Source: Thermococcus sp. MV5 (lineage in GTDB: Archaea; Methanobacteriota_B; Thermococci; Thermococcales; Thermococcaceae). Taken from it: a DNA stretch of 64,000 nucleotides. Positions 1 to 64,000 of the stretch are shown here, piece by piece. The stretch lies in contig NZ_SNUE01000002.1 in NCBI RefSeq assembly GCF_012027425.1, forward strand, positions 248,001 to 312,000. Reading direction: 5' to 3'. The number at the start of each line of letters is the position of its first letter. Position 1 is the first letter of the stretch. The notes below the pieces were generated by a model. That model had not been told where the DNA came from. It did not search any database and saw only the letters and a list, made by a program, of their open reading frames with translations. The translations under genes and the position numbers were made by a program.

Positions 1-2
1 AC

Positions 3-293
3 ACTGCAAGAGGTCCAGTTGTTGATACGAAAGCACTAATAAAAGCTCTCCAAGAGAGGTGGATTGCTGGAGCAGGGTTAGACGTTTTTGAAGAAGAACC
101 TTACTACAATGAAGAGCTCTTTAAACTGAAAAACGTTGTTCTAGCCCCTCATTTAGGAAGCGCAACACATGAAGCAAGAGAGGGTATGGCAGAATTGGTG
201 GCAAAAAACTTGATAGCCTTTGCAAAAGGAGAAATTCCTCCAAACCTAGTGAACAAAGATGTAATAAACATTAAAAAGCCAGGATTTGAATGA
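3..293 (+). CDS. gyaR: Glyoxylate/hydroxyacid reductase, C-terminal part (truncated by window edge)
   Basis: This is the 3' end of a D-2-hydroxyacid dehydrogenase gene; only the last 96 codons lie in the window. The frame opens with T-A-R-G, matching the N-A-R-G turn that follows the NAD-binding fold, then shows G-L-D-V-F-E-x-E-P and the motif A-P-H-L-G-S-A-T, whose His is the catalytic acid/base residue of the family. The tail ending in K-K-P-G-F-E closely resembles, from memory, the glyoxylate reductase of Thermococcus litoralis. The product would reduce glyoxylate or hydroxypyruvate with NAD(P)H in the cytoplasm. Its stop codon overlaps the 3' end of the convergent DUF72 gene by 23 bp. Family assignment is secure; the exact substrate is inferred. 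Confidence 0.85.
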
Positions 294-990
294 ATCTCCT
301 CGCATCTTCACACATATAAGCGTTATTGAAATAGAGATAGCTTTCTTTTTTATTCCACTCTTTAATCCTGCTTGCAATTTCCTTTAGTTCCCCCTCCCTA
401 TATTTGTGCTTATAAATTATCCTTCCCCTTTCATAAGCCCCATGAAGTCGGTAGTAGTTAATGTCACCTCGATGAACAGGTTTTCTAACAAGAGGATCCG
501 AAACATCAATAAGCTCAAACTCCTTCACGAACTCCTCTATCCCTTTCTCACTCCAACCTCTAAGTTCTATCGCAATCGTGAAGTCTCTTTTTTCAATTTT
601 AGAGAAGAATTTTTCTGCATTATTAAAGTTTTCCTCAGTTTCCCTAAAACTCTTGGGAAGCTGAATAAGAATAAATTTCGCTCCTAAAATCTCAGCTTCT
701 CTAAGAGTTAACTCCCAATACTTAAAAACCTCTGAGGTTGGCTTTAAAAGACCCACTTCTGGGCTTGGCTTTACGTTACTTCGTCTCCACGTAGGGCTAG
801 TGGGAGGATGAGTCACACCCTGAAAAGCCTTTATAGAGAATATAAAATCTTTTGGAGCTTCCTGTCTCCATTTCTGAAGAGTTTTATCCTGAATAAGCTT
901 GTAAAAAGTTTGTTGAATCTCTAGGGTGTTAAAATCTCGGAAATACTTCTCTCTTCTTTCACAAAAGCCACATGTCCCTACAACTATCAT
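271..990 (-). CDS. DUF72 (YecE-like) family protein
   Basis: The 239-residue product opens with V-G-T-C-G-F-C and carries the DUF72 hallmarks: the Phe-Tyr segment near residue 29, the W-x-x-x-x-P-x-D-F-x-F-S-x-K block around residues 41-54, and A-I-E-L-R near residue 140. DUF72 proteins adopt a TIM-barrel fold and are widespread, but their biochemical role is not established. The ATG start gives the conserved N-terminus directly. The gene lies only 23 bp downstream of the last gene of the second Mbh-type operon on the same strand, so it may be transcribed as its last cistron. At its 3' end it overlaps the convergent reductase gene by 23 bp. Confidence 0.85.
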
Positions 991-1013
991 GATAAAAAAT
1001 AAAGTAAAAGAGG

Positions 1014-1472
1014 TTAAAGACCTTTTTCCTTAGCTTCTGGCGGTTCTTCTATAAGGTTGTCACTATACTTGTCATAGTCTGCTAGTAAGAAGTCTTCACT
1101 TATTGAAAGGGCCTTTACCGCCTTTTCTTCTCCCGGGAACTTCTTGCCTGGGCAAACATCCACACACAAAGCACAGAACATACATCTCGAAACATAATGC
1201 CTTATTTTCCTAAGCTCAGGTATCCATTCCATGGCGTCTGCTGGACAGACGGTAATACAGAACCTGCATCCAATGCATCTCTCTGGATCATAATGAATCT
1301 TTCCTCTAAAGTCTTCTGGAACTGGGACTGGAGGATGTATCTTTACTTCTCCCTTTTGAACCTTTTCAATAAGTGCAGTAACATTAACAGGAGCATGTTT
1401 CACTGGAAAACGATTGGTGAAGGGCTTTTGAAGTGCTTGTTTTATCATCAGGAACATTGCTTTGGTAGGCAT
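1014..1472 (-). CDS. Second Mbh-type complex, ferredoxin-like subunit N (NuoI-like)
   Basis: This 152-residue polyferredoxin-type subunit carries two [4Fe-4S] motifs, C66-C69-C72-C76 and C97-C100-C103-C107, each CxxCxxCxxxC followed by Pro. It corresponds to MbhN of Thermococcales membrane-bound hydrogenase and to NuoI of complex I, and should pass electrons from reduced ferredoxin to the small subunit J. It is the last of 14 collinear genes. The ATG follows GGAGGTGATGTGAA and lies just after the stop of subunit M. Compared with the paralogue at 9316-9885 it has the usual short form, without the two extra cluster motifs seen there. The electron donor of this particular complex is unknown. Confidence 0.93.
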   Translation of the reverse strand: MPTKAMFLMIKQALQKPFTNRFPVKHAPVNVTALIEKVQKGEVKIHPPVPVPEDFRGKIHYDPERCIGCRFCITVCPADAMEWIPELRKIRHYVSRCMFCALCVDVCPGKKFPGEEKAVKALSISEDFLLADYDKYSDNLIEEPPEAKEKGL

Positions 1473-1473
1473 T

Positions 1474-2442
1474 TCACATCACCTCCACCCATATTAAGAG
1501 TAGACCTAGCAAGGCTATTATGTTCACGTAAACCCAGAATAACCTTGAAGCTTGTTCAATTCTGAATCTTGCGAAAGATGTTCTAACTAAAGTCACTGCA
1601 GATATGTAGAATAACAGTACTTTGAATAAGAACCACAAGCCCTCAGCTATATAGAGAACGGGTCCTGAGAGGTTTAGACCAAATAAGTAACTGAGCGTAA
1701 ATGGTATGAAAAGAACCACTTCTATTGCTATCATTGCAAAGCCCCTTACTGCGTCTGAGAGATAGAATAAAGCGAGGTTTCTTCCACTGTACTCAGCGAG
1801 CATACCTTCAGCTATTTCTGTTTCTGCTTCAGCTATATCAAATGGAAGCTTCGCAAGCTCTGCAGGAGTCACCCAAAGGAATGCTATTAGAAGTAAGAAA
1901 ACTCCCAATCCTCCCAATGGACCTACAATAGTCCATACAGGCGTGGAAGCTATAGTGCTTAGTGAAAAGCTCTTGTATATTAGAGCAAACCCCGTTATTA
2001 CTATTGCAAATGGCATTTCGTAACTCATCATTAAGACCATTTCTCTCTGTGCACCAACTGAGGAAAATGGACTTCCTGAGGCAAATCCTCCAATTGCCAT
2101 TGCAAGAGCCTGTAGCGTTAAAAGGTAGAGGATTACTACCAAATCACCATAACCTTCCAAAGGTGCCTTAATAATGCCAAAGGGGATGTAGAGGAGAAGT
2201 GTCATTGAGGATGCGAGGGCTAAAACTGGCATTGCATTGAAGATCCATTTTACAGCATTTGCTGGAACTACAGTTTCTTTAAGAAGTAACTTTCCAACAT
2301 CCCAGAATGGCTGTCTTATTGGAGGTCCTATCCTTGATGTCATTCTCGCAGAGACTCTCCTATCAATACCTTTGTAAACTAGTCCAAGAAATACCCCAAT
2401 AAGCGGCATCCCTACTGCATAAAAGATAGTTTCAGGGGTCAC
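1474..2442 (-). CDS. Second Mbh-type complex, membrane anchor subunit M (NuoH-like)
   Basis: This 322-residue protein has about eight membrane segments and matches the NuoH/MbhM family. Recognisable blocks are R-x-G-P-P-x-x-Q-P-F near residues 37-46 and the conserved acidic loop A-E-A-E-T-E-I-A-E-G near residue 205, which in complex I relatives lies near the quinone/ion-coupling region. It anchors the hydrogenase arm to the membrane and is thought to couple electron transfer to ion movement. The start is a GTG that overlaps the TGA of subunit L as GTGA, which implies translational coupling. The family is certain; the coupling ion is inferred from Mbh. Confidence 0.93.
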   Translation of the reverse strand: MTPETIFYAVGMPLIGVFLGLVYKGIDRRVSARMTSRIGPPIRQPFWDVGKLLLKETVVPANAVKWIFNAMPVLALASSMTLLLYIPFGIIKAPLEGYGDLVVILYLLTLQALAMAIGGFASGSPFSSVGAQREMVLMMSYEMPFAIVITGFALIYKSFSLSTIASTPVWTIVGPLGGLGVFLLLIAFLWVTPAELAKLPFDIAEAETEIAEGMLAEYSGRNLALFYLSDAVRGFAMIAIEVVLFIPFTLSYLFGLNLSGPVLYIAEGLWFLFKVLLFYISAVTLVRTSFARFRIEQASRLFWVYVNIIALLGLLLIWVEVM

Positions 2443-3686
2443 CTTCTCACCCCCAGTTCTTTTTCTAACATCCTTGTTTTTTCGATGGCCCTCTTGTGAA
2501 TGTAAGAGTAATCCAGCATTTTGCCTGTTGAATCTTTTACAACCGCTACTCTATCATTACAGCACATACATGGATCAATGTATGCTACCACAACTGGGAT
2601 ATCTGCTACTTCAGCTCCTAAGAGACAATACCCCCAACTGTTGATATTGTTGTAACTTGGTGCTACAACTTTCCAAACTGATGGCCCATCTCTAGTTCCA
2701 TCATATCTGAAGTAATGTATAACTTCACCTCTTGGAGCTTCATAGGCACCTATTCCCTCTCCTTCTGTTTTCTTGATTTTGTTCAAAAGGGCGATATAGT
2801 TAGGAATGGCCAGTATCCTTCCTTCAGGAAGGTTGTCGATACAATATTCTATTATATCCAGACTCTGTTCTATCTCATAAATTCTAACCATAGTAACGTC
2901 ATAAGCGTCTCCTCTAGCTTCACCCACAATGTCCTGGGGTACCACTGCCTTTACGTCTATATCTGCATAAGCATCAAAAGGAATATCTTGTCTGATATCC
3001 ATCCTTAACCCGGCAGCCCTTGCTGTTGGGCCCACGAGATTTAATTTAAGAGCCATGTCCTTTGGAACCTGTGCCACCCCCCTAGTCCTCGCTTTATACA
3101 CTGGATCAGATAGGAAAACTTCTTTCATGTGTTCAGTGAATTCCCAGTAATATGTTATCATATCCCTCAGGGCCTTTATGTGACTCTCTTTCAGATCTCT
3201 CCTTACTCCGCCTATCATGTACATGGAGTAATTTATTCTGTTTCCGGTAATGAGCTCTAAGACATCTAGAACTTTTTCTCTTCCTTTCCACGTCCAGAAG
3301 AGTAGAGAGTCAAAACCTATTTCGTGGGCTATAACTCCAAGCCAGAGGATGTGGGAGTGTATTCTTTCAAGTTCCGCTATTATAGGTCTTATGTATTGAG
3401 CTCTATGAGGAGCCTCAATTCCAAGAGCTTTTTCACTGCCTATGACAAACGCATATGGGTGAGATATTGAGCATATCCCGCATATTCTCTCTGAGAGATA
3501 GAGAGTTTGTATTGCGTTCCTCTTCATACCCATGTACTCTATTCCTCTGTGGGCAAAACCTCTCTTTACATCAACTTTTACTATCTTTTCCCCCTCAACC
3601 TCTGCTTCAACCCTAATTGGCTCCTTTAAAGCAGGATGAATTGGGCCAATAGGAACATAATAAGTTGTTTTAGCCACTTTGCTCAC
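2439..3686 (-). CDS. Second Mbh-type complex, [NiFe]-hydrogenase-type large subunit L
   Basis: This 415-residue catalytic subunit keeps both nickel-binding motifs: R-I-C-G-I-C (C69, C72) and D-P-C-M-C-C-N-D-R (C373, C376). An additional cysteine (C375) sits between the last two. All four ligands of a [NiFe] site are therefore present, unlike sulfur-reducing Mbx/Mbs relatives, in which I recall the site being degenerate. It is clearly distinct from the classical MbhL at 10868-12160: the N-terminus, the segment after the first motif (S-I-S-H-P-Y-A-F instead of S-F-S-H-N-H-T-Y) and the C-terminus all differ. The listed GTG overlaps the end of subunit K. A second GTG three codons later is better spaced from GAGGTG and could be the real start. 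Proton reduction is the likely activity, but the physiological partner is unknown. Confidence 0.92.
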   Translation of the reverse strand: MSKVAKTTYYVPIGPIHPALKEPIRVEAEVEGEKIVKVDVKRGFAHRGIEYMGMKRNAIQTLYLSERICGICSISHPYAFVIGSEKALGIEAPHRAQYIRPIIAELERIHSHILWLGVIAHEIGFDSLLFWTWKGREKVLDVLELITGNRINYSMYMIGGVRRDLKESHIKALRDMITYYWEFTEHMKEVFLSDPVYKARTRGVAQVPKDMALKLNLVGPTARAAGLRMDIRQDIPFDAYADIDVKAVVPQDIVGEARGDAYDVTMVRIYEIEQSLDIIEYCIDNLPEGRILAIPNYIALLNKIKKTEGEGIGAYEAPRGEVIHYFRYDGTRDGPSVWKVVAPSYNNINSWGYCLLGAEVADIPVVVAYIDPCMCCNDRVAVVKDSTGKMLDYSYIHKRAIEKTRMLEKELGVRR

Positions 3687-4230
3687 CTCGCTCTTCTCTT
3701 ATCTCTTTAACGCTTTTGTGAGTGTGTTTAATCATGTCATCAACACCATATTCGTCTCTTCTCCAGGGGTACTTTCCTTCGGGCCAATCGTCCGGCAAGA
3801 AAAGATGTCTCTTGTTCTTAAGGCCATCAAATTCAACCCCTAGCATTTCCCTGATTTCCCTCTCGTTAGTTTCAGCTCCTATCATAAGATCCGTTATTGT
3901 AGGTAGAATGAGCTCGTTCTTTGGAAGGTCAAATTTTATAATTATGCTCACCTCACCCCAAGGATGCTCGTGGAAAAGCCCAAATGAATAAATCATCCGT
4001 ATAGATTCTCCAATGTCTTCACCAGTTATGAAGTGTAAGTGGGGGTATTCTATCTTGAATATTGCTTCAATTGCCCTCCTGAAGGCACTCCTGTCTATCT
4101 CCATCCAAACCTCTTTATACGTTCTGGGCTTCTTGACTCCTGTCTTATATTCTTTGATCTCATAGTCTAGTATAGCATCTCCAAGCTCTTCTTTTAATCT
4201 ATCAAAGATCTCCTCAGCAGTTAATGTCAT
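3670..4230 (-). CDS. Second Mbh-type complex, subunit K (NuoC-like)
   Basis: The 186-residue product is the NuoC/30-kDa-type subunit of the hydrogenase arm. The family signature E-R-E-I-R-E-M-L-G-V-E-F-x-G (about residues 123-136) is followed by R-H-L-F-L-P-D-D-W-P-E-G-x-Y-P-W-R, the conserved C-terminal block of these proteins. It has no cofactor of its own and holds subunits L and J together. The ATG start overlaps the stop of subunit J by four bases, and its 3' end overlaps the L gene. Assignment rests on the motif and operon position. Confidence 0.92.
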   Translation of the reverse strand: MTLTAEEIFDRLKEELGDAILDYEIKEYKTGVKKPRTYKEVWMEIDRSAFRRAIEAIFKIEYPHLHFITGEDIGESIRMIYSFGLFHEHPWGEVSIIIKFDLPKNELILPTITDLMIGAETNEREIREMLGVEFDGLKNKRHLFLPDDWPEGKYPWRRDEYGVDDMIKHTHKSVKEIREERGEQSG

Positions 4231-4673
4231 TCTTCCTTCCCCTCCAATTGTTTTTCAAGCTTCTCAAGTTTAAGCCAAGCTTTCACCACTGCATCTATTA
4301 TGGCCTCTGGCCTCGGAGGGCAGCCTGGAACATAGACATCTACTGGAATTATTTCGTCTATTGGACCAACTATATTGTATGAGTCATAGAAAACTCCTCC
4401 ACTGGTTCCACAGTTCCCTATCACTATCACTGCTTTTGGGTCTGGCATTTGCTCATAGACACGTCTTAGCTTGTCAGCAAAGTCCCTAGGAATTGCTCCC
4501 GTTACCAAAAGCACGTCAGCGTGCCTTGGACTCCCAACGAGTTTTATTCCAAATCTTTCTACGTCATATCTGGGGGTTAATGCTGCAATTATCTCAATAT
4601 CACATGCGTTACATGATCCTCCTGAGGCATGAAAAACCCAAAGAGAACGCTTAAAATTAGTTAGTTTCCCCAT
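4227..4673 (-). CDS. Second Mbh-type complex, hydrogenase small subunit J (NuoB-like)
   Basis: This 148-residue subunit binds the proximal [4Fe-4S] cluster. The ligands visible are S-C-N-A-C (C21, C24), G-N-C (C88) and G-C-P-P-R-P (C118), the NuoB/group 4 hydrogenase pattern. The start was set at the ATG preceded by GGAGGGGTG at good spacing. An upstream ATG would add five residues, M-E-G-C-N, and lies inside the end of subunit I. Electrons pass from subunit N through this cluster to the [NiFe] site in subunit L. Confidence 0.93.
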   Translation of the reverse strand: MGKLTNFKRSLWVFHASGGSCNACDIEIIAALTPRYDVERFGIKLVGSPRHADVLLVTGAIPRDFADKLRRVYEQMPDPKAVIVIGNCGTSGGVFYDSYNIVGPIDEIIPVDVYVPGCPPRPEAIIDAVVKAWLKLEKLEKQLEGKEE

Positions 4674-4674
4674 A

Positions 4675-5016
4675 TTACACCCCTCCAATTAAGATGAATG
4701 TTATTATAGCTCCAACTCCTAAGTACCACAAGATATAGTCCCTTATGTCTCCCGTATGCATGGTTTGAAGTACAGTGTAATACCCTTTTAGAGCCTCTAT
4801 GAATCCCCAATAAATATCACCTGCTTTTACCTGGACTTTTTCCTTTGTTGGTTCAATGTTACCACTTAAGTAAGGTTTCACCTGATCGCTTTCCTTCTTA
4901 TATGATGGGTTACCTCTGGAATAAATGAGGTAGGCAACTATTGTAAAGAGTACCAGGAATATCAGCCAGAGCAGAGGGTTCCAAAATCCAGATGGAGTTG
5001 TTAGTGTAAAGCTCAT
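4675..5016 (-). CDS. Second Mbh-type complex, linker subunit I
   Basis: This 113-residue protein has one membrane helix near residues 12-32, a polar middle and a second helix at the C-terminus. It matches MbhI by position and by the block L-S-G-N-I-E-P ... W-G-F-I-E-A-L-K-G-Y-Y, comparable with I-S-G-E-D-Q and W-G-L-V-R-G-I-N-R-M in the paralogue at 13153-13500. In Mbh this subunit connects the antiporter module to the hydrogenase module. Its presence, together with a single copy of subunit H, marks the cluster as Mbh-type, not Mbx/Mbs-type. The ATG overlaps the stop of subunit H by four bases. Confidence 0.85.
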   Translation of the reverse strand: MSFTLTTPSGFWNPLLWLIFLVLFTIVAYLIYSRGNPSYKKESDQVKPYLSGNIEPTKEKVQVKAGDIYWGFIEALKGYYTVLQTMHTGDIRDYILWYLGVGAIITFILIGGV

Positions 5017-6566
5017 GCTAAACCACCCCAGCTATGATATTGTGCAAAGTTAATTAACGCATCAACTGCTGGATACACAAGTTTATCCAATACTATGTTC
5101 GGGAATAGACCGAATAGTATACACAATACTGCCAAAATGAGCATTGCTATAACCATGGGCGTCGGAACCTCTCGCTTATCTTGGAATTTCTCTAATGGTG
5201 GTCCAAGGAAGGCTGATGCAAAAACCTTAACGAATGAAGCCAATGTCAAGACACTAGTTACCATAGCGAATACTGTAAGAAGGGGGTTTAACCTATAGGA
5301 AGTCTCATAAATTAGGAGCTTACTTGCAAATCCATTAAATGGTGGTAAACCAGATATTGCGGCAGCTCCGACTATGAAACTTATTGTTGTTATTGGCATT
5401 TTTCTTGCTAGACCTCCCATTTCATTGAGGTTCCTAGTTCCAGTAACATAAAATAGTGCTCCCGCCGTCATAAGAAGTAAGCTCTTGTAAATGATGTGGT
5501 TAATTATATGGAAAACTCCTCCTGCCATTGCGTCCCTTCCAAATTCTGCGAGCTTAGATGGGTCATGCAACACCGTCAATCCAACACCTACGCCCAAAAG
5601 CATGTAACCTGTCTGGGAGATAGCGTGATAGCTCATCAACCTCTTAACGTCTTTTTGCACAAGAGCCATTGTAACTCCAATGAACATTGTAAGCACTCCA
5701 AGGATGGACATTATCCAGCCTACCCGAGCAAGGTCTATTACTATGTTCGCAAAGAGTGTAAAACTGACCCTAAAGAGAGCGTAAAGGCTTGCATATGTTG
5801 CTACCAACAAGGGTGGGTTTATTCCAGCCGGTACTTCAGTATAAGCATCAGGCACCCAGTAATGCATTGGAACTGCACCGCACTTCATTGCAAATGACGT
5901 AAATAACAAGCCAAGGGCTATCATGTCTACCATGTTGAATGAGATATTTTTCGCTATGTATGCTAAGTTTAGGTTTCCATACTGACCATAGAGTATAGCT
6001 ACTGCAAATAGGACCATAAGAGAAGCCACAGCACTAACGATGAGATACTTTATTCCAGCCTCACTTGCTTCCCCACGGTAGTTTCTAAAGCCCACTAAGG
6101 CCGAACCTGCTATTCCCGCTATTTCTAAGAACACAAACAAGTTGAATAGATCTCCAGTAAGCACCATGCCCAAAATTCCGGTTTCTAAGAGCATCAGCAA
6201 TGCATAGTATTTTTCCAATCCTGTCTCTTTTTTAACATGTGTATATGAATATATAGCTCCAACAAAGCTCATTAAAGTGGCAGAAATTGCCATAAAGGCT
6301 CCCATTGCATCTACTTCAAACATTATTCTTATCGGAACTGCGTAACCAGAAGGCAGTACTATAGATGGTTTGTCTGCTCCAAAGACATATACCATTATCC
6401 CATTAGTGACTACTTCCTTTGCCAGCAAGAGGGAGAGAATCACAGTACTGCCAGTGATCACGACGGCCCACATCGAGACTCCTTTGTAATGTTTTTTGAA
6501 GAGTGGTGCTATAAACGCTCCAAAGAGTGGAACCGCTACCATCAAAGCAGGTAAGTGCTCAATCAT
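5013..6566 (-). CDS. Second Mbh-type complex, antiporter subunit H (MrpD/NuoN-like)
   Basis: This 517-residue, roughly 14-helix protein belongs to the proton-conducting MrpD/NuoL/M/N family. The signature around L-F-V-F-L-E-I (about residues 146-152) contains the key helix-5 glutamate. K-C-G-A-V-P-M-H-Y-W-V-P-D-A-Y carries the conserved helix-7 lysine followed by the H-x-W-x-x-D-A motif. V-Q-K-D-V-K-R-L-M-S-Y-H-A-I-S-Q-T-G is the family's second conserved block. It is the main ion-pumping subunit of the complex. It is a single copy, with no H' duplicate as in Mbx. It overlaps both neighbours by four bases. Confidence 0.94.
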   Translation of the reverse strand: MIEHLPALMVAVPLFGAFIAPLFKKHYKGVSMWAVVITGSTVILSLLLAKEVVTNGIMVYVFGADKPSIVLPSGYAVPIRIMFEVDAMGAFMAISATLMSFVGAIYSYTHVKKETGLEKYYALLMLLETGILGMVLTGDLFNLFVFLEIAGIAGSALVGFRNYRGEASEAGIKYLIVSAVASLMVLFAVAILYGQYGNLNLAYIAKNISFNMVDMIALGLLFTSFAMKCGAVPMHYWVPDAYTEVPAGINPPLLVATYASLYALFRVSFTLFANIVIDLARVGWIMSILGVLTMFIGVTMALVQKDVKRLMSYHAISQTGYMLLGVGVGLTVLHDPSKLAEFGRDAMAGGVFHIINHIIYKSLLLMTAGALFYVTGTRNLNEMGGLARKMPITTISFIVGAAAISGLPPFNGFASKLLIYETSYRLNPLLTVFAMVTSVLTLASFVKVFASAFLGPPLEKFQDKREVPTPMVIAMLILAVLCILFGLFPNIVLDKLVYPAVDALINFAQYHSWGGLA

Positions 6567-6928
6567 CCTCTCAACCTCCTTACTCGTGTAATATCTAAGG
6601 TTCCATAGTGCTTGTAGATGTTAACTGCAAAGGCAAGCATCAACGCAGTTACTGCAACACCTATGACAATGCTCGTAAGAGTCAGTGCTTGAGGAGTCGG
6701 AAGAACCATTCTTCCCACAGCTTCCCGTGGTGCTTGAGTGTAAATTGGCACATATCCACCTTTGATGTACCCTACAGCTACAATGAACATGTTCACAGCG
6801 CCTTCTAAGATTTCGATTCCAATAACTACTTTTATGAGATTCCGCTTGAAGCCAATAGTGTAAAATCCTAACGCAAGTAGGATTGCAACTACAATAAATG
6901 GAAAGTTCACAAAGATGTTACCATTCAT
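6563..6928 (-). CDS. Second Mbh-type complex, antiporter subunit G (MrpC/NuoK-like)
   Basis: The 121-residue product has three membrane helices and matches MrpC/MbhG, a NuoK homologue. It shows K-R-N-L-I-K-V-V-I-G-I-E-I-L-E-G-A-V-N (about residues 28-46), with the conserved glutamates of this family, and L-P-T-P-Q-A-L-T-L-T-S-I-V-I-G-V-A (about 76-92). The C-terminus ends in R-V-R-R-L-R-G, as does the paralogue in the other cluster. It overlaps the 3' end of subunit F by 11 bases, and its own stop overlaps the start of H. Confidence 0.93.
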   Translation of the reverse strand: MNGNIFVNFPFIVVAILLALGFYTIGFKRNLIKVVIGIEILEGAVNMFIVAVGYIKGGYVPIYTQAPREAVGRMVLPTPQALTLTSIVIGVAVTALMLAFAVNIYKHYGTLDITRVRRLRG

Positions 6929-7385
6929 CTCTCTCCCTCCTTAGAATCAAGAAGAAGATTAGTATGATGCTTGTAAGACCAGCCAAGACTTTTGTTCCAA
7001 CGAAGATGTTAAGGTATGAGAGGGTTCCTCCAGTATTCAAGTATCCGGGATTTATCCCTTTTGGTGTGGGGGCACCAAAGAGGAATCCACTGTTCGCTAT
7101 TACATTTTTCAGGAAGGTATAACCCATTAGTCCTAAAAGGCCGATGCCCAAAAATCCAAGTGCACCAATGCTCTCCAGTTGAGTCAAGGGAGTTTTTTCA
7201 AAGAGTTCTTGGACTTTGTCTTTGCTATTAGCCACGATCAACAACGCTAAACCACTTGCAAAAACTGCTCCTCCCTGAAAACCACCTCCTGGGGTTAAAT
7301 GTCCATGGAGGATTATATACGCTCCAAATACAAGTATCAACGGAGCTAGAAATCTAGTAGTTGTCCTTATGATCGTAGTGGTCAT
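6918..7385 (-). CDS. Second Mbh-type complex, antiporter subunit F (MrpB-like)
   Basis: This 155-residue protein has four membrane helices and corresponds to MrpB/MbhF. The signature [14 protein letters not shown] (residues 27-40) is diagnostic of the MnhB domain. It forms part of the antiporter module that exchanges Na+ and H+. The ATG overlaps the stop of subunit E by four bases, consistent with coupled translation. Confidence 0.93.
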
Positions 7386-7657
7386 TTCCCTCTCCCTCCA
7401 TACTGTCTCAGTGCCATTAAAACTCCAGCAACTGCAGTAAACAAGACTGTGGCTTCACCAAGAGTATCAAAACCCCTGTAGTCAAACACAACGCTTGTAA
7501 CGACATTATTGGCCGACGCTTCTTCTTGAGCGTGATCTACAAAGTATGCATCCATTTCCATATGGGGAGGTTCTCCAAAAGGCCTTATACTTATAACCGC
7601 TGCAAACAGGAATAGCGTAAATGCCAAGAATGCAAAAAGTCCCAGTGCTCTCCTCAT
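7382..7657 (-). CDS. Second Mbh-type complex, subunit E (MrpA C-terminal/MbhE-like)
   Basis: This 91-residue protein has a membrane helix at each end and matches MbhE, which corresponds to a C-terminal piece of MrpA. The block [22 protein letters not shown] (about residues 49-70) is the family signature and is nearly identical in the paralogue at 15896-16189. It is flanked by four-base overlaps on both sides. Confidence 0.92.
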
Positions 7658-7917
7658 TCTACCACCTCCTCATCGGTGGTGTTTCGTATAGCAAGAAGGT
7701 ACATCGCAGTTGTGAGTCCTGCTCCAACACCAGCCTCTGCTATTGCTACATCCGGTGCTTGTAGAATATAGAACTCCACAGAAAGAGCCAAGCTAAAAAC
7801 TGCCATTGCAATTACTGCTGAGATTAAGTTCTTGAACCTAATAGCTGCTATTGAACTTCCAATTAAAGCTATGGCTATTAGAACTTGAATTGCCCAGAAA
7901 AATGTTTCAGGGTTCAT
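7654..7917 (-). CDS. Second Mbh-type complex, subunit D (MrpA-type DUF4040 piece)
   Basis: This 87-residue, three-helix membrane protein carries the block [23 protein letters not shown], diagnostic of MbhD, the DUF4040-type part of MrpA. With subunit E it reconstitutes the MrpA region present as one polypeptide in bacterial Mrp antiporters. The A-P-D-V-A-I-A-E-A motif contains the acidic residues thought to take part in ion translocation. Coupled by four-base overlaps to C and E. Confidence 0.92.
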
Positions 7918-8264
7918 AGTCTCCCCTCCAATTCGTCTATTACCGCACCATACGGTCGTATACCTGATTTTCTAGCCGCTCTACCCAATGCATGAGCTCC
8001 TACTGGATTTGTTAAGACCAAGAATATGACCACAAGCGCTGAATGAATTCCCATTGTAATCCATGCAGTATCATGGCTAAGTCTCCAGTTGTAAATTGAA
8101 TAAACGATCGCACTGAGTACTATGAAAATAGTACCGAACGTGGTACATTTTGTAGAAGCGTGAATCCTTGTATAAACATCAGGAAATCTAAGGATCCCCA
8201 CGCTTGCTAGCAGATTGAAACCCACTCCAATACCAAGTAAGAGTAATAATAACCACTCAATCAT
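7914..8264 (-). CDS. Second Mbh-type complex, subunit C (MrpG-like)
   Basis: This 116-residue protein has three membrane helices and matches MrpG/MbhC. The motif L-R-F-P-D-V-Y-T-R-I-H-A-S-T-K-C-T-T-F-G-T (residues 25-45) is diagnostic. The C-terminal N-P-V-G-A-H-A-L-G-R-A-A segment is also conserved. It is an accessory subunit of the Na+/H+ antiporter module. Start and stop overlap the neighbours by four bases each. Confidence 0.93.
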   Translation of the reverse strand: MIEWLLLLLLGIGVGFNLLASVGILRFPDVYTRIHASTKCTTFGTIFIVLSAIVYSIYNWRLSHDTAWITMGIHSALVVIFLVLTNPVGAHALGRAARKSGIRPYGAVIDELEGRL

Positions 8265-8536
8265 GCTAATCCCACCCTCTTCTTTACTAGATATCTGGCT
8301 ATGTAAAGGGTTGCAATATAACTAAGAACTGCGTAAACTAGAGCAACATCGATCATGATTGCTTGTTTTGTGATAATTCCGTAAAGAACCATGGCTCCAG
8401 CAGTTGTTGTTGTTAAAGCATCTAATGCCACTGCTCTATCAGGAATGGTTGGACCGATTAACATTCTTATCATGGTTAATGTAGCTGAAACAAATAATAG
8501 TACCATTGCACTCATAAATATACTCTCAGGGGTCAT
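8261..8536 (-). CDS. Second Mbh-type complex, subunit B (MrpF-like)
   Basis: This 91-residue, three-helix protein matches MrpF/MbhB, with the conserved G-P-T-I-P-D-R-A-V-A-L-D block. I chose the ATG that overlaps the stop of subunit A as ATGA and follows AAGGAGG. An upstream in-frame ATG would add 13 residues inside the A gene and has no better signal. It is part of the antiporter module. Confidence 0.92.
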   Translation of the reverse strand: MTPESIFMSAMVLLFVSATLTMIRMLIGPTIPDRAVALDALTTTTAGAMVLYGIITKQAIMIDVALVYAVLSYIATLYIARYLVKKRVGLA

Positions 8537-9036
8537 TCCGCAATCCTCCTTGCCCATTTTGGTAAATACCCACAAAGCTCCTCAGGAGTTGGTTTCTCTT
8601 TTCCAGGAGGCACATTAATCCAGTGAACATAGAAATTACCCTCTTCATCAATTTCAAGTGTAAACGTTCCTGGTGTTAGGGTTATTGAATTTGCTAGAAG
8701 CGTTCTGCTTTCATCTCTAGTCAAATCCGGAGAAATTTTGACAATTCCTGGCCTTATCTTGCCTGTAATGACTCTATAAGCAACATCAAAGTTTGCTTTT
8801 GCCATGGCATAGAAAAAGGGTCCTAGTGCATATACAATAAAAAACACCCATCTTTTTGGATTAAAGAGGTAATCCAGTCTTTCATCCATTATATTTCTTG
8901 TAACATAGCCTATCATAGCTGCTATTATAATGCCCGCCACTAGTTCTTCTGGACTCCATAGTAAAACACTGCCTGAACCTGCAGTCAAAACAAGGTATAC
9001 AATTAACGACCAAAGGAAAGATGTTGCAAAGGACAT
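8533..9036 (-). CDS. Second Mbh-type complex, subunit A (MrpE-like)
   Basis: This 167-residue protein has N-terminal membrane helices and a C-terminal cytoplasmic domain and matches MrpE/MbhA. The segment A-N-F-D-V-A-Y-R-V-I-T-G-K-I-R-P-G-I-V-K (about 80-99) and L-A-N-S-I-T-L-T-P-G-T-F-T-L-E (about 114-128) are diagnostic. It is the first gene of the operon. The ATG follows GATGAGGTGAGAAA, and a promoter with a SurR motif lies about 80-115 bp upstream. Confidence 0.93.
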   Translation of the reverse strand: MSFATSFLWSLIVYLVLTAGSGSVLLWSPEELVAGIIIAAMIGYVTRNIMDERLDYLFNPKRWVFFIVYALGPFFYAMAKANFDVAYRVITGKIRPGIVKISPDLTRDESRTLLANSITLTPGTFTLEIDEEGNFYVHWINVPPGKEKPTPEELCGYLPKWARRIAE

Positions 9037-9115
9037 TTTCTCACCTCATCTTTAGGTTCTAAACCTTTTGAGAGCATATTTCAACCTAATTCCATTACTC
9101 GCTTAGCTAAATTCC

Positions 9116-9149
9116 ATTAAATACGTTTCTTTAACGAAAGGTTAAAAAC
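9116..9149 (-). promoter_or_regulatory. Promoter of the second Mbh-type operon with an exact SurR motif
   Basis: Read on the minus strand, 9149-9133 is GTTTTTAAC-CTTTC-GTT, an exact match to the extended SurR recognition pattern GTTn3AACn5GTT known from Pyrococcus furiosus. It is followed at 9123-9116 by TATTTAAT, a TATA-like box about 80 bp upstream of the first gene. SurR is the redox-sensitive regulator that activates hydrogenase genes when sulfur is absent. A site directly upstream of the TATA box fits activation. The motif match is seen directly; binding is inferred. The rest of the 9037-9315 gap is AT-rich, with T-runs after the upstream operon that could terminate transcription. Confidence 0.7.
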
Positions 9150-9315
9150 ATGAAATTTGACAAACATAAAAGTAATAAAGCTTTACATAAAATAGAACAT
9201 TAAGCTGCAGGAATAGACTAAATTGTTCAATAATGCAAAAAATAATAATTTTGATCCTCAAAAATGTACAAACTCTAAAAGAATACTCCAAAAGAATTAT
9301 AATAATAGAAAAAGG

Positions 9316-9885
9316 TCACTCTTCGTATTCTTCTATGGCACCAAACTTACACACTGTAGCACACACACCACATCCAACACACTTATTTGGATCGATTTTG
9401 TGAACTACTCTAGGTGCTCCTTCAATGGCATTTTGAGGGCAGTTTCTTGCACATAGAGTGCAGCCTTTACATTTTTCTGCAATTATGCGATATTTCTTTG
9501 TCTTCCCTCCCTGTTGAGCGACCATCTCCTCGATTTCCTCTTCTTTAAGCCATTTTAAGTTATCATCATATTTATTGTAGGTAGCCAATAAAAACTCATT
9601 GCTCATCTCTAGGGCACTTACGGGACATACATCCACACATTGCTGACAGAAGACACATCTCCCTAACCAAAGCGTTACTTTCTTTATTTCAGGGACGTAT
9701 TCAAATACTCCTGCTGGACATACGTTCATACACAATTTACACCCGATACACTTGTCAACGTGATATACGAGTTTTCCCCTAAAACCTTCAGGAATTGACA
9801 CAGGCTCACTTTTGGGGAAAGGATTTGTAGCTGGTTTTTTAAAGAGGTTTCTTAAGACTACTGAGAGTGTTGGAGGAACTTTCAT
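9316..9885 (-). CDS. mbhN: Membrane-bound hydrogenase subunit N with four [4Fe-4S] motifs
   Basis: The first 115 residues are a normal MbhN with two motifs (C46-C49-C52-C56 and C77-C80-C83-C87). The last 60 residues add two further ferredoxin motifs, C139-C142-C145-C149 and C169-C172-C175-C179. This tail resembles the 2[4Fe-4S] C-terminal domain of NuoF/HydB-type flavoproteins. MbhN of P. furiosus, as I remember it, ends after the second motif. The protein takes electrons from ferredoxin for the proton-reducing complex, so the extra clusters may extend the electron wire or provide another docking site. ATG overlaps the M stop by four bases. It is the last gene of the mbh operon. Confidence 0.95.
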   Translation of the reverse strand: MKVPPTLSVVLRNLFKKPATNPFPKSEPVSIPEGFRGKLVYHVDKCIGCKLCMNVCPAGVFEYVPEIKKVTLWLGRCVFCQQCVDVCPVSALEMSNEFLLATYNKYDDNLKWLKEEEIEEMVAQQGGKTKKYRIIAEKCKGCTLCARNCPQNAIEGAPRVVHKIDPNKCVGCGVCATVCKFGAIEEYEE

Positions 9886-10871
9886 GCAATCACCCCCAAG
9901 ATGTCTATTGCTAGCAATATTGCCCCTACTATGCTTGCAGGCAGTATTCTGCTCCAGAATAAATTGACAGCTTGAGTAACTCTAAGTCTTCCTGTAATGG
10001 CCCTGAATAGGCTCATGCTAATAAAAAGTACCGTAAAGACTTTTATTGTGTGAAAGATTAAATCCACTAGCATAGCTCCCATACCACTTATTCCTAAGTA
10101 CTGACTGAGGCCCCACGGGAAAAATATCGCCACTACTAAACTGGCGCTTGCAAACTCTTTTAACGAACTGCTTAGTTTAAACAATGCCAAGTATCTACCA
10201 CTGTATTCTGCCATAGGCCCTTCTGCAACTTCTGTTTCCGCCTCAGGAATATTGAAATAACCAACTTCAATCTCACTTGCGAGCCAAAAGATAAACACTA
10301 TTAAGAGAACCAAGCTACCCACAATTGTCAATGGAGTTCCAATTTCCCATATATTATGCTGGTAAAGTGTCTCAAGGCTAAAAGGCTTTTCTACATCAAG
10401 TTTGGCCAAACGCCACAATATTACAAAAAGGCCAAGCATCATCGGTGCTTCTCTCGACGCTAGCATAATAACCTCCCTTTGAGCCCCTATTTGAGCGTAT
10501 GGAGAACCTGAGCTCACTGCACCAATTACTCTTATGAAAGCTATTAATGCAAGTAAATAAATAAATACAACTACATCTCCCTTTGTGGCAAGAATTGGGC
10601 CAAATCCAATAGGGGTGTATGCTAAAAGGGCTATTGATGCAGCTAATGCTAGGATTGGAGAGACTTCAAACATCTTATTGGAATCCCTTGGGATTATTGA
10701 TTCCTTACTAGCAAGTTTTAAGAAATCGTAGAAAGGTTGAAGGAGGGGAGGGCCCACTCTTCTTTGCATTCTGGCAACTAATTTTCTATCCAAACCATCC
10801 CATAGAAGCGAAACGAAAGAGACGTAAAGATAGACACCAATTAATCCCACAGTAGTATACAGAACGTTCAT
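9882..10871 (-). CDS. mbhM: Membrane-bound hydrogenase membrane anchor subunit M
   Basis: This 329-residue, roughly eight-helix NuoH homologue contains R-V-G-P-P-L-L-Q-P-F-Y-D-F near residue 35 and the acidic A-E-T-E-V-A-E-G-P-M loop near residue 210. It fixes the hydrogenase arm in the membrane next to the ion-translocating module. I chose the ATG that overlaps the L stop as ATGA and follows GGAGGTG. An upstream ATG would add six residues. Confidence 0.93.
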   Translation of the reverse strand: MNVLYTTVGLIGVYLYVSFVSLLWDGLDRKLVARMQRRVGPPLLQPFYDFLKLASKESIIPRDSNKMFEVSPILALAASIALLAYTPIGFGPILATKGDVVVFIYLLALIAFIRVIGAVSSGSPYAQIGAQREVIMLASREAPMMLGLFVILWRLAKLDVEKPFSLETLYQHNIWEIGTPLTIVGSLVLLIVFIFWLASEIEVGYFNIPEAETEVAEGPMAEYSGRYLALFKLSSSLKEFASASLVVAIFFPWGLSQYLGISGMGAMLVDLIFHTIKVFTVLFISMSLFRAITGRLRVTQAVNLFWSRILPASIVGAILLAIDILGVIA

Positions 10872-12160
10872 AGTCTGACACCTCCACATATACCTCCTAC
10901 TGGTTCAGGCTTTGCCTTTATATCCGGGTTAATTTCTTTTGTCTTTTCTATTGAGGCCTTGAGCAGATCTTTTTCAGCCAATATCTTCTTTTTACCTGTT
11001 TTTGAGTCTATGATAGCAACTCTATCGGTACAGCTCAAGCATGGGTCAATTGATGCTATTGCTACCGGCACATCTGCAAGTTGCTCTCCAACTAATGCCC
11101 TTGCAACTGCAAATAAGTTTGGAAAAGTAGGTTCTCTTGCCTTCCACTTTGCCGGGCCGTCTGTCCCAGGATTTGCCCTCACATAATGTATGGTCTCCCC
11201 TCTAGGGGCCTCATACCTCCCAATTCCCATGCCATTCGCTTTTTTCAGCTTAACCAGAGCTACATTGTCCTTTGGAAATGTTTTTATTTTCCCTTCAGGC
11301 ATTTGATCAAAAGCTCGCTCTATGATCTCCATGCTTTGCCAAAGTTCGCCAACTCTAACAACCATTCTGTCAAAAACATCCCCCTTTATTACACCAGTGA
11401 ACTCCTTTGGAGTTATGGGTTTAACTCCTAAATCAGGGTAAACGCCAAGTTGTTCATTATATCTTATATCTTTCTTAATTCCACTTCCTCTTGCAGTTGG
11501 ACCTTGGGCACTATATTCAATTGCAATTCTCTTTGGAATGACTCCCGCATCCCTTAAACGTGCCTCTACTGTGGGATCATAAAGAAAGATCTCCTCTATC
11601 TTTGGCATTACTTCCTTGCGATAATATTTTATCATCTCAAGAATTGCTCTTTTATGCTTCTCTTCTATGTCCCTTCTAACACCGCCAATTGTATTCATAC
11701 CATAGTTTACCCTGTTTCCACCAATTGCCTCTAAGATGTCCATTACTCTTTCCCTAGCAAGCCAACTTAAGTGAAGAACAGTGTCATATCCGATTGCATG
11801 TCCAACGACTCCGAGGTTGAGCAAGTGGGAATGAATCCTCTCCAGCTCTCCTATGATTGCCCTAATGTATTCAGCTCTCTCAGGCACTTCTATACCTGCC
11901 ATTTCCTCAACGGCCCTAGTATATGTGTGATTATGGGAAAATGAGCATATTCCACAAATTCTTTCAACTAGATAAAGCAATTGAATATAGTTTCTTCTCA
12001 TAGCAATCCATTCAAGTCCCCTTAAATTATAACCCAACTTAACATCAACGTTTATTATACGCTCTCCATCAAGGGTTATGATAAACTTCTCTGGCTCCTC
12101 TAATGCTGGATGAATTGGACCAATCGGGATTTTAACCCAGTATTCAACTCTGTCATTCAT
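10868..12160 (-). CDS. mbhL: Membrane-bound hydrogenase catalytic large subunit L
   Basis: This 430-residue [NiFe] subunit is closely similar over its length to the MbhL of P. furiosus as I recall it (E-Y-W-V-K-I-P, I-I-T-L-D-G-E-R-I-I-N-V-D-V-K-L-G-Y-N-L-R-G). The nickel ligands are C69 and C72 in R-I-C-G-I-C and C374 and C377 in D-P-C-L-S-C-T-D-R. It evolves H2 from protons using electrons from ferredoxin, and the complex stores the energy as an ion gradient. The ATG overlaps the end of subunit K. The C-terminal tail after the second motif is about 50 residues. Confidence 0.97.
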   Translation of the reverse strand: MNDRVEYWVKIPIGPIHPALEEPEKFIITLDGERIINVDVKLGYNLRGLEWIAMRRNYIQLLYLVERICGICSFSHNHTYTRAVEEMAGIEVPERAEYIRAIIGELERIHSHLLNLGVVGHAIGYDTVLHLSWLARERVMDILEAIGGNRVNYGMNTIGGVRRDIEEKHKRAILEMIKYYRKEVMPKIEEIFLYDPTVEARLRDAGVIPKRIAIEYSAQGPTARGSGIKKDIRYNEQLGVYPDLGVKPITPKEFTGVIKGDVFDRMVVRVGELWQSMEIIERAFDQMPEGKIKTFPKDNVALVKLKKANGMGIGRYEAPRGETIHYVRANPGTDGPAKWKAREPTFPNLFAVARALVGEQLADVPVAIASIDPCLSCTDRVAIIDSKTGKKKILAEKDLLKASIEKTKEINPDIKAKPEPVGGICGGVRL

Positions 12161-12681
12161 TGTGACCCCTCCTTCTTGAGTTTGTAAGGATGTCCAGCAT
12201 TTTTCACCATCTCTGGAGTTATGCCAGTCTCATCAAGTCTTAATGGGTAGATCCCTTCTGGGAAGTCGTCAGGAAGGAATAATCTTCTTGGATCAGGTAT
12301 GCCTTCAAAGACTATTCCAAGGAACTCCTGATTCTCTCTTTCATATGGTACCGAACTGGGAAATACGTCTCCAAGAGAGGATATCTTGGGGTCTTCTTTT
12401 GGACAAGTCGTCGTTACAACTACTGATAGACTTGGTTCCTCTTCACAGAAAAGCTCTAAGTGATATGTAGCACTTAGGTAGTCTCCCCTATCCTCACCAA
12501 TTATTATTGAGAACTGAGCATGTGGGTCAATTTCTTGAAGATACTTCATGAGGCCTTTGAAGTTCTCCCTATCAATCTCTATCCAGATTCTTTTCCTAGG
12601 ATAGGGCGTTTTAGTCTGTGAGATATGAGTTTCAACTTCAAATCTCTCTTTAATTTTTTTGATTAATTCTTCTGGAGTCAT
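12157..12681 (-). CDS. mbhK: Membrane-bound hydrogenase subunit K (NuoC-like)
   Basis: This 174-residue structural subunit shows the NuoC signature E-R-E-N-Q-E-F-L-G-I-V-F-E-G (about 115-128) and the tail R-R-L-F-L-P-D-D-F-P-E-G-I-Y-P-L-R. It binds L and J in the cytoplasmic arm and carries no cofactor. Four-base overlaps join it to J and L. Confidence 0.93.
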   Translation of the reverse strand: MTPEELIKKIKERFEVETHISQTKTPYPRKRIWIEIDRENFKGLMKYLQEIDPHAQFSIIIGEDRGDYLSATYHLELFCEEEPSLSVVVTTTCPKEDPKISSLGDVFPSSVPYERENQEFLGIVFEGIPDPRRLFLPDDFPEGIYPLRLDETGITPEMVKNAGHPYKLKKEGSQ

Positions 12682-13148
12682 TCTTTCTCACCTTCTATCT
12701 TTTTTAGAAGTTTTTCCAAACCCAAAACTACACCATGAAGAATCGCTTCCGGTCTTGGTGGGCATCCTGGAATAAACACATCTACCGGAATATGCTTATC
12801 AAGTGGTGCATTCGTGAAAGGACTCTCAAAAAATACACTCCCTCCCGTCGGACAAGCACCAATAGCAATAACAACCTTTGGGTCTGGAGTTTGTTCATAA
12901 ATCAACTTAACTCTCTCAAGACTCTGATCAGTAATCGGCCCAGTTACAAGTAAAACGTCTGCATGTCTTGGTGTCCCTACTAGTTTAACACCAAACCTCT
13001 CCGCATCATAACGAGGAGTTAATGCAGCAATTATCTCAATATCACATCCGTTACATGAACCACTATTAACATGAAAGACCCAAGGTGATCTTCCAAGATA
13101 CTTACAAAGTTTTGAGATCTTCTTTTCAAGCATTTCTCTCTCACCCAT
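12678..13148 (-). CDS. mbhJ: Membrane-bound hydrogenase small subunit J
   Basis: This 156-residue NuoB-type subunit has proximal [4Fe-4S] ligands C32 and C35 (S-C-N-G-C), C99 (G-A-C) and C129 (G-C-P-P-R-P). I set the start at the ATG after GGGGGTGAAACA, directly behind the stop of subunit I. An upstream ATG inside mbhI would add ten residues with no ribosome binding site. It relays electrons to the [NiFe] centre in MbhL. Confidence 0.94.
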   Translation of the reverse strand: MGEREMLEKKISKLCKYLGRSPWVFHVNSGSCNGCDIEIIAALTPRYDAERFGVKLVGTPRHADVLLVTGPITDQSLERVKLIYEQTPDPKVVIAIGACPTGGSVFFESPFTNAPLDKHIPVDVFIPGCPPRPEAILHGVVLGLEKLLKKIEGEKE

Positions 13149-13152
13149 TGTT

Positions 13153-13500
13153 TCACCCCCGAATAACCATAAGCCCAAGCAGTATCGCTACAGTAATTAA
13201 TAAATAACTAACATAATCAGTAAGCAAACCGGTGTGTTCTCTTCTAAAAGTCAAAAACATTCTGTTTATTCCCCTAACTAGTCCCCACATGACATGTCTC
13301 CCTGTAAAATATCCTCTAAAATGTTCAAATTGGGGGATAACCTTATCTTGGTCTTCTCCACTTATAAAGATCTTAGTACCATCTCCTACCTTTCTAGTCC
13401 CAGCACTTGCATTCTCAGCCCATTTCATGAGTAAATAACTAATCAGCAGACCAATAACAAAGGCATAAATAAAGTAAAGAGCGTCCCAATAACCAAACAT
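13153..13500 (-). CDS. mbhI: Membrane-bound hydrogenase linker subunit I
   Basis: This 115-residue protein has an N-terminal helix, a central polar stretch with I-F-I-S-G-E-D-Q and W-G-L-V-R-G-I-N-R-M, and a C-terminal helix. It matches MbhI, which joins the antiporter and hydrogenase modules. Identification rests on position between H and J and on the central block shared with the paralogue at 4675-5016. Confidence 0.88.
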   Translation of the reverse strand: MFGYWDALYFIYAFVIGLLISYLLMKWAENASAGTRKVGDGTKIFISGEDQDKVIPQFEHFRGYFTGRHVMWGLVRGINRMFLTFRREHTGLLTDYVSYLLITVAILLGLMVIRG

Positions 13501-13501
13501 C

Positions 13502-15088
13502 TCACACCCCTCCTATGAACTTAATGAGTGCCATTATGTATTCCCCTTTGAGCTGCTCAAGCATTTTTGCCACTGGTAACATGACTCTCTCATTTATTTG
13601 CCAAGGTAAGAGGCCCATTAGAATTATAATCACTACTAAAAACAGCATTGGGATAAGCATTGTTTTTTCTGGCTCTGTAGCAGTTTTCACTCGTTCACTT
13701 TCAATTCCTAAAAAGGTGAATAATACTCTTGTATAAGCTGCTAATGAAAACACAGTACCGACCACTGCGATCACTGCCAAAATTGGATTATACATTGCAG
13801 AGCTTTCATAGATGAGCCACTTGCTTGCAAAACCATTTAGCGGAGGAAGTCCTATTATTGCCGCAGCACCTATTAAAAATGAGAGAGTAGTAAGTGGCAT
13901 TCTTCTTGCTAATCCACTGAGTTCGTTTAGATTTTTTGTTCCAACTTGATGGATCACTGCACCGGCCACAAAAAAGAGAAGTGCCTTTATGACTGCGTGA
14001 TTAACTATATGATATACAGCGCCTGTTAAAGCTATTTCCCCAGCCTTCTCCCCGTATGCAACTACTCCAATTCCAATTCCAAGAAGAATATATCCAATTT
14101 GGCCGACACTTGAGAAAGCAAAAAGCCTTTTCATATCTGTTTGAATAACTGCCATTGCATTTCCAACAATTAACGTTAAGCAACCGAAAAATATTATTGC
14201 CCATCCCAGTGTGTTCACGTCAATAGAAGGCGCACCCAAGGCCTTAAGGTATTCATGCAACCCTGGATTAAACACTCCAAATACTATCCTAGCTATAGCA
14301 TAAACACCACCCACTTTAATAACAAGGCCAGAGAGCATTGCTGAAATAGAGCTTGGAGCTGCTGGATGAGCATCAGAAAGCCACATGTGAACTGGAACTG
14401 CACCACTTTTAAATAATAACCCACCAATAAGAAAGGCAAGGGCAACTCTACTTACGAGAGTCGGATTCTCCGCTACTTTTACTGCTAGATACGCCATTGT
14501 GAGTGTGCCATACTGCCCGTATAAGAGTGCAATTCCTAATAAGATAAAGGAGCTTGCAAGAGATCCAACAAACATGTATTTAATTCCCGCTTCGATTCCT
14601 TCCCAAGTGTCATTTCTGAATGCAACCAACACATAGCTTGCTATACTCATTATTTCGAGGAAGACATAGAAGTTGAAAATATCCCCAGTGATTACGATAC
14701 CCAGCATTCCAAGCTCCAAAACGAGTACTAGAGTGTAGTATTTGTCTAACCCACTATCATCTTTCATGTATCCTAAAGAGTATACTATCGCTAGAAAACT
14801 TACAAAAGTCACTGTTAATGCAAGTAATGCCCCAAACAGGTCAACTTCCCATATTATCCTAATTGGGAAGTTAACTCCCTTTCCAATTGGGGTCACATCA
14901 CCCAACGTATAGAGAAGTATCTCATTGCTCTTCCAAATACTGTAAAATATCCTTGCAGCAATTGCAAACGTAAACCCGCTGATAATTACTGCCCAGTATT
15001 CTCTAACTTTTCTTCCTAACAAACCAAGTATTGGCATAGAGAATGCCCCAAATAATGGAGTTATTATGAGCCATGGAAGGGCATTCAT
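13502..15088 (-). CDS. mbhH: Membrane-bound hydrogenase antiporter subunit H (MrpD-like)
   Basis: This 528-residue, roughly 14-helix protein of the MrpD/NuoN family contains N-F-Y-V-F-L-E-I (helix-5 glutamate, about residue 149), K-S-G-A-V-P-V-H-M-W-L-S-D-A-H (helix-7 lysine) and I-Q-T-D-M-K-R-L-F-A-F-S-S-V-G-Q-I-G. It is the ion-conducting subunit of the complex. ATG overlaps the end of subunit G; the next gene follows after one base. Confidence 0.95.
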   Translation of the reverse strand: MNALPWLIITPLFGAFSMPILGLLGRKVREYWAVIISGFTFAIAARIFYSIWKSNEILLYTLGDVTPIGKGVNFPIRIIWEVDLFGALLALTVTFVSFLAIVYSLGYMKDDSGLDKYYTLVLVLELGMLGIVITGDIFNFYVFLEIMSIASYVLVAFRNDTWEGIEAGIKYMFVGSLASSFILLGIALLYGQYGTLTMAYLAVKVAENPTLVSRVALAFLIGGLLFKSGAVPVHMWLSDAHPAAPSSISAMLSGLVIKVGGVYAIARIVFGVFNPGLHEYLKALGAPSIDVNTLGWAIIFFGCLTLIVGNAMAVIQTDMKRLFAFSSVGQIGYILLGIGIGVVAYGEKAGEIALTGAVYHIVNHAVIKALLFFVAGAVIHQVGTKNLNELSGLARRMPLTTLSFLIGAAAIIGLPPLNGFASKWLIYESSAMYNPILAVIAVVGTVFSLAAYTRVLFTFLGIESERVKTATEPEKTMLIPMLFLVVIIILMGLLPWQINERVMLPVAKMLEQLKGEYIMALIKFIGGV

Positions 15089-15447
15089 CCTCTCAACCTC
15101 CTTAGTTTGCTCACATCAAGAGTTCTGTAGTGCTTATATGCATTAATTGTCAAAGCCATTGCAAGGGAAAGAACACAAACTCCAATAACAATGCTGGTAA
15201 GCACTAAAGCTTGGGGAATCGGCCCTACCATTGGAACACCTTCTAATGTTTCATATCCGGTGTATATTGGGGCTGTTGGCAAAATGCCATTCTCTAAGCG
15301 ATAACCCAGACTTATAAGCAATAAATGAATTCCTGCATCAACTAAATTTAACGCCAGAATTAGCTTAATGAGATTCCTCTTGTACAAAAATGCATAGATG
15401 CCCATGAATATCATCAGGAATGCAGTCACAAATTGTAAGGGTATCAC
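15085..15447 (-). CDS. mbhG: Membrane-bound hydrogenase subunit G (MrpC-like)
   Basis: This roughly 120-residue, three-helix NuoK-type subunit carries K-R-N-L-I-K-L-I-L-A-L-N-L-V-D-A-G-I-H and I-P-Q-A-L-V-L-T-S-I-V-I-G-V. I chose the GTG that overlaps the F stop as GTGA and follows AGGAGGTGG. Another GTG three codons upstream is possible but sits on the Shine-Dalgarno. It ends in L-R-R-L-R-G like its paralogue. Confidence 0.92.
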   Translation of the reverse strand: MIPLQFVTAFLMIFMGIYAFLYKRNLIKLILALNLVDAGIHLLLISLGYRLENGILPTAPIYTGYETLEGVPMVGPIPQALVLTSIVIGVCVLSLAMALTINAYKHYRTLDVSKLRRLRG

Positions 15448-15899
15448 TTTTTCCACCTCCTGAACAATGCAATTGCAAATAACGCACTAACTAATCCTGT
15501 GTATACTTTTAGACCTACAGCTAAGTTCATTATGGGCAAGTATCCCGCCGAAAGAAGGCTTCCAGGTTCTCCATTGAAAACCGGTCCTTCACGCCACAGG
15601 GTGTTATAAAAGAATACGACACCGAAACCAAGCATACCCATTGCTAGAAACACCAATCCACCGATACCTTCAAGAGCAGAGTATAACGTCTTGTTAATCC
15701 TGTTCTTTGTCTCGCTAAGACCAAAAGCTATTAAGAAAAGAACTCCTGCACCCGCTACAGTAGCACCACCTTGGAATCCTCCTCCGGGTGTGAGGTGCCC
15801 ATGAGCAACCACATAAGCACCAAATATTCCAATAAGAGGTATGGTAACTCTCGCCATTGTTTTAACTATAAGACCCATGTCATTATTTTGGCTGTTCAT
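15444..15899 (-). CDS. mbhF: Membrane-bound hydrogenase subunit F (MrpB-like)
   Basis: This 151-residue, four-helix MnhB-domain protein shows [14 protein letters not shown] near residue 37. The start chosen is the ATG after GGAGGGGAGAGGA, overlapping the E stop as ATGA. An upstream ATG would add five residues, M-E-G-R-G, which are the ribosome binding site translated. It is part of the Na+/H+ antiporter module. Confidence 0.93.
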   Translation of the reverse strand: MNSQNNDMGLIVKTMARVTIPLIGIFGAYVVAHGHLTPGGGFQGGATVAGAGVLFLIAFGLSETKNRINKTLYSALEGIGGLVFLAMGMLGFGVVFFYNTLWREGPVFNGEPGSLLSAGYLPIMNLAVGLKVYTGLVSALFAIALFRRWKK

Positions 15900-16189
15900 T
15901 CCTCTCCCCTCCATTTTCTAAGTAAGGCAATTGCACCTGCTATGGAAGTAAACAATACTGTCGCTTCCCCTAGTGTGTCGTAACCTCTATAGTCAAACAC
16001 GATGTCTGTGACGATATTTGTACCACCCACCTCTTCCACACCATGTTCTATGTAATATTGATCAGTATAGCGGTATTTTTGCCACTCTTCGCCTCCTAAA
16101 CCAAACTGTAAACCATAGTTTGGATTAGCAACTACTAAGAGAACACCCAACATGAAAAGTAATGACAATGCTCCGAAAGTTGTTTTCAT
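15896..16189 (-). CDS. mbhE: Membrane-bound hydrogenase subunit E
   Basis: This 97-residue protein has terminal membrane helices and the signature [22 protein letters not shown] near residues 54-75. It corresponds to a C-terminal part of MrpA in bacterial antiporters and to MbhE in Thermococcales. Coupled to D and F by four-base overlaps. Confidence 0.93.
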   Translation of the reverse strand: MKTTFGALSLLFMLGVLLVVANPNYGLQFGLGGEEWQKYRYTDQYYIEHGVEEVGGTNIVTDIVFDYRGYDTLGEATVLFTSIAGAIALLRKWRGEE

Positions 16190-16452
16190 GGTGCCTCACG
16201 CTCCCATCTCTCGGTTTTTGATATTCCATAAACAACTATTGCAGTAACAATGCCTGCCCCCACTGCAGCCTCTGCTATCGCTACATCAGGAGCATGAAGC
16301 ATGTAAAACTCCAAACTAAGAAGGAGACTCATAGCAGTTGATGCCAAAGCTGCTGAGAGGAGATCCCTAGTAGTTATCATCCAATATGAAGAAATCAATA
16401 TACTAATTAACAGAATCACCTGGATTGCCATATCAACATTAACTACATTCAT
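16186..16452 (-). CDS. mbhD: Membrane-bound hydrogenase subunit D
   Basis: This 88-residue, three-helix DUF4040-type subunit carries [23 protein letters not shown]. It supplies, with E, the MrpA-like part of the antiporter module. The ATG follows GGGGTGAGGTCCA and overlaps the end of subunit C. Confidence 0.93.
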   Translation of the reverse strand: MNVVNVDMAIQVILLISILISSYWMITTRDLLSAALASTAMSLLLSLEFYMLHAPDVAIAEAAVGAGIVTAIVVYGISKTERWEREAP

Positions 16453-16814
16453 TGGACCTCACCCCGGAGTTTTGTCTCATACGCATCAATGACAGCTTTT
16501 GCAGGTTTGTACCCACTAAGATGTGCTGCCTTTGCTATCGCGTGAGCTCCTGTGGGGTTGGTTAACATCAGTGCTATTAGTGCTACCAAGCTGTGAAGAG
16601 CCATCTGAAGATACTTTGGATTGTTAGTCTCCTTTATCTGCCAAATAGAATGTACAACAACCGCAAAAACAGCAAATATTGTTCCAAATGTAGTACACTT
16701 TGTTGCTCCATGAAGCCTAGTATATACATCTGGAAACCTGTGAAGGGAGAGACTTCCCAATAAATTAAATATAATACTTACAGCAAGGAGAGCATAAACT
16801 ATGAAATCAATCAC
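16449..16814 (-). CDS. mbhC: Membrane-bound hydrogenase subunit C (MrpG-like)
   Basis: This 121-residue, three-helix MrpG-type protein has L-H-R-F-P-D-V-Y-T-R-L-H-G-A-T-K-C-T-T-F-G-T (about 24-45) and the conserved N-P-T-G-A-H-A-I-A-K-A-A segment. It is an accessory subunit of the antiporter module. The ATG overlaps the B stop by four bases. Confidence 0.93.
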   Translation of the reverse strand: MIDFIVYALLAVSIIFNLLGSLSLHRFPDVYTRLHGATKCTTFGTIFAVFAVVVHSIWQIKETNNPKYLQMALHSLVALIALMLTNPTGAHAIAKAAHLSGYKPAKAVIDAYETKLRGEVQ

Positions 16815-17074
16815 TCCAATCCCCCCTGTAGATATTTAGCAACCACTAATGTACCAATGTAGCTGAGAAGAGCATACACTATTGCAATATCAATGTAAAT
16901 TACCCTATCATAAGCTGCGCCCAGCAAGATCATCCCTGCAACTATGAGGGTATTTAGTGTATCAACCCCTACAACTCTATCAGGAATACTTGGACCCAAC
17001 ATCACACGAACCAAAGTTATGACTCCTGCAAGAATCACTCCTAGTATCCCATAGAAAAACCCGGTGAAAATCAT
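16811..17074 (-). CDS. mbhB: Membrane-bound hydrogenase subunit B (MrpF-like)
   Basis: This 87-residue, three-helix protein contains G-P-S-I-P-D-R-V-V-G-V-D, the MrpF signature. The start is the ATG overlapping the A stop as ATGA, preceded by AAGGAGG. An upstream in-frame start would add seven residues inside mbhA. Confidence 0.93.
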   Translation of the reverse strand: MIFTGFFYGILGVILAGVITLVRVMLGPSIPDRVVGVDTLNTLIVAGMILLGAAYDRVIYIDIAIVYALLSYIGTLVVAKYLQGGLE

Positions 17075-17571
17075 TTTCCTAACCTCCTTGCCCATTTTTC
17101 AAATGAACCTGCAACAAGTTCTGAACTCTCTGGTTCCTCTTCTGTTACGTGTATCCAATGAACATAAAGGGCATTTTCCTCAGGACAAGCATCTATTGTT
17201 AAGGTACCTGGAGTTAATGTAATGGAATTGCTCAAAATAGTATACTGGGCTTCATTTTCCAAATCGACGGGGACCTTAACAATTCCTGGTTTTATTTTAC
17301 CCGTAACAACCCTATAAGCTACATCCAAATTGGCTTTCACCATGCCCCAGAATAAAGGTCCTATTGCATATACCAAGAAACTTACTAACCTAATAGGGTT
17401 TAAGAACCTCTTTGCCCTTTCCCCTACGATATTCCTAGTAGAAAATCCTATTACGAAAGCAAAAATAATGCCTGCTACAATCTCTTCCATACTCCAGAGC
17501 ATGCCTTTGCTACCTGCTGTAAGTACAAGCCAGAGCACAAACGACCACATGAATGCAACAATGAAACTCAT
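17071..17571 (-). CDS. mbhA: Membrane-bound hydrogenase subunit A (MrpE-like)
   Basis: This 166-residue MrpE-type protein has K-A-N-L-D-V-A-Y-R-V-V-T-G-K-I-K-P-G-I-V-K and L-S-N-S-I-T-L-T-P-G-T-L-T-I-D. It is the first gene of the classical mbh operon. I set the start at the ATG after GAGGTGGGAAAA; a GTG three codons upstream overlaps that ribosome binding site and is less likely. A TATA box and SurR motif lie 120-150 bp upstream. Confidence 0.93.
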   Translation of the reverse strand: MSFIVAFMWSFVLWLVLTAGSKGMLWSMEEIVAGIIFAFVIGFSTRNIVGERAKRFLNPIRLVSFLVYAIGPLFWGMVKANLDVAYRVVTGKIKPGIVKVPVDLENEAQYTILSNSITLTPGTLTIDACPEENALYVHWIHVTEEEPESSELVAGSFEKWARRLGK

Positions 17572-17690
17572 TTTTCCCACCTCAACTTTTGGTTTACATC
17601 CCAGTCCTCACCTATTTTTCTATTTATCGATATTAAATTCAATTGTTTCTTTTAAAAGGGTTTTGTAAAGGGCTAAATTAACAACAAAGG

Positions 17691-17720
17691 TATATAAGAT
17701 CTCGTTTCCAACCAAAAGTT
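17691..17720 (-). promoter_or_regulatory. mbh promoter: TATA box with adjoining exact SurR motif
   Basis: The plus strand at 17704-17720 reads GTT-TCC-AAC-CAAAA-GTT, an exact GTTn3AACn5GTT SurR motif. Five bases away, 17691-17698 gives CTTATATA on the minus strand, a good archaeal TATA box for mbhA. This places the SurR site just upstream of the promoter, the arrangement expected for activation of hydrogenase genes when elemental sulfur is absent. The 17572-17915 gap holds this promoter and a divergent one for the TRAM gene, and nothing else I can recognise. Confidence 0.75.
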
Positions 17721-17840
17721 ATGTAAAAACCCGTTTTTTGATGGCAGATTAGAATGAACAATGTACTAAAATACGCGATGCATAACTTTTATTAGCATTA
17801 ATGTTTACTTCCATGTGAAGTTAGAACAAAAATGCAAAGG

Positions 17841-17848
17841 TTTATAAA
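17841..17848 (+). promoter_or_regulatory. TATA box for the TRAM-domain gene
   Basis: TTTATAAA, preceded by the purine-rich stretch CAAAGG, lies about 70 bp upstream of the TRAM start and matches the archaeal TATA/BRE pattern. Downstream of it GCGCTCTTC... is not well conserved, so only the box is claimed. Confidence 0.5.
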
Positions 17849-17915
17849 CTCCAGAAAGAAGTAATTTTGACGCTCTTCTGAAGGGCGTTAAGAATTTGAA
17901 AGGAGATTGTTGGAA

Positions 17916-18131
17916 ATGTATGGAGATAGATTTGGTGGAAGGAGATTTGAAGCCCCAGTAAAAGTTGGAGAAAGATATAAAGTGAAGATAGAGAGTATAG
18001 GTCAAGGTGGAGATGGCATAGCTAGGATTAAGGGGTTTGTAGTATTCGTCCCAAACACAAAAGTTGGAGACGAAGTTGAAATTGTCATTAACAGTGTAAA
18101 AAGAAAATTTGCTTTTGCTGAGGTTATTTGA
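17916..18131 (+). CDS. TRAM-domain small RNA-binding protein
   Basis: The roughly 71-residue product is a single TRAM domain: [30 protein letters not shown], followed by G-D-E-V-E-I-V-I-N. The tail V-K-R-K-F-A-F-A-E completes the barrel. Stand-alone TRAM proteins are abundant in archaea and are thought to act as RNA chaperones, some with cold-shock-like function. AGGAG at 17901 precedes a TTG pair and this ATG; the ATG gives the better spacing. It is divergent from the mbh operon. Confidence 0.9.
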
Positions 18132-18247
18132 TAACGTTCAAGACTTTCGATCACTCAGATATCCGAAGTTTTGATTTTTCTTTTCTTAACTTTTTACTAT
18201 CTACACTACGAAAGGTTTATTTATTACAAATCTAGTTAGTTTTATTA

Positions 18248-19075
18248 GTGGCAACTATGGAGTATTATCAGGCAGTTTTTATTGGAATACTTCAAGGGAT
18301 CACAGAATGGCTACCAATAAGTAGCTCAGGCCAAGTTATGCTCTCACTCATTAATTTCATAAAAATCTCTCCAGAGGATGCCTACTCTTATTCACTTATT
18401 CTACATTTGGGAACATTGATGGCATTGCTTTTTAAATTTAGATATGATTTAGGCAAAATTATGTTCAAACTCCTCCTTTTTAGGTGGGATGAAGAGGAAA
18501 AGTTCCTATTCTATTCTACATTATTCACCGGACTGATAGGCCTCCCACTATATAAAGGATTCAAATCCATTATTTCATCATTTAACCCAGAGGCTGTAAA
18601 TGGTATAATTGGCATAGCATTGATTCTCACGGGAATAATGTTAAAGAAAAGCCAAGAAGCACCTTTAGAGAGACTTGAAAAAGGTCTCAAGAGCGAAAAA
18701 GATGAAGTCACAATAGTGGACGCAATAATAGCAGGAATAGCCCAAGGAGTAGCAGTTATTCCCGGTATATCAAGGTCAGGAATGACAATAGGAAGTTTGT
18801 TACTTTTAGGTATAAAGCAAGAAAAAGCTGTTAGATTAAGCTTTTTAATGGCAGCCCCAGCAATAATTGGAGCACTATTTCTGGAATTACCCGAGGCCTC
18901 AAGAACATCTGGACCTCTTTCTTTACCTTTAGCTTCCATACTTAGTGCATTCATTGTGAGTCTGCTTATGCTCGAGCTTATGATGAAACTCGCCGAGCGT
19001 CTTAATTTCTCAAGATTCTGCATCTTCTTTGGATTTATAGCTTTAATAACCTCTTTAGTGGGGGTGTTCACTTGA
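18248..19075 (+). CDS. uppP: Undecaprenyl-diphosphatase (UppP/BacA) family polyprenyl phosphatase
   Basis: This 275-residue, eight-helix membrane protein carries both UppP motifs: G-I-L-Q-G-I-T-E-W-L-P-I-S-S-S-G (about 13-28), with the catalytic Glu and Ser residues, and P-G-I-S-R-S-G-M-T (about 171-179), with the Arg that binds phosphate. The family removes the outer phosphate from a polyprenyl diphosphate to recycle the lipid carrier. In archaea the carrier would be a dolichol-type lipid for glycan assembly. The listed start is GTG; an ATG three codons later is equally possible. The TGA overlaps the TTG start of the next gene, which makes the two genes an operon. Confidence 0.9.
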   Translation: MATMEYYQAVFIGILQGITEWLPISSSGQVMLSLINFIKISPEDAYSYSLILHLGTLMALLFKFRYDLGKIMFKLLLFRWDEEEKFLFYSTLFTGLIGLPLYKGFKSIISSFNPEAVNGIIGIALILTGIMLKKSQEAPLERLEKGLKSEKDEVTIVDAIIAGIAQGVAVIPGISRSGMTIGSLLLLGIKQEKAVRLSFLMAAPAIIGALFLELPEASRTSGPLSLPLASILSAFIVSLLMLELMMKLAERLNFSRFCIFFGFIALITSLVGVFT

Positions 19076-20331
19076 AGGGTGTGGTACTTGCTGCAGGAAA
19101 AGGAGAAAGGTTAAGGCCTCTTACAGATGACAGACCCAAGGTAATGCTCAAAGTTGCCAATAAGTCAATAATAGAGTATGTATTGGAAAACATTTATCCC
19201 TTTGTAGATGAATTTATAGTTGTTGTGAGATACCATAAAGAGAAGTTAATGCAGTATCTTGGAGACGAATACGGAGGGAAACCTATAACTTATGTTGAGC
19301 AAATACAAGGAGAAGGAACCGCGAAGGCTATATACTCTGCAATTAAATATACAGAAAACGAAGAGTTTTTAGCTGTTAATGGAGACATATATTTTGAAAG
19401 AGAGGGCATAAAGATACTTCTCCAAGCATTTAGAAAACACAATGCTGATGCTGCTTTATTGGTAAAAGAATTTAAAGACTTGAGCCATTTTGGAATGGTA
19501 GAAATTGAAAAGGAATTTGTAAAAGCAATAAAGGAAAAACCCGGCGATATAAGTGGATACGCAAATTTGGGGATTTATTTCTTCAAGCCAGAAGTTTTTG
19601 AATTCATCGAAAAAACCAGTGAAAGCGAACGTGGAGAATACGAGATTACAGATACAATAAACCTCATGATTACAGAAAACAGGAAAGTTACTTATGCGGT
19701 TTATGATGGGTACTGGAATGATATCGGTAGACCATGGAACCTTCTTGAGCTGAATGAATACCTTCTCAAAAATCATCTTAAACATAATATAAAAGGCATT
19801 GTAGAGGAAGGAGCTACTATCATCCCGCCTGTAGAGATTGGAGAAGGAGCTGTTGTACGAAGCGGAGCTTACATTATAGGACCAGTGAAAATTGGGAAAA
19901 ACTCAAAAATAGGCCCCAATTGCTTTATCCGCCCCTATACTAGTATAGGAAACAAATGTCATATTGGAAATGCAGTCGAAATTAAAAACTCAATAATAAT
20001 GGATCACAGCAATGCCCCTCATCTAAATTACGTAGGTGACTCTATAATTGGAGAAAATACAAATCTTGGAGCTGGAACAATTACTGCTAACTTACGGCAT
20101 GACAATAAAAATATAAAGGTTGAAATAAAAGGTAAACTTGAGGATAGCGGTAGAAGAAAGCTTGGGGCAATAATAGGCCATAATGTGAAAACTGGAATCA
20201 ACGTCACTATATACCCCGGTAGAAAGATAGGAAGTAATTCATTCGTTGGCCCGGGATTAATAGTTGATAAAAACATTCCCCCAAATGTGCTGGTTGTAGC
20301 TAAACAAGAGAGAGGTATAATTACCCGGTGA
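19072..20331 (+). CDS. Bifunctional sugar-1-phosphate nucleotidylyltransferase/acetyltransferase-type protein
   Basis: The 419-residue protein has an N-terminal nucleotidyltransferase domain (L-A-A-G-K-G-E-R-L-R-P-L-T, then P-K near residue 24, N-G-D-I near 104) and a C-terminal left-handed beta-helix built of hexapeptide repeats (from about residue 240: I-G-E-G-A-V-V-R-S-G-A-Y-I-I-G-P-V-K-I-G). This is the GlmU-like architecture of archaea. It likely makes a UDP- or dTDP-activated sugar, possibly UDP-GlcNAc. The start is TTG overlapping the uppP stop. The pairing with a lipid-carrier phosphatase suggests a role in cell-surface or N-linked glycan supply. The exact sugar cannot be told from the sequence. 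Confidence 0.85.
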   Translation: MKGVVLAAGKGERLRPLTDDRPKVMLKVANKSIIEYVLENIYPFVDEFIVVVRYHKEKLMQYLGDEYGGKPITYVEQIQGEGTAKAIYSAIKYTENEEFLAVNGDIYFEREGIKILLQAFRKHNADAALLVKEFKDLSHFGMVEIEKEFVKAIKEKPGDISGYANLGIYFFKPEVFEFIEKTSESERGEYEITDTINLMITENRKVTYAVYDGYWNDIGRPWNLLELNEYLLKNHLKHNIKGIVEEGATIIPPVEIGEGAVVRSGAYIIGPVKIGKNSKIGPNCFIRPYTSIGNKCHIGNAVEIKNSIIMDHSNAPHLNYVGDSIIGENTNLGAGTITANLRHDNKNIKVEIKGKLEDSGRRKLGAIIGHNVKTGINVTIYPGRKIGSNSFVGPGLIVDKNIPPNVLVVAKQERGIITR

Positions 20332-20337
20332 AAAGGG

Positions 20338-21447
20338 ATGGATTTCATACCCTATATCAACTTCATTTCGAGATGGTTATTGTTCCTAGCTGTTGCATAT
20401 AAAGCGTTAAAAAGTAAAGAAAAACGATGGGGGTTAATAGCTATAGCTCTTTTTATAAACGCTCTCGACATAGAGAGTTATATCTTAGAACCTTTAGGAG
20501 TGGGCATAAAACCCGGGGCATATGAAATAACTTCCCAGCTCCCAAGTTTTCTAATAGCCACGTTTTTAGTATGGGGCGGAATACAACTCAAAAAGGATAG
20601 AAGTGAATTTAAGGATGTTGCATATTTAGGATTTTTTGCCGTTGCTGCATACATATGGATCTTTCTATCAGCTACAGACTTTTTTGACAGGTTCCCACAC
20701 TCATTTACAATAAAACTCTCATTTCCATATCTTGCCTTTGGCTTTTCATTGATCTACATTGGATATATACTAAGAAGTTATGTAGTATCAAAAAAGAGTC
20801 TTGAAGAGCTATTTCCTTGGGGACTGGCTCTTTTAGGAGCAATAAACCTAACCTATCCAGTCACTCGAAATATTGAATGGCTTGTTCCTATAGCATTCCT
20901 ACTTGCAGCCATTTTCAGATTTATTGCTGCTCTTGGAGCTCTGAAATTTGCCATATTTCCTGCAAAAATGGCCATATTTGAAAAACCACAAAAAGAACAC
21001 CCAACGGAGATTAAAGGGATTTTTCTATTTAATAGCAAAAAAGAACTTAAGAAAAGTCTCCCAACCTTCTTCAGCGAGAACGTAGTAATGATAACAAGGA
21101 ATCCACCAAAAACAGATGACTTAGATAATGTGCTAGTTTACTGGCTCACTAAGATAGAAAGTGATAACATCAGACAAGATGGGAAGATTTACCCCATCTC
21201 TCCCGCAAAAATGGACATTTTGATAGACCTTTTAACTAGAAACCTTGAAAGCGGCTACAATGCCATTTATATAGATGGATTCGAGTACTTGGTTGTAGAA
21301 AATGGATTCGAAAGTGCAGCAAAATTTTTATTCGGGCTTAGGGACAGGGTAATGAGTAATGACAAAGCTCTAGCCGTTGTTTTAGACCCAAGAACACTAG
21401 ATGATAAACAATTAGCACTTCTTGAAAGAGAACTTCGACTTCAATAG
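20338..21447 (+). CDS. DUF835 membrane protein
   Basis: This 369-residue protein has about seven hydrophobic segments in the first 220 residues, followed by a soluble DUF835 domain of about 150 residues, recognisable from V-V-M-I-T-R-N-P-P, the Y-I-D-G-F-E-Y-L-V block near residue 318 and the V-V-L-D-P-R-T-L-D near residue 347. DUF835 is a Thermococcales-enriched domain of unknown function. The gene follows the nucleotidylyltransferase after six bases on the same strand, so it is the third cistron of the uppP operon. No catalytic function can be assigned. Confidence 0.8.
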   Translation: MDFIPYINFISRWLLFLAVAYKALKSKEKRWGLIAIALFINALDIESYILEPLGVGIKPGAYEITSQLPSFLIATFLVWGGIQLKKDRSEFKDVAYLGFFAVAAYIWIFLSATDFFDRFPHSFTIKLSFPYLAFGFSLIYIGYILRSYVVSKKSLEELFPWGLALLGAINLTYPVTRNIEWLVPIAFLLAAIFRFIAALGALKFAIFPAKMAIFEKPQKEHPTEIKGIFLFNSKKELKKSLPTFFSENVVMITRNPPKTDDLDNVLVYWLTKIESDNIRQDGKIYPISPAKMDILIDLLTRNLESGYNAIYIDGFEYLVVENGFESAAKFLFGLRDRVMSNDKALAVVLDPRTLDDKQLALLERELRLQ

Positions 21448-21466
21448 ATAAAAGGTGGAGAAAAGT

Positions 21467-22639
21467 TCAGAATCCAAGATACTCTATGAATCTCCTCGTA
21501 TGTTTTACATCTCTTTGGAGTTCAATTTTTTGAAGTATTTGCCTTTCTATTGCCCTAAGAGCATCATGCACAGCTTGTATGGCACCCCATGTCTCTCCGG
21601 TAGCGATATATTGTCCCTTATCCGTTACTATTCTCATCCTAGCTTGGTAGAGATGCACTCCCCGTAGCTTTTCTGGGAACCGCCTAATGTTCAAATAGAT
21701 TATTCCCTCATTGCCTAGTACTTCCTCGTACCTATCGACAAACCTTCTCATATCCACTATTATCCTTTCTCTAGTGAAATCACTCAAGTAGTGAGCATCT
21801 CCTCCAAGTTGTAAATAGAACTTAACCTTTTTTTCCACCATTCTTGAGATTGGAAGTAAGAGATCCTTTACAGTTAACACTCCCCTAACAACATTTTCCC
21901 TATCCACAATCACGAGACCATCTATCTCATACTTTCTCATTAACTCAACTGCCTCTTTGACTGATGCTTCAGGGTCTATTGTAATCACTCCCCTAATCAT
22001 GATGTCTCTAAGTTGCATTGAAAATGGAGGTATTTTTTCTCCTGCCACTTCTCCGAATTGGGCCTTAAACCTTGGCTTTATGAATCGAACTATTAAGTCA
22101 TGTAATGTTATGAGCCCTTCAAGCTTTCCTTCTTCGGTGACAATAGGTATTCTTGAAATTGCGTAATCCCTCATGGTTGCAAGAGCCTTTGCTACAGTAT
22201 CTTCAGGACCAAGAGTAATTACATCCCTCGTCATAAATTCTTCGACTTTTCTTTTTCCAAACTCTTCTTTAACAATTCTTTCAAGAAGGGTTATATCACT
22301 TATTACACCAATAATTGAACTTTTATCCTTCCCAACGGGAAGTGAACGTAAGTCAACCTCAATCATGAGTTTGGCTGTAACACTTAAGTCTTCTTCAAGC
22401 TTTACAACTGGTGCAGTTTTATATACATCCTTAACTTTGGCTTTTATTGGATCCCACTTCAAATGGGACCTAATTATCAGATCTTGAGTCAATACCCCTT
22501 TGTACATTTTTCCATCAAAAACAACAATTAAATCGGGGTCTTCTTTTTCAAAAATTCCAATGGCCTCAGAAAGAGGGGAGTTTATATCGATTTTTGCAAA
22601 TTTTTCTGTCATAACTTCCTGCACAGAAATCCCGACCAT
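21467..22639 (-). CDS. Four-CBS-domain protein with an HPF/S30EA-like C-terminal domain
   Basis: The 390-residue product begins with two Bateman modules: CBS motifs near residues 3-55, 65-120, 135-190 and 210-265 (for example V-E-E-F-M-T-R-D-V-I-T-L-G-P-E-D-T-V and L-R-D-I-M-I-R-G-V-I-T-I-D-P-E-A-S-V). The last 120 residues match the pattern of ribosome-hibernation (HPF/RaiA, S30EA) domains: a helix with F-V-D-R-Y-E-E-V-L, strands with I-Y-L-N-I-R-R-F-P and A-R-M-R-I-V-T-D-K-G-Q-Y-I-A, and a final helix A-I-Q-A-V-H-D-A-L-R-A-I-E-R-Q-I-L. CBS pairs bind adenine nucleotides, so an energy-sensing ribosome factor is possible. The ATG after GGAGGTGTCGAGA was chosen. It is convergent with the DUF835 gene. 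Confidence 0.85.
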   Translation of the reverse strand: MVGISVQEVMTEKFAKIDINSPLSEAIGIFEKEDPDLIVVFDGKMYKGVLTQDLIIRSHLKWDPIKAKVKDVYKTAPVVKLEEDLSVTAKLMIEVDLRSLPVGKDKSSIIGVISDITLLERIVKEEFGKRKVEEFMTRDVITLGPEDTVAKALATMRDYAISRIPIVTEEGKLEGLITLHDLIVRFIKPRFKAQFGEVAGEKIPPFSMQLRDIMIRGVITIDPEASVKEAVELMRKYEIDGLVIVDRENVVRGVLTVKDLLLPISRMVEKKVKFYLQLGGDAHYLSDFTRERIIVDMRRFVDRYEEVLGNEGIIYLNIRRFPEKLRGVHLYQARMRIVTDKGQYIATGETWGAIQAVHDALRAIERQILQKIELQRDVKHTRRFIEYLGF

Positions 22640-22727
22640 TCTCGACACCTCCTTCAATGTTATATTGGTTTTTATCCCATTTAAACCTTTCCAAGAGAGG
22701 ATTTATTTAAAAGATGAAATAAAATTT

Positions 22728-23360
22728 TTAACCGGCCATTAATTCCAAATCTAGTTTAAAGGGATAGTGTTTCCTAAAAACCAGATAAACTCCAAATAAG
22801 GCACCAAGTGTGTTTACTAGAACATCCCTAACTTTATTTCCAATGGTTTCATGTATGAAAGAAATCTCACTTTCACTGAACTTTTCAGCTACCTCCCACC
22901 CAATACTAAGCACGAATAGGATAACAAAAGAATATATGAGCAATTTTTTCTTATTAACTCTTATATACTCCTTCCTCGTTAGATTCATTAAAATCTCAGT
23001 CACCATCAACCAAACCACCAACCCCCCAAAAAAGTGGCTTATCATGTCAGCATTTCTCCATTCTTTGTGAAAAAGATCAATAGTAGTGAAAGGCACATTC
23101 ACGAGAGAAACATGAATAGCTATAAATATCCCCAAAAGTGCCATGGTCTTCACATTATAGATAGGACTTAATATCGAGGTAATTTTTGAGGGAATATCCT
23201 TAAGATATTTTTCAGCAAGGTTGGGAATATAAAGGCCGATTAGTGCCACAGTAGTACGATAAATATGGTCAATTCTCCAATAGAACAGGGCAGTTATCAA
23301 CCCAAGAAAAACAATGAATCTACTTACGTTTAGTGCTGTTTTTGGCTCTATATACACCAC
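22728..23360 (-). CDS. Hypothetical multi-pass membrane protein (VanZ/DUF2238-like features)
   Basis: This 210-residue protein has about five to six hydrophobic helices. Motifs are D-M-I-S-H-F-F-G-G-L near residue 104, G-W-E-V-A-E near residue 153 and R-D-V-L-V-N-T-L-G-A-L-F-G near residue 181. This H-F-x-G / G-W-E-x-x-E / D-x-x-x-N-x-x-G pattern recalls the VanZ/DUF2238 group of small membrane proteins, whose role is unclear. The GTG start is very near AGGTG, so the true start could be downstream. I do not assign a function. Confidence 0.6.
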   Translation of the reverse strand: MVYIEPKTALNVSRFIVFLGLITALFYWRIDHIYRTTVALIGLYIPNLAEKYLKDIPSKITSILSPIYNVKTMALLGIFIAIHVSLVNVPFTTIDLFHKEWRNADMISHFFGGLVVWLMVTEILMNLTRKEYIRVNKKKLLIYSFVILFVLSIGWEVAEKFSESEISFIHETIGNKVRDVLVNTLGALFGVYLVFRKHYPFKLDLELMAG

Positions 23361-23458
23361 CTAAAAAAATAGGAGTTTATCTAATTTAATGATTTTGGGT
23401 GACCTACCCAGCTTGAGGTGCGGGGGTTTCGTGAGATGAGGTATATTGAAATTACTTG

Positions 23459-23477
23459 TTACTATGTTACATAGTAA
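23459..23477. repeat. Perfect 19-bp palindrome
   Basis: TTACTATG-TTA-CATAGTAA is a perfect inverted repeat with a three-base centre. It adjoins CTATTTAAAT, which could be a TATA box. No intact gene follows on the plus strand, so this may be the operator or end structure of a lost element. It lies in the 23361-23567 gap together with the hairpin at 23521. Confidence 0.6.
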
Positions 23478-23520
23478 AAGCTATTTAAATTTTCCAGCGC
23501 TCACTTTGAAGTGCCTGCAT

Positions 23521-23540
23521 CCTTGTCCTAAAGAACAGGG
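23521..23540 (-). repeat. Hairpin resembling the right end of an IS200/IS605-type element (relic)
   Basis: An eight-base-pair stem with one mismatch and a TTTA loop (read on the minus strand) is followed on that strand by GGATGCAGGCACTTCAAAG. This is the look of TnpB-element right ends in archaea, where the omega RNA ends. No transposase reading frame remains beside it. It lies 28 bp downstream of the protease stop and could also serve as a transcript 3'-end structure. Confidence 0.4.
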
Positions 23541-23567
23541 TTTTTAGAAGATAAAATTAAAAAAGAA

Positions 23568-24821
23568 TCAATTGATGGCGGCTTGCACAGCCAAATCTGC
23601 TCTCACTATCCCATATCCATAGTAAGGATCCCATCCCAGCAAACCATGGTCTTCCGCAGTTGTGTGAAGAATTTCTCTAAGTGCTTCAACTGAAAGAACT
23701 GTTCCATACTTGTTATAGTGAGCTGCTTGAACAAGTGCGACTACTCCACTCACATGAGGTGTCGCCATTGAAGTTCCACTAAGTGTTCCGTAACTATCGT
23801 CTGGATAGGTACTTAATATATCCACACCCGGAGCACTGATCTCTACTCCTCTATTACTCCACCAGGGCACCTGATCATTAACGTCAGTCGCACCAACAGC
23901 TACAACTTCAGGATATGCCGCTGGATAGCTTGGACTTGGGGCACCATCGTTACCACTTGCTGCAACTATAATCACTCCCCAACTGTATGCCCAATTTATT
24001 GCGTCATGGAAGGATTCGACATCACTTGACCCCCCAAGACTCATGCTTATTACTTCGGCCGCATCATCCTCTGGGTCTCCAACTATTATTCCATCTCCGT
24101 CACTATCAAGTACACCATCGGGCCCTAATAAGGCCTGTTCAATCCCAAGAATTATATCACTGTATGAACCACTCCCACTTGGACCAAGAACTCTGATAGC
24201 GTATATCTCTACACTTGGAGCAACACCAACAACACCTATCTCATTGTTTAAAGCCGCCACTGTGCCAGCTACATGTGTACCATGCCCATTCTGATCCCTG
24301 TAATCCTTGGGTTTTGTTGATATCTTTCCCCTAAGTACGCTAACTCCCCATGCTAAATTGGCAACTAAATCTGGATGGTCATAGTCTATGCCCGTATCAA
24401 GTATTGCTACTTCGATCACTCCCTCACTTGAGCCATCACTCATACTCCACGCGTCTAGAGCTCTAACACGAGAAATGCCCCATGGAATTTCCTGAGAAGG
24501 TTGAGGAGGCTTTGGTTTACCAACTCCTGGAGGTTTACCCTTTAATATATGAACTTCCGCATCATACTCTACCCTAATCACACCCTTAACATTCTTCAGT
24601 CTTTCTACTGCCCGAGAAGGAAGGTCAACCACAACAATTGGAAAAATTCTTCCTTTTGCAACAACATTTCCATCCAACGCAAATATAAAACTCTCATTGA
24701 ATTCTCTGTCTATTGTTACTATCACACGAACCTTTTCAATGGGAGCTCCCCATGCTACACCTACCGTAGCTCCAAATATTACAAAAACCAAAAATAGAAC
24801 AAAAATCTTATAAGATTTCAT
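23568..24821 (-). CDS. Secreted subtilisin-like serine protease (Tk-subtilisin type)
   Basis: This 417-residue S8 protease has a signal peptide (about residues 1-25, ending A-W-G-A), a propeptide (about 27-95, inhibitor I9 fold) and a catalytic domain. The catalytic residues are D142 (A-I-L-D-T-G), H183 (H-G-T-H-V-A-G) and S351 (G-T-S-M-A-T-P); N291 is the oxyanion residue. The insertion D-S-D-G-D-G-I-I-V-G-D-P-E-D-D (about 239-253) matches the calcium-binding loop of Tk-subtilisin, which drives Ca2+-dependent folding. It should be exported and degrade extracellular protein for peptide fermentation. The ATG follows GAGGTGAAAAGTC. Length and architecture match the T. kodakarensis enzyme. Confidence 0.95.
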   Translation of the reverse strand: MKSYKIFVLFLVFVIFGATVGVAWGAPIEKVRVIVTIDREFNESFIFALDGNVVAKGRIFPIVVVDLPSRAVERLKNVKGVIRVEYDAEVHILKGKPPGVGKPKPPQPSQEIPWGISRVRALDAWSMSDGSSEGVIEVAILDTGIDYDHPDLVANLAWGVSVLRGKISTKPKDYRDQNGHGTHVAGTVAALNNEIGVVGVAPSVEIYAIRVLGPSGSGSYSDIILGIEQALLGPDGVLDSDGDGIIVGDPEDDAAEVISMSLGGSSDVESFHDAINWAYSWGVIIVAASGNDGAPSPSYPAAYPEVVAVGATDVNDQVPWWSNRGVEISAPGVDILSTYPDDSYGTLSGTSMATPHVSGVVALVQAAHYNKYGTVLSVEALREILHTTAEDHGLLGWDPYYGYGIVRADLAVQAAIN

Positions 24822-24993
24822 GACTTTTCACCTCTTTTATAATGTTTCGCCCTACAATTATTTAACAGTTTGGGTAGTATAACTTGTATAATATCTCAAA
24901 CTCTCGGTCGCAAAGAAGAGGTTCAAAAAAGACTTTTATATGGTAGCATCTTGGATAATTTAGTATTACGAAATACCAAAAAGGAGTTGAAAT

Positions 24994-25334
24994 ATGTACA
25001 CATACAGATGGCTTGCTAAGCTTTCCTGTGATAGTAATTACATACACCATAACTATAGCCCGTGTAAGTTATTCATTGAGAAAACTGAAGGACTACCCGA
25101 AGATAAAATTCCACTCTTAGGGTTATTCGCAGCTGGAGTAAGCGGACAACTAGTAGCAGTACTCTTAGGCCCTTATGCTGCAGTTCTTGTAATGACAGCT
25201 GTGTTGCTAATACAAACTTTGCTTTTCGAAGATGGATAACTGCAATTGGAACCAACATACTAAATATGGGAACATTAGGAGTGTTTGTGGGTTATTGGGT
25301 TTATTCAAAACTCAAAACTTGCTCTGAGATGTAA
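24994..25334 (+). pseudogene. cbiM: Decayed cbiM/nikM (cobalt/nickel ECF transporter S component)
   Basis: The region still carries an AAGGAG ribosome binding site and an ATG, but CbiM-like sequence appears in shifting frames. The start looks like a corrupted M-H-I-P-D-G, with extra TA after ATG and a base lost. D-G-L-L-S-F-P-V-I-V-I-T-Y follows in the next frame, then D-K-I-P-L-L-G-L-F-A-A-G, then G-P-Y-A-A-V-L-V-M-T-A-V-L-L-I-Q in the first frame. After another one-base shift comes I-T-A-I-G-T-N-I-L-N-M-G-T-L-G-V-F-V-G-Y-W-V-Y, ending in TAA. Intact CbiM is about 200 residues; here roughly half is deleted internally and at the end. CbiM takes up Co2+ or Ni2+, which matters for [NiFe] hydrogenases. 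The rest of the 24822-25555 gap holds promoters and a hairpin. Confidence 0.8.
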
Positions 25335-25450
25335 ATACAGCCCATCATTTGGAGCTCTTTAAGGAAGAAGCCACTAGAATGGAGAGAGTACTTGATTCAC
25401 GACAATAGGAATTAAAAAGAGGGAATACTATAACTTATCGGGCGGGAGGT

Positions 25451-25470
25451 CCCCTTCCGAAAGGGAGGGG
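25451..25470 (+). repeat. Strong GAAA-loop hairpin near the glgP promoter, possible IS200/IS605 end relic
   Basis: CCCCTTCC-GAAA-GGGAGGGG forms an eight-pair stem (one G-T) capped by a GNRA loop. It is preceded by GGGCGGGAGGT and followed by TAGTTCAC. GC-rich hairpins followed by TTCA are typical of TnpB-element right ends, and no transposase remains here. The alternative is a terminator-like or regulatory hairpin between the cbiM relic and glgP. Confidence 0.4.
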
Positions 25471-25492
25471 TAGTTCACTATTTCCACAATCC

Positions 25493-25516
25493 TTATAATA
25501 TATCACTCTCAATGAG
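25493..25516 (+). promoter_or_regulatory. glgP promoter with a weak TGM-like site
   Basis: TTATAATA at 25493-25500 lies about 55 bp upstream of the glgP start. Immediately after it TATCAC-TCTCA-ATGAGC partly matches the Thermococcales glycolytic motif TATCACn5GTGATA bound by TrmBL1/Tgr. The first half is exact, but only three of six bases of the second half match. A site downstream of the TATA box would fit repression when sugar is absent. Binding is uncertain. Confidence 0.35.
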
Positions 25517-25555
25517 CAATAACAATCTTGTAGGTTAAGAAGAGGGTGAAAAAAT

Positions 25556-28051
25556 ATGGAGAGCGTTATTAATCAAATTAAATCTAAACTCCCAGAGAAC
25601 CTTGAAGGGCTTTTAGAACTTGCATACAACTATTGGTGGAGCTGGAACAGACGTGCTACAAAAATGTGGGAAAAAATAAACCCAGAACACTGGAGAGAAC
25701 ATAAAAACCCTGTTAAACTTCTCCTTGATACCCCAGAAGAAAGACTAAATGAGCTCTCCAAAGATGACGACTTTATGAACCTATATGAGCTTGTTATTGA
25801 TCAATTCAGACATTATATGAATCCAGAAAGTACTTGGTGCTCAACGAATTACCCAAAATGGGAAGAACCAATAATATATCTCTGTATGGAATACGGGATA
25901 AGCAAAAGTCTCCCCATTTATTCTGGTGGACTTGGAATACTAGCTGGAGATCACGTAAAAACAGCCAGTGATCTAGGATTTCCTTTTATTGCTGTTGGGC
26001 TTCTTTACAAGCACGGTTATTTTAAACAAGAAATAGACAAAGAAGGAAATCAAATAGAAGTTTTTCCTGAATATAACCCCAGAGAGATGCCGATTATCCC
26101 ACTAACAAATGAAGAAGGAGAACCGCTTCTTATAGAGATACCAATTGAGGACAGAATAGTTTACGCAAGAGCATTCGAAGTTAAGGTGGGAAGAGTAAAA
26201 CTCTATCTTCTGGATACTGATGTCTCTCAAAACTCAGACGATGACAGAGCAATATGTGATTATCTTTACAACGCTGAAATTGACAAGAGAATAAAGCAGG
26301 AAATCCTCCTTGGGATCGGTGGTATGAGACTTTTACATGCATTAGGGATTAAACCTGCAGTAATCCACCTTAATGAAGGCCACCCTGCATTTGCAAACTT
26401 CCAAAGAATAGCCTGGTACATGAAAGAAGGGCTAAGCTTTTTGGAGGCTTTGACTCTGACCAGAAGTACAACAATATTTACAACTCATACTCCCGTCCCA
26501 GCAGGTCATGATAGATTTCCAATAAAAGAAGTAGAAAAGAGGCTTTCTAAGTTCTTTGAACAGTTACCTAAAGAGGACTTCCTCAATCTAGGCCGTGAGG
26601 GAGACCAATTCAATATGACTCTTTTATCAATAAGAACATCAAGTTATGTAAATGCTGTCAGTAAACTTCATACAAAAGTTACTAAAGAAATGTGGAAAGA
26701 TCTTTGGAAAGGTGTCCCTCTTGATGAGATACCAGTAAAGGGTATCACAAATGGCATCCACACAAAGACATGGCTTCACAATGAAATAAAAAAGCTTATT
26801 GATCGTTACATTGGCAGGGTATGGAGAGATTATGCAGAACTTGAAGGCCTGTGGTATGCCGTAGAAAGTATTCCTGATGAAGAACTATGGGAGGCCCATA
26901 TAAAAGCCAAAAAAGAGTTCATAGAGCTCATCAAGAGAAAAATAAAAGAACGGAATAAACGATTAGGAATCGACGAACCTATCCCAGATATAGACGAAAA
27001 CGCTCTTATAATTGGCTTTGCGAGACGTTTTGCAACTTATAAAAGAGCAACTTTGATTTTGAGTGACCTAGAACGACTTAGAAGGATACTGAATAATCCA
27101 GAGAAACCAGTATACATAATTTTTGGAGGAAAAGCTCACCCAATGGATAAAGCAGGAAAAGAATTCCTAAAGAGAGTTTACGAGATCTCACAAATGCCCG
27201 AATTCAAAAACAAGATAATAATATTCGAAAACTATGACATGGGCTCTGCTAGAGCAATGGTAGCAGGGGTTGATGTATGGTTAAACAATCCGAGAAGACC
27301 TCTAGAAGCCAGCGGGACAAGTGGTATGAAGGCTGGTCTCAATGGAGTATTGAATTTAAGCATTTATGATGGATGGTGGGTAGAAGGATACAACGGCAAA
27401 AATGGTTGGGTTATAGGAGAAGAAAGTGTTGAAGCAGAGAGTGAAGCAGATGATATCAGAGACGCACAAAGTCTTTATGAGCTCCTTGAAAATGAAGTAA
27501 TTCCCACATATTATGAAAATAGAACTCGCTGGATATATATGATGAAGGAAAGCATAAAGAGCATTGCCCCCAAGTTCAGTACACACAGAATGTTAAAGGA
27601 ATACATGAACAACTTCTACTCAAAAGCACTAGCAAATTACATTCTTCTCCATAGAGACAACTTTAAAGCGGCTAGAGAGATAGCAAGCTGGAAAGCAAAA
27701 ATCTTCAGCTCATGGGAGAACGTTAGTATAGAAAAGATTGTAACTCATGACGCCACTGGAGTTGAAGTTGTAGTCGACCTAAATGGCCTTAATCCAGAAG
27801 ACGTAAAAGTGGAGATTTATTATGGAGTCAAAGCAGAAGGTTATGCAATAGAGAAAGCATATGTGATAGAACTCAAACATCCGCAAAATCTTGGAGGTAC
27901 AAAATGGCTCTATCGCTACGAAGGGAATGCCCTCAGAAATTTGGGGCATCCATGCTGGCACTATGCAGTGAGAATATATCCCTCGCATGACAAATTACCC
28001 CACAAGTTTTTACTCGGTCTTGTTAAATGGAAAGGGTTTTTTGAATTCTAG
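25556..28051 (+). CDS. glgP: Alpha-glucan (maltodextrin) phosphorylase
   Basis: This 831-residue GT35 enzyme starts with the archaeal-type N-terminal domain (L-A-Y-N-Y-W-W-S-W-N-R). It contains Y-S-G-G-L-G-I-L-A-G-D-H (about 123-134), H-L-N-E-G-H-P-A-F near 278, the T-H-T-P-V-P-A-G-H motif and, near 590, E-A-S-G-T-S-G-M-K-A-G-L-N-G, which holds the lysine that binds pyridoxal phosphate. It phosphorolyses alpha-1,4-glucans to glucose-1-phosphate, the entry to the modified glycolysis from stored glycogen or maltodextrin. The ATG follows GAGGGTG. Length is typical of Thermococcales enzymes. It is monocistronic. Confidence 0.96.
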   Translation: MESVINQIKSKLPENLEGLLELAYNYWWSWNRRATKMWEKINPEHWREHKNPVKLLLDTPEERLNELSKDDDFMNLYELVIDQFRHYMNPESTWCSTNYPKWEEPIIYLCMEYGISKSLPIYSGGLGILAGDHVKTASDLGFPFIAVGLLYKHGYFKQEIDKEGNQIEVFPEYNPREMPIIPLTNEEGEPLLIEIPIEDRIVYARAFEVKVGRVKLYLLDTDVSQNSDDDRAICDYLYNAEIDKRIKQEILLGIGGMRLLHALGIKPAVIHLNEGHPAFANFQRIAWYMKEGLSFLEALTLTRSTTIFTTHTPVPAGHDRFPIKEVEKRLSKFFEQLPKEDFLNLGREGDQFNMTLLSIRTSSYVNAVSKLHTKVTKEMWKDLWKGVPLDEIPVKGITNGIHTKTWLHNEIKKLIDRYIGRVWRDYAELEGLWYAVESIPDEELWEAHIKAKKEFIELIKRKIKERNKRLGIDEPIPDIDENALIIGFARRFATYKRATLILSDLERLRRILNNPEKPVYIIFGGKAHPMDKAGKEFLKRVYEISQMPEFKNKIIIFENYDMGSARAMVAGVDVWLNNPRRPLEASGTSGMKAGLNGVLNLSIYDGWWVEGYNGKNGWVIGEESVEAESEADDIRDAQSLYELLENEVIPTYYENRTRWIYMMKESIKSIAPKFSTHRMLKEYMNNFYSKALANYILLHRDNFKAAREIASWKAKIFSSWENVSIEKIVTHDATGVEVVVDLNGLNPEDVKVEIYYGVKAEGYAIEKAYVIELKHPQNLGGTKWLYRYEGNALRNLGHPCWHYAVRIYPSHDKLPHKFLLGLVKWKGFFEF

Positions 28052-28059
28052 TTCTTTAA

Positions 28060-28791
<732 letters not shown>

Positions 28792-28843
28792 TTTCACAAT
28801 TTTTTTATACTTCTCCCATTCCTTTCTATATGGTGGTGCTATA

Positions 28844-30163
28844 ATGCGAATTGTTGTAATCGGTTCTGGTACAGCAGGTAGTAATTTCGCGCTTTTTGCA
28901 AGAAAAATAGACAGAAAAGCTGAGATAATCGTTATTGGAAAAGAAAAAACAATGCAATACTCTCCCTGTGCTTTGCCGTTTACATTAAGTGGTAAAATAC
29001 CAAAGCTTGAGGACATTGTTGTGTTTCCCAACGAATTTTATGAAAAACAAAAGATAAAGCTACTGCTTGAGACTGAAGCAAAAGCTATAGACAGAGAAAG
29101 AAAAGTCGTAATTACAGATAAAGGAGAAATACCATATGACAAGTTGGTTCTAGCCACTGGATCAAAAGCATTTGTACCTCCAATAAAAGGAGTTGAAAGC
29201 GAGGGAGTTTTCACTTTAAAAACAATGGACGATGTGAAGCGAATTCAGAATTATATGAAAGAAAGGAATCCTAAAAAAGCTTTAGTTATAGGAGCGGGGC
29301 TAATTGGACTTGAGGGTGCTGTTGCTTTTAGAGAACTCGGAATGGATGTCTTTGTAGTAGAGCTCCTTGAGCATTTACTCCCCACCATGCTCGACAGGGA
29401 TATGGCTTCCATTATCCAGTCACATATGGAAGAAAAAGGAATTCAATTTAGATTTGGTGTTGCGGTGAGTGAGATTATTGGAAACCCCGTAAATGCTGTG
29501 AAAATAGGGGACGAAAAAATTGACGCCGATTTAGTCCTTGTGGCTACTGGAGTTAGGGCAAATACTGAATTAGCAAAGCAGGCAAATTTAGAGGTTAACA
29601 AAGGAATTATAGTGGACGAATACCTCAGAACAAGTGATCCAGATATATACGCCATTGGAGACTGCGCAGAGGTTTATGATGCAGTAACCGGAAATCGAAT
29701 TCTAAGTCAGCTTGGAACAACAGCGGTTAGAATGGCAAAAGTGGCTGCTGAAAATATCTTTGGCAGAGACGTGAAGTTTAAACCAGTCTTCAATACTGCA
29801 ATAACCGAACTTTTTGATTTAGAGATTGGCACATTTGGAATAACGCAAGAAAGAGCAAAAAAAGAGGGAATTAATGTAGTTATTGGCAAATTTAAAGGAT
29901 CCACCAAACCAGAGTACTATCCTGGAGGAAAGCCTATCATAGTGAAACTCATATTTAGAAAGAAGGATAAAAAGCTAATAGGAGCCCAAATAGTAGGTGG
30001 AGAAAGGGTTTGGGGCAGAATCATGGCATTAAGCCTTGTAGCTCAAAAAGGAGCAAGTGTTGAAGATGTAGCATACAGCGAAACTGCTTATGCCCCACCA
30101 ATAAGCCCCACTATTGATCCCATAACAATTGCAGCTGAAATGGCACTGAAAAAATTCAAATAA
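28844..30163 (+). CDS. CoA-disulfide reductase/NADH oxidase family flavoprotein
   Basis: This 439-residue FAD/NAD(P)-binding oxidoreductase has G-S-G-T-A-G (FAD site, residues 7-12), Y-S-P-C-A-L-P with the redox-active Cys near 44, A-T-G-S-K-A near 107, G-A-G-L-I-G-L-E (NAD(P)H site, about 151-158) and Y-A-I-G-D-C-A-E near 272. Relatives in Thermococcales act as NAD(P)H:sulfur oxidoreductase, CoA-disulfide reductase or NADH oxidase. Which of these applies cannot be decided here, and from memory the N-terminus differs from P. furiosus Nsr. The reading frame extends upstream, but the ATG at 28844 gives the conserved M-R-I-V-V-I-G-S-G start. Confidence 0.88.
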   Translation: MRIVVIGSGTAGSNFALFARKIDRKAEIIVIGKEKTMQYSPCALPFTLSGKIPKLEDIVVFPNEFYEKQKIKLLLETEAKAIDRERKVVITDKGEIPYDKLVLATGSKAFVPPIKGVESEGVFTLKTMDDVKRIQNYMKERNPKKALVIGAGLIGLEGAVAFRELGMDVFVVELLEHLLPTMLDRDMASIIQSHMEEKGIQFRFGVAVSEIIGNPVNAVKIGDEKIDADLVLVATGVRANTELAKQANLEVNKGIIVDEYLRTSDPDIYAIGDCAEVYDAVTGNRILSQLGTTAVRMAKVAAENIFGRDVKFKPVFNTAITELFDLEIGTFGITQERAKKEGINVVIGKFKGSTKPEYYPGGKPIIVKLIFRKKDKKLIGAQIVGGERVWGRIMALSLVAQKGASVEDVAYSETAYAPPISPTIDPITIAAEMALKKFK

Positions 30164-30192
30164 ACGCTTCTTACTATCTCTTTTTTTGGAAA

Positions 30193-30242
30193 TTTCACTT
30201 CCATCAGGTTCAGCATTGTCATAGTGACAAATTGAAGTGAAA
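30193..30242. promoter_or_regulatory. Paired inverted repeats upstream of the NSS transporter gene
   Basis: TTTCACTTC (30193-30201) and GAAGTGAAA (30234-30242) are perfect inverted repeats. Between them lies TTGTCA-TAG-TGACAA (30216-30230), a second palindrome. TTTTTATAGATA starts about six bases downstream and could be a TATA box. This could be an operator for the symporter gene. It may instead help terminate transcription of the flavoprotein gene, since the T-run at 30180-30187 lies beside it. The remaining 30243-30406 sequence shows no gene. Confidence 0.5.
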
Positions 30243-30406
30243 AAAAATTTTTATAGATAAACTCCATCTTAATGCGTTGATGCGCCATGATGTTCAGGAG
30301 CGAGTATTTTTGGAGATATAATTGGTGATACTTTTCTATTAGCCAAAGGTAGGGATTGCTTTTGGCATTGATTTAACCCTTTCAAAAGCTTTTGGAGGTG
30401 TTCCGT

Positions 30407-31690
30407 GTGGTTAGAGAAACTTGGGGAAGTAGAGTAGGGTTTGTTGCAGCCGCTATAGGAAGTGCAGTAGGCTTGGGAAACATCTGGATGTTTCCCATGA
30501 GGACTGGTCTCTACGGTGGAGCGGCCTTCTTGATACCGTACCTTATTTTATTGTTTGCTGTTGGAGTGGTTGGACTTACAGTAGAGTGGACACTCGGAAG
30601 AACAACAAAAGGTGGGCCTATAGAAGCATTTGCAAAAGCATTGCCTGGCGGAAAATACCTAGGATTGCTAGTAAACGTTATAATGATAATGATATTTGCT
30701 TTCTATTCCCTAGTACTCGGCTGGATACTTCGGTATTTTATAGCCTCACTTACTGGAGAACTAGCTGGGGTTAATCCAGGAGCATTCTTTGATACTTTAG
30801 CCTTCAGTAAAGAAGCGATATTATGGCAGTTTATTGTAATAGTGATAACAGTGGGCATAGTTGCTATGGGAGTTCAAAAAGGGATTGAACGAGCCAACAA
30901 GATAATGATGCCTGCATTGTTTGTGCTCCTTATTATACTAACGATAAGAAGTATTACCCTACCTAATGCTTATGAAGGGCTTAAATTTTACCTCTTACCT
31001 AACTGGAGCAAAGTTATGAGTGGAAAGACATGGATGATAGCTCTATCACAAATGTTCTTCTCACTGAGTGTCCTTGGAACTACAATGGTAGTCTATGGAA
31101 GCTACCTAAAGGAAAGTGATGACATACCTCTCTCAGCAATAGCAACAGCCTTTGGAGATACAGCTGTAGCTGTCACAGCTGGCTTCTTAATATTCCCAGC
31201 AGTGTTTTCATTTGGACTTGAACCAACAGCGGGACCAGGACTAATTTTTGTCACACTCCCCATGGTTTTCCAAAAAATGCCAGGAGGAATACTTTTTGGC
31301 GCATTGTTCTTCCTATTGCTAATATTCGCTGGATTGTCATCAACTGTCTCAATGCTTGAGGTATACGTGGATTCAGCAATAACAAAGCTCAACTTGAACA
31401 GAAGAAACGCCTCAATTCTTCTAGGTCTCTTAACATTTATAGTGGGGGCCCCTTCAGCACTCAATCCTTCATACTTTGAATGGCTGATTAACATTTCAAC
31501 CGTTTATATAGGACCATTAGGAGCTCTTATAGCTGCTTTAGCATTGATAAGGCTCGGAGTAGAAAAAGCTTACGAGGAAGTCAGAAAAAGTGCACTCATA
31601 GAAATTCCAGGAGTTTGGAAACCTTGGGTGAAATACCTGTACCCAATAGTGATAATAGTGATATACATTTCACAGTTCATACTGGGGTGA
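30407..31690 (+). CDS. Neurotransmitter:sodium symporter (NSS/SNF) family transporter
   Basis: This 427-residue, 11- to 12-helix membrane protein opens with R-E-T-W-G-S-R-V-G-F-V-A-A-A-I-G-S-A-V-G-L-G-N-I-W-M-F-P, the LeuT-type helix 1 with its unwound Na+/substrate-binding region. The G-S-Y motif near residue 240 and the helix 6 region agree. It imports an amino acid with Na+, matching the sodium gradient made by the Mbh complexes. I chose the GTG with GGAGGTG six bases upstream; a TTG five codons earlier overlaps that signal. A 33-residue partner gene follows after four bases. Substrate is unknown. Confidence 0.92.
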   Translation: MVRETWGSRVGFVAAAIGSAVGLGNIWMFPMRTGLYGGAAFLIPYLILLFAVGVVGLTVEWTLGRTTKGGPIEAFAKALPGGKYLGLLVNVIMIMIFAFYSLVLGWILRYFIASLTGELAGVNPGAFFDTLAFSKEAILWQFIVIVITVGIVAMGVQKGIERANKIMMPALFVLLIILTIRSITLPNAYEGLKFYLLPNWSKVMSGKTWMIALSQMFFSLSVLGTTMVVYGSYLKESDDIPLSAIATAFGDTAVAVTAGFLIFPAVFSFGLEPTAGPGLIFVTLPMVFQKMPGGILFGALFFLLLIFAGLSSTVSMLEVYVDSAITKLNLNRRNASILLGLLTFIVGAPSALNPSYFEWLINISTVYIGPLGALIAALALIRLGVEKAYEEVRKSALIEIPGVWKPWVKYLYPIVIIVIYISQFILG

Positions 31691-31694
31691 GAGA

Positions 31695-31796
31695 ATGAGC
31701 ACGGTTTATATAATAGCACTCTTCGTGGTCCTCATAGTATATGGACCACTTATATGGGCACTTTACAAGCTCTCGAAGGCAGGCTCTGCCTCTTAA
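31695..31796 (+). CDS. MetS-like single-helix small subunit of the NSS transporter
   Basis: The 33-residue product is one hydrophobic helix (I-I-A-L-F-V-V-L-I-V-Y-G-P-L-I-W-A-L-Y) with a short basic tail (K-L-S-K-A). Tiny proteins of this kind, with a conserved G-P-x-x-W segment, accompany NSS transporters such as MetP, where the partner MetS is needed for transport. The gene starts four bases after the transporter stop, with GGTGAGAG in front, so the pair must be one operon. It is too short for most gene finders. Function is inferred by analogy. Confidence 0.75.
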   Translation: MSTVYIIALFVVLIVYGPLIWALYKLSKAGSAS

Positions 31797-31817
31797 TTTT
31801 TCTTTTGGTGAGCACAA

Positions 31818-31982
31818 ATGACACTAAAAAGACTTTCCAAAATAGAAGGTGATATATACTCCTATTTTTTAGAAAGAGGCATTGTAACAGTGCCTGGAGG
31901 CGAGTTCATCAACTTAGACAATTCTTACGTCCGAATAAGAGTGCTAAGCAATGTTGAAGAGGCTTTACAAAGAGTTCTTTAA
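31818..31982 (+). pseudogene. C-terminal fragment of a PLP aminotransferase
   Basis: The 54-codon frame reads I-Y-S-Y-F-L-E-R-G-I-V-T-V-P-G-G-E-F, then Y-V-R-I-R-V, then E-E-A-L-Q-R-V-L. It matches the C-terminal small domain of class I aminotransferases (compare G-V-V-V-I-P-G-T-A-F and Y-I-R-I-S-Y in the intact gene at 33869-35044). The PLP-binding large domain is missing, so this is a remnant, though it still has an ATG after GGTGAG. Its end overlaps the convergent RNA methyltransferase gene by 18 bp. Confidence 0.6.
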
Positions 31983-33227
31983 TTTCAGTTGTATAACAGC
32001 CTCAATATGCGAGGTATGCGGAAACATATCAATCAAAACAGCGTTCTCAATTTCATAATTTTCTTTTAAATGTTTACAATCTCTTATAAACGCCTGTGGA
32101 TTGCAAGAGATGTAAATTAGATTATTTACTTTGCTTTTTGTTATCAGCTTTACTGCTTCTTTTAACCCTTTTCGAGGAGGATCCACAATGATGGTATCAC
32201 AATCCCCTATTTCAACATCCTTCACATCTCCTACTGAAAACCTCGCATCAACTCCGTTAATTTCGGCATTTTTGTTTGCTATCTCAACTGCAGGCGAATT
32301 TATTTCAATCCCTTCAACTTTAAGACCTCTTTTTGCTAGGTAGACTCCAAAAGTACCCACGCCAGCATAGAGATCAAATACGCTTTCACCTTCTATGAAA
32401 TCCAATACTGCTTTCAATAGAAGATGAGTAGCATAGGAGTTCGTCTGGAAAAAGCTATTAGGATGTATTAGGTATATAGTGTCTCCAATCCTCTCTCTTA
32501 TGTAAGGAGAACCTCCTACAAGAACGGGAATACCCCTAGGTTCGTCTCTACTATCATCTTTAAAACTCCAATAAATAGAGTCCGCAAAGTCGAAGTAATC
32601 GATAAAACTTGAAGGCACTTCTTTGATGTGAGCAATCATATTTACCATAACGTCTCCTGTGAATTTCCCCTCCCTAACGGAAAGATAGTGTATCTCACCA
32701 AATCTTTGCTTTGAATCCCATGGCATGAGTCTTTCCTCTTTCATGAACTTCTTCAATGTAAGCAAGAATTTCGACGTTTTGTTCGAGAAAATAGGACATT
32801 CTTTCACTCCCACAACATTCTGGGATTCCCTCTGTTTAAATCCAATCCCTCTAGTAGAAACTATAAAGTTGCTAATATTTCTAAAACCCCAGATTTTCGG
32901 TGATCCTTTTATTGGAGCTTCTATTCCAGTGGCCCTCTCAAAAAGCTCCTTCTTTAGGTTAAGCTGCTCCTGATATTTTATATGCTGCCAAAAACAACCC
33001 CCACACCTTTCAAAATGAGAACATCGAGGTCTCTGCCTTAGATGCGATTCTTCAATGACTTCAAACTCTCTAGCTATGTATCTCCCGAATCGTCTGAATG
33101 TTTTTCTAACTTCCACTAAATCACCAATTACGGTAAAAGGTACGTGGACTGGTTTTTGAAGCTCCAATACTCCGTATCCATCAAAACTCATTTGCGTTAT
33201 ATGCCCTCGCCCTTTCATCTCTCCCAC
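31965..33227 (-). CDS. TrmA/RlmD-type RNA (uracil-5-)-methyltransferase
   Basis: This 420-residue protein has an N-terminal TRAM domain (about 1-55). The iron-sulfur cysteines C-S-H-F-E-R-C-G-G-C-F-W-Q are near residues 69-81, with a fourth Cys near 143. A SAM-binding Rossmann domain follows (D-L-Y-A-G-V-G-T-F-G-V-Y-L, near 286), then I-V-D-P-P-R-K-G-L near 349 and the catalytic cysteine in I-S-C-N-P-Q-A-F near 375. In Pyrococcus abyssi close relatives methylate tRNA U54 or 23S rRNA uracil. Which target applies is not decidable here. The ATG overlaps no neighbour; a small membrane protein gene lies two bases upstream on the same strand. Confidence 0.92.
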   Translation of the reverse strand: MGEMKGRGHITQMSFDGYGVLELQKPVHVPFTVIGDLVEVRKTFRRFGRYIAREFEVIEESHLRQRPRCSHFERCGGCFWQHIKYQEQLNLKKELFERATGIEAPIKGSPKIWGFRNISNFIVSTRGIGFKQRESQNVVGVKECPIFSNKTSKFLLTLKKFMKEERLMPWDSKQRFGEIHYLSVREGKFTGDVMVNMIAHIKEVPSSFIDYFDFADSIYWSFKDDSRDEPRGIPVLVGGSPYIRERIGDTIYLIHPNSFFQTNSYATHLLLKAVLDFIEGESVFDLYAGVGTFGVYLAKRGLKVEGIEINSPAVEIANKNAEINGVDARFSVGDVKDVEIGDCDTIIVDPPRKGLKEAVKLITKSKVNNLIYISCNPQAFIRDCKHLKENYEIENAVLIDMFPHTSHIEAVIQLKLKNSL

Positions 33228-33229
33228 TA

Positions 33230-33559
33230 CTAACCAAACTCTATCTCATTTTTAAACTCCTCACTTGTAATCAAAACAAGAACAATAGCTGCCAAAAAGG
33301 TTAGGCTTACTGAAGCGGGTTCAAAACTTACCAAAATCCAAATTATGCCAAATATTAGGTCAAGAAGGATTATGTACGTGCCAAATTGTATAATAATTCC
33401 CACACTCCTCAAAATCCCAAAAAGAATCAGAAAGTGAACTAAAGCTATGACCATAAATCCGATTGCGACTGACTTTTCTTCCACACTTAGAAGGGTCATT
33501 CCCACAAAATATGTTCCCATCAGAAAAAAGAAGAAAGAAACAATAGGTTTAACTCTCAT
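33230..33559 (-). CDS. Small hypothetical membrane protein
   Basis: This 109-residue protein has four hydrophobic segments and no recognised motif. Its stop lies two bases before the start of the methyltransferase gene on the same strand, and the UPF0016 gene is 21 bp upstream, so the three form an apparent operon. No function is proposed. Confidence 0.65.
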   Translation of the reverse strand: MRVKPIVSFFFFLMGTYFVGMTLLSVEEKSVAIGFMVIALVHFLILFGILRSVGIIIQFGTYIILLDLIFGIIWILVSFEPASVSLTFLAAIVLVLITSEEFKNEIEFG

Positions 33560-33580
33560 TTTCCTAGCCCCCTAGCCATC

Positions 33581-33844
33581 TCACAACTTTCCAAAGATCA
33601 TTAAAATCCCAAAAAGGATAAAAAGCAATCCTGCTCCCTTATGAATAACCTCCAATGGCAAAGCATCTCCAATCTTGTCTCCAACAAAGGCTCCTATAAG
33701 ATTCACAAAAGCTAACCCCAATATGGCTCCAAGAAATGCTTTCATCCATCCATATTTAGAAGCAAATGCCATAGTAGCTAACTGTGTCTTATCACCTAAT
33801 TCTGCAAGAAATATTGCAATAAAAATATAAAAAATTTCCTTCAC
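33581..33844 (-). CDS. UPF0016/GDT1 family cation transporter, single-repeat form
   Basis: This 87-residue, three-helix protein carries the E-L-G-D-K-T-Q-L-A motif (residues 15-23), the signature of the GDT1/TMEM165 family of Mn2+/Ca2+ transporters. Eukaryotic members have two such repeats in one chain. This protein has one, so it must work as a dimer or with a partner. The ATG follows AGGTGGTAACAAGTG. Ion specificity is inferred from the family. Confidence 0.85.
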   Translation of the reverse strand: MKEIFYIFIAIFLAELGDKTQLATMAFASKYGWMKAFLGAILGLAFVNLIGAFVGDKIGDALPLEVIHKGAGLLFILFGILMIFGKL

Positions 33845-33868
33845 TTGTTACCACCTAAATAAAACGAA

Positions 33869-35044
33869 TTAAAGAGCCTCAAGGACCTTTTTCATCCGTG
33901 ATATTGCTTCCAATAGATTTTCTCGTCTTGTAGCATAACTTATTCTTATGTATCCTTCACCATTGGGACCAAATGCCGTTCCTGGGATTACTACTACTCC
34001 GGCTTTATCTAAAAGCCATTCCGCAAACTCTTCACTTTTCATCCCAGTCTCTTTTATATTGGCAAAGACATAAAACGCTCCCTTAGGTTCAAATGCCTTT
34101 ATGTATGGAACCTCTTTCAACTTCTCTAAAACAAGAGTCCGTCTCTTCGCGTATTCTTTTCTCATGTTTTCTACAGCCTTCCAGCTTGCTTCTTCCCTAA
34201 GTGCAGCGACGCCAGCAATCTGGACAAATGAAGCAACATTTCCAATGATATATGCGTGAAGCTTTATCATGTCTCTGATGATCTCTTCAGGGGCAATTGT
34301 AAAACCCAGACGCCACCCAGTCATAGCAAATGTTTTTGAAAAACTGTTTGCGAGTATTGTGTTATCTGGAGCATACTTTATCATCGGTATATGCTTTGCC
34401 CCATCATAAAGGAAATGCTCATACGGTTCATCACTAAGAATATAAATGTTATAATCTTGAGCAATATCTGCAATAGCTTTAGCTATATCCTCATCTAGAG
34501 TTGCTCCAGTGGGATTGTTTGGGTAGTTGAGAACTATCATTCTTGTTTTCTTGGTGATCAGCTCGAGGAGCTCATCCGGATCAGGCTGGAAATCATTTTC
34601 TTCTCTCAGTGGCAATCTAACAGCTTTTGCCTCTGCTACTTTTGCATCTTCAGCATAACACACAAATGCTGGATCGGGAATTATCACTTCATCTCCATCC
34701 TCTAACAAACTCTCAAATGCAAGATAAGTGGCCTCATAAGCCCCAGCAGTTATGAGAACATTCTGAACTGGGATTTCAATACCATAATGATCAGCATAAT
34801 ACTCTGAGATTGCATTCCTTAGTTCCAAAATCCCTGCATTGGGAGTATAATGAGTCCAGCCTTCATCAAGTGCTCTTTTTGCAGCATCTTTTATGTTTTG
34901 AGGAGTATCAAAATCGGGTTCTCCTATCCCCAAAGAGATTACATTTTCCATTTTCGAAGCTCTTTCGAAGAGCTCCCTGATCTTTGACCGTTGAATTAGA
35001 TTTATACGATTTGCCACAAAATACTTGTGCTTCCTATAACGCAT
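33869..35044 (-). CDS. Class I aminotransferase (aspartate aminotransferase-like)
   Basis: This 391-residue PLP enzyme contains G-I-G-E-P-D-F-D-T-P near 40-49, Y-P-N-N-P-T-G near 176, S-D-E-P-Y-E near 206, the PLP-lysine motif S-F-S-K-T-F-A-M-T-G-W-R near 235-246 and R-I-S-Y-A-T near 372. The sequence groups with Thermococcales aspartate/aromatic-type aminotransferases. It transfers an amino group between an amino acid and 2-oxoglutarate in peptide fermentation or synthesis. The ATG follows GGGGGGATGAATC. The exact amino acid is not certain. Confidence 0.92.
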   Translation of the reverse strand: MRYRKHKYFVANRINLIQRSKIRELFERASKMENVISLGIGEPDFDTPQNIKDAAKRALDEGWTHYTPNAGILELRNAISEYYADHYGIEIPVQNVLITAGAYEATYLAFESLLEDGDEVIIPDPAFVCYAEDAKVAEAKAVRLPLREENDFQPDPDELLELITKKTRMIVLNYPNNPTGATLDEDIAKAIADIAQDYNIYILSDEPYEHFLYDGAKHIPMIKYAPDNTILANSFSKTFAMTGWRLGFTIAPEEIIRDMIKLHAYIIGNVASFVQIAGVAALREEASWKAVENMRKEYAKRRTLVLEKLKEVPYIKAFEPKGAFYVFANIKETGMKSEEFAEWLLDKAGVVVIPGTAFGPNGEGYIRISYATRRENLLEAISRMKKVLEAL

Positions 35045-35178
35045 GATTCATCCCCCCAAATGGCATTTATGAGTGAGGAAGAGTTCTTATAAATTTATCG
35101 AAAAGAAAGCTTCAATTTTAAGCACACAAATACAAAAATTTTCAAAATTATGGATATGAATACACATGTTAGACAATA

Positions 35179-35601
35179 TTAGAGCACATCCACCAAAGCA
35201 GCACACTCAAAAAGCTCTTTTACTTTTTCTTCCTCGCAATCTACAATTGGAAGTTCCCTTGCAGATATTTTTGTGATTATATCCCTCAAATCACCCTCTG
35301 CATGTTCCCCAATAGCCACAAGGAAATTTTCTCCTTCTTTTGCTCCAACTTGTAATATAGCATCTTTTATCTGAAGAGTTCCACTTGCTCTCAAGAGAAT
35401 TTCCCCCTTAATAGTCTTGGCTTTATTTGTACCTCTTTCAAAAGATTTTAGTGCTAATATTGTAGCAAATGCTACTTGTTCCCAACATTTAATATTCAAT
35501 ATTTGAACATTGTTAGGAAGTACTTCAAAAATTGAGGTGATATTTTCAATCAAAATTCTTGCAATCGCAATCCTCTTATTATTGTATCTCAGCACTTTCA
35601 T
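35179..35601 (-). CDS. cgi121: KEOPS complex subunit Cgi121
   Basis: The 140-residue protein matches archaeal Cgi121, with Q-V-A-F-A-T-I-L-A-L-K-S-F-E-R-G near 43-58, N-K-A-K-T-I-K-G-E-I-L-L-R-A-S-G-T-L-Q-I-K-D-A-I near 60-83 and G-A-K-E-G near 87. KEOPS makes the t6A37 modification of ANN-decoding tRNAs, and Cgi121 contacts the tRNA 3' end and the Bud32 kinase. I chose the ATG after TTGGGGGATGTA. Pcc1 of the same complex is at 44041-44283. It stands alone, divergent from the cdrS-like gene. Confidence 0.88.
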   Translation of the reverse strand: MKVLRYNNKRIAIARILIENITSIFEVLPNNVQILNIKCWEQVAFATILALKSFERGTNKAKTIKGEILLRASGTLQIKDAILQVGAKEGENFLVAIGEHAEGDLRDIITKISARELPIVDCEEEKVKELFECAALVDVL

Positions 35602-35720
35602 TACATCCCCCAAAAGTTATTTATTCGTTATTTATTAAAGTTTTTGTTTATACAGAATTGTGTAGTCATTTAAAAAATTTAATTTTACGGCTTATTTTTT
35701 AAAAATTTTTTGAAATTAAT

Positions 35721-35758
35721 AATATGTCCATATTAAATCATAGACAAAAAGTATTTAA
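35721..35758 (+). promoter_or_regulatory. Palindrome and TATA box upstream of the RHH-ftsZ operon
   Basis: AATATG-TC-CATATT (35721-35734) is a perfect inverted repeat. TATTTAAC starts near 35752, about 60 bp before the ribbon-helix-helix gene. Ribbon-helix-helix regulators bind such short palindromes and commonly repress their own operon, so autoregulation is a reasonable guess. The rest of the 35614-35810 gap is very AT-rich. Confidence 0.45.
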
Positions 35759-35810
35759 CTAATTAAAACAACATATTCATTAGCTACGCTCATGTATAGG
35801 TGAGACTACC

Positions 35811-36002
35811 ATGGCCAAAATGAAAATCATCAGCGTACAACTACCACAAGGACTCATAAATGCTCTTGACAGTTTAGTTAGGAGGGGAGTTTACCCCAAC
35901 AGAAGTGAAGCAATCCGAGAGGCTATCAGAGAACTAGTAAAAAAAGAACTCTATGTCACTGAGTCAGAAGAAAGAAGAATACCAGAGTACGTGGTCAAAT
36001 AA
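35811..36002 (+). CDS. CopG-type ribbon-helix-helix regulator (CdrS-like)
   Basis: The 63-residue protein is a single ribbon-helix-helix: strand K-I-I-S-V-Q-L-P, helix G-L-I-N-A-L-D-S-L-V-R, the turn G-V-Y-P-N-R-S-E-A-I-R-E-A-I-R-E-L-V. It sits 19 bp upstream of ftsZ on the same strand. In haloarchaea a short RHH protein, CdrS, lies next to ftsZ2 and controls cell division genes, so the same role is likely here. The ATG follows AGGTGAGACTACC. Confidence 0.85.
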   Translation: MAKMKIISVQLPQGLINALDSLVRRGVYPNRSEAIREAIRELVKKELYVTESEERRIPEYVVK

Positions 36003-36021
36003 AGTTATCGGGGTGGTATAA

Positions 36022-37269
36022 ATGGTGTTTAAGATATTGGAACAAGCCGGTATTAATTTAGATATAAATAACAATAATGACAAAATCCAAGAAACTTTCA
36101 GTGATCTAGATGTCTCCAAAGCTTTCATTAAAATAGCGATAATAGGCATTGGCGGTTCCGGGAACAATACTATTACAAGACTTTACGAACTGGGTGTAGA
36201 AGGAGCAGAACTGATAGCAATGAACACCGACGCTCAACACTTGGCAAGAACAAAAGCTCACAGAAAAATCCTTCTTGGAAAGAATATAACTCATGGAAAA
36301 GGATCGGGTGGAAACCCAAGAATAGGGTATTTGGCCGCAGAGGCCAGTAGAGATGAAATTGCTGATGTTATTAGAGATGTGGATCTCGTATTTTTGACTG
36401 CTGGAATGGGTAATGGTACTGGAACTGGAGCAGCCCCGGTGGTTGCAAAGATAATAAAGGAAGAGGCTAGAAACGGGGGAAGAATTCAAGAGCCACTCAT
36501 TGTAAGCGTTGTGACATATCCATTCAGGAATGAAGGAACAAAAAGAATTGAAAAAGCAAAAGCTGGAATACAAGCCCTGCTCAAATACTCTGATACTGTA
36601 GTGATAATAGAAAATGATAAACTTCTTGAACTTGTACCAAAATTACCAATCTCTGCAGCATTCAGATTTGCAGATGAGATAATAGCAAGAATGGTTAAAG
36701 GTATTACAGAGACAATAATGCTCCCCTCTATGGTCAATATTGATTTTGCCGACGTTTATAGTGTTATGAAAAATGGTGGAGCAGCGTTGATTGGAATCGG
36801 TGAGAGTGATTCTAATAGAAGGGCTGTTGATGCAATAAACAACGCACTAAACAACAAAATGCTTGAAGTCGAGTTTGGAAGTGGCGAATCTGCACTAGTT
36901 CACTTTACAGTCGGGCCAGATGTTAGTCTTGGAGAAATAAACGATGCGATGCAGATAGTCTATGAAAAGCTTGGAGCGAAATCCGAAATAAAATGGGGCG
37001 CAAGAATTGACAAGGAGCTTGGAAAGGTTGTCAGAGCAATGGTTATAATGACAGGAGTTAGATCGCCACACATTCTCAGTAGTGACATACACGCACTTAG
37101 CGAGGAAGACAACATAATAATATCAAATCCAATAAACAGGAGAATAAACAAGGACTCAGAACTCGAGAATCTCTTTGACAGGGTTTCAGGTGAAAAGAAA
37201 AGAAGTGTCGGGGCAAATCCGATAGTTGAGAGAATCTTAGATGGAGCCATAGATTACGATTTAAGTTAA
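36022..37269 (+). CDS. ftsZ: Cell division protein FtsZ
   Basis: This 415-residue tubulin-like GTPase has the GTP-binding elements G-I-G-G-S-G-N-N (about 46-53), A-M-N-T-D-A near 69 and the tubulin signature [12 protein letters not shown] near 132-143, followed by the T7-loop region N-I-D-F-A-D near 239. It polymerises into the division ring. Spacing to the RHH gene suggests one operon, and the association resembles cdrS-ftsZ2. Whether it is FtsZ1 or FtsZ2 cannot be fixed without a tree. ATG follows CGGGGTGGTATAA. Confidence 0.93.
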
Positions 37270-37320
37270 ATCTTCATATTTTATAATCACCCAAATTTGC
37301 TAAAATCAGGTGTGCTAAAA

Positions 37321-37767
37321 TCACTCGCAAAATATCTCTACTATTTTTTGAATTATTTTACTAGTTTTGGCAATGTCGCTTTTGTAGGAATAGGGAATTC
37401 TTATAACCTCAGCGTTAATACCATTCTTTTTTAGCTCTTCTTTAAGAACATTAATATCGAAATTCTGATCTGGGCCCAAAGCAATAATATCAGGATTTAG
37501 CTTTTTAACTAACTCAAAACTTATACAATCCGGTTCCCCAATAACAACATCATCCACCATTTTAAGAGCCTTTAAAACTTCTGCTCTCTCATACATAGAA
37601 TTTATAGGCGCCCTACCTTTTCTTTCTTCAACAGTTTTATCATGTGCAACTATCACTATAAGTTCATCGCCAAGTTCTTTTGCATGCTGCAAAAAATGGA
37701 TATGACCTACATGCAGGATATCAAAAACTCCACCTGTAACCACTCTAATCTTCTTTTTTTCCATCAT
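37321..37767 (-). CDS. ribL: Archaeal FAD synthetase RibL
   Basis: This 148-residue cytidylyltransferase-fold enzyme shows [16 protein letters not shown] near residues 10-25, including the H-x-G-H motif, V-A-H-D near 42 and E-R-A-E-V-L-K-A-L near 62. Methanocaldococcus RibL transfers AMP to FMN to make FAD. The start chosen is the ATG overlapping the stop of the PUA gene as ATGA. It is the last gene of a four-gene minus-strand group with the PUA, DUF4443 and RNA ligase genes. Confidence 0.87.
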
Positions 37768-38279
37768 AACACCGTCAACTCCCAAATTTTATCCTTTGCA
37801 TGATGTATCACCTTCACAGCTTTTCCTTTTTTCTTTTCCTTCATAGTTTTTCCATCTAATAAAGCTATTCCAATAGCTAAAGGTCTTCCATATTGTTCCT
37901 CTACAATAAAAACGAAATCTCCCTCTTCTATCTCTTCATCCGCATCTACTATCCCTGGAGCCATAACATCAGCTCCGTTTAGAATATAGGGTACCGCTCC
38001 TTGATCCACAACCACTCTGCGTTTCCATTTCCTCAGATCCTCCACATTTGATATTTCATACAAGGCTATAACCAAGGGGAAAATAAGATCTTCCCTCTTT
38101 ATAAACCGCGGTTTTTTGTTAACAAAGAGTATCTGAGTCTTTTTATCGAACTCTCCTATTAGAACCTGATCATTCTTAGATATCAGCTTTTTTGCTACTT
38201 CATTTCCAAAAATTCTACTCATATCTTCTATTATCTTCTTAACTTCCTTTTTACTTAAGGGATGCTTTATCTTCATCAT
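37764..38279 (-). CDS. PUA-domain RNA-binding protein (MCT-1-like)
   Basis: The roughly 170-residue protein ends in a PUA domain: [23 protein letters not shown], then G-D-F-V-F-I-V, and A-I-G-I-A-L. The N-terminal half, [13 protein letters not shown], matches the pre-PUA domain of MCT-1/Tma20-like proteins, which in eukaryotes act in translation re-initiation and ribosome recycling. GAGGTG lies before two adjacent ATGs (38279 and 38276); either may be used. A role with the ribosome or tRNA is inferred. Confidence 0.82.
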
Positions 38280-38292
38280 AAACACCTCAAAG

Positions 38293-38892
38293 TTATTCTG
38301 CCAGTTTTCTGATATCACTAGGCAACAAATCCCCTTTTAAAACCACTGCTACATGAATAGCACTCCTAATAGCATTTGTTCGACTTTCTGCCCATGTTAT
38401 TACGATTAAGTCTCCATCTTTAAGAGGTAGTTTTTTCACTTCTCTATCTATCTCAGGAAGTGCATCCTTTAAGGGCCTCTCGTCCTCAGGAAATATTGCT
38501 TCTCCCTCAGAACAGAGTAAAATCATGGCTCCTTTTGCAAAAAATCTAATAGCTTCATCTCTCAACTCTATACTCTTAAACTCAGGAGGGTTCCTTACAA
38601 TGAGAGCACATGCAGGGAAACCTTCTATAGATTCTATCTCAACGGGTTCTGAAAAAAGATTAGAAATATCGTTTACAACATTAATCCCTTTCTCACTTAG
38701 AAAATGGCCTTTTTGTTGGGACTTAATCAAGCCCGAAGCAGTAAGTTTCTTTAAAAGAGTTCTAACAGTGCCTTCTCCGAGACTTAATTCCTCAGAAATC
38801 TGTTTGCGACCTTTCGGAGTCTTCACCAAAAAGAGTGTGATGAGAATGTCCTCCATTTTAAACTCAGGATATGCACCTCGCTTCCAGTCCAT
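38293..38892 (-). CDS. Winged-helix DUF4443 protein
   Basis: This 199-residue protein starts with a winged helix-turn-helix (about 10-75: I-S-E-E-L-S-L-G-E-G-T-V-R-T-L-L-K-K-L-T-A-S-G-L-I). The C-terminal DUF4443-like domain contains F-P-A-C-A-L-I-V-R-N-P-P and D-G-D-L-I-V-I-T-W-A-E-S. The archaeal family is uncharacterised; the first domain suggests DNA binding. The ATG after GAGGTGAAAGA was chosen. It is the second gene after the RNA ligase in this group. Confidence 0.8.
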   Translation of the reverse strand: MDWKRGAYPEFKMEDILITLFLVKTPKGRKQISEELSLGEGTVRTLLKKLTASGLIKSQQKGHFLSEKGINVVNDISNLFSEPVEIESIEGFPACALIVRNPPEFKSIELRDEAIRFFAKGAMILLCSEGEAIFPEDERPLKDALPEIDREVKKLPLKDGDLIVITWAESRTNAIRSAIHVAVVLKGDLLPSDIRKLAE

Positions 38893-38945
38893 TCTTTCAC
38901 CTCTACTTTCGAATGCATTAAAGAAATATAAAAAGTTTAAGGCGA

Positions 38946-40088
38946 TCAATCTACAAATGCATGCCCATTCCAGAGCTCTCTAATTTCTCTTGTAGCTTCT
39001 GGATAAACTCGTTTAAATGTTATCTTCCAGTATTCATTAGATATTTCCTCTATGTCTTCAATATGGATCTTCAATCCAAGACGTTCAAAATGTGATACCA
39101 TCTTATATGCAGTCTCAATATGTTTTACCCTCACAGTAAACGTCTCTGCTATTTCCTCACCACTGCCTACATCCCATATACTCTCCACAAATGGTTCTAA
39201 AAGTGCTTTTCCAAGAGCAGTTGCATATCTTTCAAAGTCTGCATCTCTGATCTTCTCTTCTGCTAAGTAAAAAGCCAAACGTTTAATTCTCTGCATAAAA
39301 TATCCATGTGGCAGCTCGAAAAATACCCGTGCCCCAATTCGTATGTCATTTATATTCGCATATGGCGTTACGTATTTAATTATCTTCTTCATGTCGGGAC
39401 TTTTCATCACTATCCCTTCTCGGCGTTGCGTGCTGAGCTCTTCTATGAGTTGTCGAAGTTCATTCATCTTCGAAATATTATACATCCCAAAAACTTCAAC
39501 ACTTGGAATTCCATATTCGTCCGCCATTTTTATCCTATCCTTCACAGGAATCGATTTGCCAGTCCTTTTCTCTTGGATATCAAAGAGAAAGAATTGGATG
39601 TCTTCCTTTATATGTGGCGGACCTTCAACAAGATAAGGACTTTCAGGCCCTGCCATCTCCCCACAAAGTACTAAATTGGGATAATCTTTGAAAAATTCCA
39701 TGTTCACAAAATCTTCAATCCTTTCCGTAGTGAAGGGACATATGAAACCTCCTCTTGTAAAAGCAAATACTCTTCCCTCAATTTGAGCCACTCTGATATT
39801 GTACCCATCTATTTTTTCCTCCACGTAAAATGGCTTCATTTTAAATACTCTTTTTATGCCTTTCTCTAGCTGGACAACTCTTTTTATGTGAGGAAAGCCC
39901 AATATGATATTATGATGATCAAAAACCACCGTGCCTCTTCTTAGATTACCGGCTGAATCTTTAAATCTAAGATATTTTATGCCCTCAAACTCATCTTCTA
40001 CTATTCCTCCTTTCCCTTCAAGCATCTCAATTCTTTCTTCACGAATTCCAAGATCAAGAAGGAGCTTCTTGAAGTATGAGCTCACCAT
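38946..40088 (-). CDS. ATP-dependent RNA ligase (Pab1020/MthRnl type)
   Basis: The 380-residue product shows the nucleotidyltransferase ligase motif I E-E-K-I-D-G-Y-N with the AMP-acceptor lysine K92, motif III near C-G-E-M-A-G, F-L-F-D-I-Q near 180 and motif V-like E-G-I-V-M-K near 227. This fits the dimeric archaeal RNA ligase of P. abyssi (Pab1020), which can join or circularise RNA and is thought to help RNA processing. A TTG/GTG start further upstream is possible, but the ATG at 40088 is better spaced from GGTG. It heads the four-gene group ending in ribL. Confidence 0.88.
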   Translation of the reverse strand: MVSSYFKKLLLDLGIREERIEMLEGKGGIVEDEFEGIKYLRFKDSAGNLRRGTVVFDHHNIILGFPHIKRVVQLEKGIKRVFKMKPFYVEEKIDGYNIRVAQIEGRVFAFTRGGFICPFTTERIEDFVNMEFFKDYPNLVLCGEMAGPESPYLVEGPPHIKEDIQFFLFDIQEKRTGKSIPVKDRIKMADEYGIPSVEVFGMYNISKMNELRQLIEELSTQRREGIVMKSPDMKKIIKYVTPYANINDIRIGARVFFELPHGYFMQRIKRLAFYLAEEKIRDADFERYATALGKALLEPFVESIWDVGSGEEIAETFTVRVKHIETAYKMVSHFERLGLKIHIEDIEEISNEYWKITFKRVYPEATREIRELWNGHAFVD

Positions 40089-40204
40089 TGATAGCACCAA
40101 TAAATAATATCACTCTTTAGTTTATAGTTTTTATGAAGATACTTCTATCTCATAACAAAGAGTTTTCAAAAATTAGATGTCCAAAGAAAAGTGTGAAAAT
40201 AGAA

Positions 40205-40930
40205 TCAACCTTTCAAAAATGCTTCAACGAGATTCCTAGTCTCTTTAAAAGCCTCCAAAGGAATACCTTTTGGAAGTCCTCCGAGGTCCCCTTTCACATC
40301 CTTTAAAACACCCTCACCAGCCCCTAAAAACATTCCCTCACTTGTTATTCCCCTAAAGTTTGCAGGAGGAAGTAATGCCACAGCGACTTTGTGACCTTCT
40401 TTTACACTTAAATCATTTGTTACCACTGTAATAGCTCTATCACCCAGGTTTACATTACATACAAGAAGCTTATCTGCATTTGGGTGTTTACCAGCACTCA
40501 TGACCTCTCCAACTCTTATATCAACAGCAATTACAGGATCATTTATTTTTCCAAGTTTCAACCTTTTATTCAGACCCATTATAGTATTCAAGAAAAACCT
40601 TATCTTTGCAACAGATTCTTCCAATTTTTCCTTTTCATGCCTGTCAGCCAGTTCTAGGAATTTAATGTACCATTCTTCTCCCCCAAGTGCTTCAATTATC
40701 CCTTGTGCTTTTTTTACAAGTTCTTTCATTTGGGGAGTCTCAATAAGTTCAGAAGGCTCTAAGTAGGAGTACCTCATAGCTTGAAGTTCAGGAATCATTT
40801 CTTTAGCAAGCTGTATTGCTTTCTTCTTGTCCCACTTACCCTTAAATTTCGCTCCTTCAACTGTTTTTAAGAAAAGCTCCACCGCTTTCTCTGCTACAAG
40901 TAAGCGATAATCCTTACTCGTGTCCCACAT
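40205..40930 (-). CDS. tRNA-binding-domain protein (EMAP/CsaA-like OB fold)
   Basis: The 241-residue protein has a helical N-terminal region (about 1-125) and a C-terminal tRNA-binding OB fold: V-D-I-R-V-G-E-V (about 135), H-P-N-A-D-K-L-L-V near 148, V-T-N-D near 170, [13 protein letters not shown] near 183-195 and S-E-G-M near 199. This domain occurs at the end of methionyl-tRNA synthetase and in Arc1p/EMAPII-type tRNA cofactors. It may act as a tRNA-binding helper of a synthetase. The ATG follows AAGGTGGGAGTG and overlaps the end of the helical-repeat gene. Confidence 0.85.
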
Positions 40931-41984
40931 CACTCCCACCTTCAATTGCTTTTAAAACTTCTTTCTTAACACTTTCGTTTGATATTGCCTCCGCAACTGT
41001 AACAGCTTTAAGCTTATCACCTCTCTTAGCATACGCTAGAGCAATCCTAGCAAATACTTGAGAAGCAAGTTCCCTATCATCCATTATGGCTGCTATGGTT
41101 AGAGCCTCCTTGAGCTGACCTATTTTTAAAAATTTGAACGCAATATCTCTAAGAGATTCATCCTCAGGTTGAAGCTTTCTTTCAGCAGCCATTCTAAAAG
41201 CTTCTTCTACTAAATTATTACCCAAACCTTTTTTATCATGAAGAACAAGCCAATAAGCTATCTCCAGTAATGCCAAAATCTTTTCTTCTTCTGGCAAGTA
41301 TTTAATAACGAAAACTGCACTTTCTAAATCTCTTTTTTCAAGAAAGTCTGAAACGACTTTACTCCCATGTTCTACTGCAAGCTCTATAAGAGAAGCTTTT
41401 TTCTTTAGCTCTTGAGCACTAAGATTCCTTCTAATATCTTCATAGATTCCTGCTGCAAGTTCATAGAAGTCTCTAGCCTCTGGAGAACGTACCTTATCTG
41501 CACTCTCCACAATTCGTTGCGCCAAAGTATAAAGAAAAGAAAGAACTTTGGAATATGGCTCAGAAGATCTTGTTGCTGTTTCATATGCCACATTGTAATA
41601 GTAAAACGCATCACTATGCTTCCCACTTAACGCCATATAATATGCTAGATATGCATACCCATCAGCTCTCCAAAGAGAATAATCAATAGACCTAACTAGC
41701 TGATGTGCTTTTTTGAAAAAGTAGTCTCCTTTACTATCTCCAGAAGCTAGAAGAGTATATCCAATTAATGCTAATGCTCTTGCCTTATCCAGTAGTTCTT
41801 TTAAGGAGTCTACTACCTCCAACATTCTCCCTAGAAGCGCTTCCATGTACTTTACCTCTTCCACATAAAGATAAATGTATGAAAGGGCTTCAAGTTTCGA
41901 GAAGGGATCTTTAATCCTCAAGGCCAACTCCAAGGCACTCCCAAAATCCCCCCTCTCTACAAAATCAGATATATCCTCCATCAT
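40914..41984 (-). CDS. Helical-repeat (TPR-like) protein of unknown function
   Basis: The 356-residue product is almost all alpha-helical, with repeat-like units in which alanine, leucine and tyrosine recur (for example [26 protein letters not shown] and [12 protein letters not shown]). This looks like TPR- or Sel1-type repeats and suggests a scaffold. No catalytic motif is seen. The start was chosen among clustered ATGs at the end of the zinc-ribbon gene. It overlaps both the zinc-ribbon and the tRNA-binding genes closely, so the three are co-expressed. Confidence 0.75.
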
Positions 41985-41989
41985 AATCA

Positions 41990-42322
41990 TCACCGAGTAT
42001 TCTTAACTCTCCTGTCCCACTCTTCTAACATTAAGTCCAGGGTTAACAAATTAGTGAGCTTTAATTTGACTTTATTATTCTTATAGTCTACACTACCCTC
42101 AAATTCATTAAGAAGCTCAAAGACCTTGCTCGCTTCATTCTGACTTAAACTGTTCCCATAGAATTCTTCACCACATTTCGGACACGTAAATATGAAAGTG
42201 TCTAACGTAGATAAAAAAGAATCCCTATTTTTGAGCAATTCCTTAAAGTTATTCAAAGTGAGCATCTGTTCAATAAGATCTTCCCACTTAAGTACTTCAC
42301 CACAAAGGGGGCACCTACTCAT
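41990..42322 (-). CDS. Small zinc-ribbon protein
   Basis: This 110-residue protein carries C-P-L-C-G near residue 4 and C-P-K-C-G-E-E-F near 49, a pair of zinc knuckles with a helical stretch between. The C-terminus is charged. It lies four bases downstream of the DHH phosphoesterase gene and just upstream of the helical-repeat gene. Function is unknown, but a nucleic-acid or protein-interaction role is typical. Confidence 0.75.
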   Translation of the reverse strand: MSRCPLCGEVLKWEDLIEQMLTLNNFKELLKNRDSFLSTLDTFIFTCPKCGEEFYGNSLSQNEASKVFELLNEFEGSVDYKNNKVKLKLTNLLTLDLMLEEWDRRVKNTR

Positions 42323-42326
42323 TGGA

Positions 42327-43307
42327 TCACCCCAAGTTCTTTAGAAAAGTTTCGATTTCTTTCACTAAAAACTTAACGGCATCATCAAGATCTTTCTTTC
42401 CGTTTGCTCCAGCAGCTCCAGAATGTCCTCCTCCAGAACCCTCTATAATTGGACCTACTCTTTCCATAAGCTTACCAAGATGAAGTCCTTTCTTAACTAA
42501 ATGTTCTTTAGCACGAGCTGAGATTCTAACCCCTTTCTTTTCACTCCCTACAATCGCAACATCAGCTCCCAACTGAAGAAAGATTTTACACGCAAGTGAT
42601 TCATAGGCAGAAATCTTTGAAATCGCAATTATATAATTCTTCACTTTTCTAATCTCCATTCGCTGACAAGCCTTCAGGATCGCAATTCTTTTTGCTTGAT
42701 CTATGTTTTCATCGGTAACAGGAAGAACAAGATTATAAACCTCTCCCATATGTATGTTAAACTTTTCAAGAATGCTAAAAACCGTCTTGAAGGTCTTTGA
42801 GTTTGCGTATCTAAAGTTGGCAGTATCTGTAATTATTCCTGCCAAAATGACTCTTGCCGAAATTTCATCATAAAATCCCAAGTAATTAAGAAGCTCCCAT
42901 ATTATCTCAGCAGTAGATGTCCTAGAAGAATCTACAATCCAAATATCTGCATTTATAGGACTTTCTTTTTCAGCGTGATGGTCAATAACCACTACGTATT
43001 TCCCCTCAGGAATTTTAATTGGCTCAAGCTGCTCAATGGAAGAAGTATCAAAAATCACTACAACATCTTCCTCAACTTCTGGATCCTTTTCCACATCAGC
43101 GAATTGGAGAAGTCTCTTTGCATAAGATGAGACACTTTGAGCAACCCCAATTCTATTTTTCAATCCTCTACTGGTCAAGTATCTTGAGAACGCAATAGCA
43201 CTACCCAGAGAATCTGGATCGGCATTATGATGGCACAAGAGTAAAAAGGTATAGTTTCTTTCCTCTGCTTCATTTAGAAATCTTTTGAGCTTTATTTTCC
43301 CCTGCAA
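42327..43307 (-). CDS. DHH/DHHA1 family phosphoesterase
   Basis: This 326-residue protein has the DHH motifs H-H-N-A-D-P-D-S-L-G-S-A near 25-36, V-I-F-D-T-S near 88, the D-H-H signature near 112 and the DHHA1 motif G-S-G-G-G-H-S-G-A-A-G near 295. Such archaeal enzymes act as manganese-dependent nanoRNase, RecJ-like exonuclease or cyclic-dinucleotide phosphodiesterase. The start is a TTG inside the end of the DUF3194 gene, an overlap of 38 bp. No other start precedes the first motif. Confidence 0.88.
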   Translation of the reverse strand: MQGKIKLKRFLNEAEERNYTFLLLCHHNADPDSLGSAIAFSRYLTSRGLKNRIGVAQSVSSYAKRLLQFADVEKDPEVEEDVVVIFDTSSIEQLEPIKIPEGKYVVVIDHHAEKESPINADIWIVDSSRTSTAEIIWELLNYLGFYDEISARVILAGIITDTANFRYANSKTFKTVFSILEKFNIHMGEVYNLVLPVTDENIDQAKRIAILKACQRMEIRKVKNYIIAISKISAYESLACKIFLQLGADVAIVGSEKKGVRISARAKEHLVKKGLHLGKLMERVGPIIEGSGGGHSGAAGANGKKDLDDAVKFLVKEIETFLKNLG

Positions 43308-43593
43308 TTTCCATCAACCTTTTTTCAACTTTTTTATACGCATTTTCAATAGCTTCATTTACTAAGGCATTCACATTCACTTTCACAAATATTGGAACCT
43401 CCAAATAGACTTCAAGCTCCAGATCAAGGGTATCTTCACGGTTTATCCTTGCTGTTACTTCAATATCTTTTACTTCACTTCTAGTCAAATACTTAAAGAT
43501 ATGCTCCATCACAGCTTCTTGAGCCAGTTCTCCGACTTCTATTAACTCCTCTCCTGTTAGCTCAGGGAGACCTATATGGATAACCTTCTTCAT
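43270..43593 (-). CDS. DUF3194 family protein
   Basis: The 107-residue protein matches DUF3194: G-L-P-E-L-T-G-E-E-L-I-E-V near 8-20, K-D-I-E-V-T-A-R-I-N-R near 45 and repeated I/V-rich strands E-L-E-V-Y-L-E-V-P. It is always found beside prefoldin beta in archaea, and its function is unknown. The ATG at 43593 yields the conserved M-K-K-V-I-H-I-G start; upstream codons are an unused extension. Confidence 0.8.
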   Translation of the reverse strand: MKKVIHIGLPELTGEELIEVGELAQEAVMEHIFKYLTRSEVKDIEVTARINREDTLDLELEVYLEVPIFVKVNVNALVNEAIENAYKKVEKRLMEIAGENKAQKISK

Positions 43594-43625
43594 GACGACC
43601 ACGTGTAAAAGTTTAAAAAAGGAGA

Positions 43626-43979
43626 TCAACCAGCAATACCGCCTCTAAGAGCACTTTGAATCTGTTGGGTAAGTTCTTTAATTTTCTCATTAAGCTTTTG
43701 CTCCTGCCTTTCTAGGGCCTTTAAACGCACCTCAAGAGTTTCAATTTTCTCATTGAGTTCTCCTAAAGCCTTCGATTTTGTTGATCTGACTATTAGGGTG
43801 CCGACTGTTTTGTATATCGGACTCTCGTCCCCACTCTTCTCAATTTCCTCGAGGGCTTTTCTAGCATCATTAAGTTCAACTTGAATTCGTTGCTTTTGTT
43901 GAATAACAAGTTGAATCTGTTGCTGATAACTCTCCAATTGTCCTAACAATGCCTGCACTTGTGGTGGGATATTCTGCAT
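43626..43979 (-). CDS. pfdB: Prefoldin beta subunit
   Basis: The 117-residue protein is a coiled coil from end to end with a beta hairpin in the middle (Y-K-T-V-G-T-L-I-V-R-S near 56-66). The N-terminus I-P-P-Q-V-Q-A-L-L-G-Q-L-E-S-Y-Q-Q-Q-I-Q matches prefoldin beta of Thermococcales. With alpha it forms the jellyfish-shaped chaperone that hands unfolded proteins to the thermosome. Position between pcc1 and DUF3194 is the usual archaeal order. Confidence 0.95.
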   Translation of the reverse strand: MQNIPPQVQALLGQLESYQQQIQLVIQQKQRIQVELNDARKALEEIEKSGDESPIYKTVGTLIVRSTKSKALGELNEKIETLEVRLKALERQEQKLNEKIKELTQQIQSALRGGIAG

Positions 43980-44040
43980 AGCAACACCTCCATAATCGCA
44001 ATATCCGAGCTATACTCTCAAGGGACATTTAAATAGTTAA

Positions 44041-44283
44041 CTAAAGCTCGGTGATTTCAAGGGCCACTTTAATCCACCGGAGATAGGAATTAATTGTACC
44101 CCTTAAAGCAGAATTATCATCTGCTACAAAGTTTATTATTATTTTGGGCCCATTTAGAGAAAAATCCAATTTACTCCTTCTGTAAGGGACAGTTTTATGT
44201 TCAAAGAGAACACTCTCATAAACAACTCTTGCAACCTCTTCATTCGGAAATTCTATTTCAATTGAACCTCTTATTTTGCTCAT
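44041..44283 (-). CDS. pcc1: KEOPS complex subunit Pcc1
   Basis: The 80-residue protein has the CTAG/Pcc1 pattern: S-I-E-I-E-F-P-N-E-E-V-A-R-V-V-Y-E-S-V, then S-K-L-D-F-S-L-N-G and F-V-A-D-D-N-S-A-L-R-G-T-I-N-S-Y-L-R-W. Pcc1 dimerises the KEOPS complex that makes tRNA t6A. I chose the ATG overlapping the Brix stop as ATGA; the frame could extend 15 residues upstream but not into a conserved start. Confidence 0.9.
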   Translation of the reverse strand: MSKIRGSIEIEFPNEEVARVVYESVLFEHKTVPYRRSKLDFSLNGPKIIINFVADDNSALRGTINSYLRWIKVALEITEL

Positions 44284-44912
44284 GTGCCCTCGCTCCTCTT
44301 GATGCCAAGCTTTTCCTTGTAGTCCCATCTTCTACCGTCTTCCATTATCCATATTTTAACACTTATCAATGGGCCTACTGGTTTATCCTTTGAGACATCA
44401 AAACGATAAAAGTTCACCGCCATTCCTCTTGGATGACGTTCTATAACACCTAGAACATCAGTATTGTATTTATCGGCTATGTACTGGAGATTTCTATCAT
44501 CACGGGGTATAAACTTACCATTTGTGAGCTCAGCAAACACTTGAGCAAAAATAATATGATCAAGATCCACCCGTTTGGCCGTTGTTACAATAAATGGCAT
44601 TTCCTCTCTGATCAAACGAATGTTCCTAAATCCAATTTCTCTTTGAAGTTTAATGCCATGAAGGTATAGATATCCCATATATCCCCAATCATCAGGAGAA
44701 ACCTTAATAAAAGTCATTTTAAGGGGATTTCCTTTCCAGACATTTATAATTAATAGCCTCTCATACCCTCTATCATAAGCCTCAACAAGGAGATCCTGGA
44801 TAGTTTTCTTACCTCTAGTCAAATAGGTAGAATTTGGAAAAATACGCTCTAAGTCATGTCCAAAGCTTCTTGTCCTTCTTGTAGGTCTGTGGGATGTTGT
44901 TATCAGCATCAT
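44280..44912 (-). CDS. Brix-domain ribosome biogenesis protein
   Basis: The 210-residue product has the Brix signature: T-T-S-H-R-P-T-R-R-T-R-S-F near residue 5, L-L-I-I-N-V-W-K-G-N-P near 53-63 and F-A-E-L-T-N-G near 126. Archaeal Brix proteins resemble Imp4/Rpf2 and help fold pre-rRNA. It sits in the psmA-to-DHH ribosome/RNA operon directly before pcc1. Confidence 0.92.
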   Translation of the reverse strand: MMLITTSHRPTRRTRSFGHDLERIFPNSTYLTRGKKTIQDLLVEAYDRGYERLLIINVWKGNPLKMTFIKVSPDDWGYMGYLYLHGIKLQREIGFRNIRLIREEMPFIVTTAKRVDLDHIIFAQVFAELTNGKFIPRDDRNLQYIADKYNTDVLGVIERHPRGMAVNFYRFDVSKDKPVGPLISVKIWIMEDGRRWDYKEKLGIKRSEGT

Positions 44913-44980
44913 CTCTGATCACTTGTTGGTTTGTCAAAAACAGGTTATAAAGGTTTTTGATAGTTTTAAAAAAGCGCAAT

Positions 44981-45130
44981 TCAAATTGCTTTGACCCGTC
45001 TGCCTACCTTAGGTCTGGGCTTGTAAATTATCTTGGCCCCACAATAAGGACAGCGAATTTCTCGAACAATTGCTAAATCCATTTTAAATTCTTTTCCACA
45101 TTTTGCACATCTGTATAATGCTTCCACCAT
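44981..45130 (-). CDS. rpoP: RNA polymerase subunit P (Rpo12)
   Basis: The 49-residue protein has one zinc ribbon, Y-R-C-A-K-C-G-K-E-F and I-R-C-P-Y-C-G-A-K-I, matching the archaeal RNAP subunit related to eukaryotic RPB12/RPC10. It is too short for a 60-residue cutoff but its sequence and place between rpl37ae and brix are diagnostic. ATG follows GGTTGAC. Confidence 0.93.
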   Translation of the reverse strand: MVEALYRCAKCGKEFKMDLAIVREIRCPYCGAKIIYKPRPKVGRRVKAI

Positions 45131-45156
45131 GTCAACCACCAAAAAGGTTTAAGGGG

Positions 45157-45414
45157 TTATAGGCTTGAAACACCCCTCTTAGCAATTCTTCCAGCCGGTG
45201 TGGCTGGCAAATAAGCTCCTCCAGCAAATGTGGCACCACACTTTTGACACTGCCATATTCCTGTACTTATTCTCTTAACAGCTTTTCTTCCACATACTGG
45301 ACAGGTGTGTTTTTGCCTCATTTTCTCTTCTACTGCAGCCACTCTTCTTCTAATCTTAAGACCGTATCTTGGTCCAAATCTTCCAGCTGATCCGACTTTT
45401 TTAGTCCTTGGCAT
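45157..45414 (-). CDS. rpl37ae: 50S ribosomal protein L37Ae
   Basis: The 85-residue product contains [13 protein letters not shown] and the zinc finger C-P-V-C-G ... C-Q-K-C-G, then A-G-G-A-Y. These are L37Ae features. The start was set at the third in-frame ATG, which has GGGGTG at proper spacing. It is a protein of the large ribosomal subunit. Confidence 0.96.
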
Positions 45415-45615
45415 GATCATCACCCCTATGATCTTAAGTTGAAGGGTATTGAGAGAGTTTATTTAAAAGACTTTTCCTAAACCCAACTAAAAAACCAGAG
45501 TTTAGTTTATAAATCTTTTCTTGAAAGTTTATGAGTTAAAATTCCCCTCACTTTCCCTAATGTGAGAGTGAAAAAATACTTAACCATAAAAATTCAAAAG
45601 AAAAGCAAACGTTGC

Positions 45616-46425
45616 TCATTCTTTCTTCACTGCCTTGAGAATTTTTTCTCTAATTTCCTCTGCCTTTTTGTATGCGGTGTCTACAGCATATACTATTTCT
45701 TCAAGCTTAAAACTCCCGCCTTCACTCTTTTGAACTGCAGAGATATGCCCACTTTCATCCGTGGTTATGGTTAACTTTCCATCCATAACTTGCTCTTCTT
45801 CAAAGTTTGGATCTACAACTAGGGTGTTTCCTATCTTTGCGAAGCTTACTGGAATTGGAATCTTTGTTACTGGAAGTTTTTCATACTCATCCAGGGTTGT
45901 CACTTCCTCGGTTTCCTCATTATACTCCACTTTCGGAATCTTTGCGCTCAACAATGCTGCAATTGCACCAATTCCTGAGGCATCTAAAAGATTTCCGTCG
46001 TGGTCCAACACATGAACATCTATGAAGATGACTCTAACAAGTTTTCCAGGAACTATGACAAGTTTCTCCAAGTCAATTGCTTGGCTTTCTCTTATTCCTC
46101 TATCCACGACTCTTGCGAGTTCTATTGCCCTTTCATCGGGTGGACCTGGCTCAAAAGTAGGTGAAGCTAATGGGACAAATTCGACGTTAGTGGTTATTAC
46201 ACCCATATTTGGCAAATCCGGGAATGGTTCTCCCAAATCAACTTTTATACCAACAAGTACTTGAGTGTCTCCGAGTTTTACCAGAGCAGAGCCTTCTGCT
46301 TTTTCTATGACATCCGTCTCAATCGTTAATGGTCTCACGTCCCCCAAGCCTCTTCCATCTATCCTCTTCTCTTCCTTTAGAAGCTGCAAAATATGATCTT
46401 TCATTATTGATGCCATTACTTCCAT
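45616..46425 (-). CDS. rrp42: Exosome subunit Rrp42
   Basis: This 269-residue RNase PH-fold protein has K-R-I-D-G-R-G-L-G-D-V-R-P-L near 20-33, D-L-G-E-P-F-P-D near 63-70, P-G-P-P-D-E-R-A-I-E-L near 93-103 and the V-H-V-L-D-H-D-G-N-L-L-D-A near 139-151. Rrp42 lacks the catalytic residues and forms the hexameric ring with Rrp41. I chose the ATG after GGTAGGTGAG; a GTG three codons upstream overlaps the Rrp41 stop. Confidence 0.96.
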   Translation of the reverse strand: MEVMASIMKDHILQLLKEEKRIDGRGLGDVRPLTIETDVIEKAEGSALVKLGDTQVLVGIKVDLGEPFPDLPNMGVITTNVEFVPLASPTFEPGPPDERAIELARVVDRGIRESQAIDLEKLVIVPGKLVRVIFIDVHVLDHDGNLLDASGIGAIAALLSAKIPKVEYNEETEEVTTLDEYEKLPVTKIPIPVSFAKIGNTLVVDPNFEEEQVMDGKLTITTDESGHISAVQKSEGGSFKLEEIVYAVDTAYKKAEEIREKILKAVKKE

Positions 46426-46426
46426 T

Positions 46427-47170
46427 TCACTCACCTACCTCTTGTGCTATTTTGAGATACTTTTCCTTTAGGGCCTCTCTCTGTTTCTGATAAACTGCTT
46501 TTGCACCTTTTATTGCAAGTCTCACGGCTTCAAGGAATTCATCTTTTGTTAGATAACCATCCATTTGAAGTAGAGTTATGTCATTCTTTATTGGCATTAT
46601 CGCCACTGGCACATCAGCTTCTCCGTAATTGTCCTCTTCCTTGTTGAGATCCAGTACTATCTCACCATCGATCTTCCCCGCAGCGCATGCTGCAACAAGG
46701 TCTCTCATTGGAACTCCTGCATCGGCCAAAGCAAGCGAAGCTGCTGTAATCCCCGCCACCCTAGTTCCTGCGTCAGCCTGAAGAACTTCTATAAAAATAT
46801 CTACTGATGTTCTTGGGAAAAGCTCGAGGATAACTGCCGGCTCTAGAGCACCTCTTATGACTTTACTTATTTCCACGCTTCTTCTATCTGGTCCGGGTTT
46901 TTTTCTCTCTTCGACACTAAATGGCGCCATATTATATCTTACCCTCAGAATAGCCCTATCCGGTTTTTGAAGATGTTTTGGATGAATCTCTCTGGGCCCA
47001 TACACAGCAGCCATTACTTTATTCTTTCCCCACTCAACATAAGCAGAACCATCTGCGCTTTTAAGCACTCCAACTTCCATTTTTATTTTCCTAAGTTCAT
47101 ACTTTTTCCTTCCATCAATCCTGTATCCATTCTCATCAATAAGCTTAAGCCCTTCCGGTTTTCCCATCAT
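46427..47170 (-). CDS. rrp41: Exosome catalytic subunit Rrp41
   Basis: The 247-residue RNase PH-fold subunit has R-I-D-G-R-K near 17-22, G-P-R-E near 55-58, the R-R-S-V-E-I-S near 96 and [12 protein letters not shown] near 133-144, with the catalytic Asp region D-L-N-K-E-E-D near 175. It degrades or tails RNA 3' ends in a phosphate-dependent manner. It overlaps the stop of rrp4 as ATGA. Confidence 0.96.
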
Positions 47171-47922
47171 TCTTCTTCACCTTCTTTTAATTGAGGTACT
47201 TCTTCAATAATCCCTTGTTCTTTAAGTTCGTTTAATCTCTGAAACAGCATTTCTTTAACCCTATCTGTCAATCCCTGAGTGTGACTTTCCCTGTTTACTT
47301 TAAAAATGGCTTCTATGGCCAATTTTTCAAGTTCTTCTTTCCTTCCGCTGACCCAAACCCATCCATTCTGGCCTACTATAATTCTGGTCCCTGTAAGATT
47401 CTTTATCAGGTTTATCATTGAACCACCTTTTCCTATCAAACGAGGAACCTTTGAAGGTGTTATTTTCACCAGTTGACCTCCTTTTAACGGCCCACCACTA
47501 AAGGGCATGCCTTTTGTCATCAGGTCAATCTGATTAATTTCGTTAAACGCTTTTACTTTCGCGTATATTATGTCTCCTATATCAAATATTTTCCTCAAAT
47601 CAGTCTTTAGAATATCAACTCTTCCTTCCACAGCATCTTGTATTCTAAGCCCAGCTTGATAGGGTGCACCGATGTCAACAATCCAGTTTGAGAACTTTAC
47701 ATCAATTATTTTGCCAATTACTGAATCTCCGACCTCTGGTATATACGGGCCTTCAAGAGGTACCACCGATACAGTGTCATTTGAGACTCTAACCAACCCC
47801 ACAACGGTTGAGTATATTCGACTGCCTTCTTTAAAAGTTCCTCTTCCATTTTTGAATGGTCCTTGTGCCAGAAGTGTCCCTGGAACCACTAAATCCTTAT
47901 TTTTTACAAAAATCTTCCTCAT
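47167..47922 (-). CDS. rrp4: Exosome RNA-binding subunit Rrp4
   Basis: The 251-residue protein has the N-terminal domain ([10 protein letters not shown]), an S1 domain ([12 protein letters not shown] near 66-77) and a KH domain with [13 protein letters not shown] near 159-171. It caps the exosome ring and selects RNA substrates, favouring poly(A). It overlaps sbds and rrp41 by four bases. Confidence 0.96.
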
Positions 47923-48629
47923 AGTCCCTTCCTCTCTATAAGTTTAGTTACAACTGTGCCCTTTGTAAGGGCATTCAGTTTCTCATAAAATTCTTCTTCA
48001 ATTCCTCCAGGAATTTCAATTAAAAACATCCAAGAGCCATCGCCTGCCCATTCCTCTCTCTTTATTTTTCCAAATTTTCTTACTTCCCCATAAGCTTTCC
48101 CTGTGTACTCTGAGGGTATCTTAACTGCTATTACTTTGGTCTCAATCTTTAATGGCAAAACTCTTCTCAAGGCTTTTATTGCATCTGGAACCTGTGTCTC
48201 TGCATCTTTAAATATGTCTACTCTAGTTCCTACTTCTTCCATTGCTTTGAGAATCCTCTCAGGAGGATGAGGATAGCCAGTTCTCGGATCAACCGCATGT
48301 CGGTGAATTATCATGGCTATCTGTCTCTTCTTCTCCTCAAGCATCCGTCTTCTCTGCTCTGCTGTAAGCTGAACTTCTCCCTTTCGAAGAATTATTTTTG
48401 CAACTTCATATGGATCACTTGTTCCAAAAATCTTTTCCATTTCATGTTCACTTGCTTTATCTCCCTTATGAGCATCTTTAAAAATATAAGGAGTAGCAAG
48501 AATCTCCTCTACTGGAACTTCTCTGCCTTCTTTGAAGTCCCTAGCTAGATATGGATCCACTAATATCTCAAAAATCTCTCCATGTGTTTTCAATCGAGCT
48601 ATCACTGCTTTGTCGAGACTTACTGGCAT
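47919..48629 (-). CDS. sbds: SBDS/Sdo1 ribosome maturation protein
   Basis: The 236-residue product contains the three SBDS domains: N-terminal [11 protein letters not shown] near 14-24, central [11 protein letters not shown] near 93-103 and [11 protein letters not shown] near 120, and a C-terminal ferredoxin-like fold. It helps release aIF6 from the large subunit. Its ATG follows GAGGTGGTTAATA, 11 bp after psmA. Confidence 0.95.
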
Positions 48630-48640
48630 TATTAACCACC

Positions 48641-49423
48641 TCAGTAGTTACTATCCAATTCACTATAGTCCTCTTCTTTCTCTGGAACTTCTTCTGCCTC
48701 AGCTTCCTTTAAAGCCTCTTCAAGGCATTTAGCTACTTTTTCTGGACTTATCTTCTTGAATTTTTTCTCCTCCACGGTAATTACTGCAACTTCAATGTTT
48801 TCTGGAGTGGGTTCTTCTATTATCTTTGAAAGTGCCAAAACTGCTAGCTTAATAGCCTCCTCAAGAGTCATGTCATCCTTGTATTTTTCCTCAAAAATTG
48901 CCATTGCCGTGTTTCTTCCACTCCCTATTGCCACAGCTTTCCACTCAAAATAAGCCCCACTTGGATCAGTTTCGAATAGCTCTGGCTTTTCATTTACGCC
49001 TGCCATTAAAAGAGCTGCACCAAAGGGCCTAACACCACCATATTGGGTGTGCATCTGCTTTAAGTCACATATCTTTTTAACAAGAACTGTTAAAGGAACA
49101 GGTTCACCATAGGTTAAACGATGAATTTGAGCTTCTAACCGAGCTCTGTCCACAAGAACTCTAGCATCAGCTATTATACCACTTGAAGCCGCTGCTATAT
49201 GTTCGTCAATTTGGAAGATCTTTTCATAACTCTCTGGTTCTATGAGTTTGCTCGTGACTCTTTTCTCTACGGCTAAAACGACACCATCTTTACACTTTAC
49301 TCCTACTGCAGTAGCGCCCCTCTTAACAGCCTCTCTTGCGTATTGAACTTGGAAAAGCCTTCCATCAGGACTGAAAACTGTTATTGCCCTATCATACCCG
49401 GCTTGTGGTGGTACAAATGCCAT
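48641..49423 (-). CDS. psmA: Proteasome alpha subunit
   Basis: The 260-residue protein opens with the alpha-subunit N-terminus [25 protein letters not shown]. It shows G-I-I-A-D-A-R near 78-84 and G-G-V-R-P-F-G-A near 129-136. Seven alpha subunits form the outer ring of the 20S proteasome. The acidic C-terminus is typical. ATG follows GAGGTGATGGAAA. This is the first gene of the long RNA-processing operon. Confidence 0.96.
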
Positions 49424-49541
49424 TTTCCATCACCTCTAAAGTTATCGTAATCTGGTTATGTTAGAGATTTCTTCACTCCCTTTATATACTCTCCGATTTT
49501 AGATATTTTAAGTGAGGATAATTAAATTTTTTCCCTATCTT

Positions 49542-49904
49542 TCATTTCCATCCGAACTCTCGCAAGAATTTGATTTTAAGTCTTTTTATAGTGCCTGAGA
49601 CACCAAGGCTTCTTATAATAGCTTTAGAACCATTTATTTCAGTCACCAGGGAAAATGCAAAGCGAAGCTCTTCAACATATTTTCTATCACACCTAACAAT
49701 GCCTGTTTGAGTGTTTTCATTAAATCTTATAAACCAAGGTTTTGTTTTTGCTGTTCCAAGTTCTCCTAGAGTTCTAAGGGAAGCCTCCCATATTGCTCTC
49801 TTTATTTCATCTTTTTTAAAGGGTCTTTCTCCAATAACATGAAACGCTATATACCGATACTTATCCCTTAGTGTCGGAGGTAGTGTTCTAGGTTTCTCTC
49901 TCAT
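49542..49904 (-). CDS. rnp2: RNase P protein component 2 (Pop5)
   Basis: This 120-residue protein carries [14 protein letters not shown] near residues 7-20, the [15 protein letters not shown] region near 37-51 and a basic tail ending F-L-R-E-F-G-W-K. Pop5 binds the RNase P RNA with Rpp30 to mature tRNA 5' ends. The ATG giving M-R-E-K-P-R-T was preferred over an upstream codon. The 49424-49541 stretch before psmA holds no further gene. Confidence 0.9.
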
Positions 49905-49979
49905 AGCACAAATCACTTCACATAGGGATTTATTAAATTATCTCAAGCTTTTTATATATGAGTAACAAAGTCCCAATTG

Positions 49980-51134
49980 ATGAGACGAGGTATTGCAGAG
50001 CTCCCCCTCCATGGGGGCCATGTTCCTCACTGGCTTGCTCTAAGGATGAAGAGACTAGCTAACCTTGTGATAAAACTTCTTATAGACGAATATGGTACTC
50101 AAGGGGTTCTTGAGAGACTCGCAGATCCTATCTGGTTCCAGGCACTTAACAATCTGATTGGTATGGACTGGGATTCCTCAGGAAGTACTACTGTCACCGC
50201 TGGCATCCTAAAAGAAATCTTGTCAAAAGAAGATTTAGGGATAAAAGCTGCTGGTGGAAAGGGGGCAAAAAGCAGAAATACTCCACGAGAACTTGAGCAA
50301 ATAAGTAAAATCTACGATTTAAATCCCAACAAATACATAAGAACATCAAAACTCGTTGCCAAAGTTGATAGTGTTGCTCTCCAGAATGGATACCAACTTT
50401 ACCATCATGTCTTTTTTGTAGATCAAGAAGGAAGATGGGCCATAGTACAACAAGGGATGAATTCCCAAGTTAAACTCGCTCGGCGATATCACTGGTTCTC
50501 TGAAAAAATCGAGTCATTTACCTTAGAGCCTCACAAGGGAATAAGTGGGATACAAGGTGACTATGCTCTTAATACTATTGCCAAAGAAGCAAAAGAATAC
50601 CAAAAGAGCCTTTTAGATATAATCTCTGAAAATCCCACTAAAATCGAACGTGAGATCAAGAGCGTAGAAGCCCTTACAAAGGGGTATGCTCCTTTATTTT
50701 ATAAGCCGTATGAAAAGAGAAAAGTTATACCTCTATTTGAGAGATATCAGAGCTTTGGTAAGCTCGAGCTTAATAAAAGAGCCCTTGAATTAGCAAGGGA
50801 GCTAAGTGTGAATAATTACGAGGAGTTACTCCTCATAAAAGGTCTTGGCCCAAGCACACTACGAGCTTTGTCTTTGGTTCTTGAATTAATTTACGATGTT
50901 CACCCCTCCTGGAAGGACCCTGTTACTCATCCTCCAGATCCGTTTAAGTTTGCTTACGCAGTTGGAGGAAAAGATCGGGTCCCATTCCCTATAGAGAAGA
51001 AAACCTATGACGAATTAAACTCCTTTTTAGAGCTCCTTCTAGAGAAAGGAAAGGAAAAAAGAGAATTGGCAAAACAAGTGACAAAAATAACCAAAAAATG
51101 GAAGTTTCCAGGGGAAGAAAAAAGACCCACTTGA
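49980..51134 (+). CDS. DUF763 family protein
   Basis: The 384-residue protein has the DUF763 hallmarks: R-R-G-I-A-E-L-P-L-H-G-G-H-V-P-H-W-L near residues 2-19, G-T-Q-G-V-L-E-R-L-A-D-P-I-W-F-Q-A-L near 39-56, the G-M-D-W-D-S-S-G-S-T near 61-70, G-G-K-G-A-K-S-R-N-T-P near 91-101 and a helix-hairpin-helix-like K-G-L-G-P-S-T near 286. The domain is found in bacteria and archaea and is uncharacterised; the last motif suggests nucleic acid contact. The ATG after TTG was chosen. Confidence 0.85.
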   Translation: MRRGIAELPLHGGHVPHWLALRMKRLANLVIKLLIDEYGTQGVLERLADPIWFQALNNLIGMDWDSSGSTTVTAGILKEILSKEDLGIKAAGGKGAKSRNTPRELEQISKIYDLNPNKYIRTSKLVAKVDSVALQNGYQLYHHVFFVDQEGRWAIVQQGMNSQVKLARRYHWFSEKIESFTLEPHKGISGIQGDYALNTIAKEAKEYQKSLLDIISENPTKIEREIKSVEALTKGYAPLFYKPYEKRKVIPLFERYQSFGKLELNKRALELARELSVNNYEELLLIKGLGPSTLRALSLVLELIYDVHPSWKDPVTHPPDPFKFAYAVGGKDRVPFPIEKKTYDELNSFLELLLEKGKEKRELAKQVTKITKKWKFPGEEKRPT

Positions 51135-51171
51135 ACGAAATTTATACACTTAAAAGCTTGTTTGAGTTGTA

Positions 51172-51248
51172 TGGTGGGCCCGCGGGGATTCGAACCCCGG
51201 ACCTCCACCTCGTAAGGGTGGCGTCATAACCATCTAGACCACGGGCCC
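51172..51248 (-). tRNA. tRNA-Val (UAC anticodon), CCA encoded
   Basis: Read on the minus strand, GGGCCCG pairs with CGGGCCC to form the acceptor stem and is followed by A and the encoded CCA. The D-loop (GTCTAGATGG...), the anticodon stem CCACC/GGTGG with loop CTTACGA (anticodon TAC) and the T-arm CGGGG-TTCGAAT-CCCCG are all visible. It decodes GUA valine codons. No intron is seen. Confidence 0.97.
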
Positions 51249-51345
51249 GCCCAAAGCATTAAAGTCAAAGTCCAAATATAAATCTTTCGCTTAAAACGTG
51301 TGTCTTCAACTCACTTTTCATGCCTAGGAAAATGTTTTTCAGAGG

Positions 51346-51687
51346 ATGAAACCTAAGATTTATAAGGGTTCTAAAATATTCCCAAGCGAGGCGAGATCGG
51401 TGGAACGAGAGATCACCGAAGAAAAACTGAAGAAATATTTTGAAATCACAAAAAAAGCTCTTGAAACGCTTGAAATAGCAGTACATGAAAAAAGCACTCT
51501 TTTTGCTGTGGCGCAAGACTTTTTAACTATGGCAAAAAGCTATTATAGCGATGCTGAATACTACTACAAAAAAGGAGATTATGTGACAGCATTCGCCGCT
51601 TTAAACTATGCACATGGCTTTATTGATGCAGGAGTAAGACTTGGAGTATTTAAAGGAGAAGACGACAGATTATTTGCATTCGGGTGA
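51346..51687 (+). CDS. DUF357 family protein
   Basis: This 113-residue, mainly helical protein contains L-T-M-A-K-S-Y-Y-S-D-A-E-Y-Y-Y-K-K-G-D-Y-V-T-A-F-A-A-L-N-Y-A-H-G-F-I-D-A-G, the DUF357 signature. The function is unknown. The true start may be the GTG at 51400, just before the conserved part, instead of the first ATG. It is joined to the DUF555 gene by 5 bp spacing. Confidence 0.85.
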   Translation: MKPKIYKGSKIFPSEARSVEREITEEKLKKYFEITKKALETLEIAVHEKSTLFAVAQDFLTMAKSYYSDAEYYYKKGDYVTAFAALNYAHGFIDAGVRLGVFKGEDDRLFAFG

Positions 51688-51692
51688 GGAAA

Positions 51693-52085
51693 ATGGGAGA
51701 TTATGTAGTTATCCTTGAGGCCCCAATAATAGTGAGAGAAGTTGAAAGTCCAGACGATGCAATAAATGTTGCGGTTTCAAAAGTAGCAAAGGCATTAAAT
51801 AAGGAGAAATTGGACTTTGTAAGGGTGGAAATAGGCTACTCTCAATGTCCAGTGTGTGGTTCCCCGTTTGAGAGTGCTTTTGTTATTGGAAATATAGGTC
51901 TTGTTGGGATTTATTTAACTTTGAAAGTTTTCAATGCTCAAAGTCTCGAACATGCAGAGAGGATAGCCAAAGCGGTTGTTGGAAAAGCTCTAAAGAAAGT
52001 ACCATTGAAGGTTTTTGAGATAAAAGAGCTCCACAATGGAAAAGAGAAAATTGGGATCGAGCTTAATAACAATAATAATCCCTAG
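51693..52085 (+). CDS. DUF555/UPF0212 family protein
   Basis: The 130-residue protein shows the DUF555 pattern: D-Y-V-V-I-L-E-A-P-I-I-V-R-E-V near 3-17, D-A-I-N-V-A-V-S-K-V-A near 23-33 and the metal-binding-like C-P-V-C-G near 53. It is archaeal and uncharacterised. The ATG after GGTGAGGAAA overlaps closely with the DUF357 stop, so the two are co-transcribed. The end is an asparagine-rich tail. Confidence 0.87.
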   Translation: MGDYVVILEAPIIVREVESPDDAINVAVSKVAKALNKEKLDFVRVEIGYSQCPVCGSPFESAFVIGNIGLVGIYLTLKVFNAQSLEHAERIAKAVVGKALKKVPLKVFEIKELHNGKEKIGIELNNNNNP

Positions 52086-52157
52086 ATCCGCCATTTATGT
52101 TTCCCATTTTTTGAGGGGGTTTATAATTTGGATTTTATTGTTTTTAGATTTTTCTAA

Positions 52158-54703
<2,546 letters not shown>

Positions 54704-54757
54704 CAGAAAAAATAAGGGAGTTAACGTTTTAAGAGTTTTGGAGAGAAAGGGAAAAGA

Positions 54758-54765
54758 TTTATAAG
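54758..54765 (+). promoter_or_regulatory. TATA box for the S8e gene
   Basis: TTTATAAG lies about 50 bp upstream of the S8e start, preceded by GAAAAGA as a plausible BRE. This matches other ribosomal protein promoters in Thermococcales. Confidence 0.5.
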
Positions 54766-54814
54766 CAAATCTCTAAAATGCCCATAGGGTTAAGATCATC
54801 ATGAGGTGAGAGTT

Positions 54815-55207
54815 ATGGCTATCTGGCAGGGAAGATCACTCAAAAAACCTTCAGGTGGAAGAATCATATTTGCAAGAAAGAAGAGAAAGAGGGAACTTGG
54901 AAGAGAGCCAGCATTTACAAGGGTGGTTGAAGATAAGGAAGAAAGAAAGATCATAAGAACCTACGGGGGTAACAGAAAGGTCAGATTGGTTAAGGCACTC
55001 TATGCAAACGTCTTTGAAAATGGAAAAGGCAAGAAAGTAAAGATAATCAGCGTTGTTGAGAACCCAGCAAACAGGCAATACGTAAGAAGAAACATTATCA
55101 CAAAAGGTGCAATAATCCAAACAGAAATTGGAAAAGCCTTAGTGACATCAAGACCTGGCCAAGAGGGTATTGTAAACGCAATACTTATAAAAGAGGAAAG
55201 TGCCTGA
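54815..55207 (+). CDS. rps8e: 30S ribosomal protein S8e
   Basis: The 130-residue protein begins [13 protein letters not shown] and has G-G-N-R-K-V-R-L near 51-58 and [16 protein letters not shown] near 82-97, diagnostic of archaeal S8e. The ATG after ATGAGGTGAGAGTT was chosen; the upstream GTG is part of the ribosome binding site. It is a component of the small ribosomal subunit. Confidence 0.97.
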
Positions 55208-55272
55208 TTTCTCTCTTTTTCTGCGAATTCTTTATATCCCTTAAACACATATTTTTACTTAGGTGTAGACAA

Positions 55273-56166
55273 GTGGAATACTCCCGTGTGGAAAAGATAT
55301 TAGCTAGTTTGTTTGTGCTCTTCCTTCTTATTGCAAGCATAAACTTTCTTAGAGAGCTTGAAAATATCCCTGATAGACCAGATTACAATTATTATCAGGA
55401 AAAATATGGTATAATCCCTCTCCTTGAAAACCAAAGTCGTTTAATGGGATTAAATAGAGAGCTCTTTCAAGATTATCAAAAAGCAAAAGATGCCCTAACT
55501 GAGGCAGAGAGGGTTTATCTCTTTAAGAGAGAGGAATATAGAGTAGCACTCGAAAACGGAAACGTTACAGAAGAACTCAAAAATGAATATGTGAAAGCCA
55601 AGGAGGAATACGAAAAAGCATACTTCCAATATCTCGGAACTAAAAGTGCCTATGAAAAAATCCACACACAATTAGAGGAACTCAACTCGAAAATTCAAGA
55701 ACTGTCAAAAAGAGCAAATGATGAGTACAATAGGGCCTATCAAACATATAGACTCAAAGTTCTAGCGTTAAAACTTTTATTTGCCCTTCCAATCTTTATA
55801 CTCTCCTTCCTTCTCTTAAAAAGGTACAAAAACATATATACACTTTCCATGATAAGCTATTCCTCATTACTACTCATCTACCTTCTCCTTTCAGTTATAT
55901 GGAATACTATCCAAATTATAGGTCTGAGTCTCTTTGGCGCCTTTGCAACTTTGTTAGCCCTCTATTACATAAGAAGGGAATACTTCAAGCCCGAGAGAGT
56001 TTACAAACGAAGGATAGGCCAGAATAAGTGCTATAACTGTGGCTTCCCTATAAAGGAGGATTACCTTCATTGCCCCAACTGTGGGGCCCCATTAAAAGAA
56101 AAATGTGAACATTGTGGAGCTCTAAAACCTATTCACCTTCAATTCTGCCCATATTGCGGACAATAG
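55273..56166 (+). CDS. Membrane protein with coiled coil and double zinc ribbon
   Basis: The 297-residue protein has an N-terminal helix (about 10-25), a long charged coiled coil (about 60-160, with many K/E residues), two or three membrane helices (about 170-230) and a C-terminal double zinc ribbon (C-Y-N-C-G, C-P-N-C-G, C-E-H-C-G, C-P-Y-C-G near 255-296). The arrangement suggests an envelope- or membrane-tethered adaptor. The start is GTG after AGGTGTAGACAA. Its end overlaps the convergent GTPase gene by 38 bp. Function is unknown. Confidence 0.75.
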   Translation: MEYSRVEKILASLFVLFLLIASINFLRELENIPDRPDYNYYQEKYGIIPLLENQSRLMGLNRELFQDYQKAKDALTEAERVYLFKREEYRVALENGNVTEELKNEYVKAKEEYEKAYFQYLGTKSAYEKIHTQLEELNSKIQELSKRANDEYNRAYQTYRLKVLALKLLFALPIFILSFLLLKRYKNIYTLSMISYSSLLLIYLLLSVIWNTIQIIGLSLFGAFATLLALYYIRREYFKPERVYKRRIGQNKCYNCGFPIKEDYLHCPNCGAPLKEKCEHCGALKPIHLQFCPYCGQ

Positions 56167-57184
56167 CCTCCATCTCTGGTTTTATTATTTTTATAACTCT
56201 TTTTTTAAGTTCCTCTATTCCTAAACCGTTCTCAGCTGCAATCCGTAAAGGTTCAACACCCCTCTCTCTTAAAAACTCCTCTACCTCTCTTATCTTATCC
56301 TCATTGGCGATGTCTGTCTTATTCAACACAACTATAAACGGAAAATCCCCAAATTCTTTGTAAACCTCCTCAAAAAGATGCATTTGTTCTTCAATTGGGT
56401 ATCCACAGTACTCACTTGGATCAAAGATGTAGATTACCAATTTGCCGAGGTGCTTTAATGCTAGGATAGCTTGTCTTTCAATTTCGTTTCTCTCACTTAA
56501 CGGTCTATCCAAAAGACCAGGTGTGTCTATAACCTGATATCTAAGCCAGTGTTCCTCGAACTGCCCAACATTTATTCCCTTAGTGGTAAATGGATAAGTC
56601 GCAATCTCCGGTTTCGCATTTGTAAGCCTCCTTAACAATGTGGATTTTCCTACGTTTGGATGACCTGCTATGACTATAGTAGGAAGATCAAGATCAATCA
56701 CTGGCATGTCTTTTAGAACGTCTCTGGCCTTGTTTAGATATTCCAGATTATCGTTAATGTCTTTTAAAATACTTGCAACCCTTCCGTAGAACTCCCTTCT
56801 TAATTGAGCAATTTCCTTAGGGTCTCTAGAATACCTCACTTTCTCTACGTATCTCTCTTCAAGAGCCCGAATGGTCTTCACAGCCCAATTTATTGACGCT
56901 AGTGCTTTATGAAACATCCTTTTATCTACAAGAGTATCCAAAAGCTCCTGGTAAAATAATGGAAGGGTCGAAACTCCAGGTGTTCTATTTAGAACCTTCC
57001 TAAGATTATCTCTAATAACATTTGAAACGGTCCTTATTCTAAGCTCTTCTCTCTGCCTTGCTTTACTTACTATATTTCCTCTGGGAGTAAAAGCAGATGC
57101 AGCCTTCTCAGCGCGCCTAAATGCTTTGTTAATGATCTCATCCGCCAGAAGGATAGTAGGCATTTTTTCAAATGGATTCTTCAT
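56129..57184 (-). CDS. NOG1-type GTPase
   Basis: This 351-residue GTPase has an N-terminal helical NOG1 domain (about 1-160) and a G domain: G-H-P-N-V-G-K-S-T near 173-181 (P-loop), D-T-P-G-L-L-D-R-P near 217, N-K-T-D near 290. Nucleolar NOG1 relatives act in large-subunit maturation, so this archaeal protein likely helps assemble the ribosome. ATG follows GGTGAGAGGAT. It is the last intact gene of a minus-strand row after TldE/TldD. Confidence 0.92.
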   Translation of the reverse strand: MKNPFEKMPTILLADEIINKAFRRAEKAASAFTPRGNIVSKARQREELRIRTVSNVIRDNLRKVLNRTPGVSTLPLFYQELLDTLVDKRMFHKALASINWAVKTIRALEERYVEKVRYSRDPKEIAQLRREFYGRVASILKDINDNLEYLNKARDVLKDMPVIDLDLPTIVIAGHPNVGKSTLLRRLTNAKPEIATYPFTTKGINVGQFEEHWLRYQVIDTPGLLDRPLSERNEIERQAILALKHLGKLVIYIFDPSEYCGYPIEEQMHLFEEVYKEFGDFPFIVVLNKTDIANEDKIREVEEFLRERGVEPLRIAAENGLGIEELKKRVIKIIKPEMEAIVRNMGRIEGE

Positions 57185-57288
57185 ATCCTCTCACCTTTTT
57201 CTATTTTCTCGCCGTTAGTGAGTTTCTCAAGGGGTTTTTAAAGATGTTGATGAAACTGCCTTTTATAAGACTCCAAAAATGAAGAAAT

Positions 57289-57402
57289 TTAAAGTCTCCT
57301 CAGTATCTTTGGAACCTTCTGTGGTTCAAGAATAGTCTCCACAATATAGCCTTTTTCCACCAATATCTCGTTAAAAAGTTCTCTCCTTTCCCATCCATCC
57401 AA
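57289..57402 (-). pseudogene. 37-codon orphan frame next to an IS-end-like hairpin (gene remnant or mini-gene)
   Basis: The frame reads from TTG: D-G-W-E-R-R-E-L-F-N-E-I-L-V-E-K-G-Y-I-V-E-T-I-L-E-P-Q-K-V-P-K-I-L-R-R-L-stop. It looks like well-folded protein sequence with sensible codon use. It is cut by the hairpin at 57414 immediately upstream, so it may be the C-terminal rest of a longer gene. GGAGGAGG stands five bases before the TTG, so translation is possible. I do not recognise the family. The rest of the 57185-57478 gap has nothing further. Confidence 0.4.
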
Positions 57403-57413
57403 GCTAACCTCCT

Positions 57414-57433
57414 CCCCGCCCTAAAGGGCGAGG
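57414..57433 (-). repeat. GC-rich hairpin resembling an IS200/IS605-type right end (relic)
   Basis: On the minus strand GCCTCGCCC-TTTA-GGGCGGGGAGG forms a stem around a TTTA loop, the common look of the right end of archaeal TnpB elements. No transposase is present. The same loop and flanks occur in the weaker hairpin at 23521-23540. Rho-like or terminator function is an alternative reading. Confidence 0.5.
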
Positions 57434-57478
57434 CTTAAGAAAAAGCCATACATAAAAGAATTAAAGGGATAAAATATC

Positions 57479-58801
57479 CTACTTTCCTGCTATTCTAACG
57501 TTTTCAAAGGCTACTGATGGCACAACCATGCTTCCACCAAAGGGGAGAACTTTTTGTTCTTTACTTATCGCATAGATGCTCGGTAATAGTTCGTAAATAT
57601 TGCCACTCATCATAAAGACTGTAGACCCTTTTATCTCCCCATCTTCAATGAGGAATGCTGGATTTGCCACCACTGCAAAGTTTCCATTATCTGGGTTGCT
57701 CGAATGAGCTCCTTGGAAACTGTCCACAAGATATCCATGCTTTATTTCACTGATTATATCTCCAATCTCTCGTTTCCCATTTTCAATCACTACATTGTGA
57801 AAACCTATTCCTATTCCCCCAGTTGAAAAGTTCCTTTTTCCATTCCCTGTGCTTTCCACTTCTTTGACATTTGCCCAATAGTTATCCCAGATAAAACCCT
57901 TAAAGACGCCTTTCTCTACAAGAATATTCTTTCTCGTTGGTGTTCCTTCATCATCTGCTATTATAGGATTTATACTAAGTTCATGCAAGGGATCATCGTA
58001 TACGTTTAAAAGATCACTCGAGATCGTTTCTTCAAGTTTATTCATCAGTGGGGTAGTTCCTTTCATGAGCTTCTCCCCACTAAAGGCTGGAAAGAAAGCA
58101 TAATTCAAGAGACTTGAGAGGGCCCAAGGCTGCAAAATAACTTTTGCTTCTTCTGTCTTACTTCTTTCAACGTTAAATGCCCATTTGACCTTTTGAACTG
58201 CACTTTTCACAACACTTCCTACATCGAGATTAAGAGAAAGCTTTGCATCGAAGTCAAAAATTCCAGGAGTTACTTTTCCTTCTTTCATTCCCACGAGTTC
58301 AATATAAAAGAACGCCCCGCCACCTTCTTGCAACACATTGATACCATTGGAATTCATTATCAAGCTTTCTCTCCATTCAGCGCCTCCTCCTCCGCCTGCA
58401 ACCACTACTCCTTCTTCCTGCAAAGCCTGATCTATACCCTCCTTGGCCAGTTCAACGAAGTAATCAGGGGATATTTCCTTAATTTCTTTATCCATTTTTC
58501 TTCGATTCCTGTATTTTCCTGGAAGTGGGAGAGAAACCCATTTTTCATCAGGTTTATTAAGCCTGGACATCTTGTATGCTCTCTCTATTGCATCTCTGAG
58601 CATTCTTTTATCATCAGTATCAACTATCGAAACTCCAAGCCTTTTGTCCTTCAGACCTCTAATTATAGTAACCACTCTTTCTCTAAGGGCCGAAGTAGAA
58701 ACTTCATTAAGCTCAATATTTACACTTGCATCTCTAGTTCTATAAATGGCAATTTCAAGTTCATCAAAAAACTTTTCCCCGTATTTGATCAATTCTTCCA
58801 T
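57479..58801 (-). CDS. tldE: TldE/PmbA-type metalloprotease subunit
   Basis: The 440-residue protein is the non-metal-binding partner of TldD: G-G-G-G-G-A-E-W-R near 134-142, D-D-E-G-T-P-T near 293-299, and the C-terminal G-G-S-M-V-V-P-S-V region. TldD/TldE complexes cleave peptides, including microcin and CcdA in bacteria. It has no HExxxH motif. The ATG three codons inside the listed frame's GTG was chosen, following GGGTGATGAAA. The reading frames of TldD and TldE nearly touch. Confidence 0.92.
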   Translation of the reverse strand: MEELIKYGEKFFDELEIAIYRTRDASVNIELNEVSTSALRERVVTIIRGLKDKRLGVSIVDTDDKRMLRDAIERAYKMSRLNKPDEKWVSLPLPGKYRNRRKMDKEIKEISPDYFVELAKEGIDQALQEEGVVVAGGGGGAEWRESLIMNSNGINVLQEGGGAFFYIELVGMKEGKVTPGIFDFDAKLSLNLDVGSVVKSAVQKVKWAFNVERSKTEEAKVILQPWALSSLLNYAFFPAFSGEKLMKGTTPLMNKLEETISSDLLNVYDDPLHELSINPIIADDEGTPTRKNILVEKGVFKGFIWDNYWANVKEVESTGNGKRNFSTGGIGIGFHNVVIENGKREIGDIISEIKHGYLVDSFQGAHSSNPDNGNFAVVANPAFLIEDGEIKGSTVFMMSGNIYELLPSIYAISKEQKVLPFGGSMVVPSVAFENVRIAGK

Positions 58802-58806
58802 TTTCA

Positions 58807-60177
58807 TCACCCAATTATTATTCCCCCATCAAAGCGCATATGAGGCCCACCAGAACTTACAAAAGCTGCTTGTCCTTTCCCACATCTTCCCATTTCAAGG
58901 CCAAAATCTCTCCCTACGGCGCTTATTTTCTTCAAAGCTTCAATTGCAATTCCACTAATGGATGTATCCCTAATTGGTTTTATTATTTCTCCATTTTCTA
59001 TTACATAGCCTTCTTGAATTCCTACTTGGAATGCTGAATTAAGCTGAGCTTGACCTCCCCTGAAGTCTACAACGTAATAACCAAACTTAATATCCTCTAT
59101 CATTTCTTCAAAATTCCAGTCTCCTGGCTCAAAAATAGTATTCCGCATCCTTATTATTGGCGGGTAAGTATAGTTTTCGGCTCTTGCGTGACCATTTGGT
59201 TCCATACCCCATTTGTGGGCATATTCCCTGTTTAACATTATCTGCCTGAGTACACCATTTTCAATGATATGAATGTCCGTTACAGGGACTCCTTCATCAT
59301 CATACTTATCGTTTCCAAAACCGCCTTCAACTATACGCTCACTCATTGTGACGTATTCTGGAGCAACCTCTTTTCCAAGAAGATCCTTGAATGGAGAATT
59401 TATTGTCAAATCCGCCTCAGCTAAGTGGCCCAGAGCTTCATGAGCTATAAGACCTACAATTATTGGACCAGCAAGTATTGGGAATTCTCCTCTCTTAGGT
59501 GCAATCCCTTGCAACTGGGCATGAACCTTTCTAATAACTCTTTTTGCAACATCTTCATTTGATTCTTTCTCCTTGAAGAGCTCCCATCCATAATCCACGG
59601 CCCCTACTTCGTCCCTGGCTGCTGCTAGTCTTTCTCCTTCTTTACCCGTAGCCCATACGTACTGCCATACATAGTTTAATTCCCATTTTATTTTAGTCCC
59701 CTCATTTGTGAGAAGAACCTTTTCCCCACTTGCATCCTCATACCTAAGCCATGTAGATTTAATAGTACTATCAGCTTTAAGGAGAGACTCAAGTTCAGCT
59801 AATCTTTCAACTTTTTCTTCTATGGAAACTTCTTTTGGCTTTATTTTCATCTTACTCCTTACAATATCTTCATAGGCCTTAACTTCTGCAAGTTGGATTT
59901 TTTCTTTCTTTGCTTTTGCTGTGGCCCTAGCAAGCTTGTATGCATTCTCTATAGCCATACCAATCCTGTCAAGCCTATCTGTAGAAGCAAACCCCCAGGC
60001 CCCATCTGCAAGAACTCTTACAGCAATGCCTATTTGGTTCTTTCCAGCAAAAGTTGTAAAAGTACCATCCTTAAGCTCAAGGGTATTTTTGTTTATGTTC
60101 TCATATCGTATCTCTAGGTATTCTGGCTTAAATCTCTCAAGAGCCAATTCAAGAGCTTTTTCAAGTCTATCTTCCAT
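58807..60177 (-). CDS. tldD: TldD metalloprotease
   Basis: The 456-residue protein has the zinc-binding HExxxH motif as H246-E247-A-L-G-H251, followed by L-A-E-A-D. D-D-E-G-V-P-V-T-D near 306-314 and R-M-R-N-T near 357 are further TldD hallmarks. It is the catalytic partner of TldE, processing short peptides in the cytoplasm. ATG follows GGGTGATATGCA. A TTTTATAC box about 55 bp upstream on the minus strand could be its promoter. Confidence 0.94.
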   Translation of the reverse strand: MEDRLEKALELALERFKPEYLEIRYENINKNTLELKDGTFTTFAGKNQIGIAVRVLADGAWGFASTDRLDRIGMAIENAYKLARATAKAKKEKIQLAEVKAYEDIVRSKMKIKPKEVSIEEKVERLAELESLLKADSTIKSTWLRYEDASGEKVLLTNEGTKIKWELNYVWQYVWATGKEGERLAAARDEVGAVDYGWELFKEKESNEDVAKRVIRKVHAQLQGIAPKRGEFPILAGPIIVGLIAHEALGHLAEADLTINSPFKDLLGKEVAPEYVTMSERIVEGGFGNDKYDDEGVPVTDIHIIENGVLRQIMLNREYAHKWGMEPNGHARAENYTYPPIIRMRNTIFEPGDWNFEEMIEDIKFGYYVVDFRGGQAQLNSAFQVGIQEGYVIENGEIIKPIRDTSISGIAIEALKKISAVGRDFGLEMGRCGKGQAAFVSSGGPHMRFDGGIIIG

Positions 60178-60287
60178 TGCATATCACCCATAATCTAAAG
60201 GTTTAGATAATCATTTGAATTAAATACCACAAGTATAAAAGTATTTCCTTGGTCGGCAGTGAACACGATAGAACAATAAAAAGAGAA

Positions 60288-60297
60288 AAAGTATAAA
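60288..60297 (+). promoter_or_regulatory. TATA-like box for the PfkB kinase gene
   Basis: AAGTATAAAT lies about 40 bp upstream of the kinase start. It is preceded by GAGAAAA as a weak BRE. The opposite strand of this gap carries the tldD promoter. Confidence 0.45.
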
Positions 60298-60334
60298 TCT
60301 CCTGACCCTATAAGAGAACAGTGGAGGTGGAAGG

Positions 60335-61213
60335 ATGTTTGATGTAATTGCAATAGGCAATCTTAACTATGATATCACGCTTTTAGTTGAAAGATTCCCA
60401 GAATTTCATGAAAAAATCATAGCTAAAGGTGCTCATTTTGGATTGGGAGGGGCTGCCGGCAATACTGCTTCTTGGCTTGCCCAAATGGGACTTAAAGTGG
60501 GATTTATTGGTGCAGTTGGAAATGATGAGATCGGAGAGGCCCATATAAACTACTTTAAGAAAGTAGGTGTCGACGTTAACGGAATCAAAGTTATAGAGGA
60601 GCACTCTGGAATAGCAATATCCATGATAAAAGGCGAAGATAAAAGGATAGTAAAGCACTTAGGAGCAAATGCTTATCGAGAGGTAGACTTTAGATATTTA
60701 TCAAAAGCAAAATACATTCACATGTCTTCAAATCCAAAGAAACTTATAGAAAAAGTTGTTGAATTTGCTTGCGAGAGAAACATTCCTGTTTTTCTGGACA
60801 TTGGAGAGGCAGAAGTCCCTAAGCCTATAGAGAATAAGATAACGTACCTCCTAATGAATGAAGATGAGTTCAAACGTAAATATGGAAGCTTGAAAAATAT
60901 CCATATTGTGAATACCAAAAATTTAATAATTACCCTAAACGGTGGGGGAGCATTAATCAGGAATGAGAGTGGAGAAGTTTTTAAAGTCAAAGGGTTAAGC
61001 GCCGAGGTCATTGACTCTACCGGAGCAGGGGATGCCTTTGATGCTGGATTCATTTATGGAGTGGTTAATGGATGGAAATTAAAAGATGCAGCAACTTTAG
61101 GAACTTTTTTAGCATATCTGACAGTTCAAAAGATTGGAGCCAGAACTGCCATAATACCTCTAGAGGAAATTAAAAAGAACGCCAAAAAACTTAATATAGA
61201 ACTTCCCTTTTAA
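60335..61213 (+). CDS. PfkB-family carbohydrate/nucleoside kinase
   Basis: The 292-residue kinase has the N-terminal G-N-L-N-Y-D near 7-12, G-G-A-A-G-N-T-A near 38-45, V-G-A-V-G-N-D near 58-66 and the C-terminal anion-hole signature [13 protein letters not shown] near 227-239. It phosphorylates a sugar or nucleoside. Thermococcales members include an ADP-dependent ribose-1-phosphate kinase, but the phosphate donor and substrate here are not clear. ATG follows GAGGTGGAAGG. It overlaps the ABC operon end by four bases, convergently. Confidence 0.88.
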
Positions 61214-62031
61214 TAACTTTTCAATCCCACTATTCTGGCTTGTCTTTCACTCCATTTATAAATTAAGTATCCCACAATTGCATATGCCCCTGAAAGAACT
61301 ACAAGATATGAGATCTCACTTATCGAATTGGCATAACCATATGCAACAATCTTTCTAACAGCCTCACTTGTTGGAGCATAAGGAAGAATTTTTGCTAAGA
61401 TTTGAAGTCCCTTTGGAAGTATAGAAACAGGATACATGGCACCACTTAAAGCAAACACCAACATTTCAAGTATTGTGATAAATGGGCCTGGATCTTTTAA
61501 GTAAAGTACTATCCCAGCGGCGGTCATTCCCAATCCTATCATACCAACTGCACCTACTAAAAGAAATGGAATGGCCTTTAAGAAGTTTAAAAAGTCAAAT
61601 CGAATGTTAAAAAGCAAGGTAAAAATTGGAATGTAAATACTCATGTACAAAAAAGACAAGAAAATTCTAGTAAGAACATTACCCACAAAGAATGTTATTC
61701 TTCTCATGGGAGCAGCAAATGAATATTCAAGCGTGCCCGCATATAACTCCTCCACAATACTCCATACAAACCCACTTAAAAACGTGAGCCCAAACCCAAG
61801 AACCATGAAACCGAGTACCGCAAAAGTCACGTAATCTGCATACCCTGTAAGCCGTTGAAGTGCTGGAGAGTTTCTCTCTCCGGTTAATCCAATCCCTATT
61901 AACAAGGCTTGGCCTACAAAAAAGAAACCAAACATCATATCACTTATTAACCAGAGTTTATAGCTTATGAAAATACGCCAATTTTTCACTGCAACCCCAT
62001 ATAAAGCTTTAAGCTCACTAGTAACCCCCAT
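61210..62031 (-). CDS. ABC-2 type transporter permease (second)
   Basis: The 273-residue protein has six hydrophobic helices and a pattern of ABC-2 permeases ([19 protein letters not shown] near residue 90, [10 protein letters not shown] near 195). It pairs with the permease at 62018-62821 and the ATPase at 62818-63783 to form an exporter. Overlapping reading frames show translational coupling. The exported substrate (drug, lipid or polysaccharide) is unknown. Confidence 0.85.
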
Positions 62032-62821
62032 ACCCAATCACCCTAGTGATCTTTTCGGCCCACTTGAAAAGAGCGTAACCAATTCCCCAATATAAGGGTA
62101 TTAAAAAGAAAAGCCACTTGATCTCTCCTAAAAGCTCACTATAACTCATTCCAACAAAAAGGGCCCTTATTATATACGCAGCGTGAGTTAGCGGAAAAAT
62201 CTTGGAAAAAGCTATCATGGCTTTTGGCATCACACTTAACGGAAAGAAAACCCCCGAAAAGAAAAGCATAGCGAATTCAAATATCTGAGCAAAGGGGCCT
62301 ATGTTTTTCAACATCATAACTAAACCTGCAAATACAAAACCAAATCCCAAAAACGCAACCAATGAAGCAAAGATAATTGGAAGAGACTTTAAAATAACCG
62401 AAAATGTAAGAGGGATGTCAAATATCACTATTCCGATTGCAAATACTACTCCCATAAGGACTGAATCCATAAGCAACCAACTCATGGCTAAACTAGACAA
62501 TAATTCCACAATTTTTGCTGGTGAAAGAATATTCGTTTCAAAAGTTCCCCTTTGAAGTTCTCTCCTCACCCCCCAAACATAAGCCTCCATCGGAGATACT
62601 GAAACCCACCATAGCACATATCCTATTAAAGCATATGTGGGGTAATCCCCCATGCCCGTAGAAACCTCCAATAAAGCAGAATACCTTCCTCCAAGGATCG
62701 CCTGACCAAAAAATACAAACTGTAAAAGGAAGACTAGCCCAACTAATACAGAACTTATAACTCGAAGGGGGTATCTAAAAAACATTCTGAACTCCTTTTC
62801 AATAACTGCGGAGAGTATCAA
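62018..62821 (-). CDS. ABC-2 type transporter permease (first)
   Basis: The 267-residue, six-helix permease contains E-A-Y-V-W-G-V-R-R-E-L-Q-R-G-T-F-E-T-N near 79-97, the ABC-2 loop, and F-F-S-G-V-F-F-P-L-S-V-M-P near 188. It starts with TTG, overlapping the ATPase stop by four bases, so the three genes are one operon. Confidence 0.85.
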   Translation of the reverse strand: MILSAVIEKEFRMFFRYPLRVISSVLVGLVFLLQFVFFGQAILGGRYSALLEVSTGMGDYPTYALIGYVLWWVSVSPMEAYVWGVRRELQRGTFETNILSPAKIVELLSSLAMSWLLMDSVLMGVVFAIGIVIFDIPLTFSVILKSLPIIFASLVAFLGFGFVFAGLVMMLKNIGPFAQIFEFAMLFFSGVFFPLSVMPKAMIAFSKIFPLTHAAYIIRALFVGMSYSELLGEIKWLFFLIPLYWGIGYALFKWAEKITRVIGYGGY

Positions 62822-63783
62822 TCCCTCAACCCCCTTCCTGTAAGTTTTATGAACACATCTTCAAGAGTGGGCTCCTTTTGCTCAACGCTTATTATCTTCG
62901 CACCCTTTTTCACAAGCCACTCAACGAGTTTCGGCAAATCTTCTTCATCTACTGTTCCTCTAAGGACTGCAATATCTCTTTCTATATCCCTCTCGATAAT
63001 TGCCAATCTCCAAGGAATTTCATTAGGTATCTTACCCTTAAGACGTATTTCAACTGCATCTTCAGCTTTAACTAATTTTTTAAGACCGTCTGGTGTGTCA
63101 AGAGCTATTATTCTCCCATGGTCTATTATGGCAATCCTATCACAAAGTTGCTCTGCTTCAGCCATGTAATGAGTCGTTAAAAGAACGGTCTTCCTCTCCT
63201 CATTAACGAGTTTTCTCACAAATTCTCTGACAAATATTGAACTTTGAACATCTAAACCTAGGGTAGGTTCATCTAGAAAAAGTACCTCTGGATCATTTAT
63301 CAGGGCCTTTGCTATTGCTAGGCGCTGTTTCATTCCGCGCGAGTAGTTCATTACCAAGTCATTTCGTCTCTCCCACAACCCAACAAACCTAAGAAGTTTT
63401 TCAATCCTTTCTTTCTCCTCTCTTTTTGGCACATAATAAATCCTTGCGAAATATTTGAGATTTTCATAACCACTCAAACGCCAGTAAAGGGTTCTTTCTC
63501 CTTCTGCAACAAGGTTTATTCTCTTTCTAATTTCCCTAGCGTCTTTTTTTAAGTCATAACCTAAGATCTTCGCATTACCCTCTGTTGGCTCTAAAAGAGT
63601 GGTGAGAATTTTTATTGTGGTCGTCTTTCCTGCCCCATTAGGACCAAGAAGACCAAAGAGCTCACTTTTTTTAACCTTGAAACTAATTCCTCTAACTGCT
63701 TCAACCCATTCCACTTTCCTAAACGGAAGAGGGATCTTTTTAGGATAGCGTTTTTTTAAGTTGCTGACTTCAATAGCATGCAT
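62818..63783 (-). CDS. ABC-2 type transporter ATPase
   Basis: The 321-residue nucleotide-binding protein has Walker A G-P-N-G-A-G-K-T-T near 47-55, the signature N-Y-S-R-G-M-K-Q-R near 148-156, Walker B V-L-F-L-D-E-P-T-L-G-L near 170 and the H-loop T-T-H-Y-M near 207. A C-terminal domain follows. It powers the two permeases downstream. ATG lies after GGGAAGTGCC. Confidence 0.93.
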   Translation of the reverse strand: MHAIEVSNLKKRYPKKIPLPFRKVEWVEAVRGISFKVKKSELFGLLGPNGAGKTTTIKILTTLLEPTEGNAKILGYDLKKDAREIRKRINLVAEGERTLYWRLSGYENLKYFARIYYVPKREEKERIEKLLRFVGLWERRNDLVMNYSRGMKQRLAIAKALINDPEVLFLDEPTLGLDVQSSIFVREFVRKLVNEERKTVLLTTHYMAEAEQLCDRIAIIDHGRIIALDTPDGLKKLVKAEDAVEIRLKGKIPNEIPWRLAIIERDIERDIAVLRGTVDEEDLPKLVEWLVKKGAKIISVEQKEPTLEDVFIKLTGRGLRD

Positions 63784-63929
63784 GGCACTTCCCTAGATTA
63801 TTCATAACAAAGGAGCATAAATAAAGATAATGGTTCTCATCAGGCAAAGGCTTAAAAATAGTAAAAAGATAAACAGTAAAAAGAACCATAAGTACCCAAA
63901 ACCCCGAGGATATCATGGAGGTGGCTTAA

Positions 63930-64000
63930 TTGGAAATCACAATCGAAAAGTTTAAGCCCAAAGTTACTAGACCATTCAAAAGGAAAAACGAGTATTGGGT
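63930..64000 (+). CDS. Start of an unidentified gene (truncated by window edge)
   Basis: A frame begins TTG-GAA-ATC and reads E-I-T-I-E-K-F-K-P-K-V-T-R-P-F-K-R-K-N-E-Y-W-V. GGAGGTGGC lies seven bases before it, which supports the TTG start. The fragment is too short to identify. The 63784-63929 gap also has a TTAAAAAT-type TATA box and no other gene. Confidence 0.5.
   Translation, partial: MEITIEKFKPKVTRPFKRKNEYW

What the first reader, a model, noticed from the sequence alone, without database searches (positions are those of the whole stretch)
9116..9149. Exact extended SurR motif in front of the divergent Mbh-type operon
GTTTTTAAC-CTTTC-GTT on the minus strand fits GTTn3AACn5GTT without mismatch and lies nine bases from a TATA-like box. 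It suggests that the second complex belongs to the sulfur-response regulon like the first.
Basis: partly seen in the sequence, partly recalled or inferred. Interest (0 to 1): 0.6.

Follow-up and report, generated by a model that had tools for sequence, protein, structure and literature searches.

The report
Sulfur-regulator site before second hydrogenase operon
The sequence in front of this archaeon's second hydrogen-making enzyme operon is very probably a real binding site for the sulfur-sensing regulator SurR, held in place in almost all related species examined, and the matching site has already been listed in print for a close relative.

Summary
GTTTTTAACCTTTCGTT lies at 9133-9149, minus strand, nine bases before TATTTAAT and 96 bp before the ATG (9036) of a 14-gene Mbh2-type hydrogenase operon (1014-9036), which is in tandem with canonical Mbh1 (9316-17580).

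The pattern alone proves little: 26 genome hits against 28 for the reversed pattern. Position and conservation carry the case. The full motif stands 95-97 bp upstream in 34 of 35 orthologous promoters; fixed bases depart in 1 of 315 cells, spacers in 56 of 280. The genome encodes SurR, and 10 of 11 intergenic hits fall at hydrogenase, hyp, mbs-like, CoA-disulfide-reductase and surR/pdo genes.

The orthologous site is in print for Thermococcus barophilus (Mrp-Mbh2, long motif at 96 bp; PMC12162507): a new member of a known kind. Added here: the wide conservation, a second SurR site before the start codon, a layout unlike Mbh1, and a near-invariant TTTGTCAAAT of unknown role.

Caveat: reported sulfur responses of Mbh2 are mixed; in T. 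barophilus mbhII still fell after sulfur addition in the surR mutant. Binding and transcription start are untested.

The parts
9133..9149 (-). Upstream extended SurR site GTTTTTAACCTTTCGTT (core GTTTTTAAC 9141-9149)
   Evidence: conserved 95-97 bp before the start codon in 34 of 35 promoters
9116..9123 (-). TATA-like box TATTTAAT
   Evidence: ATTTA (9118-9122) invariant in 35 of 35
9126..9129 (-). GAAA, part of the presumed BRE
   Evidence: invariant in 35 of 35; GAAAn3ATTTA in 35 of 35
9048..9064 (-). Second, downstream SurR-like site GTTTAGAACCTAAAGAT (core GTTn3AAC intact, third triplet one mismatch), 11 bp before the ATG, in the presumed 5' UTR
   Evidence: core in 34 of 35, full long motif in 27 of 35
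9155..9164 (-). TTTGTCAAAT, near-invariant palindromic element upstream of the SurR site, role unknown; its last three bases AAT would make the SurR site nearly symmetric
   Evidence: one departing cell in 350; AATn5GTTn3AACn5GTT in 32 of 35
1014..9036 (-). Mbh2-type operon, 14 ORFs (MrpE-like first gene 8533-9036; L subunit 2439-3686; Fer4 last gene 1014-1472)
9316..17580 (-). Canonical Mbh1 operon upstream, same strand (first ORF as called from GTG 17580; by the ribosome-binding-site context ATG at 17571 is likelier)
17704..17720 (+). Extended SurR site GTTTCCAACCAAAAGTT in front of the Mbh1 operon
   Evidence: long motif upstream, on either strand, in 49 of 61 Mbh1 promoters read

Best explanation
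The sequence is a functional binding site for reduced SurR. Bound just upstream of the BRE/TATA box, SurR helps recruit the transcription machinery to the Mbh2 operon when elemental sulfur is absent; sulfur oxidises the SurR CxxC, SurR leaves the DNA and transcription drops. A second SurR site just before the start codon may damp or fine-tune output. Shown here: sequence, position, conservation, presence of SurR, coherent set of genome hits. Inferred from published work on other promoters and from T. barophilus: binding, activation, sulfur response. The role of the downstream site is a guess.
For: Exact motif; 34 of 35 orthologous promoters with ten different versions of the motif, core departing in 1 of 315 cells and spacers in 56 of 280; core promoter GAAAn3ATTTA in 35 of 35; SurR encoded here and above cut-off in 91 of 94 family genomes. 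The 11 intergenic hits fall at nine places: Mbh2, Mbh1, CoA-disulfide reductase, an Mbs-like MrpE gene (2 hits), HypF (2 hits), ShyB, SurR/Pdo, HypA and one FmdE gene (families). Outside Thermococcaceae, 0 of 6 genomes with a related complex have SurR above cut-off and 0 of 5 promoters with 250 bp upstream have the motif. T. barophilus Table 2 lists the site, and RT-qPCR shows mbhII lower in a partial surR mutant in most conditions.
Against: The pattern itself is not enriched in the genome (26 against 28). Counting only ORFs of at least 60 or 100 aa adds one or two intergenic hits (L002, L005) at genes that are not known targets to me. Sliding the same nine-column comb along the promoter alignment gives four other offsets of 162 with 0 or 1 departures, so other conserved blocks exist and conservation alone does not name the protein. 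In T. aciditolerans mbhL2 transcript is about ten-fold lower and unaffected by sulfur. In T. barophilus mbhII rose threefold in the surR mutant at 70 MPa, and after sulfur addition it still decreased in that mutant, at 0.5 and 2 g/L, so SurR may not be the only carrier of the sulfur signal. In Palaeococcus pacificus MBH2 showed no obvious change. The 35 promoters are related, so their count is not 35 independent events.
Confidence: 0.88

Rival explanations
1. SurR binds, but the two sites together (upstream and in the 5' UTR) keep the operon low and nearly sulfur-blind under ordinary growth; Mbh2 is a reserve enzyme switched on by another cue such as loss of Mbh1 or pressure.
For: Downstream core in 34 of 35 promoters; T. 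aciditolerans mbhL2 inert to sulfur and pressure but raised when mbhL1 is disrupted; in T. barophilus mbhII rises in the surR mutant at 70 MPa with sulfur; upstream plus downstream sites are reported as needed for repression in some cases (PMC12162507 passage).
Against: In this species the downstream site has lost its third triplet match (GAT); T. barophilus has both long sites and mbhII still falls in the surR mutant at 0.1 and 40 MPa with sulfur; a downstream core is also present in 21 of 61 Mbh1 promoters, so it is no mark of a silent operon.
Confidence: 0.3
2. The promoter is a composite in which an unidentified second factor binds TTTGTCAAAT next to SurR and sets Mbh2 expression.
For: TTTGTCAAAT departs in one cell of 350 across 35 promoters while neighbouring columns vary; a sulfur response of mbhII that persists in the T. 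barophilus surR mutant leaves room for another regulator.
Against: Of its 15 copies in the genome only one other is intergenic, so no regulon is seen; its last bases could simply extend the SurR site.
Confidence: 0.25
3. The motif is a chance match in an AT-rich promoter.
For: Pattern count is no higher than the reversed control genome-wide; 9 of 100 window shuffles give two or more hits.
Against: Fixed position in 34 of 35 promoters with variable spacers; 10 of 5000 shuffles of the intergenic stretch.
Confidence: 0.03

Closest known systems
SurR site of Mrp-Mbh2 in Thermococcus barophilus MP (PMC12162507, Table 2, seen as passages)
   Same: Orthologous operon and position: long motif at 96 bp and a second at 11 bp before the first CDS, same strand as the operon. 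G086, whose SurR gene lies at 563294-563959, matches the printed SurR coordinates 563276-563965 and gives 95 and 11 bp by my count (L089).
   Different: Here the downstream site has one mismatch in the third triplet, and the Mbh1 promoter of this genome has an exact long motif, where T. barophilus is listed with altered ones only.
SurR-activated mbh promoters of other Thermococcales
   Same: SurR motif upstream of BRE/TATA, reported as the activating position (passages).
   Different: In Mbh1 promoters read here the site is symmetric in 37 of 61 and its core lies 46-47 bp from a TATA-like box in 46 of the 47 measurable; in Mbh2 the core lies 18 bp from ATTTA in 33 of 34 and the site abuts the BRE.
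MBH2 of T. aciditolerans SY113 and Palaeococcus pacificus (PMC12401011, PMC6981617)
   Same: Second MBH cluster adjacent to MBH1; in T. aciditolerans of low identity (average 44.5%) to T. kodakarensis MBH.
   Different: No significant or obvious sulfur response of MBH2 was reported there.

Membership tests
SurR regulon promoter (activated class) | Match to GTTn3AAC / GTTn3AACn5GTT | tested here: met
   exact, 9133-9149 minus
SurR regulon promoter (activated class) | Genome encodes SurR with the CxxC switch | tested here: met
   L025:776-1450 minus, NF047699 393 bits; C-T-E-C aligned to C-M-E-C of 2qlz
SurR regulon promoter (activated class) | Site upstream of BRE/TATA | tested here: met
   GAAAn3ATTTA downstream of the site, 35 of 35; the transcription start itself is not mapped
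SurR regulon promoter (activated class) | Site conserved in orthologous promoters | tested here: met
   34 of 35; L094 has one mismatch
SurR regulon promoter (activated class) | SurR binds in vitro or in vivo | not testable with these tools
   needs gel shift or ChIP
SurR regulon promoter (activated class) | Transcript responds to sulfur and to surR loss | not testable with these tools
   published for relatives with mixed results
Mbh (group 4 NiFe membrane hydrogenase, 14 genes) | Both CxxC nickel-ligand pairs in the large subunit | tested here: met
   RICGICS and DPCMCCNDR in P0001, aligned to 6cfw_L, E 1.6e-121
Mbh (group 4 NiFe membrane hydrogenase, 14 genes) | Mrp-type and hydrogenase modules in one 14-gene operon | tested here: met
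   14 consecutive ORFs; Pfam scan of nine of them: MNHE, MnhB, Proton_antipo_M, Oxidored_q6, Complex1_30kDa, Complex1_49kDa/NiFeSe, NADHdh and Fer4 in eight; the ninth (4675-5016) has only a below-cut-off Ion_trans hit; five small ORFs not scanned
Mbh (group 4 NiFe membrane hydrogenase, 14 genes) | Evolves H2 from reduced ferredoxin | not testable with these tools
   -

The most novel reading that the evidence does not exclude
The Mbh2 promoter is a composite switch: two SurR sites straddling the core promoter plus a dedicated second regulator at TTTGTCAAAT, kept since the ancestor of the Mbh2-bearing Thermococcaceae, that holds Mbh2 in reserve and turns it on when Mbh1 cannot carry the electron flow.
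Probability: 0.2. Interest if true: 0.55.

Novelty: new member of a known kind. Interest (0 to 1): 0.32.

Why it matters
It places the second, poorly understood membrane hydrogenase of the Thermococcaceae (L subunit of this type in 40 of 94 genomes) under the same sulfur-sensing regulator as the first, by a promoter layout of its own. The conservation gives an exact mutational test: upstream site, downstream site and the TTTGTCAAAT element can be changed one at a time to ask why Mbh2 is reported silent in one species and SurR-dependent in another.

Tried and rejected
Chance match: rejected on conservation and position, though genome-wide pattern counts alone would not reject it. TTTGTCAAAT as a regulon-wide motif: 15 copies in the genome, 13 inside ORFs, one here, one other intergenic (L210). 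The longer ATTTGTCAAATT gave two hits, neither in this promoter, because this species has G in the first place. Divergent orientation of the two operons: rejected, both on the minus strand. Structure prediction and fold search were not used: nothing in the question turned on a fold.

Selections. Of 40 genomes with a Mbh2-type L subunit (79% identity or more) I read promoters from 34 and the window; the other five (G082, G091, G053, G003, G065) were left out because their contigs end too near. For Mbh1 I took 60 loci and the window, 61 of the 86 L-subunit matches of 46-51% identity that I count; the 25 left out include contig-end fragments and some that I simply did not fetch. L085 needed its start shifted by one base for the alignment. 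Starts of the outgroup operons were set from the tblastn alignments; L038 has only 49 bp upstream and was not counted among the five outgroup promoters. In the FmdE side check 30 of 56 loci were held; six failed the orientation test and were dropped (one of them, L224, also shows the motif), so 24 were counted. The intergenic count of genome hits is 11, 12 or 13 with ORFs of at least 50, 60-80 or 100 aa.

Full report
What is there. The pattern GTTn3AACn5GTT occurs twice in the window: GTTTTTAACCTTTCGTT at 9133-9149 minus and GTTTCCAACCAAAAGTT at 17704-17720 plus. The first is followed on the minus strand by AAAGAAACG and TATTTAATGG and lies 96 bp before the ATG at 9036 of a 14-ORF operon running down to 1014. 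The second lies in front of another such operon, 9316-17580. Both operons are on the minus strand, in tandem.

What the operons are. The upstream one is the canonical Mbh: its large subunit matches the MbhL structure 6cfw at E 1.5e-203. The downstream one is a diverged Mbh: the same structure at E 1.6e-121, 48% identity between the two L subunits, both CxxC pairs kept (RICGICS, DPCMCCNDR), and MNHE, MnhB, proton-antiporter, Oxidored_q6, 30-kDa, 49-kDa, NADHdh and Fer4 subunits among the nine of 14 ORFs scanned. L subunits at 79% identity or more occur in 40 of 94 Thermococcaceae genomes, with a gap down to 51% for the next. This is the MBH2 of the literature: two adjacent MBH copies are reported for Palaeococcus pacificus, Thermococcus sp. 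4557, T. sibiricus and T. barophilus (PMC6981617, passages) and for T. aciditolerans (PMC12401011, section 3.2); the latter paper counts dual MBH in 13 of 29 Thermococcus genomes (Discussion).

Is the motif more than chance. By count, no: 26 genome hits against 28 for the pattern read backwards. By place, yes: 11, 12 or 13 of 26 hits are intergenic, with ORFs of at least 50, 60-80 or 100 aa, against 4 of 28 controls each time; Fisher p 0.011 for 12 and 0.005 for 13. The 11 hits of the first rule stand at nine places: Mbh2, Mbh1, a CoA-disulfide reductase (the Nsr type, name recalled), an Mbs-like MrpE gene (two hits; the Mbs label is recalled, the family test says antiporter subunit E), HypF (two hits, Cas2 on the other side), ShyB, SurR/Pdo, HypA, and an FmdE-family gene. 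Mbh, Mbs, Nsr, SHII, SurR and Pdo appear with SurR motifs in the tables of PMC12162507 and PMC8595942 (passages); HypF and HypA as SurR targets are recalled. The two hits added by the laxer rules, L002 and L005, are not at genes I know as targets.

Conservation. I read the promoter in 34 other genomes with Mbh2 and aligned them with the window (33 distinct sequences). The full long motif stands 95-97 bp before the start codon in 34 of 35; L094 has one mismatch. Ten versions of the motif occur; the nine fixed bases depart in 1 of 315 cells, the eight spacer positions in 56 of 280, with the C after AAC and one T also invariant. The same comb of nine columns slid along the alignment gives four other offsets of 162 with 0 or 1 departures: they overlap other conserved stretches (the upstream element, the BRE/TATA block, the stretch before the start codon), so conservation alone does not prove SurR.

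SurR. The genome encodes it (L025:776-1450 minus; NF047699 393 bits, cut-off 250; PF0095 structure 2qlz E 2e-93 with the CxxC aligned). SurR passes the cut-off in 91 of 94 family genomes. Related complexes also occur in Bipolaricaulota, Thermoplasmatota and an Aciduliprofundum bin; of six such genomes none has SurR over the cut-off, two have weak matches of 30-34 bits, and none of the five promoters with 250 bp upstream has the motif. These are distant relatives in metagenome bins of unstated completeness, so this is weak support.

Layout. A second SurR-like site lies 11 bp before the ATG, at 9048-9064: GTTTAGAACCTAAAGAT, core intact, one mismatch in the third triplet. Its core is kept in 34 of 35 promoters and the full motif in 27 of 35. 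With a start about 23 bp past the TATA box (T. kodakarensis median, PMC4247193 passage) it would lie in the 5' UTR. Mbh1 promoters differ: long motif upstream, on either strand, in 49 of 61, symmetric in 37 of 61, a downstream core within 40 nt in 21 of 61; core to TATA-like box 46-47 bp in 46 of the 47 measurable, against 18 bp to ATTTA in 33 of 34 Mbh2 promoters. In the Mbh2 site an AAT five bases before the first GTT makes it nearly symmetric in 32 of 35. That AAT ends TTTGTCAAAT (9155-9164), which departs in one cell of 350 and is found only once more in intergenic DNA of this genome. What binds TTTGTC is unknown.

What is already known. PMC12162507 (passages; section 3.4) lists for T. barophilus Mrp-Mbh2 two long motifs, at 11 and 96 bp, same strand as the operon. 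RT-qPCR there: mbhII lower in the partial surR mutant at 0.1 and 40 MPa with sulfur; lower without sulfur at 40 MPa, and at 0.1 MPa with overlapping deviations; threefold higher at 70 MPa with sulfur. Sulfur addition represses the hydrogenase genes in the parent, above all mbhI and shI; but in the surR mutant mbhII also decreased, clearly at 0.5 g/L and again at 2 g/L. So SurR bears on Mbh2 there, but a sulfur effect not carried by SurR remains possible. Other results against a simple sulfur response: T. aciditolerans mbhL2 is ten-fold lower than the others and unaffected by sulfur (1.28 +/- 0.06) or pressure, yet rises when mbhL1 is disrupted; in that strain mbhL1 did not respond to sulfur either (0.99 +/- 0.02). 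In Palaeococcus pacificus MBH2 is slightly down in the text and without obvious change in the table. My paper searches were made; the original P. furiosus SurR paper was not held.

Verdict. The site is real and the reading as a SurR site is supported at about 0.88. The direction of control (activation) is inferred from position; the strength of the sulfur response in this species cannot be told from sequence.

Noticed in passing
window 9155-9164 (minus): TTTGTCAAAT, palindromic, near-invariant in 35 Mbh2 promoters; of 15 copies in the genome only this and L210 are intergenic.
   Followed up: partly
L019:1501-1517: Long SurR motif between divergent FmdE-family and FeMo-co-family genes; the motif recurs about 55-68 bp upstream of the FmdE gene in 20 of 24 loci counted, the window's own genome included. 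A candidate SurR target.
   Followed up: partly
L021:1501-1517 and L022:1501-1517: Two long SurR motifs nine bases apart between hypF and a divergent cas2 gene.
   Followed up: no
window 9316-9885 (minus): The last Mbh1 gene carries four Fer4 (PF00037) stretches in 189 aa, while the Mbh2 counterpart (1014-1472, 152 aa) has two.
   Followed up: no
L121, L122, L123, L125, L126: In five genomes of genus g5, which includes the probable T. barophilus genome, the Mbh1 promoter lacks the upstream long SurR motif while the Mbh2 promoter keeps it.
   Followed up: partly
L038-L041, L043, L044, L046: Complexes related to Mbh2 (45-70% identity of L) occur in an Aciduliprofundum bin, Bipolaricaulota and Thermoplasmatota bins, without SurR motifs in the five promoters that could be read.
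   Followed up: partly

What the first reader, a model, noticed from the sequence alone, without database searches (positions are those of the whole stretch)
21467..22639. CBS tetrad fused to a ribosome-hibernation-factor-like (HPF/S30EA) domain
Four CBS repeats, which usually sense adenine nucleotides, are followed by a 120-residue domain with the strand/helix pattern and final helix of HPF/RaiA. The fusion would link cellular energy charge directly to ribosome silencing in an archaeon.
Basis: partly seen in the sequence, partly recalled or inferred. Interest (0 to 1): 0.7.

Follow-up and report, generated by a model that had tools for sequence, protein, structure and literature searches.

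The report
HibA, an archaeal ribosome-hibernation factor

Summary
Window 21467-22639 on the minus strand is a complete 390-aa gene with four CBS repeats (1-269) and a C-terminal domain of about 120 residues (270-390). [quoted passage not shown] The protein is, however, already known. It is 77% identical over its whole length to Pyrococcus abyssi HibA (PDB 9SR9-9SRF, 9T7H; Madru et al., Nat Commun 2026, PMC13324472). For HibA, 70S binding, translation inhibition, and slow recovery with loss of 70S ribosomes in a Thermococcus barophilus knockout have all been shown. The claim of a direct energy-charge link is only half supported. The published CBS module binds AMP better than ADP or ATP, and the window protein keeps the adenylate signature only in CBS3/CBS4, the published site. 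But AMP and ATP did not measurably change ribosome binding. Verdict: an ordinary ortholog of a recently described family, conserved in 76 of 78 sampled genomes of its archaeal family. Novelty is low.

The parts
21467..22639 (-). hibA ortholog, 390 aa, ATG start at 22639, stop codon 21469-21467
   Evidence: 77% identity to P. abyssi HibA over 388 aa
21833..22639 (-). N-terminal CBS module (residues 1-269), four CBS repeats
   Evidence: Pfam CBS, 4 stretches, E = 3.4e-41; Foldseek to four-CBS proteins SriA, SSO3205, MJ1225, AMPK gamma and Dri; domain boundary as published for P. abyssi HibA
22019..22072 (-). PTC loop (residues 190-207, RFKAQFGEVAGEKIPPFS), which in P. abyssi HibA inserts at the peptidyl transferase centre
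   Evidence: 16 of 18 identical to P. abyssi; role from PMC13324472; low confidence (191-203 below pLDDT 50) in the free-protein model
22094..22117 (-). CBS3 adenylate signature GLITLHDL (residues 175-182)
   Evidence: conserved G-x-x-T-x-x-D in 14 of 15 homologs
21860..21883 (-). CBS4 adenylate signature GVLTVKDL (residues 253-260)
   Evidence: T256 and D259 invariant; the published AMP/ATP site lies at the CBS3/CBS4 interface
21467..21832 (-). HPF/RaiA-like domain (residues 270-390)
   Evidence: AF2 model pLDDT 90.7 with E-H-E-E-E-H order; Foldseek best hits are HPF/protein Y; PDB 9sr9_H E = 5.2e-56
22679..22685 (-). TATA-box-like TTTAAAT with purine-rich upstream element (GGAAAGG), conserved in orthologs
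   Evidence: invariant columns in alignment of 15 upstream regions
22646..22652 (-). Shine-Dalgarno GGAGGTG
   Evidence: invariant or nearly so in 15 upstream regions

Best explanation
The gene is the Thermococcus-lineage ortholog of HibA, an archaeal ribosome-hibernation factor. [quoted passage not shown] The N-terminal four-CBS module swings over the 50S tRNA sites (PTC, uL5 or L1-stalk positions), so the protein blocks translation and holds 70S ribosomes together and protected in stressed or stationary cells. An adenylate, preferably AMP, can occupy the CBS3/CBS4 site. Shown for this protein: sequence, predicted fold, orthology. Shown for orthologs only: ribosome binding, translation inhibition, AMP binding, knockout phenotype. 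Not shown for any: that adenylate binding switches the activity.
For: 77% identity over 388 aa to the P. abyssi HibA chain in PDB 9SR9-9SRF and 9T7H, E = 4.4e-196. HPF domain 88/121 identical and PTC loop 16/18 identical to P. abyssi. [quoted passage not shown] coli HPF and YfiA. CBS module matches ribosome-bound CBS proteins SriA (rank 1), SriD and Dri, and the AMP-bound SSO3205. T-x-x-D adenylate signature only in CBS3 and CBS4, matching the published single site at that interface. Single copy and near-universal in the family (76 of 78 genomes). Function of orthologs: PMC13324472.
Against: Pfam S30AE does not recognise the domain, so homology to bacterial HPF rests on fold and on the published structures rather than direct sequence detection. 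Function of this particular protein is inferred from orthologs.
Confidence: 0.96

Rival explanations
1. Energy-charge switch: AMP/ATP exchange at CBS3/CBS4 controls whether HibA binds or leaves the ribosome, so the fusion directly couples adenylate status to ribosome silencing.
For: CBS3/CBS4 signatures conserved in 14 of 15 homologs; AMP preferred over ADP and ATP by ITC in the P. abyssi ortholog (PMC13324472).
Against: In reconstituted complexes AMP did not change the states, and ATP gave only a minor extra state; no clear effect on ribosome binding; no nucleotide seen in native complexes (PMC13324472). Those tests were at equilibrium, without mRNA/tRNA competition.
Confidence: 0.3
2. A CBS-domain regulator of another process (for example a transcription regulator like HhpR, or a partner of DNA replication/recombination proteins), with the C-terminal domain only incidentally HPF-like.
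For: The NCBIfam HhpR model matches the CBS part, though far below its cut-off (49.9 versus 520 bits). Orthologs Pab0961/TK1186 were found in pulldowns with DNA replication and recombination proteins (PMC13324472).
Against: Cryo-EM structures of the close ortholog on the ribosome; the HPF-like domain always sits in a fusion-length open frame; Foldseek matches are to HPF, not to DNA-binding domains.
Confidence: 0.03

Closest known systems
HibA (Pyrococcus abyssi Pab0961/Q9UYR4; Thermococcus barophilus F0LKU5; T. kodakarensis TK1186)
   Same: Full-length co-linear, 77% identical to the P. abyssi protein; same CBS tetrad, PTC loop and HPF/RaiA domain; CBS3/CBS4 adenylate signatures
   Different: Ordinary species-level substitutions only
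Bacterial and chloroplast HPF / RaiA / protein Y (Ribosomal_S30AE, PF02482)
   Same: Fold and strand/helix order of the C-terminal domain; binding site in the 30S mRNA/tRNA channel is known for the ortholog
   Different: 10-19% identity in the leading structural alignments; not detected by the Pfam model; carries a CBS module in place of the long-HPF dimerisation domain; two archaeal insertions reported for the family
Dri (Pyrobaculum calidifontis) and SriA-D (Methanosarcina acetivorans)
   Same: CBS-module proteins bound to archaeal ribosomes; similar CBS fold
   Different: Dri is two CBS modules without an HPF domain; the Sri entries were seen here only as four-CBS chains of 270-340 aa
AMPK gamma / MJ1225 / SSO3205
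   Same: Four-CBS disk fold that binds adenylates
   Different: No HPF domain; kinase subunit or uncharacterised

Membership tests
HibA | Four tandem CBS domains, residues about 1-269 | tested here: met
[quoted passage not shown]
HibA | Long PTC loop (190-207) next to CBS3 | tested here: met
   16/18 identical to P. abyssi
HibA | Orthology to the characterised member | tested here: met
   (77% over 388 aa); single full-length copy in the genome
HibA | Adenylate site at the CBS3/CBS4 interface | tested here: met
   signature present only in CBS3 and CBS4; binding itself not testable here
HibA | Binds 70S, inhibits translation, preserves 70S in stationary phase | not testable with these tools
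   shown for P. abyssi and T. barophilus orthologs (PMC13324472)
Ribosomal_S30AE (PF02482), bacterial HPF/RaiA | Match above the Pfam gathering score | tested here: not met
   no match even at E <= 10
Ribosomal_S30AE (PF02482), bacterial HPF/RaiA | Same fold | tested here: met
HhpR (CBS transcription regulator, NF053603) | Match above the curated NCBIfam cut-off | tested here: not met
   49.9 bits against a cut-off of 520

The most novel reading that the evidence does not exclude
The CBS3/CBS4 adenylate site is a true switch that times loading or release of HibA under mRNA/tRNA competition, or its sequestration by another partner, making HibA a direct energy-charge sensor for ribosome silencing. 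The published equilibrium tests would have missed this.
Probability: 0.3. Interest if true: 0.5.

Novelty: already known. Interest (0 to 1): 0.18.

Why it matters
HibA shows that HPF/RaiA-type ribosome hibernation extends to Archaea, joined to a CBS module that itself occupies tRNA sites. The window adds one more well-conserved ortholog. The part still open is whether adenylates regulate it; the conserved CBS3/CBS4 signatures, set against degenerate CBS1/CBS2, make that testable by mutation.

Tried and rejected
Plus strand of the same span: no open frame over it. Pfam S30AE as direct evidence for HPF: failed, so fold comparison was used. Profile search of the PDB with the C-terminal domain alone reaches only 9sr9_H and 9l96_a, a 406-aa CBS protein, and no bacterial HPF. 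A search for a paper describing 9L96 found none in the library. The first alignments of relatives used the wrong strand for some loci and were redone. The Keese et al. Phr paper is not held, so a Phr operator at this promoter was not tested. HhpR-like transcription regulator: rejected on score and on ribosome-bound structures of the ortholog.

Full report
WHAT IS THERE. Window 21467-22639 on the minus strand is an intact gene of 390 codons, ATG at 22639 and stop at 21469-21467. A longer mechanical start (TTG at 22657) would add six residues, but the ATG is preceded by GGAGGTG at 22652-22646, and the alignment of upstream regions of 15 orthologs conserves this site and, about 40 bases upstream of the ATG, an AGGTTTAAAT promoter-like box. 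The published P. abyssi protein also starts at the matching methionine. The plus strand shows no matching frame. The genome is a member of Thermococcaceae: close relatives include Thermococci/Thermococcus metagenome assemblies.

DOMAINS. Pfam reports four CBS stretches, E = 3.4e-41, and nothing significant for the last 120 residues. PF02482 (Ribosomal_S30AE, the HPF/RaiA family) gives no match in the whole genome even at E <= 10, while the same search is positive in 12 of 14 control genomes. [quoted passage not shown] Foldseek against the PDB returns chloroplast protein Y, Listeria HPF (TM 0.82 by target length, 2.2 A), E. coli HPF and YfiA and others; the first 27 rows are all HPF/RaiA/protein Y. 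That library stops on 8 April 2026 and listed no HibA entry among its best 50, so this is independent of the HibA structures. The full-length model (pLDDT 80.7) places the CBS module nearest to SriA of Methanosarcina, SSO3205 with AMP, MJ1225, AMPK gamma and Dri.

IDENTITY. A sequence search of the PDB finds one near-identical architecture: the chain in 9SR9-9SRF and 9T7H, E = 4.4e-196, aligned 1-388 to 1-388. These entries are the HibA structures of Madru et al. 2026 (PMC13324472), although the chain is labelled 'Dehydrogenase'. One held genome (L021) encodes the P. abyssi sequence shown; the window protein is 77% identical to it over 388 residues with no gaps. The CBS module is 209/269 identical, the HPF domain 88/121 and the PTC loop 16/18.

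DISTRIBUTION. The only full-length match in its own genome is the gene itself; the other seven matches are partial CBS hits at 26-40% identity. With the HPF-domain profile, 76 of 78 genomes of the family have it. The two without are fragmented assemblies (85% and 88% complete). Two of three genomes of a second family (f4) in the class also have it, and none of 13 from three other families do (counts by family are my own tally of its rows). Every listed match lies in an open frame of about 392-418 codons, that is, at fusion length. This agrees with the published statement that HibA is in 47% of archaeal genomes.

MECHANISM. For the orthologs it has been shown (PMC13324472) that the HPF domain fills the 30S mRNA/tRNA channel while the CBS module takes three positions on the 50S overlapping tRNA sites; that HibA inhibits cell-free translation and the CBS module alone does not; and that deletion in T. 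barophilus doubles the lag (2 to 4 h) and lowers stationary-phase 70S by about 60%. With the high conservation here, transfer of this function to the window protein is inference, but strong.

ENERGY SENSING. The typical adenylate signature G-x-x-T/S-x-x-D is intact only in CBS3 (GLITLHDL) and CBS4 (GVLTVKDL), and degenerate in CBS1 (GVLTQDLI) and CBS2 (GVISDITL) (the motif itself is general knowledge of CBS domains). This fits the published stoichiometry of one nucleotide per module at the CBS3/CBS4 interface with AMP preferred (Kd 12, 65 and 113 uM for AMP, ADP and ATP). But the same work found no clear effect of AMP or ATP on ribosome binding and no nucleotide in native complexes. The CBS module has a mechanical job that needs no ligand.

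VERDICT. The protein is an ordinary ortholog of a family described in April 2026. It would have been a strong finding before that date.

Noticed in passing
window 47919-48629, minus strand: aSBDS (all three SBDS Pfam domains), upstream of exosome Rrp4/Rrp41/Rrp42-like genes and downstream of a proteasome-alpha-like gene (the latter by my reading of the translations). aSBDS is the second protein found on hibernating P. abyssi ribosomes (PMC13324472), so both factors are in this window, about 25 kb apart.
   Followed up: partly
window 22702-22724, minus strand: AT-rich, partly palindromic element TTTTATTTCATCTTTTAAATAAA upstream of the promoter-like box, with several columns conserved in hibA orthologs. 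It could be a second promoter or an operator. hibA is reported to be controlled by Phr, but no Phr site was tested here.
   Followed up: partly
L026 (G023), HibA-like protein of another Thermococci family: Divergent HibA, 33% identical: CBS3 signature changed to GIVKMFDI and the PTC loop is almost unrecognisable (4 of 18), while CBS4 and the HPF domain remain. Adenylate binding and the PTC contact may not be conserved family-wide.
   Followed up: partly
window 22728-23360 minus strand; 20338-21447 plus strand: Neighbours of hibA: a membrane protein weakly like DUF2238/VanZ upstream on the same strand, and a convergent DUF835 membrane protein downstream. No obvious link to translation.
   Followed up: no
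PDB 9l96 chain a (also 9l98, 9l9c, 9l9v): A 406-aa CBS protein whose C-terminus matches the HPF-domain profile (E = 5.9e-12); apparently another HibA-like protein in a solved structure, for which no paper was found in the library.
   Followed up: partly
window 1014-17580, minus strand: Two adjacent, similar membrane hydrogenase/Mrp antiporter-type gene clusters, one after the other; seen only in the translations.
   Followed up: no
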